A stretch of 33,271 nucleotides of DNA, taken from positions 1 to 33,271 of the forward strand of contig JANXWY010000423.1 of NCBI GenBank assembly GCA_025350905.1, in the 5' to 3' direction. Below, in pieces: positions 1 to 33,271 of this stretch (the stretch's first letter is position 1; the number at the start of each line of letters is the position of its first letter). A program made the position numbers and the translations under genes. Under the pieces are notes generated by a model that saw nothing but the letters and a program-made list of their open reading frames with translations, searched no databases and was not told the DNA's origin. This DNA comes from Verrucomicrobiota bacterium (GTDB lineage: Bacteria; Verrucomicrobiota; Verrucomicrobiia; Limisphaerales; JADLHS01).

Positions 1-2
1 CC

Positions 3-998
3 CAAGGGCCCGTCGGTTTTACAGGCCCCCAAGGCCCGATTGGCCTGACTGGTGCCACTGGCCTAACCGGTCCTCAAGGTCCGATTGGTTTGACTGGCGC
101 GCCGGGCCCGACAGGGGCCACGGGGCCGCAAGGACCTCCGGGCTCGGCCGCACCGGCGACTCCGCCGGGCATGGTGCTGATTCCGGCGGGTGCGTTCACG
201 ATGGGGAACTCGATTGGTGACGCCGACATCAGTGACGCCGCGCCCATCACCGTATCCGTTTCCGGGATTTATATGGACGCGAACCTCGTGAGCTGGAGCC
301 AGTGGCAATCAGTTTATTATTGGGCCACCAACCACGGATACGGATTCGTGAATGCCGGTTCGGGCAAGGCACCGAATCACCCGGTGCAGACGGTGAATTG
401 GTATGACTGTGTGAAATGGTGCAACGCGCGGTCGCAGCAGGTGGGCAAGCTGCCGGTGTATTACCGGGATGCAGGTTTCACCCAGGTTTATACCAATGGC
501 CAGGTGACCATCCTCTATCCGAATTGGGCGGCCACTGGCTTTCGGTTGCCTTCGGAAGCCGAGTGGGAGAAGGCGGCGCGGGGCGGCGCGAGCGGGCAAA
601 GGTTTCCCTGGGGCAACGTCATCAATCAGGATCTGGCGAACTATTTTGGAGACAGCGTTAATTATACCTATGATTTGGGACCGGATGCTTACAACGGAAT
701 CGGGAGCATTGGCGGAACAACGCCCGCCACGAGTCCCGTGGGCTCGTTTGCCGCGAACGGCTATGGGCTGAACGACATGGCAGGAAATGTGTTTGAGTGG
801 TGTTGGGATTGGTATGCGGCAACTTATGCGGGCGGGAGCGATCCGCACGGACCCGTTGGCCCGTTGAGTTTTCGTGTACTGCGTGGCGGTAGTTGGGACG
901 ACGATGTCTTCCTCGCGCGTTGCGCCGGGCGCGGCTACGAGCTCCCCGCGGGCTTGCCCTTCCCCACATTTGGGTTTCGCTGTGTGATTGGGCTTTAA
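3..998 (+). CDS. Collagen-like (G-X-Y) repeat protein with C-terminal formylglycine-generating-enzyme/sulfatase-modifying (FGE-sulfatase) domain; 5' end beyond window
   Basis: The frame is open from nt 3 and reads [48 protein letters not shown]. This is followed by the FGE hallmarks [62 protein letters not shown] and FGFRCV. The listed start at nt 90 is a TTG inside the G-X-Y repeat. Confidence 0.9.
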
Positions 999-1311
999 TC
1001 GCTGCGCTCCCTAGGTTCGCATTTTTGATATTATGGGCGTGTTATTAACGTAACGGCAACCGGCGGCAAGGCCCGTTTTCGGGCTTGGGGCACCGGCCCG
1101 CGGTAATCTTTGAATGAAGAATATGGCGAGGTAGAAATGACAACCACCTGACGAAATTGCGGGCTCGGCTCCTGGATCGGAACTCGCAGGGAGAGAAGTT
1201 TCCGCGCGCCTTGATTTTGGGGTTGAGCAAACCGGATCGAGACCGAGTTTGGCGGTGTTGGCGTGGCCGGGGGTGGGGCGCGGACACATGGAGACTAATC
1301 AAATTACGAGT

Positions 1312-1496
1312 CCAAAGCACCGAGGCACAAAATGAAAGCGACAACAATCTTAGCTACGGCTGAAAGCCGGAAGGCACAGGACAAAATCCCGAGCTGCGAG
1401 TTGATCAAGAAAGTGCGGCGTTACGGCACATACAATATCGCAGCCCCGAGCCGCTCCTCGTCCCTGCCTTTATGCCTTGGTGCCGTGGCGCTTTGG
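1312..1496. repeat. Imperfect inverted repeat pair (1312-1339 and 1468-1496)
   Basis: CCAAAGCACCGAGGCACAAAATGAAAG versus the reverse complement of the second arm, CCAAAGCGCCACGGCACCAAGGCATAAAG. Confidence 0.5.
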
Positions 1497-1895
1497 CTTT
1501 TCACCTTCACGGTCTGCTCGCAATCCTACTCCATCGACCGGTCCAAGATCGCCGGCGGGGGGGGCACGAGTGCGGGGGGCGGTTTTTCTGTTAGCGGCAC
1601 GATCGGCCAACTGGATGCCGGTGGACCTTTGACCAACGGCCAGTTCACACTCACGGGCGGTTTCTGGAGTCTGATCAACGTTGTGCAAACTCCCAACGCG
1701 CCGGTGCTCACCATCACGCATACCGACAATTTAATTGTCGTTTCCTGGCCCGCCTCAGTGGCCGGTTGGACGCTGCAGACCAACCAAAATCTGACCGCGG
1801 GCCTCTGGGGTAATTACGTCGGCGCGGTCACCAACAACCGCGTGACCAACTCACCTACGACGGGCAATTTATTCTTCCGGCTTGCCCAGCCCTGA
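1332..1895 (+). CDS. Small secreted protein with C-terminal module ending GNLFFRLAQP; true start uncertain
   Basis: Hydrophobic segment LPLCLGAVALWLFTFTVC, then SYSIDRSKIAGGGGTSAGGGFSVSGTIGQLDAGGPLTNGQFTLTGGFW and WTLQTNQNLTAGLW...NLFFRLAQP. This style is common in Verrucomicrobiota secreted proteins. Confidence 0.65.
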   Translation: MKATTILATAESRKAQDKIPSCELIKKVRRYGTYNIAAPSRSSSLPLCLGAVALWLFTFTVCSQSYSIDRSKIAGGGGTSAGGGFSVSGTIGQLDAGGPLTNGQFTLTGGFWSLINVVQTPNAPVLTITHTDNLIVVSWPASVAGWTLQTNQNLTAGLWGNYVGAVTNNRVTNSPTTGNLFFRLAQP

Positions 1896-2936
1896 CGCGG
1901 AAGCCCCGGGTCGGCGAAAGGAAAGCGAACTCCGGCGCCAGACGGAGGAAGTCTCCACCACTGCGATCGAAATCCGCTCGAGGCAAACCTATTGGTCGAT
2001 CGGCAATGTTGAGCCGCTCAATTCTCGCGCTCGCAATCAGGTGAAAAAGACGGGAACGATACTGAGTTTGCTGGACCGGGAGGAATAGCGAATCAAGCAG
2101 TGCTGGATTTTCTTTGAAGGCCTGATGCACAAGAAAAATCGAAGTCGGTGAGCATCAACAGACCGGCTTCGACATCGTGCGGGATCTTAGACTGGCAGTG
2201 TCCCTCGCCCGTTATACGAATGCTCTGGGCGGTTCGGCCGCCGATCTCCCCCGGTCAGTTTCCCCAATAATGCCCCCTCCGGGCGCTGGTCGGACATCCG
2301 TTCAATGCGACCGAAATATTTTAAATTGCGGTACCAAGCGGAAAGATTCCCGTGGGGCGTGAATTCCGTGCCGGGGCGCGTTTAGGTGGCGCTATCCGGC
2401 AACATATTTCTCGCAAAAGCTCGACCGAACTTCCATCGCCAGCGGCCGGGAAATCAGCGCCGCCAATTGTGGCGATATCATTGATTTCATTGAATGGAAA
2501 TTGCGCTTTGCCGGACCTCAAAATCTTGAAAATCAAGTTCTCGAGCGTTCCAACCCGTAGGATAAAATAATTGGGACTGGCGGCTGCGCCATTCGGTTGC
2601 TAATGGGGAATTCCCTGACAACAAGCCGCTGTTCTTCCCGACTATGCGAAAACCGCAGGTGTGTAACACTCTACACCGTCCGCAAGATCGTTTCCGCGCG
2701 ACAGTCGGCGGTGAGTTAAAGGAGCGGTGCGATCGAGCAGAGCGCAACCAAACTATACAACCTGTGTGGCAAAAGATGAACGTAACGACAAAGGATTTTG
2801 TAGCGAACCCAAATGCCCTGACCTCCTTCCGAGGTGGGGAAATCAACTCCGGATTTTACCCCGGCTCCGGACGGTGGGTGAAGTCCTTCGGGTTATCTGG
2901 TGCGAACCAGTGAATTTTACCAAATCAGGAAAACGT

Positions 2937-5900
2937 ATGAAGCAGCCAGTGAAGACCATTCAACAACCGCCCGTGACCAATTCCCGCCGCCCAGAGGACG
3001 TCGTCCTTGCCCGACCGTCGGCAAGCCAAAATTCCATGAACCAGAGACAAACCGTGAAGTATTTTATGAACCCAAATTCCTCCAGACTATTTTTTCAAAA
3101 GGCTGCTTTGTGCCTGGCCGCGCTCCTTGCGGCGGCGGCGGCCAAGGCGGCCTTGACGTTGACGGTCGTCGATGACGCCGGGGTGCCCGTCCCGAATTTC
3201 CGTTGGATCCTTCAAGAGGACAACTCGGCGCCGGGAGTGCCCAACGTGCCAACGAACAACACCGTCTCGATCGTTGCGCACAAGAGCGACGCCCGGCCCC
3301 TGGCGGCCGGCCAAGCGACCAGCAGCACCTGGCCCATCCGCGTACCCAAGTTCACGCTGCCGAAGCTGGTGCCAGACGGCACGGTGATCGCGGGCCAGAC
3401 CAATCCCTCCTACGAGGACAACTACCTAAACACTGCTTATTTTGCGGACCCCGATCCCAGCCAACGCTACGTGATCGAGGTGATGGTGCCCGGCTTTTCG
3501 ATGGGCGGACAATTAGTCGCCGCCGGCCAGACCGCCGTCAAGATCGTCCTCAATCACAACCCGCTCCCGACCTCGCAGGTTTCGATCCTGGTCTTCCACG
3601 ATAATAATCCAATCAATAATGAACCTGATGCCGAAGAACAGGGATTGGCTGGGTTTCGCGTTTCGTTTTTCGACCAACTCGGCGGACCGTTCATCCAGGA
3701 TGCATATGCGAACCCGATCGGGACGACTTATTTGCTCAACCCGGACGGAACGTATCAACTTGATTCCGGCGGCGCCCCGATCGTGGATAAGGCCGGTAAT
3801 GGCTTTGTCTATACCGATAAGGACGGCAAGGCTCTGATCAAGAATATGTGGAACGCCAAGTTCGGCGTGCAGGTCATTCCGCCCACGGGTGAGAACTGGA
3901 ACGGCGGGCATGCCTCAATGAAAGCCGATGGCTACAACTGGCAGAGCTCCACCATCGAAGGCACGCCCTTCATCGACGCTTGGGCGCCGGCCAATGGCGC
4001 TCGGGTGTTCATCGAAGGTTGGGGCGCGGGGTCTTATCATGTTTTCTTCGGCTTCGTGGATCCGGCCAAACTGCCGGGTGTTCCCAAGCCCACCGTGGCA
4101 ACCGGCCCGGGAGTGAATGTGACCGGCACATTGCGCTATAACCACTACGGTCGGCCGCCCCACACCGCGATTATGGCGAGCGGGCCGGTCGTGACGGATG
4201 GCTGGGTCGGTTTGAACGCCTCAGGCGCGGGTGGGCCAGGCTACTATGTTGCTCCCTGCGACCCCGAGGATGGAACATTTACCATCACCAATGTTCCCCC
4301 GGGCACCTACGACCTGGTGTCCTGGGACCGGCCGCTGGACTCCATCTTCAATACCGTGACCATTACCGTGCCGCCGGGTGGAACTTATAATCTGAACGAT
4401 GTCTTCATGTTCCGTTGGTTCGGCACGCTGCAAGGCAGTGTCTTCTACGACAGCGACGGCACGGGCTTCCCGCAAGACGCCGCGCACGTGGACAAGGAGA
4501 AGATCCCTGGAATTCCGTTGAACATCCGCTTCCGGGATGGAACGATTTACCAGTCCACTCAGACCAAAGTGGATGGCAATTACTCATTCACTGAAGTCTT
4601 TCCCTTCTTCAAATGGCTGGTGGCCGAGGTTGACAATCGCCGCTGGAAGGCGAGCGGTATGACGGCTGTGGTGGATGACGGGGGAGTGATCCCGCCGGAT
4701 GCGGGATGGACCACCCCGTCTGGAAACGCCCGCAATCCCCAGCCTCAGTTTATGGTGAACCCGGCGGATGGTACTCTCACTACCACGCCAATTCCCAATC
4801 CGAATACGGGCAATAACCTTTCGCGCACGCAGACAAATGCCAGCCCGGCGGAACCAGTCCTGACTCAGGCTCTTGGCTTATACCATAGTCAGAATAGCGA
4901 GATTGACTGGGGGAAGGCCAACTATGGTCCGGGCGAAAGCGGTGGCATCTCCGGCAGCGTGGCCTATAACAACACCCGGGCGGAATCGAATCCGCGTTAT
5001 GCGGTGCAAGAACATTGGGATCCCGGTGTGGCGCGGGTCCAGGTGACCCTTTATGAGTTTGAAACCAATTACGCCGCCCTAGCCGATGCCAATAAAAACG
5101 GTAAACCGACGGTTTACGGCAAGCCCGCCGATCTCAATCTGTGGAAGATCAAGCGCCAAGGTGCAAGCCCTGGCGATCGGCTTCCCCGGCTCGCCGACGT
5201 GGACAATTATCCCTTCGACTGGACGCATCCTGCGCCCGGCCATCCTCCAACCCGCGGTCCGGAGGACGTAGACCAAGATGATCTGGCGCATACACTCTAT
5301 GACAACCTACAGCCATTCAACCCCGGCGATGCCATTCAAATTACCCACACGGACAGTTGGGATGATGACGTTGCCGTGAATGCCGCCCCGGGACACTTGG
5401 ACGCCAATGGCTGGCCGTCGGGTACGCAGCAGGCGCAACCGCCAACAATTTTGGGCCGGAAGGTCATCGGCAGCGACAACATTGCAACCTTTAACCAGGT
5501 CCGCCCCGGCGTGTTCGATGGCGCCTTTGTCCTGAACTCCTATTATCCAGGGGGAATCGCCAGTCACAGTGCTGAGCAACCGAATCTGCCGCCCGGGGAT
5601 TATATTGTCCAAGTCGCGCCGCCGCGGGGTTACCTGATCCAAACCGAAGAGAGCCGGAACATCGTCTTTGGCGACGCCTACAAGCCCAGCAAGCTGGACA
5701 TCCCGGCGGAGTGCGTTGGTGACTTCCACCTGGTGCCGGCGAACTTGAGCCTGTTCAACGACCCGGACCATGCGTCGCCCTCGGATTTCGCCAACCAATG
5801 GCGACCCATGGCGGACCGCAAAATGGTAACGGTAGTGGAGAGCCGGAATGCGCCCTGCAACTTCCACGTCTACACCGAAGTACCCAAAGCCGCCCGCGTG

Positions 5901-8900
5901 GTTGGTCTGGTGATGAACGATCTGTCCGCTGAGTTTGATCCCAGCAATCCGAATTACGGTGAGAAGGAAGGTCCGGGTTGGGTTCCGATCTCCTTCCGTG
6001 ATTGGGCCGGCAACGAAGTGGCGCGGACCTACGCTGATGAATTCGGTTCGTATGAGGCCATGCTGCCGTCCACTTATAATGCGGCGGTCCCTTGCCCCAG
6101 CGGTTTCGCCCCGACCATCCTCACGGTCATCTTGAATGATCCCACCATGGTGGACCCGTTGAATCCGAATGGCCCGCGCATCCCGGACCCGAATTTCAAC
6201 CCGGGCTTCACCACGGGGCCGGTCCCGTTGGAATACTTCCCCGGCAGCGTTAATTATGCAGACACGCCCATTCTCCCGATCGGCGCTTTTGTGGGCACGC
6301 CCAATAAGACACTCGACATCGAGCCGCCGAGCGGAACGCCCGTTATTAAGAACGTGTCCGGCACGGTCGTTAGCGGATATGCCGGACCATACGTGGCAAC
6401 TAAAGGGGCAGCGGGCGATTTGATAACGATCAGTTCGTTGGGACTCACACCGGTAACTGATCCGAACTACACTCTCCATGGAAACACGAGCAAGGTTATG
6501 CGCGATTACGGCTTTGGTGCGACGAAGGGGACCGGCAACGTCACTCTGAATGGCGCCGTTATCCCAACTGTCAGTTGGAGCGATGCGAGCATAACGTTTA
6601 AACTGCCCCCGACGTTACCTGCCGGCTCAACGACGCCCGGCAGCGCCAATTCCAGGGAATGGCAGCTAATGGTGAAGCGCAACAATTCGCTTACCACACC
6701 GATTGGCATCACACTTACCTATGAACCGAATGCAGCGAGGGTACACATGGTAATCCCCGTCGACCCGAACACCATTGCTGCCGGCGTAAACACGACCCAA
6801 ATCCAGGACGCCGTGGACGCGGCTGGCGATCGTGACTTGGTCATCGTTCCCGGCCTCAAAGCTGATGGCAGCGCTCTCTGGCCTTGGAATGAGTACGTCA
6901 TCCTGCACAAACCCGTACGGCTGCAGGGTTCGGGTTACAGCACGCTCATCAACGGTACGCCCGACCCGGAAATCCGGCTGGCGGCCTGGCATGATAAAAT
7001 CAACGCCTTGTTGGGTGAGGATCCGTTTCTGGCCAATGAATGTCCGGGTGTCCAAGTAATTGGGCAACACACCAACCGTAATGGCGTGGTCGTTGACGCC
7101 GGCTTCGGGACTGGTCGTGCCCGCATCGATGGATTCAATATCAAGAGCGCGATCCACGGCGGCGGCATCCAGGTCTACACCGAAGCCCACAATTTGCGCA
7201 TCAGCAACAATCGGATCACCGGCAATCGGGGTTCGTTCTCCGGCGGTATCTCCATTGGTATGCAGGATTCCGTCGATACCACCTATAATAACACCAACGT
7301 CTTGATTGAATTCAACCAGATCCTCAAGAACAGCAGCGGCAACGGTGCCGGCGGCATCGGCATCTATACCGGCGCCCGGGATTACAAAGTCCGGAACAAC
7401 TACATCATGGGTAACTTTGCCACCAGCGACCCCGGCGGTATCATCGGGGCCTCCGGCTTCGGCGCCGGTGGTGGTGGTATCGGTCATGAAGGTCTGAGTC
7501 CGGGCGGCTTGATCGCCAACAACGTCATCGCTTTCAATGAGGTATACTTCGGTTATTCCTCGGGCGGTGGTGATGGCGGCGGCATCTACATCAGCGGCGA
7601 GGCCGATGGCTCGAATGGTTTGGGCACGACCGGCTCCGGTTCGGTGACCATTATCAACAACCTGATCCAGGGGAATCTCGCCGCCGCCGGACTTGGGGGT
7701 GGCATCCGCCTGGCGGGTGTGAATGGCCCGGACGTGGCGACCAACAACACCGACTCAATCTATTGGCACAAGATCAAGATCTATAACAACATGATTGTGA
7801 ACAACGTCGCCGGCTACTCCGGCGGTGGCATCTCGCTCCAGGACGCGATCAATGTCGATATTGTCAACAACACCATTGCAAACAATGACGCGACCGCGAC
7901 GGCGCACTCAGCCTTCGTCGCCGATCCAAACGTATCGGACCCGCAGGGTGCGGGCGTAGTCAGCCATCAGAATAGTGATGCGTTGAATACGGCGTTGGCT
8001 GGCCATGCGCCTCTGTATTCGCGGCCCGCCATGATTAACGACATCATCTGGCACAACCGGTCGTTCCACTTCAGCTTTACGGTTGCCGGCATCCCTCCCA
8101 CTATCGGCGATGTGCTCAACCAGGAGCCGACCAACAATACCAAAGGCTTGTTGCCTGATGTTTCGACAACGCCTGCGGTGTACGCGGACGTCGTGGTCGT
8201 CGGCGGCGGCAATATCCCGCTCACCACTTGCACCACTTCAACCTCTGGGGGTACTCCGAGCTTCGTGACATCGTATTCGAACACGCTCTACACGGCCATC
8301 GTGTTTGACGAAGCTGGCAACAACATCTCGGTGCGGATGGATCCGATTGGTTTGTATCTGCCCACCATCAGCACCAGCACTGCTGTAACAAATCGTGGCA
8401 ATTATCATCTCAACACTAATTTGCGTCCTGGGACATCGGTTAGCTCGGTCGCCGGATTAGGGACTGATTTTGACGGAGAAGCCCGTCCCGCCGCGAGCGC
8501 GACGACAGATATTGGCGCGGACCAACGCGGTGCAGCGACGGCGTCAAGCATCGTGCCGCCGCCAGAAGCAGGCACGTTGAACGTTGATATCGTCAGCGGA
8601 TTGTTGCCGGACGTCACCGCCACTCCCGGTGCTGCCGGTGCGGTTGAAGCGAATCCATACGATCCACCGGGCGCGGCGGTCCAGCCCCCGCCAATCAACC
8701 CGGTTTGGATGACCAGCGATCCCGGCACCGCGAACCTTCCATTGTTCGTGAATGCCGACCTGTTCAGCCTGACCACGTTTGCCTTGCGACTGCAGGCTCA
8801 GACGCCTCCGGTGACCGGCCTTGGCGCCTTGAAGGATCCAGTGGCCAGTTATATCTATAGCCATCTCCGGCCTGGAACGGCCGCCCGCCCCGGATCGCTG

Positions 8901-10499
8901 CTCCTGCTCGCCGCGTACACGGGCGGGGCCGATGCCGCGCTGTTCGATGCCTTGATTGCCGATCTTAATATTATGCTAAAAGGCAATTCCATCTATGCCG
9001 CGGTCAACGGGCACGCAGGATATACTCCGAGTGACCGGACAACCACGCTGCTTCCTGGGGCGACTCCGTTTCATGCCAACACCTTCGCCGGTGTGCTCCT
9101 GAATCGCTCGGTCATCCAGGATGCCTTCACTGAAATCCGGCGTTGGTATGATCCGCAGATCACCTACATGCATCTGGTTTGTGGTGACGGATTCAGCGTG
9201 ATGGCGGATGGCACCGAGCTTTACATCTTCGGCTTCTCGGATCAAACCGCGGTCGCGAATAACCCGCACAATGTCACGACCGTTGAAACGGCAACTGCCA
9301 CGGCCAGCCTCAACAGTGCTGGAGCTGTCAGAGAAATCAATATTGATACTCGTGGTAACGGTTACATTGTCGCGCCCGACGTGACCCTGAGTGGTGGCGG
9401 CGGTAGCGGAGCGACCGCTACGGCCACCATTAATAATAATGGACGAGTCAGAGACGTTACGGTGGTAAGTGGTGGCTCGGGCTACACGAACGCGCCAGAT
9501 GTGGCCTTCAGCTCGCCGGCCGCCCAAGGTCCGGACCAGGTGTTTGCGCCAGCGTTGGCCAACGCCACGATTGCAGCGCCGACGATTGTCGTCAATCAGG
9601 ACCAGGATTTCCATCTGGACCTGTCCAACGTCGGATTCGCGTTCCGGCCGGACTTGTTCGACCCGCACACGGTACACTTCCACGGTTTCCCGCAAGCCGC
9701 GCCGATCTTTGATGGAATGCCGCTGGCCTCAGTCTCGGTGCTCGAAGGTGCCACGCTGCCCTACTATTACAAGGTGCAGGTCGAGGGCACTTACTTCTAC
9801 CACTGCCATGTGGAAGCCACCGAGCATATGCAACAAGGCATGATCGGCAATCTCTGGGTGGAGGCACGCCAGAACAAACTCGCCGTCGGCGCGCCGCTCG
9901 CGCACCTGCCGACCGGTAAGGGCTCGACCCACCAAGCCGGCTATCGCTATGCCTATAACGACGGCGATGGGTCCACCGAATTCGATGTCGAATTCCCGTT
10001 GCAGATCACTGGTTTTGACCACTACTTCCACGACCAGGAAATCGGCATCCAGCCGGTCGCGTTTGCCACCATGTTTGACACCTACCCGTTGCTCAATGGC
10101 CGCGGTTACCCGGACACGGTCAAAACGACCACGATCGTGAACAGCTTGGGGAATGAAAGCCAAAAGGTGAATGCACTGGTGGCGGCGAAGCAAGGCCAGC
10201 GGATCCTGCTCCGGATTTCCAACGTCTCGGAGACGGAGTTCGACACCCTGACCGTTCCGGGCATTCCGATGACGGTAGTGGGCAAGGATGCCCGGCTGCT
10301 CCGCGGGCCGGATGGCAAGAATCTCTATTATGGGACCACCTCGGTAACTCTGGGTGGCGGCGAGACCACGGATGTGATCCTCGACACCACAAACACCACG
10401 CCTGGCACTTACTTCGTGTATAGCGCCCGGCTCACCCAGTTAAGCAACGATCAGGAAGATTACGGTGGCCTGATGACTCAAATCGTAATTGCCCCATGA
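2937..10499 (+). CDS. Giant multidomain secreted protein: SdrD/Cna-B-like repeats, IPT/TIG-like domain, right-handed parallel beta-helix, C-terminal multicopper oxidase/cupredoxin module
   Basis: ATG at 2937 has an AGGA-type RBS just upstream (tcaggaaaacgtATG). Alternative ATGs at 3036 and 3066 lead directly into the signal peptide FFQKAALCLAALLAAAAAKA. The beta-helix runs roughly 6768-7960 (NNRITGNRGSFSGGI, IINNLIQGNLAAAGLGGGI, NNTIANN). The MCO motifs are HTVHFHG (~9666-9686) and YHCHVEATEHMQQGM (~9798-9845). Confidence 0.88.
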   Translation: MKQPVKTIQQPPVTNSRRPEDVVLARPSASQNSMNQRQTVKYFMNPNSSRLFFQKAALCLAALLAAAAAKAALTLTVVDDAGVPVPNFRWILQEDNSAPGVPNVPTNNTVSIVAHKSDARPLAAGQATSSTWPIRVPKFTLPKLVPDGTVIAGQTNPSYEDNYLNTAYFADPDPSQRYVIEVMVPGFSMGGQLVAAGQTAVKIVLNHNPLPTSQVSILVFHDNNPINNEPDAEEQGLAGFRVSFFDQLGGPFIQDAYANPIGTTYLLNPDGTYQLDSGGAPIVDKAGNGFVYTDKDGKALIKNMWNAKFGVQVIPPTGENWNGGHASMKADGYNWQSSTIEGTPFIDAWAPANGARVFIEGWGAGSYHVFFGFVDPAKLPGVPKPTVATGPGVNVTGTLRYNHYGRPPHTAIMASGPVVTDGWVGLNASGAGGPGYYVAPCDPEDGTFTITNVPPGTYDLVSWDRPLDSIFNTVTITVPPGGTYNLNDVFMFRWFGTLQGSVFYDSDGTGFPQDAAHVDKEKIPGIPLNIRFRDGTIYQSTQTKVDGNYSFTEVFPFFKWLVAEVDNRRWKASGMTAVVDDGGVIPPDAGWTTPSGNARNPQPQFMVNPADGTLTTTPIPNPNTGNNLSRTQTNASPAEPVLTQALGLYHSQNSEIDWGKANYGPGESGGISGSVAYNNTRAESNPRYAVQEHWDPGVARVQVTLYEFETNYAALADANKNGKPTVYGKPADLNLWKIKRQGASPGDRLPRLADVDNYPFDWTHPAPGHPPTRGPEDVDQDDLAHTLYDNLQPFNPGDAIQITHTDSWDDDVAVNAAPGHLDANGWPSGTQQAQPPTILGRKVIGSDNIATFNQVRPGVFDGAFVLNSYYPGGIASHSAEQPNLPPGDYIVQVAPPRGYLIQTEESRNIVFGDAYKPSKLDIPAECVGDFHLVPANLSLFNDPDHASPSDFANQWRPMADRKMVTVVESRNAPCNFHVYTEVPKAARVVGLVMNDLSAEFDPSNPNYGEKEGPGWVPISFRDWAGNEVARTYADEFGSYEAMLPSTYNAAVPCPSGFAPTILTVILNDPTMVDPLNPNGPRIPDPNFNPGFTTGPVPLEYFPGSVNYADTPILPIGAFVGTPNKTLDIEPPSGTPVIKNVSGTVVSGYAGPYVATKGAAGDLITISSLGLTPVTDPNYTLHGNTSKVMRDYGFGATKGTGNVTLNGAVIPTVSWSDASITFKLPPTLPAGSTTPGSANSREWQLMVKRNNSLTTPIGITLTYEPNAARVHMVIPVDPNTIAAGVNTTQIQDAVDAAGDRDLVIVPGLKADGSALWPWNEYVILHKPVRLQGSGYSTLINGTPDPEIRLAAWHDKINALLGEDPFLANECPGVQVIGQHTNRNGVVVDAGFGTGRARIDGFNIKSAIHGGGIQVYTEAHNLRISNNRITGNRGSFSGGISIGMQDSVDTTYNNTNVLIEFNQILKNSSGNGAGGIGIYTGARDYKVRNNYIMGNFATSDPGGIIGASGFGAGGGGIGHEGLSPGGLIANNVIAFNEVYFGYSSGGGDGGGIYISGEADGSNGLGTTGSGSVTIINNLIQGNLAAAGLGGGIRLAGVNGPDVATNNTDSIYWHKIKIYNNMIVNNVAGYSGGGISLQDAINVDIVNNTIANNDATATAHSAFVADPNVSDPQGAGVVSHQNSDALNTALAGHAPLYSRPAMINDIIWHNRSFHFSFTVAGIPPTIGDVLNQEPTNNTKGLLPDVSTTPAVYADVVVVGGGNIPLTTCTTSTSGGTPSFVTSYSNTLYTAIVFDEAGNNISVRMDPIGLYLPTISTSTAVTNRGNYHLNTNLRPGTSVSSVAGLGTDFDGEARPAASATTDIGADQRGAATASSIVPPPEAGTLNVDIVSGLLPDVTATPGAAGAVEANPYDPPGAAVQPPPINPVWMTSDPGTANLPLFVNADLFSLTTFALRLQAQTPPVTGLGALKDPVASYIYSHLRPGTAARPGSLLLLAAYTGGADAALFDALIADLNIMLKGNSIYAAVNGHAGYTPSDRTTTLLPGATPFHANTFAGVLLNRSVIQDAFTEIRRWYDPQITYMHLVCGDGFSVMADGTELYIFGFSDQTAVANNPHNVTTVETATATASLNSAGAVREINIDTRGNGYIVAPDVTLSGGGGSGATATATINNNGRVRDVTVVSGGSGYTNAPDVAFSSPAAQGPDQVFAPALANATIAAPTIVVNQDQDFHLDLSNVGFAFRPDLFDPHTVHFHGFPQAAPIFDGMPLASVSVLEGATLPYYYKVQVEGTYFYHCHVEATEHMQQGMIGNLWVEARQNKLAVGAPLAHLPTGKGSTHQAGYRYAYNDGDGSTEFDVEFPLQITGFDHYFHDQEIGIQPVAFATMFDTYPLLNGRGYPDTVKTTTIVNSLGNESQKVNALVAAKQGQRILLRISNVSETEFDTLTVPGIPMTVVGKDARLLRGPDGKNLYYGTTSVTLGGGETTDVILDTTNTTPGTYFVYSARLTQLSNDQEDYGGLMTQIVIAP

Positions 10500-10540
10500 G
10501 CGCCAATACTCAAAGAGACTCTCAACAAAAAAGGACTAAC

Positions 10541-11893
10541 GTGAAATCGACAATATTGAAACTGTGGACCGGGAGCTTGCTGAGCGGCCTGGTACTGATG
10601 GCGGGCGGCGCCCGGGCGGAATGGCTGAACCAAACGACCGCTGACGCCCTCGGCAACCACCTGGTGGATGGCGTCACCGGGCCCGCCTTCACCCTGACGG
10701 CCAAGGAAGGACACATTAGCACGGCGGAAGGCAGTGCTGTGTATATCTGGGGTTTGGCCACCAACTCCGGCCCGACGCAATACCCCGGGCCGACGCTGAT
10801 TGTGAACCAAGGCGATCAAGTCACAGTTACGCTCAACAACACGCTGCCGTTCCCGGTTTCCCTGGTCTTTCCCGGCCAGGTCGTTTCGGCCAGTGGCGGG
10901 AGTCCCGGGTTGTTAACGCAGGAGGCCACGACCGGTCCGGTAACCTATACCTTCATCGCCAGCCAACCTGGTACGTATGCGTATAATAGTGGCACGCGCC
11001 AGGATCTGCAGATCGAGATGGGCATGACCGGGGCGCTCATCGTCCGGCCGGCCGGTTTCAGTCCCAGCAACAAGGCCACTTGGAAAGGCTACAACACCAC
11101 GGATTCAGCTTTTGATCAGGAGTTCCTGTTCCTGCTCACTGAGATGGACCCCAACATTCACGCCGACGTGGAACACCAGATGTTGGCTAATCCAACTGCC
11201 AGCCCGGTGATCGATACGACTACGCACTTCGCGAACTATTGGTTTATCAATGGCCGGACCGCGCCCGACACGATGATGATTCCCGGCAGCAAGGCCCTGC
11301 CGGCTCAACCGTATGACGCCTTTCCGATGATGCACCCCAACCAGAATCTCCTCATGCGGATGGTGGGCGGTGCGCGCGATCCCCATCCCTTCCACCACCA
11401 CGCGAATCATGCCCGGAACATCGCGCGCAATGGCCGCGTGCTCCAAAGCACTCCGGGTGGCCCAACCGCTGATCTGTCGTATCTGACCTTTACCATTCCC
11501 ACCTACCCCGGCGAAACCACCGACGCCATCTTTACGTGGACCGGTGCGGGCCTGGGTTGGGACATGTATGGTCACGCGCCCGGATCGCCAACTACCCCGT
11601 ATAACGCGGTCACCAATCCCGACGGCCTACGCGCTAATGAAGATCCACACGACCACGGCAAACCCTTTCCGGTGGTACTCCCGACGGAACAAGACGTGGA
11701 TTTTGGTAAGTGGTATGGCGGCAGTCCCTTCCTGGGAACGCCCGCCCCTCTGCCTCCGAATATTGGCGGCTTCGATCCTACTGGCGCGTTTCTCTACATG
11801 TGGCATTCCCATGCCGAACGCGAAATCGTCAACAACAATGTCTTCCCGGGCGGCATGCTGACCATGCTGCTCATCGAGCCTTGGGCCAACTAA
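10541..11893 (+). CDS. Multicopper-oxidase-fold (cupredoxin) protein lacking cysteine; retains HPFHHHANH and HSH motifs
   Basis: Probable GTG start at 10541 (aaaggactaacGTG; ORF track start 10496). Signal peptide VKSTILKLWTGSLLSGLVLMAGGARA. Cupredoxin strands YPGPTLIVNQGDQVTVTLNNTLP and GTYAYNSGTRQDLQIEMGMTGALIV. His motifs DPHPFHHHANH and MWHSHAEREIVNNNVFPGGM. Confidence 0.85.
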   Translation: MKSTILKLWTGSLLSGLVLMAGGARAEWLNQTTADALGNHLVDGVTGPAFTLTAKEGHISTAEGSAVYIWGLATNSGPTQYPGPTLIVNQGDQVTVTLNNTLPFPVSLVFPGQVVSASGGSPGLLTQEATTGPVTYTFIASQPGTYAYNSGTRQDLQIEMGMTGALIVRPAGFSPSNKATWKGYNTTDSAFDQEFLFLLTEMDPNIHADVEHQMLANPTASPVIDTTTHFANYWFINGRTAPDTMMIPGSKALPAQPYDAFPMMHPNQNLLMRMVGGARDPHPFHHHANHARNIARNGRVLQSTPGGPTADLSYLTFTIPTYPGETTDAIFTWTGAGLGWDMYGHAPGSPTTPYNAVTNPDGLRANEDPHDHGKPFPVVLPTEQDVDFGKWYGGSPFLGTPAPLPPNIGGFDPTGAFLYMWHSHAEREIVNNNVFPGGMLTMLLIEPWAN

Positions 11894-11930
11894 TTGAATC
11901 AGGACACAACTCTGATGTAAAAGAGGTAAT

Positions 11931-14675
11931 ATGAACTACTCGAAAATAAAAATCGCAGCGCAGCTCTTGGTGGCCGGCGCCTTCCTAATCACCGCTGGCC
12001 AAAGTTATGGCGTCACGTACAACCTGCGCGCCGGCGTCACCAGCAAGACGATGCCCGACGGTACGGTCGTGCCGATGTGGGGCTTCGCCGACGATACCAC
12101 GGCCGGAGCGGGGCTGGGCACCGTCGTGGTTCCCGGGCCAGCGCTCACCGTGCCACCGGGCGATACCACCTTGACCATCAACCTCAATAATACCTTGCCC
12201 GAGGACGTTTCCATTGTCATCCCTGGGCAGTATGGATTTGTTCGGACCGCGAACGAATCCGTCGACAACGACTCGGCCGGTCCGTATGCGGGCCGCGTGA
12301 AATCCTTGGTGCATGTTGCGCCGGCGCTTGGCGGAAACGCCGCTTATACGTGGAACGGCATCAAGCCCGGAACGTTTCTATACCACAGCGGATCGCACGC
12401 GGCGGTCCAGGTGCAGATGGGCCTCTATGGGGCGATGACGGCGGTAGTTGACGCATCGCATGCTTATCCTGGTGTCGCGTTTGATTCCTCGGTTACGCTG
12501 TTATTCAGCGAGATCGATCCCGACGTGCATGCCGCGGTCGCTGGCGCCACTTACGGACCCGGTCCTTCATTCCAGGATGCCGAACTGGCAGCGGTGTCGG
12601 CCAGCATCTACGACGGTCTCCATGCCGCAACGGATCCGACGTATGCGTACCTTTATTCGCTTTTGGACCCTGACCTGCAAGCCAGCTTGCTGGCCGGCAC
12701 CGGTGACCATGCGGCGCTCGTCTCCACCGCCATCAGCGAATTGCTGGGTGGTTCTTCGATCTATAATCCCGACGTGATGCTGGACAGCATGCTGTCGGCC
12801 GCGACCATGGATGCGCTTTGGTCGGCTCCCGAAGTGAACCAGCCTACCTCGCCTGTTCTCAACAACGGCTTCATGGTTCGGTTGAATCGGCTGCTCTTGA
12901 CGGACGCACTCGCTACGGCCAGCCCGGCCGTGGTTTTGCCTCCCGTCAATACCATGACCAGCACGATCCGTTCGTATGCCCAGTATTTTCTCGTGAACGG
13001 AGAAGCTTACAATGGCATCATCGGCGCCGGCGGTAATAACATCTTCCCTAGTGCCGGTCTGCTACCCGGCAGCCGTGTCCTCCTACGGATGCTGAATGCC
13101 GGTATGGATTCGCATGTGCCCACGCTCCAGAACGGTGGCGACCTCCAGTTCGTGGCCGAGGACGGCCAGTTAGCTCCCTACCCACGAAATTCGTACTCGG
13201 TCTTTATGGCCGCCTTGAAGACGGTCGATGCCATCTTCGTGGCGCCAGCCCTCCCGGTGGGTGTGGCCTCGCAGCTTTACGCGGTGTCCGACCGTCGATT
13301 GGGATTGGTCAATGGAACGATGCCTCTCGGTGGGATGTTGGCCTACTTGAATGTAGGTGCGGCGGTAGTCCCAGTTAACCCAATGTTGGTGGTCAGTCCG
13401 CTGAATTTGAGTTTCACCGCGACCGTAGGTGGAGCTAATCCGGCCAACCAGACCTTTAACATTTCTAACGGCGGAAGTGGAGCGTTGAGCGGGGTGTCGG
13501 CGACGGTGGTAACGGGTTCGCCGTGGTTGACAACCTCGGGCGGCGCGGGCGTTGGGCCCGTGACCGTATCCGCAACCGTAGGCGCTCTCGCCGCGGGGAC
13601 GTATAACGGGACAATTTCCGTGGCCGCTACCGGCGACACCGGCGTCACTGGCAGTCCAAAAACCGTGAGCGTGAGCTTCGTGGTGGTCGCTGCCCCGGTG
13701 CTGGTGGTTGCGCCGACGAGCTTGACTTTCAATGCGGCATTGGGCGGATTGAATCCGGCCAGTCAGACATTCGACATTTCCAACGGAGGTGGCGGGACGT
13801 TGAGCGGGGTGACGACGACGGTGGTAACCGGTTCGCCGTGGTTGACAACGTCGGCCGGAGCGGGCGCGGGGCCCGTGACCGTGAGCGTGAACCTCGCATC
13901 GTTGCCAGTGGGTACGCAGCCGGGGACGACGGTCCCCGGAGCAATCACCGTGAGTGCCGCCGGCGTCACAGGTAGTCCGCAAACGGTGAACGTTAGCTTA
14001 AACCTCGCGGCCTTAAGCACTCCACTCATCGTGGCTATCGATACCCAAATCAACACCGGGGGCAATGCCAACGTGGGCACCACGCATGTGATGACGGGCA
14101 TACCAGCAGGGGCGCTGTTAGTGCTCACCACTCAAAACCAATATGATGGGGTTACCGCCGGTGAACAAGATTGCAATGTTACCAGCGGCGGCAACTTGAC
14201 CTGGACCAGGCGGGTTGATGCGGGTTCAACTTCCCATGGCGGAAGTGCGGAAATCTGGACGGCACCTATCCCAGCTGGTGGGGTGACTGGTGGCACAGTT
14301 ACTGTCCTGAGCCGATGGGGAACTGCCCGGGCTCAGTCGAGCGTTTGTTATGTAGTAACCGGTCAGGGCGGGTTCGCCGCCTTACCCGTCGCTGCCAATA
14401 CGGCCAATAATCAATCTGCACCGTCGGTATCTATTACCACCACGCGGGCGAACAGCCTCCTGTTCGGAGTTACATCGGACTACAATCATATCGACGGTTC
14501 GACCAGGACCTATCTCGACACCGCGACCGAACGGTTATACTTCAACCAGCCCGGCGTAACTACCGCATATCATTTCACCGCGCCGGCGGCGACCATTGGT
14601 AGCTACACCGAAGGCTTGACGGCCCCGACTGGTCAAAGCGCAGGCACGGCCGTAATGGAAGTCCGGCATCCATGA
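11931..14675 (+). CDS. Degenerate cupredoxin/MCO-fold protein with two BACON-like repeats and an uncharacterised ~210 aa C-terminal domain
   Basis: N-terminal VVVPGPALTVPPGDTTLTINLNNTLPEDVSIVIPGQ and GTFLYHSGSHAAVQVQMGLYGAM. Tandem LVVSPLNLSFTATVGGANPANQTFNISNGG / LVVAPTSLTFNAALGGLNPASQTFDISNGG. Signal peptide MNYSKIKIAAQLLVAGAFLITAGQSYG. Confidence 0.85.
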   Translation: MNYSKIKIAAQLLVAGAFLITAGQSYGVTYNLRAGVTSKTMPDGTVVPMWGFADDTTAGAGLGTVVVPGPALTVPPGDTTLTINLNNTLPEDVSIVIPGQYGFVRTANESVDNDSAGPYAGRVKSLVHVAPALGGNAAYTWNGIKPGTFLYHSGSHAAVQVQMGLYGAMTAVVDASHAYPGVAFDSSVTLLFSEIDPDVHAAVAGATYGPGPSFQDAELAAVSASIYDGLHAATDPTYAYLYSLLDPDLQASLLAGTGDHAALVSTAISELLGGSSIYNPDVMLDSMLSAATMDALWSAPEVNQPTSPVLNNGFMVRLNRLLLTDALATASPAVVLPPVNTMTSTIRSYAQYFLVNGEAYNGIIGAGGNNIFPSAGLLPGSRVLLRMLNAGMDSHVPTLQNGGDLQFVAEDGQLAPYPRNSYSVFMAALKTVDAIFVAPALPVGVASQLYAVSDRRLGLVNGTMPLGGMLAYLNVGAAVVPVNPMLVVSPLNLSFTATVGGANPANQTFNISNGGSGALSGVSATVVTGSPWLTTSGGAGVGPVTVSATVGALAAGTYNGTISVAATGDTGVTGSPKTVSVSFVVVAAPVLVVAPTSLTFNAALGGLNPASQTFDISNGGGGTLSGVTTTVVTGSPWLTTSAGAGAGPVTVSVNLASLPVGTQPGTTVPGAITVSAAGVTGSPQTVNVSLNLAALSTPLIVAIDTQINTGGNANVGTTHVMTGIPAGALLVLTTQNQYDGVTAGEQDCNVTSGGNLTWTRRVDAGSTSHGGSAEIWTAPIPAGGVTGGTVTVLSRWGTARAQSSVCYVVTGQGGFAALPVAANTANNQSAPSVSITTTRANSLLFGVTSDYNHIDGSTRTYLDTATERLYFNQPGVTTAYHFTAPAATIGSYTEGLTAPTGQSAGTAVMEVRHP
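13383..14005 (+). repeat. Two tandem BACON-like domain repeats (~315 bp period)
   Basis: The in-frame units starting at 13383 and 13698 both read LVV.P..L.F.A..GG.NPA.QTF.ISNGG.G.LSGV..TVVTGSPWLTTS.GAG.GPVTVS. Confidence 0.8.
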
Positions 14676-14779
14676 TCGCTGGCATCGCCCCGGACCGGCG
14701 GCTCAAGGCTGGCCGGAATTGGGTTGAAGATTAGTCCGGTGAACCAGCAAGTGTAGATATAGGTGTAGGCAAAGGAGAA

Positions 14780-14808
14780 AGCGCCCCCCCCGACCTGGGA
14801 GGGGCGCT
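14780..14808. terminator. GC-rich hairpin after the cupredoxin genes (possible terminator or processing site)
   Basis: AGCGCCCC (14780-14787) pairs with GGGGCGCT (14801-14808), with an inner CCC/GGG pairing. There is no downstream T-tract, so intrinsic termination is unproven. Confidence 0.35.
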
Positions 14809-14996
14809 GCCATAAATAGAACAAGCTTGTTGTGAGACGCGCCCATCGACTGGAAACTCGGATACCCCGTATCGCGGAACGTAGATGTACCCGAAGGAGC
14901 GTCCGTATTATCCGTGGTGTGGTAGCGGGTTCACCCGCTTGCGGAACCAAAGCGAGCGAGTAGACTGTCTGGCGGCTGAAGACTCACAGGATAAAT

Positions 14997-15461
14997 ATGA
15001 AACGCAATAATCATTTCCTTCTCGTTCTGACCTTTATGGTCGGTTTGGTCTCGGTCGCCAGCGCGGCTGAAAGCAGTAATTCTTTGGCTTCGGCAAGCGC
15101 GCTGGCTGCCACCAATGAACTCGCAAAAGTAGAGCAGCAATGGGGGATAAAATTCTCGGGTCTGTTTCTCTCGGCGGGTGGCAACATGGTGGACTTTCGG
15201 TACAAGGTTCTTGACCCGCAGAAAGCCGCTTTGCTAACGAAACCCGAACTGAAACCAATGCTATCAGATCAAACCACCGGGGCTAAGCTGGAAGTGCCCA
15301 CCTCCCCCAAGACCGGGCCGATGCGGCAGACCACCAAGCTCCCCGTCACCGGCAAAATATACTTCATGCTGTTCGCCAACACCCGCCATCACGTGAAAAG
15401 TGGTGACAAAGTGACCATCACCGCCGGGGATTTCAAGATTGAAAACCTCATCATTGAATGA
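14997..15461 (+). CDS. Small secreted protein, paralog of the 17445..18041 product
   Basis: Signal peptide MKRNNHFLLVLTFMVGLVSVASAA. Core WGIKFSGLFLSAGGNMVDFRYKVLDPQKAALL...TGAKLEVPTSPKTG...GKIYFMLFANTRHHVKSGDKVTITAGDFKIENLIIE. Confidence 0.85.
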   Translation: MKRNNHFLLVLTFMVGLVSVASAAESSNSLASASALAATNELAKVEQQWGIKFSGLFLSAGGNMVDFRYKVLDPQKAALLTKPELKPMLSDQTTGAKLEVPTSPKTGPMRQTTKLPVTGKIYFMLFANTRHHVKSGDKVTITAGDFKIENLIIE

Positions 15462-17377
15462 AGGGACGACAGCAGTACGGGGGGATTGATCGGCAGTGGT
15501 TGAGTGCCATCGCCGGATGTTTGCTGGCCACGTCGGTCGGCGCCGCGCCCGGAGCGGAGAAGCAAACCGTTTCCTTCACCTACCAGTTTGAGGCGCCGCG
15601 GATCGAAACCAACGGCGCGGGTGCGCATCTGACGCTCTCCGGCGGCCAGCAATTGCAACGGCTCGGGGAGCCGGCAATGCCATTCCGGACCGCGCGATTG
15701 CTCATTCCACCGGGGTATGCCGTCGAAACGGCAGAAGCGTTGCCGCTGTTGGAGCCGGAGAAGCTGGAGGGGAACTGGCAGCTCGAGTACGCGGACCAGC
15801 CCTACACCCGTTCGCGCGGCACGCCTGGTGCATTTGCGGCGGGACGCAGCCGGCGGGTTTATGAATCGGATTCCCTTTACCCGCCGAGCATGGCGGAATT
15901 GATCTCGGTTCAGCGGCTGGCGGGGCATGACATCGCGCTCGTGCGGGTCTTTCCGGTACGGTATCGTCCTTCCAGCGGTGAGCTAGTGTTCGCTCCGCGC
16001 CTAAACCTGCGTTTGACTTTGACTCCTCAGTTGACGTCGGGCGAAGCGCCGGTGCGTCCCCCGGACTCCGGCCCAAGCGCGAGTCGGGTTGCTGCCTTCG
16101 TTGATAATCCCGAACAGTTGACGTCGTTTAAGCTGCTGGCGAGCGCCGCCGTCACTTCGACCAACGCGGTGGTTGATTACCTGCTGATTACCAGCAGCAA
16201 TCTGGCTGCGGCCTTTCAGCCGTTGGTGGACCGCAAAATTCATGATGGCCTGGCCGTCAAAGTGGCCTTCGTGGAATCAATCACTAACGAGGTGGCGGGT
16301 CGCGACGTGCCGGAAAAGATTCGCAATTACATCCGAAAGGCGTATGCCGATTCGGGAATTAATTACGTTCTCCTGGGTGGCGGGACCACCATAATCCCTT
16401 GCCGTTACGCCTTTGTACGAGCGGACCTCCCGTCGAAGGATTCCTATTTGCCCTGCGACCTTTATTACGCTTGCCTGGACGGGTCCTGGAACGGGAACGG
16501 TGACAAGCACTGGGGCGAGCCGGGCGACGGCGAGAACGAAGGCGATGTGGATTTGCTGGCGGAAGTTTATGTGGGGCGCGCGCCGGTCTCGACGGTCGAG
16601 CAGGTAAAGACCTTCGTCGAAAAAACCGTTCGCTACGAGCTGAGCGGCAATCCGAACTTGGACACCGCATTGCTGATGGCCACCTACCTGGGTGAGTTTC
16701 CGGGCGGTCCCTGCCAGGGAGCGGACATTTTTGATCCCTTGTTGCCGCTGCTGAGCCAGTGGCGATTGAACTGGCTGGACGATCGGCCCGAAAAAATGCC
16801 CCGCTGGTCGCGCGCGGAAGTAATCAGCGAATTGAACGCTTCACCGCATATCGCTTTGTACAATGGTTACGGCGATCCCGATATTCTGATGCGGATGCAC
16901 ACTTGGGAACTCAAGCAGTTGACGAATGTCTGGCCCTTTCTGGCCTGCAGCGTGGCGTGCAGTGCCGGGCAATTCGATCACGGCAAGTTTGCCCCCGATT
17001 CCTTCGGCGAAACCCTGGTGAACGGCAGTTCGCACGGTGCGTTTGCCACGATTCTAAATGCCCGGGCAGGCTGGTTTGATCCGCAGCATCCGTGGAAATA
17101 CAGCGGCGAATTCCAAGCCAAGCTTTTCGCGGAGCTCTTGCAGACGGGGCATCGCAACCTGGGCATGGCCAACCAACACAGCAAGGAAGATTTGATTGGC
17201 CTGGTTGAGCGCGACGGTCCGATGACTTATCGCTGGTGCTATTATGGCATCACGTTGCTCGGGGATCCGCATGTGCCGTTCCGCGTTCCGGAAGGAACCG
17301 CGCGATCGGCTGCCGGAACGCAAGAGAACGCCATCGCCGGCAGCACAACTCTAAGAAAACCAAACTTGAACCACTAA
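15458..17377 (+). CDS. Peptidase family C25 (gingipain-like) protein with C25-type propeptide region
   Basis: KIRNYIRKAYADSGINYVLLGGGTTIIPCRYA, DVDLLAEVYVGRAPVSTVEQVKTFVEKTVRYE, HIALYNGYGDPDILMRMHTWELKQLTNVWPFLACSVACSAGQFD. The ATGA start/stop overlaps the upstream gene. Confidence 0.8.
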   Translation: MKGRQQYGGIDRQWLSAIAGCLLATSVGAAPGAEKQTVSFTYQFEAPRIETNGAGAHLTLSGGQQLQRLGEPAMPFRTARLLIPPGYAVETAEALPLLEPEKLEGNWQLEYADQPYTRSRGTPGAFAAGRSRRVYESDSLYPPSMAELISVQRLAGHDIALVRVFPVRYRPSSGELVFAPRLNLRLTLTPQLTSGEAPVRPPDSGPSASRVAAFVDNPEQLTSFKLLASAAVTSTNAVVDYLLITSSNLAAAFQPLVDRKIHDGLAVKVAFVESITNEVAGRDVPEKIRNYIRKAYADSGINYVLLGGGTTIIPCRYAFVRADLPSKDSYLPCDLYYACLDGSWNGNGDKHWGEPGDGENEGDVDLLAEVYVGRAPVSTVEQVKTFVEKTVRYELSGNPNLDTALLMATYLGEFPGGPCQGADIFDPLLPLLSQWRLNWLDDRPEKMPRWSRAEVISELNASPHIALYNGYGDPDILMRMHTWELKQLTNVWPFLACSVACSAGQFDHGKFAPDSFGETLVNGSSHGAFATILNARAGWFDPQHPWKYSGEFQAKLFAELLQTGHRNLGMANQHSKEDLIGLVERDGPMTYRWCYYGITLLGDPHVPFRVPEGTARSAAGTQENAIAGSTTLRKPNLNH

Positions 17378-17444
17378 GAGCGCTGGAAGCGACTGCTTTT
17401 GCCCAAGAGTTGGCCCGCAGTCACCGACCAGCCCATCGTACATT

Positions 17445-18041
17445 ATGTTACCAACCAAGCAAAATGAGACCGGGACCCGACCGGGATTTCTGATTGTGGT
17501 GACCTCCGCAGTCGTCTTACTGATTGGCGCGCTGTGGTACTTGAAGACCAGGCAGGATCATCCAGTCGAAACCATCGCCGAAACCGCGGTCGTGGAGACC
17601 CCGCCGCCGGCCCCGGTCTCGAAACGCGCCCTCCAAACCGCCCCGCCCGCGCCCCTTCCAATGGCCGAAACGCTGAATGCTCCGGTCAAAGCTGCGGTGA
17701 CGACCACCCTCGAAGACGGTTGGGGAATACAAGTCAGTAGTATGCGGCTGTCCATGGCTAACTCCATCGTGGACCTTCGTTACAAGGTACTGAACCCGGA
17801 GAAAGCGGCGCGGCTCGGCGACGGCAAGACTGCCGCCTACATTATTGATCGCGCCACGGGCAAGAAATTAAACATGCCAGCGCCACCCAAGGAAGGAGCT
17901 TTCCCGCCCACGTCGCATAAACTCGTGGCGGGGAAAATGTACTTCGCCATGGTTTCCAACCAAGGTGGCACTTTGAAAAGCGGCAGTCAGGTGACCGTGG
18001 TGGTGGGTGGTTCTGAAGCCACCAATCTTACCGTGGAGTAA
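17445..18041 (+). CDS. Membrane-anchored paralog of the 14997..15461 protein
   Basis: N-terminal TM segment FLIVVTSAVVLLIGALWYL and a Pro/Ala-rich linker. Core GWGIQVSSMRLSMANSIVDLRYKVLNPEKAARLG...ATGKKLNMPAPPKEG...GKMYFAMVSNQGGTLKSGSQVTVVVGG. Confidence 0.85.
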   Translation: MLPTKQNETGTRPGFLIVVTSAVVLLIGALWYLKTRQDHPVETIAETAVVETPPPAPVSKRALQTAPPAPLPMAETLNAPVKAAVTTTLEDGWGIQVSSMRLSMANSIVDLRYKVLNPEKAARLGDGKTAAYIIDRATGKKLNMPAPPKEGAFPPTSHKLVAGKMYFAMVSNQGGTLKSGSQVTVVVGGSEATNLTVE

Positions 18042-18047
18042 GCGGGT

Positions 18048-20054
18048 ATGACCAAAGTAAACCACACGAGCAACGTATTGATCACCTCGGCGCTCCTCGG
18101 CGCGGTGCTGCTTGGGGTCTGGCTCGGTCGAAGTTCGCGGGATGCGGTGGTGCGTTCGCCGGGCGGCGCGTCAAGCCGGGAAGCGCTGTTTTATCAGGAC
18201 TCGATGCACCCGTGGGTTAAGTCGGCAAAGCCCGGCAAGTGCAGCGTCTGCGGCATGGAGCTAACGGCGATTTACGAAGGTCAGCCGGGGTACAAGCTGA
18301 GCGATAATCTCGTCGCACTGAGTTCCAACAACATCACGGTCCTGAATGTTCAGACCGAACCGGTTCAGCGGCAGGAGGTGACCCGGACCTTGGAGGTGGC
18401 CGGTGCGCTTGAGGCTGATGAAAACCGAAAGACCGTCGTGGCCGCTCCGGCGGCAGGTCGAATTGACGACTTGACCATCAGGTTTCCCGGTGTCGAGGTC
18501 AAGGAAGGCGAACGCTTGATCACCTTTTATAGTCCGGAACTGACGCTCGAAAAGCGTCGGTTTCTCGTCCGGGCCCGCATGTCCGTTCAACGGGATCCGA
18601 CCGGTGGTCTGTCCTCCAAGTCGGTGTCGGATACCGACCCTTATTATAGTGACCTCGTTTCGCCGCAGGCGGGAACGATTGTCGAACGCAAGGTTTATAA
18701 GGGGCAATATGTTTCCGATGGGGAAAAAATGTTCACCATTGTTGACCTCTCGGTGCTGTGGTTTCGGTTTGATGTCTATGAGCAGCAGTTGCCCTGGCTG
18801 ACCCTGGGGCAAACGATCGATGTCACCGTGCCCGCGGCGCCTGGGAAGGTGCTCCCGGCTGTCATCACTTTCATCGAGCCGATGCTCAACGAAGCCACCC
18901 GCACGGTTAAAGTCCGGGCCGAGCTCCAGAATCCGCTGGTGGAACTCAACGGACGTAAACAACGCCTGCTGGGGCTGGGCATGTATGCCCAGGGAGAAAT
19001 TCGCGCCACATTGCGCAGCACATTGGCGGTCCCGCGTTCAGCCGTGCTGCAACCCGGGCGTTCAGCTTATGCTTACGTGGATAAAGGCAACGGCGTCTAT
19101 GAACAGCGTCGCGTCAAACTCGGGCAACAAGGCGATGGTTATTGGGAAGTGCTGCAAGGATTGGAGGCCGGTGATCGCGTGGTGACCTCCGGCAATGTCC
19201 TGCTCGATTCCCAGTCGCAATTTATGCACTCCCGCGACAAGGCCGAGCTGGCTATGGAGGACAGCCCGCAAAGTGCGGCGATGGTTATTTTATCCCAACC
19301 AGCCATGGTCCCCGGCCCCATGGTTGCCACCGAGGATCATAAAATGGAGCCCGACCCGATGCCGCCAATGACTCCGGCCGGGGACCAGCAAATGCCCGCG
19401 CCGGATCGAGTTGGCCTCGTTCCTACGTCCGCGGCCGCCAAGCCCGCTTATAACCCGCGCCATCCGGTCCAGCCGGCCGTTTCCGCCGCCAATCCGGGCT
19501 ATCGAAACTCGCGGATTGGACCCCACGACGCCGCCTTTGACGCTGCCTTCAACCGCGTGGCCGAACTGCGCTCCAGCGAGTTGGCGGAGCGCACCGCAGC
19601 CAAGGCTTCCCAACCTCTCATGCTGACTTCGCTGCAAGCGCAGGATCTCCAGGCCATCCTTGCGGCGGCCGATGAAGCCGGCGCGGCGTTGGCGGAGGAC
19701 AATCTGGAGAAATTCAAGCTCCACTTGGTGGCGTTGACCGAGGCGCTGACACCGGCGGCGAACAATTTCCCGGCCGCGAACTCCTTGAGCCCGTCCATCC
19801 AGTGTTTGATTCAGGCTTGTCAGCCGGCCCCGGCCATGGACCTGATCACAGCGCGGGCCCAATTCCTACCGGTGGGTGCGGCGGTGGCGGGAATGGCCGG
19901 CGAACTCAGGAAACAATCGAACTTCGCGGGATTAAAGGTGTACCACTGCGCCATGGCACCAAAACCAGGACTGTGGGTGCAAGCCAAAGGTCCGCTGCAC
20001 AATCCATTTTTCGGAGTGAAGATGCAGAATTGTGGGGAGGAAGTACTTCAATGA
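18048..20054 (+). CDS. cusB: RND efflux periplasmic adaptor (CusB-like) with N-terminal heavy-metal-binding domain and C-terminal DUF3347-like tail
   Basis: DSMHPWVKSAKPGKCSVCGMELTAIYE (HMBD-type), adaptor body VVAAPAAGRIDDLTIRFPGVEVKEGERLITFYSPEL and SPQAGTIVERKVYKGQYVSDGEKMFTIVDLSVLW, tail VYHCAMAPKPGLWVQAKGPLHNPFFGVKMQNCGEE. Confidence 0.9.
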   Translation: MTKVNHTSNVLITSALLGAVLLGVWLGRSSRDAVVRSPGGASSREALFYQDSMHPWVKSAKPGKCSVCGMELTAIYEGQPGYKLSDNLVALSSNNITVLNVQTEPVQRQEVTRTLEVAGALEADENRKTVVAAPAAGRIDDLTIRFPGVEVKEGERLITFYSPELTLEKRRFLVRARMSVQRDPTGGLSSKSVSDTDPYYSDLVSPQAGTIVERKVYKGQYVSDGEKMFTIVDLSVLWFRFDVYEQQLPWLTLGQTIDVTVPAAPGKVLPAVITFIEPMLNEATRTVKVRAELQNPLVELNGRKQRLLGLGMYAQGEIRATLRSTLAVPRSAVLQPGRSAYAYVDKGNGVYEQRRVKLGQQGDGYWEVLQGLEAGDRVVTSGNVLLDSQSQFMHSRDKAELAMEDSPQSAAMVILSQPAMVPGPMVATEDHKMEPDPMPPMTPAGDQQMPAPDRVGLVPTSAAAKPAYNPRHPVQPAVSAANPGYRNSRIGPHDAAFDAAFNRVAELRSSELAERTAAKASQPLMLTSLQAQDLQAILAAADEAGAALAEDNLEKFKLHLVALTEALTPAANNFPAANSLSPSIQCLIQACQPAPAMDLITARAQFLPVGAAVAGMAGELRKQSNFAGLKVYHCAMAPKPGLWVQAKGPLHNPFFGVKMQNCGEEVLQ

Positions 20055-20112
20055 CCGCAATCGATCACGGAACTGGGCCGATACACTGGCGATCGCCTGG
20101 GTTCCGTAATTT

Positions 20113-23100
20113 ATGATCAATCGCGTGATTAAATGGTCGTTGCGCAACCGGCTGATCGTGGTCTGTGGCGTCCTGCTGCTGACCGGTTGGGGGATCCATG
20201 CCGTGCGCCATACGGCGGTCGATGCCATCCCGGACTTGAGCGAGAATCAAGTGATCGTTTTCGCAGACTGGCCGGGCCGTAGTCCCCAAGAGGTTGAAGA
20301 CCAGGTCACCTATCCCCTCTCCGTAAACCTCCAAGGCCTGACGGATGTCAAGACGGTTCGGGCCTCCTCGATGTTTGGTTTCAGTTTCATCACCATTGTT
20401 TTTGAAGAGCAGGTTGACAATTACTTCGCCCGGACCCGGGTCTTGGAACGGCTGAACTACCTGGGTGATCATCTGCCGGCGGGGGTGGTGCCCAAGCTGG
20501 GTCCGGATGCCACGGGCCTGGGCTGGGTTTACCAGTATTATCTGCATGTCGATCCGAAGTTGTCGCCGAAGGCCGGCTATGATCTCTCGCAATTGCGCTC
20601 GTTGCAGGACTGGTTCATCCGCTACCAACTCAACGCTTTGCCCGGTGTAGCCGAAGTGGGCAGCATTGGCGGGTTTGTGCGTCAGTATCAAGTGGAAGTT
20701 TCGCCCGTCCACATGCGCACGTTGGGAATCTCGCTCGCCGAGGTGCTGGCCGCCGTCGAGGAAAGTAACCTGAATGTGGGCGGCAAAGTTATCGAAGAAA
20801 ACGGCATGGAATTCGTCGTGCGCGGAGTCGGCTTGGTCAATTCCGTGAGCGACTTGGAGAATATCGTCCTGAAAGAAAGTGGGGGTACGCCCATCTACTT
20901 GCGCGATGTGGCCACGATTCAGCTCGGGGGCGATTTCCGTCGCGGCGCGCTCGATGTGGATGGCCGGGAAGTGGTCGGCGGCGTCGTCGTCATGCGCAAT
21001 GGCCGCAATTGCCGGGACGTGATCCGTGCCGTCAAAGAAAAGATTGCCCAGATCACCCCCAGTCTCCCGCCGGGAGTGACCATCAAGTCCTTCTACGACC
21101 GAAGCACCCTGATTGACCGGTCGATCGCCACCGTCAATCGAACCTTGGTCGAGGAGATCCTCCTGGTCGCTCTCGCCCACATACTTTTTCTTTGGCACTT
21201 TCGCAGCATCATCATCGTGACGATCCCGTTGCCGGTATCGATTCTCTTTTCCTTCGTGCTCATGCGGTTGTTCGGCGTTTCCTCCAATATCATGTCGCTC
21301 AGCGGCATCGCCATCGCCATCGGGGTGCTGGTGGATGCCGGGATTGTGATGACGGAAAACGTGATCCGACATTGCGAAAGCCTGGAAGCCAAGTTGCCCG
21401 GCGGCGGGCGACTCACTCCCGCGCAAACCTTGCAGGCGACCCTTCAAGCGGCCCAGCAAGTCGGTCGGCCCATCTTTTTTGCGATGCTCATCATCATCCT
21501 TGCCTTCATTCCCGTATTCGCCCTGGCGGGACAGGAAGGGAAGCTATTCCATCCGCTCGCGCTGACGAAAACCTTTGCCATGACCGTCGCCACGGTCTTG
21601 GCCATCACCATCGTGCCCGTGCTCTGCACGTTTCTGGTGCGCGGTCCGTTTCGCCCCGAGCGGGAAAACTGGATCATGAAACGGCTGCTGCAGATTTACG
21701 ATCCAGTGCTGGATTGGGCATTGTCCCATCGGCGGACGGTACTGGGTTCGGCGGCGGCGCTGTTGGTCTTCGCCTTGGTCCTGGCCTTCGGCGTCCCGCG
21801 CTCCGTGAGCGCAGCCCTCGCCAGACACGGTTGGACTCAAGCCGCGCGGTTGGCTGGGGGAATGGGCAGTGAATTTATGCCCACCCTCAATGAGGGCAGC
21901 TTCCTGTTCATGCCCGTGCTGCTGCCGAGCACTTCGCTCACCGAAATCAAACGGCTCATCGCCTGGCAGGACACGGTTTTAAAGCAGGTGACGGAAGTGC
22001 AATCGGCGGCGGGCAAGTTGGGACGAGCGGATACGGCGACCGATCCCGCACCGGTCGAGATGATCGAAACCACTATCGAGTTGAAGCCGGAATCCCAGTG
22101 GCGACCGGGCATGACCCCCGAGAAACTTGTTGCCGAGCTTACCGAAAAGCTCAGTCAGGCGCCCGGCTATGTGCCCGGTTTGCTGCACCCGATCGAAGGC
22201 CGGCTGCTGATGTTGAGCACGGGCATCCGGGCTCAAGTTGGGGTGAAGATCTTCGGTGACAATTTGGAAGCACTGCAGGCGAAAGCATTGGAAATGGCGC
22301 AGATTCTTCGCGAAGTGCCCGGGGCCACGGGCGTGGTGAGTTCCCGCTCTCAAGGCAAGCCGTACCTCAACATCGAGGTGGATCGAGTGGCGATGGCCCG
22401 TTACGGCTTACGCGCCAAGTCCTTGTTGGATGTTGTCGAGACCGGATTAGGGGGCAAGAACGTCAGTACCACAATCGAGGGACGGCAGCGATTCCCCATT
22501 CAGGTCCGCTTTCAACAGGACGACCGGAACGAAATTGGTCGGCTCGGCGATGTGCTCGTGTTTACCCCGAGCGGGAAAGTCATCCCGCTGGGGCAGCTCG
22601 CCAAGATCAAACGTGTGCTCGGGCCGAGCGAGATCGCGAGTGAAAACGGGCGGCTGGAAGCTTTCGTGCAGGCGAATGTGCAAGGGCGCGATTTGGGCAG
22701 CTTTGTTCAGGACGCCCAGGAGCGGATTCGCAGCGGCCTCAAGTTGGAGCAGGGGATGACGCTGGAATGGGCGGGTCAATACCAGAACCAGCTCCACGCC
22801 CAGCGCACGCTGCGCTTGATCCTACCAGTGGTGCTCGGGATCATCTTTCTGCTGCTTTGCGTTGTCTTCCACTCGGCGAAGGAGGCCGCGCACATTATCT
22901 TGGCGGTGCCGTTTGCCCTGACGGGTGGTGTGTTTCTGCAGTTTCTGCTGGGCTATAATTTCAGCGTCGCAGTTTGGGTCGGTTATATTGCGCTCTTCGG
23001 AATCGCGATCGAAACCGGGATCGTCATGGTGGTATATCTCGAGGAAGCCTTGAAGAAAAAGCGCGCGGAACGCGGTCGCGCTTTCAGCCACGCCGATCTG

Positions 23101-23448
23101 CTGCAGGCGGTGAAAGATGGCGCGAAGCTGCGGCTGCGACCGAAAGTGATGACGGCCGCCACCGCCATTGCCGGACTGATGCCCATCATGTGGAGTACCA
23201 GCACCGGATCGGAAGTGATGCGCCCGCTCGCCACTCCGGTGATCGGCGGCATGGTGAGCAGTCTCCTGCACATCCTGGTGGTGACGCCCGTGTTATTCGC
23301 CTTCTTGCGTGAACGGGAGATGAAATGTGAAGGTCAACGCCTTGCTAACCCCGAGGCGACTCCCCCAGCGCCCAAGCGTTTCGGCCCCCGGCGGGAACGC
23401 CAACCGCAAGGCGCTTTAGGTGCCATCCCCGCCCGCGCACCCAACTAA
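20113..23448 (+). CDS. cusA: CusA/CzcA-family heavy-metal RND efflux permease
   Basis: PDLSENQVIVFADWPGRSPQEVEDQVTYPLSVNLQGL, GIAIAIGVLVDAGIVMTENVIRH, GSEFMPTLNEGSFLFMPVLLPSTS, GRADTATDPAPVEMIETTIELKPESQWRPGMT, RLLMLSTGIRAQVGVKIFGDN, PLATPVIGGMVSSLLHILVVTPVLF. Confidence 0.95.
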   Translation: MINRVIKWSLRNRLIVVCGVLLLTGWGIHAVRHTAVDAIPDLSENQVIVFADWPGRSPQEVEDQVTYPLSVNLQGLTDVKTVRASSMFGFSFITIVFEEQVDNYFARTRVLERLNYLGDHLPAGVVPKLGPDATGLGWVYQYYLHVDPKLSPKAGYDLSQLRSLQDWFIRYQLNALPGVAEVGSIGGFVRQYQVEVSPVHMRTLGISLAEVLAAVEESNLNVGGKVIEENGMEFVVRGVGLVNSVSDLENIVLKESGGTPIYLRDVATIQLGGDFRRGALDVDGREVVGGVVVMRNGRNCRDVIRAVKEKIAQITPSLPPGVTIKSFYDRSTLIDRSIATVNRTLVEEILLVALAHILFLWHFRSIIIVTIPLPVSILFSFVLMRLFGVSSNIMSLSGIAIAIGVLVDAGIVMTENVIRHCESLEAKLPGGGRLTPAQTLQATLQAAQQVGRPIFFAMLIIILAFIPVFALAGQEGKLFHPLALTKTFAMTVATVLAITIVPVLCTFLVRGPFRPERENWIMKRLLQIYDPVLDWALSHRRTVLGSAAALLVFALVLAFGVPRSVSAALARHGWTQAARLAGGMGSEFMPTLNEGSFLFMPVLLPSTSLTEIKRLIAWQDTVLKQVTEVQSAAGKLGRADTATDPAPVEMIETTIELKPESQWRPGMTPEKLVAELTEKLSQAPGYVPGLLHPIEGRLLMLSTGIRAQVGVKIFGDNLEALQAKALEMAQILREVPGATGVVSSRSQGKPYLNIEVDRVAMARYGLRAKSLLDVVETGLGGKNVSTTIEGRQRFPIQVRFQQDDRNEIGRLGDVLVFTPSGKVIPLGQLAKIKRVLGPSEIASENGRLEAFVQANVQGRDLGSFVQDAQERIRSGLKLEQGMTLEWAGQYQNQLHAQRTLRLILPVVLGIIFLLLCVVFHSAKEAAHIILAVPFALTGGVFLQFLLGYNFSVAVWVGYIALFGIAIETGIVMVVYLEEALKKKRAERGRAFSHADLLQAVKDGAKLRLRPKVMTAATAIAGLMPIMWSTSTGSEVMRPLATPVIGGMVSSLLHILVVTPVLFAFLREREMKCEGQRLANPEATPPAPKRFGPRRERQPQGALGAIPARAPN

Positions 23449-23449
23449 A

Positions 23450-23464
23450 GAATGACCGTCATTC
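23450..23464. promoter_or_regulatory. Perfect 7+1+7 palindrome GAATGACcGTCATTC between cusA-like and DUF3570 genes (candidate operator)
   Basis: Read directly. It lies in the 29-bp gap between the cusA stop (23448) and the DUF3570 ATG (23478). Confidence 0.4.
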
Positions 23465-23477
23465 AATTCGAAACCAC

Positions 23478-24722
23478 ATGAAACGAATCCGACCCCATTC
23501 CGCCCCGTTGGCACCACCGCTCCCCGAAGCGGACCCGGCCTTTGACTCGCCCGGTCGGCGTTCGCGCACCACTGGCATTCAACTGTTCGGGACGCTGGTG
23601 GTCTATGCAGTGCAATCCCAATGGGCCCACGCTGCAGACCATGTAGATTACGGTTTTGAATTTTACAAGGAGGAGGACGGGCGCATCCAGGTTGAAACGC
23701 AAACGGCTTACTTCGAGAAAAAAATCACCGATGCCATCGCCGCGAAAGGGGAGTTTGTTTACGACGCCATTTCCGGCGCCACCCCCACCGGTTTGCCCCC
23801 GAAACCAAACTCTCAGGAGGTGCCGCTCACGCAAATGCATGACACCCGGTACGCGGGGAACTTGGCGTTCGATTGCCGCTGGGGCCGGCAGTTGCTTTCG
23901 CCTCAAATTGCCTACAGCACGGAGAGTGATTATGAATCCATCGGGATCTCGCTGAACGATGCGATCGATTTCAACCAGAAGAACACAACGCTGCGATTCG
24001 GGGTGGCGCATAATTTCGACCGGGTGCTCGATTTCGTGCACACCGATCCTTCGCTCCCGCGCGCCTGGCATGACAAGGACAGCACGGAGGGGATTGTCGG
24101 CCTTTCCCAGTTGCTGGATCCCAAGACCGTCTTCACGGCTGATTTTACTTTCGGCGGCGAATCGGGCTTCCTCGATGATCCTTATCGCGAGGTGCTGTTT
24201 CGCGGGTGGTTGGCATTCAACCCGAATTTTTACATCGGCGGACCGGAAGCCCGGCCAACCGAACGCACCAAGGAGGTTTTCCAGACCACGCTCACGCACT
24301 TCTTCGATCGGGTGAACGGGAGTGCGGAGTTATCTTACCGCTTCTACCACGATTCGTACGATATTTTCGCCCAAACGGCCGCACTGACCTGGTACCAAAA
24401 AGTGGGTGAGCACCTCATTCTCGAACCCACGTTTCGCTTTTACGAGCAGTCGGCGGCGTATTTTTATTATCCGGAAGGGGTGGCTGGGTTTTCCGCCCTG
24501 ACCCCCGATCCGGATCGACCCCAGTATTATTCGGCCGATTACCGCCTCTCGCACATGATCACCTACACGTACGGGATGCAGGCGGTGGTTATCATAAAAG
24601 ACTGGCTGCAGTTTAACGTGGGCTATAATCGTTACACGATGTACGGGCGCGACGACCTCACGTCCGCCAGCGCGTATCCCAAAGCCAACATCGCCAGCAT
24701 CGGATTCCGCTTATGGTTTTGA
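23478..24722 (+). CDS. DUF3570-type predicted outer-membrane beta-barrel protein with DAISGATPTG motif
   Basis: ADHVDYGFEFYKEEDGRIQVETQTAYFEKKITDAIAAKGEFVYDAISGATPTG..., alternating amphipathic strands, C-terminal IASIGFRLWF typical of an OM barrel terminus. Confidence 0.8.
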   Translation: MKRIRPHSAPLAPPLPEADPAFDSPGRRSRTTGIQLFGTLVVYAVQSQWAHAADHVDYGFEFYKEEDGRIQVETQTAYFEKKITDAIAAKGEFVYDAISGATPTGLPPKPNSQEVPLTQMHDTRYAGNLAFDCRWGRQLLSPQIAYSTESDYESIGISLNDAIDFNQKNTTLRFGVAHNFDRVLDFVHTDPSLPRAWHDKDSTEGIVGLSQLLDPKTVFTADFTFGGESGFLDDPYREVLFRGWLAFNPNFYIGGPEARPTERTKEVFQTTLTHFFDRVNGSAELSYRFYHDSYDIFAQTAALTWYQKVGEHLILEPTFRFYEQSAAYFYYPEGVAGFSALTPDPDRPQYYSADYRLSHMITYTYGMQAVVIIKDWLQFNVGYNRYTMYGRDDLTSASAYPKANIASIGFRLWF

Positions 24723-25711
24723 GCGCACCTAATTCCAGCCAGCAAGTGCTCGCCCGCGTGACCGATTCCGCTCGGGTGGTGGTGGACGGTGGGATGCACA
24801 AGCTGACCTTTCGCGCCATGAGTACCGAGTGCCGCGTGCATCTCCACGGGGTCACCCCGGCGGTAGCCGCGGCGTTTCTCGGCGAAGTGGTGCCGTGGGT
24901 CGCGGCCTTTGAAGCGCGCTACTCCCGGTTTATTCCGGACAGTTTGATCGGTGGCATCAATGCCGCCGCCGGGGAGCGTTGGGTGGAAATTGACCCCGAG
25001 ACGGAGCGGTTGTTCACCCTCTGCCACGAACTGGCCTTCTTCACCTGCGGCGCGTTCGATCCCACGGCCCTGCCGCTCATTCGACTTTGGAATTGGAAAG
25101 CGCAACCGCCCGTGGCGCCGTCCGCGGACGCCATTCGCGCCGCCCAGGAACTGGTGGGTTGGCATAAAGTGCAGCGCCGGCCGGGCGGCATTTTTCTGCC
25201 GCGCGCAGGCATGTGCCTCGACCTGGGGGGCATCGGCAAGGAATACGCCGTGGACATGGTCGTCGGCATGGCGCTGGAGCGCGGCATCCCGAATGTGCTC
25301 GTGGATTTTGGGCACGACGTGCGGGTGCATGGTCACGCGCTGGACAAGAAATTTTGGTGGATCGGGCTTGAGGACGCCAATCAACCCGGCCGTTGCTGGA
25401 CCGGCGTCGCCGTGCGCGACCATGCCGTCGCCACCTCCGGCGATTACATCCGCAACTTTCAAATTAACGGCCGCCGCTTTGGCCACATCATTGACCCGCG
25501 GACCGGTTATCCCGTGGACAACGGTTGTCACGCTGTCTCCGTCATCGCCCCGACCTGCACCATCGCGGGTATTCTTTCCACCACGGCACTCATCCTGGGC
25601 CCGCTGGAAGGCCTGCGCCTGATCGAAACCCATCCCGGTGCCGCCGGCGCCGTTACGACCAACCGCAATCGGGATTACACCCGGAAATTCCATGAATATG
25701 CCGCTCCTTAA
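24713..25711 (+). CDS. apbE: ApbE-family FAD:protein FMN transferase (divergent)
   Basis: LTFRAMSTECRVHLHG, FDPTALPLIRLWNW, CLDLGGIGKEYAVDMVV, VDFGHDVRVHG, AVATSGDYIRNFQINGRRFGHIIDPRTGYPVDN. Its start overlaps the DUF3570 stop. Confidence 0.9.
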   Translation: MVLSAPNSSQQVLARVTDSARVVVDGGMHKLTFRAMSTECRVHLHGVTPAVAAAFLGEVVPWVAAFEARYSRFIPDSLIGGINAAAGERWVEIDPETERLFTLCHELAFFTCGAFDPTALPLIRLWNWKAQPPVAPSADAIRAAQELVGWHKVQRRPGGIFLPRAGMCLDLGGIGKEYAVDMVVGMALERGIPNVLVDFGHDVRVHGHALDKKFWWIGLEDANQPGRCWTGVAVRDHAVATSGDYIRNFQINGRRFGHIIDPRTGYPVDNGCHAVSVIAPTCTIAGILSTTALILGPLEGLRLIETHPGAAGAVTTNRNRDYTRKFHEYAAP

Positions 25712-26201
25712 AACCATCCTGGCGCTTGGCGCCCTTTGTTGCACGAACCTGTTTTCCGCCCACGCCGGTTGGAGCGTTGGTGATACTCTCCCCGATCTCA
25801 CCGCGCAACAACTGGTGGGCAAACTCCCGGACTCCTTCAAAGGCAAAGTTGTGCTCGTGGATTTCTGGGCCTCCTGGTGCCTGCCGTGCGCGGAATCTTT
25901 CCCGGTCCTGGAAGAGCTGCACAAAAAATATTCGGATCAAGGTCTGGTCATCCTGGCCGTGAGTACGGATGAAAAGCGGGCGAACATGGACAAATTCTTG
26001 AAAAAACATGTCGTCACATTTTCTGTGGTCCAGGATGGCGCGCAAAAACTCGTCGCCCAAGCGGACGCGAACACAATGCCCCGGTCGTTCCTGGTGGGTC
26101 GCGACGGTAAAATCCGTTTTATCCACGATGGCTTTCGGACCCACGAAACCAAAGCTCAATACATCGCTGAGATTGAATCGCTGCTGAAAGAAAAACCATG
26201 A
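25692..26201 (+). CDS. TlpA-like thioredoxin-fold protein
   Basis: ATG at 25692 (ORF track start 25638 is less likely). Signal peptide MNMPLLKTILALGALCCTNLFSAHA; GKVVLVDFWASWCLPCAESFPVLEELHKKY; MPRSFLVGRDGKI. Overlaps the apbE 3' end. Confidence 0.92.
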   Translation: MNMPLLKTILALGALCCTNLFSAHAGWSVGDTLPDLTAQQLVGKLPDSFKGKVVLVDFWASWCLPCAESFPVLEELHKKYSDQGLVILAVSTDEKRANMDKFLKKHVVTFSVVQDGAQKLVAQADANTMPRSFLVGRDGKIRFIHDGFRTHETKAQYIAEIESLLKEKP

Positions 26202-26416
26202 AACTTCGTCGCCTTTTTCTCCCCGGCGTTATCGCGCTGCTGGTCAACAGCGGTTGCGCTAACGTAAAACCGTGGCAACGCGAGACGTTGGCGGATTACA
26301 CCATGCGGGCCGATCGCGATCCCCTCCGCGTCTCGCAAATGCAGCACGTCTGGTTTTCCCGCGAGGAAGCCAACGGCGGCGGCGGCGTGGGTGGCGGCGG
26401 CTGCGGCTGCAATTGA
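26198..26416 (+). CDS. DUF4266-type small lipoprotein ending in GGGGCGCN
   Basis: MKLRRLFLPGVIALLVNSGCANVKPWQRETLADYTMRADRDPLRVSQMQHVWFSREEANGGGGVGGGGCGCN; lipobox VNSGC. Start overlaps the tlpA-like stop (ATGA). Confidence 0.88.
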   Translation: MKLRRLFLPGVIALLVNSGCANVKPWQRETLADYTMRADRDPLRVSQMQHVWFSREEANGGGGVGGGGCGCN

Positions 26417-26430
26417 ATTGAATTGAATTC
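26411..26430. repeat. AATTG pentanucleotide tandem repeat (x3 plus AATTC) at the DUF4266 stop codon
   Basis: aattgaattgaattgaattc read directly. Confidence 0.9.
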
Positions 26431-26458
26431 CTGATCAAACCTAAAACACCAAACAAAC

Positions 26459-29011
26459 ATGAAAATCATTCGCATTCCAGCCCTGTTGCTCGCTGCCGCG
26501 ATTCAACTCCTGCCCATGTGCCGCACGGTAACCACCAGTCCGGCCTTTAGCTCTACGCTGGCCATCATCTTTCGCTGGACGGTTGGCGCTTCCGCCGCGT
26601 TTAGTGCATTCGATTCGGTTTCCGGCAGCACTCAGGTATATTTTGATAGCCCAGGCACCGCCGTCGGGACGGTCGGTGTCCCGTTCACCTATTTCATCAC
26701 CCTGGGTGGCAGCGTGGGCGACAACGCGGGTTCAATTGTCGCGGCCGCACCTTTACCAACAAGCCTTACCAACTACACCCAGCAACATTTGACTTCCCCT
26801 CTTGCTGACTGGGGCGTTATCAGCGGCACTCCCACCAGTACCGTGACCAACCTTGTTATTAACCTCGCGGCGTCGAATCCAGCCTACCAATCCGGCGTGC
26901 CTATGACGGGCACCCTCCGCCTCACAGTTTATCCGACTTCCACTCCAGTAGTCATCACCACCAACCCAACGAACCGCATAGCTACGAATGGCCAAGCGGT
27001 GTCTTTCAGTGCTGCGGCCACCGGGAGCGGCCCCTTGACGTATCAGTGGTTCAAGGGTGACACCAATATCTGGAACCACATTCAGAGCGCGACCAACGCC
27101 ACCTACACCTTCACCGCGAGTACTAATCGCGCCGCCACCTCCTTTGCCGTCAACTCCGGTACCTACATGGTGCGGGTTGCCGGCGCCGCCGGGATGGTCT
27201 GCAGCGACGCGGCCACCCTCATCGTCAATTCACCTCTGCTCAGCATTACCGAGTCGCCCACCAACCTGACTGCCTTCGCGTGCGATACGGCTAATTTCTA
27301 TGTCACCGCGAGCGGTACCACCCCGGTCAGTTACCAATGGTACCTAAATGGGACCGACCCCATTCCCGGCGCCACGGGTAGCACCTACAGCGTGCCCAAT
27401 GTTCAGTTCACCGATGCCGGCTTTTTGACCGCCGTGGTTGCCAATTCCTCCGGCGCGCTCACCAGTGCCGTCGCCCGGTTGACGGTCATCGCGAACCCGG
27501 CCATCATTGCCCCCTCCATTTCGACCTCGCCCACCAATCTCACGATCGTTGCCGGACAGTCAACCACGCTCGTCGTCGAGGCCGGGGGCACGGCCCCGCT
27601 GAATTATCAATGGCAATATTATGGCGATAATATTCCCGGGGCGACCAGTGCGCAGCTGGATTTGACGCCGGTGACGGTTGGTCAAGCCGGCGATTACACC
27701 GCCGTGGTGTTCAATTGCTCGGGTTCCGTTACCAGCTCGGTGGCGACGCTGACCGTTTTGGAGCTGCCCGCGATCGCGATTCCGCCGCAAAGCCAGTCCG
27801 TCGTGGTCGGTGGCAATGCGACCTTCGACGTAACGGCGACGGGCACGGACCCGCTGAGTTATCAATGGCAACTGAATGATGTGGATCTTCCCGGCGCCAA
27901 CAGTTCGACCCTGATCCTGACCGGCGTGACGGCCAACCAGGCGGGCAATTACGCCGCCGTGGTGGCCAACAGCGCCGGTTCGGTCACCAGCATCGTGGCG
28001 ACGCTGACGGTGTTGGTACCCCCCGCGATCGCGACGCCACCGGCGAGTCAGACCGTGACCGCAGGCGGCAGTGCGAGCTTCAACGTGACGGCGACGGGGA
28101 CGGCGCCGTTCAGTTATCAATGGCAATTCAAAGGTGCGAATATTCCCGGGGCCACCAGTGCGACGCTGGCGTTGACGGGGGTGACGACCAATCAAGCCGG
28201 CAATTACGCAGTCGTAGTGATCAATAGCGCAGGTTTCGTCACCAGCTCCACCGCGACGCTGACGGTGCTGGTACCACCCGCGATCACGACGCCACCGGCG
28301 AGTCAGACCGTGACGGCGGGCGGCAGTGCGACCTTCAACGTGACGGCGACGGGTACGGCGCCGCTGAGTTATCAATGGCAATTCAATGGCGCGGATCTTT
28401 CCGGTGCCAACAGTGCGACGCTGGCGTTGACCGGGGTGACGACCAATGAAGCCGGCAACTACGCCGCCGTGGTGGCCAACAGCGCGGGGTCGGTGACGAG
28501 TATCGTGGCGACCCTGACGGTGCGAGTACCACCCGCGATCACCGCGCAGCCGGCCAATCTATCAGTGACGGCAGGCGCCAGCGCGACTTTCAGCGTGACG
28601 GCCACGGGCACCGAGCCGTTGAGCTATCAATGGGCCAAGGACGCGATCAATCTCCCAGGCGCGACCAATTCCAGTTTGTCGCTTGCCACCGCCCGAACGA
28701 GTGACGCCGGCAACTACAGTGTGGTCGTCACCAACGCCGCCGACCGCATCACCAGTGCAAACGCGCTGCTCACCATCACGCTGCCGGCGGCACCGACGTT
28801 GACGGCGCTCGCGTTCAACGGAAGCAATTTCCGCTTTAGCTTCACCCCGGTTATCGGCCTGACCAATTCCGTCCTCACCAACGGCACCTTGGACGGCATG
28901 GGCTGGAGCGTGCTCACCAACATTCCCCCGCCCGCCACCGCCGACAGCATCATCGTCACGGACGACATCAGCGGGAGTGTGAAATTTTATCGCATCTCCC
29001 TCGCACCTTAG
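26459..29011 (+). CDS. Secreted Ig-like (I-set) repeat protein
   Basis: Repeated P.I...P.SQ.V..GGSA.FNVTATGT.PLSYQWQ.NG..I.GA.S.TL.LT.VT..QAGNYA.VV.NSAGSVTS..A.LTV units. C-terminal VKFYRISLAP. Confidence 0.93.
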   Translation: MKIIRIPALLLAAAIQLLPMCRTVTTSPAFSSTLAIIFRWTVGASAAFSAFDSVSGSTQVYFDSPGTAVGTVGVPFTYFITLGGSVGDNAGSIVAAAPLPTSLTNYTQQHLTSPLADWGVISGTPTSTVTNLVINLAASNPAYQSGVPMTGTLRLTVYPTSTPVVITTNPTNRIATNGQAVSFSAAATGSGPLTYQWFKGDTNIWNHIQSATNATYTFTASTNRAATSFAVNSGTYMVRVAGAAGMVCSDAATLIVNSPLLSITESPTNLTAFACDTANFYVTASGTTPVSYQWYLNGTDPIPGATGSTYSVPNVQFTDAGFLTAVVANSSGALTSAVARLTVIANPAIIAPSISTSPTNLTIVAGQSTTLVVEAGGTAPLNYQWQYYGDNIPGATSAQLDLTPVTVGQAGDYTAVVFNCSGSVTSSVATLTVLELPAIAIPPQSQSVVVGGNATFDVTATGTDPLSYQWQLNDVDLPGANSSTLILTGVTANQAGNYAAVVANSAGSVTSIVATLTVLVPPAIATPPASQTVTAGGSASFNVTATGTAPFSYQWQFKGANIPGATSATLALTGVTTNQAGNYAVVVINSAGFVTSSTATLTVLVPPAITTPPASQTVTAGGSATFNVTATGTAPLSYQWQFNGADLSGANSATLALTGVTTNEAGNYAAVVANSAGSVTSIVATLTVRVPPAITAQPANLSVTAGASATFSVTATGTEPLSYQWAKDAINLPGATNSSLSLATARTSDAGNYSVVVTNAADRITSANALLTITLPAAPTLTALAFNGSNFRFSFTPVIGLTNSVLTNGTLDGMGWSVLTNIPPPATADSIIVTDDISGSVKFYRISLAP
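27771..28790 (+). repeat. Exact-period 255-bp tandem repeat units encoding Ig-like domains
   Basis: Unit landmark CGATC at 27771, 28026, 28281 and 28536, each 255 bp apart. High nucleotide similarity is visible between the 28026 and 28281 units. Confidence 0.9.
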
Positions 29012-29072
29012 CGCCCTGCTCAATTCGGAAATCCAGGTTTTATGCCCGCTGTGAAATAGCGTGGTAATCCGA

Positions 29073-29801
29073 TTAGAATTTGAAATTCCACTCGGCGCGT
29101 GAGTATTTCTCGGCCACCAGGGCCGCCGTACGGCCTTGAGGCGGTTGCGTTAGCGGTTGCTCGGCGTGCCAGGCAAGTGCGAGGGCGGCTCTCGCTTGGT
29201 CGCGAGAAAGTGGTAAGCGGGTGAGAAAATCATCATGACTACGACCGGCACGGTAATCGGGCTGTAGGGCCGGGAGCCGCAGGAGTTCATTAACCATCGC
29301 CAGATCAAAATCGAGCAGCAGGGTGCCGTGAAAGAGCAGGAACTGGCGCCGCCGGCGCTGGGCATTGCCGGAAAATTTTCGCCCAGCCAACGTAAGGTCA
29401 GTGTGGCCCTGGACCCGGACGGCGGAGGGCGGAAGCCCGAGGGCGGCGGCTAGTGCCGCGCCATTCCGCTCCATGATGAATTGATTTGCGGCCCGAATAC
29501 TGCGGGTGGGACCGTCCTCTTGGATGCGCAAGCTGAGCGCGTAATTCAGACAACCCGGCCCTTGCGCCACCGTGCCGCCGCCGGTGCAGCGCCGCAGAAT
29601 GGGAATCCCCCGGGCGGCACACGCCGCCACGTTGACTTCCGCGGCCACCTGGTTGGCATAGCCGACGACGACGAAAGTTTGCGGTGATTCCCAGAAGCGG
29701 AGGACTTCGTCGGCCCCGTCCGCCTCACCGGCGTCGAGCAGCGCTTCATCGCCCGCCAGGTTTTCGGCTGGCGAGGGCAGGGTGAGGTCGAGGAGTTTCA
29801 T
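29073..29801 (-). CDS. lplA: Lipoate-protein ligase A family (BPL/LPL) protein
   Basis: LRFWESPQTFVVVGYANQVAAEVNVAACAARGIPILRRCTGGGTVAQGPGCLNYAL, VRVQGHTDLTLAGRKFSGNAQRRRRQFLLFHGTLLLDFDL. Confidence 0.88.
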   Translation of the reverse strand: MKLLDLTLPSPAENLAGDEALLDAGEADGADEVLRFWESPQTFVVVGYANQVAAEVNVAACAARGIPILRRCTGGGTVAQGPGCLNYALSLRIQEDGPTRSIRAANQFIMERNGAALAAALGLPPSAVRVQGHTDLTLAGRKFSGNAQRRRRQFLLFHGTLLLDFDLAMVNELLRLPALQPDYRAGRSHDDFLTRLPLSRDQARAALALAWHAEQPLTQPPQGRTAALVAEKYSRAEWNFKF

Positions 29802-29925
29802 GCGCGGCGGGCGGTGCTAATTTCGCTGGCGTTCGGCGTCCGCATTGGGTTTAATCTGCCGCTCTTGCCGGGGGCACCACCTGCGCTTCCATTGCCCGGC
29901 GACTACCTTTGAACTGAGTAACACA

Positions 29926-32634
29926 GTGAAACCCGATAAAAAAGAAGTTTACGGTTCGTCCGCGTCGGCCCTTCCCGACGCCCGCCCGCATGGCCCCAAG
30001 GGCGACAAGCTCGCCGACTCGGTGCAATCGGTCTTTGACCTGGCCATCGCCAGCCAGGGACCGGAGCGCACGGCGCAACTACTCGAGCAGCTCGCCGACC
30101 GCTTGCGCGCCAACCAGCACGAGTTGCCGCGCGGCTTCAATACCCCGTACGCCAACACCATTCCGGTCGCGCAACAACCCGAGTATCCCGGCGACTGGAA
30201 GACCGAAGTCCGCCTGAAAAGCCTGATGCGCTGGAACGCGATGGCGATGGTCGTGAAGGCCAACCATACGACGAACGTCGGCGGGCATATCTCGACCTAC
30301 GCTTCGGCGGCGACCCTGTACGAGGTGGCGTTCAATCATTTCTTCCGCGGGCGTACCGAGGACTTCCCGGGCGATGCCGTTTATTTTCAAGGCCACGCCG
30401 CGCCCGGCGTGTACGCGCGGGCGTTTCTTGAAGGGCGTTTGACGGAGACGCACTTGCAGAATTTTCGCCAGGAACTGGCTGAGGGCGGTGGGCTTTCGTC
30501 CTATCCGCATCCATATCTGATGCCGGATTTCTGGCAATTCCCGACGGTCTCCATGGGCCTCGGCCCGATCATGTCGATCTACCAGGCGCGGTTTAATCGC
30601 TACCTGCAGGCCCGTAAGTTCATCGGCGATCAGGATCCCAAGGTCTGGTGCTTTATTGGCGATGGCGAAAGCGATGAGCCGGAAACCTTGGGCTCCCTGA
30701 CTCTCGCGGCCCGCGAAAATCTCGACAACCTCGTCTGGGTCATCAATTGCAACCTCCAGCGGCTGGATGGTCCGGTGCGCGGAAACGGGAAAATTATTCA
30801 GGAACTGGAAGCGCTCTTCCGCGGCGCGGGCTGGAACGTCATCAAGGTGGTCTGGGGCTCCGACTGGGACGACTTGCTCGCGCGCGACAAGTCCGGGCTG
30901 CTCCTCAAGCGCATGGACGAGGCGGTGGACGGTGATTATCAGAAATATGTCGTGGAGCCGGGCAGTTACACGCGGAAACATTTCTTCGGCAAATATCCCG
31001 AGCTGTTGAAGCTTGTGCATCACCTGACCGATGAACAGATTCGCAAGTTGCTGCGCGGGGGTCACGACACGCGGAAAGTCTATGCCGCTTACAAGGCCGC
31101 CACGGAACACGCTGGCCAGCCCACGGTGATCCTGGCGAAAACGGTTAAAGGCTACGGCCTGGGGGAAGCCGGAGAGGGCCGCAATATTTCGCATCAGCAG
31201 AAAAAAATGAATGAAAAGGAGCTGCGCGAATTTCGCGAGCGCTTCAACATTCCGGTCAGCGATGACGTGATCGCCGACACGCCCTTCTATCGCCCGCCGG
31301 CGGACAGTCCCGAAATCAAGTACTTGCTCGAACGCCGCAAGATTCTGGGCGGTTTTGTGCCGACCCGCCAAGTCGCGCCCGTGAAACTTGAGGTGCCGGT
31401 GCTCAGTCATTTTGCTGAGTTCTTCCGGGGCTCCACCCGCGAAATCTCGACGACCATGGCGTTTGGCCGCCTTTTCAGCCTGCTGTTGCAACACCAAGGC
31501 GTCCGCAAAAATCTCGTGCCCATCATTCCCGACGAGGCGCGCACGTTTGGCCTCGATACCCTGTTTCGAGAGATCGGAATTTATTCTTCGAAAGGGCAGC
31601 TGTACGAGCCGGTGGACCGCAAGACGTTGTCGTTTTATCACGAAGCCAAGGATGGCCAGATTCTCGAGGAGGGTATCACGGAGGCGGGTTCGATGGCGTC
31701 GTTCATCGCGGCGGGCACGGCCTACGCGACCCATGGCGTCCCGATGATTCCATTTTATATTTATTATTCCATGTTCGGGCCGCAGCGCGTGGGCGACTTG
31801 ATGTGGCTCGCCGGCGACATCAAGGCCCGCGGCTTCATGCTCGGCGCCACTTCGGGCCGCACCACGCTCAATGGCGAGGGCTTGCAACATCAGGACGGTC
31901 ACAGCTTGCTGCACGCGAGCACCATTCCCACTGTGCTGGCCTACGACCCGGCGTTCGGTTACGAAATTGCCGTCATCATCACCGATGGCTTGCGCCGCAT
32001 GTTCGTCGAAGGCGAAGATATTTTCTACTACCTCGCGCTGTACAACGAAAACCATGTCATGCCGGCGATGCCCGCGGGCGTGGAGGAAGGCATCCTGAAG
32101 GGCCTTTACAAATTCAAAGCCGGCCCGGAGAAGAAAAAGCTCAAGGCTCACCTCCTCGGCAGCGGCCCGATCATCAACGCCGCGCTCGCGGCGCAGGAAA
32201 TTCTCGCCGAACGCTACGGCGTCTCCGCTGATGTCTGGAGCGCGACGAGTTACAAGCTTCTGCGCATGGATGCGATTCGTTGCCAGCGCTGGAACATGTT
32301 GCACCCGACCGCGACGCCGAGAAGGTCCCATGTCGAGTCGTTGCTGGCGCCCGAAAAAGGCGCGTTCGTCGCCGTGTCGGACAACATCCGCACTGTGCCG
32401 GACCAGATTGCACCGTGGGTACCGGGCGGCTTGCTGACGTTGGGCACGGATGGTTTCGGTCGGAGCGACACGCGGGCGCGCCTGCGCCGCTTTTTCCAGG
32501 TGGACACGGAAAGCACGGTGATCGGCACGCTCTACGCGCTGGCCCAACGCGGCGAAATTGACCGCACCGTCGTGGCCCAAGCCATCACGGACCTGGGCGT
32601 GGACCCGGAAAAAGTGCAGCCGCAGATCATTTAG
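29926..32634 (+). CDS. aceE: Pyruvate dehydrogenase E1 component, homodimeric (AceE) type
   Basis: Probable GTG start at 29926 (ORF track 29845). NTPYANTIPVAQQPEYPGD, WNAMAMVVKAN, GGHISTYASAATLYEVAFNHFFRG, FIGDGESDEPETLGSLTLAARENLDNLVWVINCNLQRLDGPVRGNGKIIQELE, RTTLNGEGLQHQDGHS, VSATSYKLLR-like segment SADVWSATSYKLLRMDAI. Confidence 0.95.
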   Translation: MKPDKKEVYGSSASALPDARPHGPKGDKLADSVQSVFDLAIASQGPERTAQLLEQLADRLRANQHELPRGFNTPYANTIPVAQQPEYPGDWKTEVRLKSLMRWNAMAMVVKANHTTNVGGHISTYASAATLYEVAFNHFFRGRTEDFPGDAVYFQGHAAPGVYARAFLEGRLTETHLQNFRQELAEGGGLSSYPHPYLMPDFWQFPTVSMGLGPIMSIYQARFNRYLQARKFIGDQDPKVWCFIGDGESDEPETLGSLTLAARENLDNLVWVINCNLQRLDGPVRGNGKIIQELEALFRGAGWNVIKVVWGSDWDDLLARDKSGLLLKRMDEAVDGDYQKYVVEPGSYTRKHFFGKYPELLKLVHHLTDEQIRKLLRGGHDTRKVYAAYKAATEHAGQPTVILAKTVKGYGLGEAGEGRNISHQQKKMNEKELREFRERFNIPVSDDVIADTPFYRPPADSPEIKYLLERRKILGGFVPTRQVAPVKLEVPVLSHFAEFFRGSTREISTTMAFGRLFSLLLQHQGVRKNLVPIIPDEARTFGLDTLFREIGIYSSKGQLYEPVDRKTLSFYHEAKDGQILEEGITEAGSMASFIAAGTAYATHGVPMIPFYIYYSMFGPQRVGDLMWLAGDIKARGFMLGATSGRTTLNGEGLQHQDGHSLLHASTIPTVLAYDPAFGYEIAVIITDGLRRMFVEGEDIFYYLALYNENHVMPAMPAGVEEGILKGLYKFKAGPEKKKLKAHLLGSGPIINAALAAQEILAERYGVSADVWSATSYKLLRMDAIRCQRWNMLHPTATPRRSHVESLLAPEKGAFVAVSDNIRTVPDQIAPWVPGGLLTLGTDGFGRSDTRARLRRFFQVDTESTVIGTLYALAQRGEIDRTVVAQAITDLGVDPEKVQPQII

Positions 32635-33269
32635 GCTACCACCGGCTGGGCGATGATTAAATCGCCGCGCTGGGCGTCGAGCGTGACGTGGGCGCCGACC
32701 GGTAGCGTCGCGTTCTGCCGGACGTGACCGAAGGGCAGGCCGGTGACGACGGGAATTTTCAGCGGGAGCAGTCTTTCCTGCAAAACCTCCGCCAGCGTTT
32801 GCCGGTATTCTTTTGTGCGCCGGGCTTGCGGATCGGCGCAATCGGCATTGAGTCCGATGGCGATGCCGGCCACTTGTTGGAGCAAGCCGCAGTTGAGCAA
32901 GTGCGTGAGCATTCGGTCGAAGCGGTACGGAGGCTCGCCCACGTCCTCGAAAAATAAAATGCGGCCCCGGAACGGCGGTTGCCAGGGCGTGCCGATCGTG
33001 GTGCAGAGCAGGGAGAGGTTGCCCCCGATGAGCTGGCCGTGGGCCACGCCGTGGCGGAGAATTTTAACAGTCTTGCCGCGGTAGCCTTTTGTGATGCTGA
33101 CCGACGACCCCTCACCCCGTCCCTCTCCCCATCCGCTGGGGAGAGATTCCATGAGCCGTCCGGGCTCACGATTTCTTCTCCGGAACCGGACCACTCCTCT
33201 CCCTTCCCTCTCCTCTCCTTCCGAAGGAGAGGAGAGGGTGGCCGCAAGCCGGGAGAGGAGTGGTTCATG
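32631..33269 (-). CDS. LD-carboxypeptidase (peptidase family S66), C-terminal domain; N-terminal part beyond window
   Basis: HGVAHGQLIGGNLSLLCTTIGTPWQPPFRGRILFFEDVGEPPYRFDRMLTHLLNCGLLQQVAGIAIGL and PVVTGLPFGHVRQNATLPVGAHVTLDA. The minus-strand frame stays open to the window edge. Confidence 0.85.
   Translation of the reverse strand, partial: HEPLLSRLAATLSSPSEGEEREGRGVVRFRRRNREPGRLMESLPSGWGEGRGEGSSVSITKGYRGKTVKILRHGVAHGQLIGGNLSLLCTTIGTPWQPPFRGRILFFEDVGEPPYRFDRMLTHLLNCGLLQQVAGIAIGLNADCADPQARRTKEYRQTLAEVLQERLLPLKIPVVTGLPFGHVRQNATLPVGAHVTLDAQRGDLIIAQPVVA
33123..33145. repeat. Palindromic repeat hairpin CTCTCCCCA-TCCGC-TGGGGAGAG
   Basis: 9-bp perfect arms, read directly. Matches the widespread 'SPSDGERAGVRG'-type interspersed repeat style. 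Confidence 0.8.
33190..33264. repeat. Nested inverted-repeat element (MITE/REP-like)
   Basis: Outer arms ACCACTCCTCTCCC (33190-33203) and GGGAGAGGAGTGGT (33251-33264). Inner near-perfect palindrome 33206-33238 with 16-bp arms and a 1-nt centre. Confidence 0.85.
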
Positions 33270-33271
33270 GA

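Follow-up and report, generated by a model that had tools for sequence, protein, structure and literature searches.

The window, the whole 33,271-nucleotide stretch of Verrucomicrobiota DNA analysed here, carries on its forward strand a set of adjacent genes for probably secreted proteins that resemble multicopper oxidases (MCOs). The first of these encodes a giant protein (3066-10499; the frame is open from 2727 and 3066 is the likely start) with a signal-peptide-like N-terminus, in which an SdrD/beta-helix scaffold (H) and a subunit of MCO type (A) form one chain. The A module (9147-10499, about residues 2141-2590 of the giant) was delimited by Pfam and alignment. The first-pass annotation had given the C-terminal module a single cupredoxin domain, but Pfam recognizes two (Cu-oxidase_3, residues 2278-2382, and Cu-oxidase, residues 2428-2567), with ligands on the first only: domain 1 has those for a type-1 (T1) copper and for half of a trinuclear cluster (TNC), and domain 2 contains no ligand motifs in any of the 18 aligned A sequences. 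The two motifs quoted in that annotation were both located. HTVHFHG (9666-9686) holds the T1 His and the first HxH pair of the TNC, while HCHVEATEHMQQGM (9801-9842) holds the second HxH pair together with the T1 Cys, His and axial Met. The alignment shows no variation (18/18) in the HCH triad, in the axial Met, in the T1 His or in any of the three His of HxxHxHG; the T1 ligands correspond to H174, C220, H227 and M232 of domain 1 (alignment numbering). Between the N-terminal strand of A and domain 1, the window protein also has a glycine-rich insertion with GSGATATA/GGSGYT-type repeats (about 9336-9560), which is missing in all other aligned A sequences.

The second gene (10496-11893, forward strand) encodes B, a protein of 465 residues that, as claimed earlier, contains no cysteine at all. 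It overlaps the A gene by four bases (ATGA) in a different frame and opens with a signal-peptide-like segment of its own, as read from the sequence. According to Pfam and alignment, B has two cupredoxin domains, of which domain 1 is free of ligand motifs throughout the 19 aligned sequences and domain 2 carries half of a TNC. The four motifs first reported for B all lie within the gene. VSLVFPGQ (10856-10879) and AYNSGT (10979-10996) occupy, in the profile alignment, the positions of HxHG and HCH in A, with the ligands lost. DPHPFHHHANH (11378-11410) provides the third HxH pair of the TNC and aligns with the domain 2 motif HAxHxHG of the solved enzymes 3g5w and 2zwn, and MWHSHAERE (11798-11824) provides the fourth, aligning with HDH of the same structures. 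HPxHxH and HSH are invariant in 19/19 sequences, as is a remnant T1-position His within DPHPFHHHANH, and the T1 Cys is replaced by Ser in all 19. Domain 2 matches Cu-oxidase_2 in 18 of the 19 members. In one Thioploca MAG (L041, about 11000-11070) the B frame is broken before the HSH motif and resumes in another frame, either a sequencing error or a decaying copy.

The third gene (11931-14675, forward strand) encodes C, in which two degenerate cupredoxin domains (about 11985-13388), identified by Pfam and alignment, are followed by Ig-like repeats. The Pfam matches to Cu-oxidase_3 and Cu-oxidase lie above the cut-off in A and B and at the cut-off in C (Cu-oxidase_3 in B and C). No conserved copper ligand set is present in the alignment of C sequences, and the T1 His-Cys-His(-Met) set, invariant in A, is absent from both B and C. 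C is the least conserved of the three (mean identity 42%, against 55% and 53% for the other subunits) and often bears extra C-terminal domains, for example Ig-like or dockerin-like repeats. The dockerin-like repeats were seen by eye on C of two Geobacter MAGs (L045 and L046), and the H protein of L044 matches Pfam Dockerin_1 just under the cut-off; such repeats are possibly a mode of attachment.

Downstream of C, and also on the forward strand, lies the gene for a small protein, D (14997-15461), with no Pfam or NCBIfam match, which adjoins C in about 17 loci. It is followed by a peptidase of family C25 (15458-17377), replaced by an S8 subtilase in the non-verrucomicrobial loci; in the loci compared, a peptidase of one or the other family is often the next gene after D. 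A second D-like protein, membrane-anchored in appearance (17445-18041), was found again only in L031 and L028; it and D are homologous small secreted or anchored proteins, a family that accompanies C. Next come a CusB/CusA-type heavy-metal efflux adaptor and RND pump (18048-23448). These are shared with L031 only, so they lend weak support to a copper role, and their association with the operon is probably local. After CusBA, DUF3570, ApbE flavin transferase and TlpA/ResA-like thioredoxin genes stand in a row (23478-26201) and may form an extracytosolic redox cluster of their own. Elsewhere, an ORF with nine CxxCH motifs (multihaem-like) lies downstream of the operon in L035 (8296-10938), the sole multihaem candidate in the loci examined.

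How widely is this arrangement conserved? A search with B over 85,488 species genomes yielded 19 loci. Those hosts that carry a name are MAGs from Verrucomicrobia, Planctomycetes, Acidobacteria, Nitrospirae, Desulfuromonas, Geobacter, Thioploca, Myxococcota, Deltaproteobacteria, Gammaproteobacteria and Herbaspirillum. The order A-B-C holds in every locus with a long enough contig (about 20 loci): the protein directly upstream of B carries H[ST][VI]H[FW]HG and HCH..A.EHM, and C lies directly downstream. Orthologs of A or B commonly found alone would have spoken against a joint function, but in every locus whose contig spans both, the two genes are neighbors and never change their order. Profile searches of 146 relatives and 394 genomes of the phylum returned identical sets of A-positive and B-positive genomes, six in all (the window's, G026, G109, G310, G357 and G522). 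The C profile gives the same pattern among the 146 relatives plus one weak extra match, which is distant and partial (G135). The distance matrices of A and B correlate with r = 0.87, a value that operon co-inheritance would equally produce. The window's own genome holds a second, paralogous and full H/A-B-C-D-peptidase operon (L028, G000:C48:14000-33000), the B of which is 54% identical. Relatives of the FGE-sulfatase and 187-aa genes of the window lie on its flanks, so a larger block may have been duplicated.

The placement of the scaffold varies among the loci. H and A form one chain in the window and in five other loci (L028, L033, L034, L036 and L057). In nine more (L037, L039, L040, L041, L042, L043, L044, L046 and L058), H stands as a gene of its own just upstream of A, which in L039 and L044 is about 360-420 aa long. 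H is fused to C in L047, a Herbaspirillum MAG in which Pfam Cu-oxidase and SdrD_B lie on one chain. The proposal that one half of the oxidase is tethered to a beta-helix/SdrD scaffold is thus supported for the window locus but not as a universal feature. Such changes of fusion partner from lineage to lineage speak for a joint function of H, A, B and C.

A, B and C are mutually homologous across both domains (profile-profile hhalign, E 3e-32, 3e-52 and 4e-24), and the full-length homology of C to B accounts for the E of 3e-52. Against the PDB, the A profile best matches the type C two-domain MCO 3g5w (E 4e-22) and then 2zwn; the whole B profile also ranks 3g5w and 2zwn first, and that of B domain 2 finds 2zwn best and 3g5w as well, with HPfHtHG placed on HAxHxHG and WHSH on HDH. 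Two-domain MCOs build their TNC where domain 1 of a protomer meets domain 2 of its neighbor, and type C enzymes, which are trimers, have the T1 copper in the N-terminal domain (PMC13151041). The motif halves of A and B align one-for-one with the TNC halves of the solved type C enzymes, so that each protein may well carry half a cluster, as the first-pass annotation had proposed. The losses are reciprocal: in the profile alignment the motifs of A face VFPG and YNSG of B, and those of B face non-ligand residues of A. A complete eight-His set within a single chain, which would have undone the proposal, is therefore not seen, and the eight TNC His, as four HxH motifs, are reached only by A and B together, from A domain 1 and B domain 2. 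By the logic of the sequences, neither A nor B alone, as monomer or as homotrimer, would be able to build a TNC. The pattern is far beyond chance, for no ligand varies among the 18 A and 19 B sequences, which come from many phyla.

These observations are best explained by a secreted MCO that descends from a type C two-domain homotrimer and has A, B and C as its three subunits, a reading to which we assign a probability of roughly 0.77. The subunits would be exported by their signal-peptide-like starts and, by homology to the trimeric enzymes and because each is a two-cupredoxin paralog, would assemble as a ring of six cupredoxin domains, in effect a ceruloplasmin in three pieces. The invariant, mapped ligands would place the TNC where B domain 2 touches A domain 1, the latter supplying the T1 copper and four TNC His (HxHG and HCH) and the former the other four (HPxHxH and HSH), which would make A/B an obligate hetero-oligomeric enzyme. 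In MCOs, electrons from the T1 copper travel by a His-Cys-His bridge to the TNC, where O2 is reduced. As a TNC would form at no other contact of the ring than that of A domain 1 with B domain 2, substrate electrons that enter at the T1 site of A would be expected to take the same kind of bridge and meet O2 where A and B join. The ligand-free C probably closes the ring, and H, judging from its fusions and its neighborhood, probably serves as the extracellular tether of the enzyme. By default, an extracellular metal ion or a phenol may be regarded as the candidate substrate. Whether the operons represent a widespread, unrecognized class of heterotrimeric MCO with one catalytic center, mounted on beta-helices outside the cell, with which sediment bacteria oxidize metals or minerals extracellularly, is a far more tentative idea that we would currently bet against.

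Structure prediction bears on the folds more than on the assembly. For AlphaFold2, natural stops between in-frame genes were read through as residues (A-B-C of L044 and A-B of L039); MAFFT alignment with A-only, B-only, C-only and fused rows put the B and C rows on A, and the composition of the alignment was then checked. The A-B-C model (pLDDT 72, pTM 0.43) has as top Foldseek matches the six-domain proteins of factor Va and ceruloplasmin type and MnxG, at a TM of 0.22, and so backs the domains and not their arrangement. For A-B, modeled from a deeper alignment, pLDDT is 78 and pTM 0.61; the domains are folded, their arrangement is not fixed, and the model superposes loosely on consecutive ceruloplasmin domains (Foldseek TM 0.48, rmsd 8.5); the region of the HSH loop of B is mostly below pLDDT 60. 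Taken at face value, this ceruloplasmin-like order would keep A domain 1 and B domain 2 from joining and counts as evidence against the proposed contact. It is given little weight in view of the modest confidence of the model, the sequence-ordered aligner and the covalent linker, which obliges A to precede B.

The alternative that survives best, though we consider it unlikely, keeps A:B as a binary enzyme and makes C a separate partner, for scaffolding or substrate delivery, and no subunit of a ring. The lack of ligands in C, its low conservation and its frequent added C-terminal domains would fit such a role. However, C is a homolog of B over its full length and is never absent where the contig extends, and the parent enzymes are trimers (PMC13151041).

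Could A and B bind copper without sharing a cluster? In that case A would carry electrons as a blue-copper protein or store copper, and B would bind copper independently, the two being secreted side by side. Models that do not fix the A/B contact, together with the copper efflux genes cusB and cusA downstream in the window, leave room for this possibility, which nevertheless appears improbable. For an electron carrier the T1 ligands, four in number, would suffice, yet the TNC His (four each in A and B) are invariant across phyla and align with the TNC ligands of solved enzymes, and the CusBA linkage is confined to the close relative L031.

Lower still is the likelihood that the A:B interface holds a type-2 copper, as in nitrite reductases, and not a TNC. 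NirK is a homotrimer of two-cupredoxin subunits with a metal site between neighbors, the same inter-subunit geometry as would apply here, and B domain 1, searched as a single sequence, best matches copper nitrite reductases. Nevertheless, NirK has an HC motif and a single type-2 copper held by three His, whereas A has the invariant HCH with HxHG and B the invariant HSH with HxxHxH, making eight His of TNC type, the number of a TNC, on two proteins; moreover, the profile of B domain 2 prefers type C MCOs.

A decayed or mis-assembled single-chain MCO, broken by frameshift or fragmentation as the 4-base overlap in different frames might at first suggest, is ruled out by the same split and the invariant motifs in about 20 independent assemblies from many phyla, and that overlap, taken with the separate signal-peptide-like start of B, itself indicates that A/B is not one frameshifted gene.

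If the heterotrimeric reading is correct, it has consequences beyond this locus. Models of MCO evolution derive single-chain six-domain enzymes from two-domain homotrimers by gene triplication, with the loss of two of the three TNCs (PMC3600357). A, B and C would have arrived at that state by another path, in which the trimer diverged without fusion and kept one third of its active sites. They would also provide a natural obligate hetero-oligomeric oxidase, the activity of which could be switched by mixing subunits, and the many MAG annotations of A-B-C as incomplete or degenerate MCOs would need correction. In the open-licence papers searched, a weak basis for absence, no heteromeric, split or multi-subunit MCO of the A/B kind was found; the relatives that these papers describe are homotrimers if two-domain and single chains if six-domain.

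Among the known copper enzymes, the Mnx complex of Bacillus (MnxEFG) is comparable as a bacterial MCO that works as a multi-protein complex, and 9bxa is among the structural matches. MnxG by itself holds the entire MCO site, MnxE and MnxF being small unrelated subunits. Differently from Mnx, it is the catalytic cluster itself that would be split between proteins here. The six-domain MCOs (ceruloplasmin, factors V/VIII and bacterial MnxG) share with A-B-C the six cupredoxin domains and, as proposed here, a single surviving TNC, but they are one polypeptide and not three genes with signal-peptide-like starts of their own. The bacterial six-domain enzymes have their TNC between domains 2 and 3 and their T1 copper in domain 2 (PMC3600357), unlike A, which has its T1 site in a domain of the N-terminal type.

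The closest likeness is to the type C two-domain MCOs (Nitrosomonas 3g5w and metagenomic 2zwn). Each chain has two cupredoxin domains, A carries T1 and half-TNC ligands in domain 1, to which the T1 site is confined as in type C, and B carries HxxHxH and HxH in domain 2. In the type C homotrimer, however, each chain holds both halves and there are three active sites per trimer; with the halves on different paralogs and a third paralog lacking ligands, one site per A/B/C trimer is to be expected. For this reason the system is not filed as a member of type C, although it would work like one. The divided ligands are what would be expected if the chains of a type C trimer became different genes and one third of the sites were kept. 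To the first-pass idea of a divided cluster, which the sequence comparisons largely support, this reading adds C as a third, homologous subunit without ligands and the type C enzymes as probable parents.
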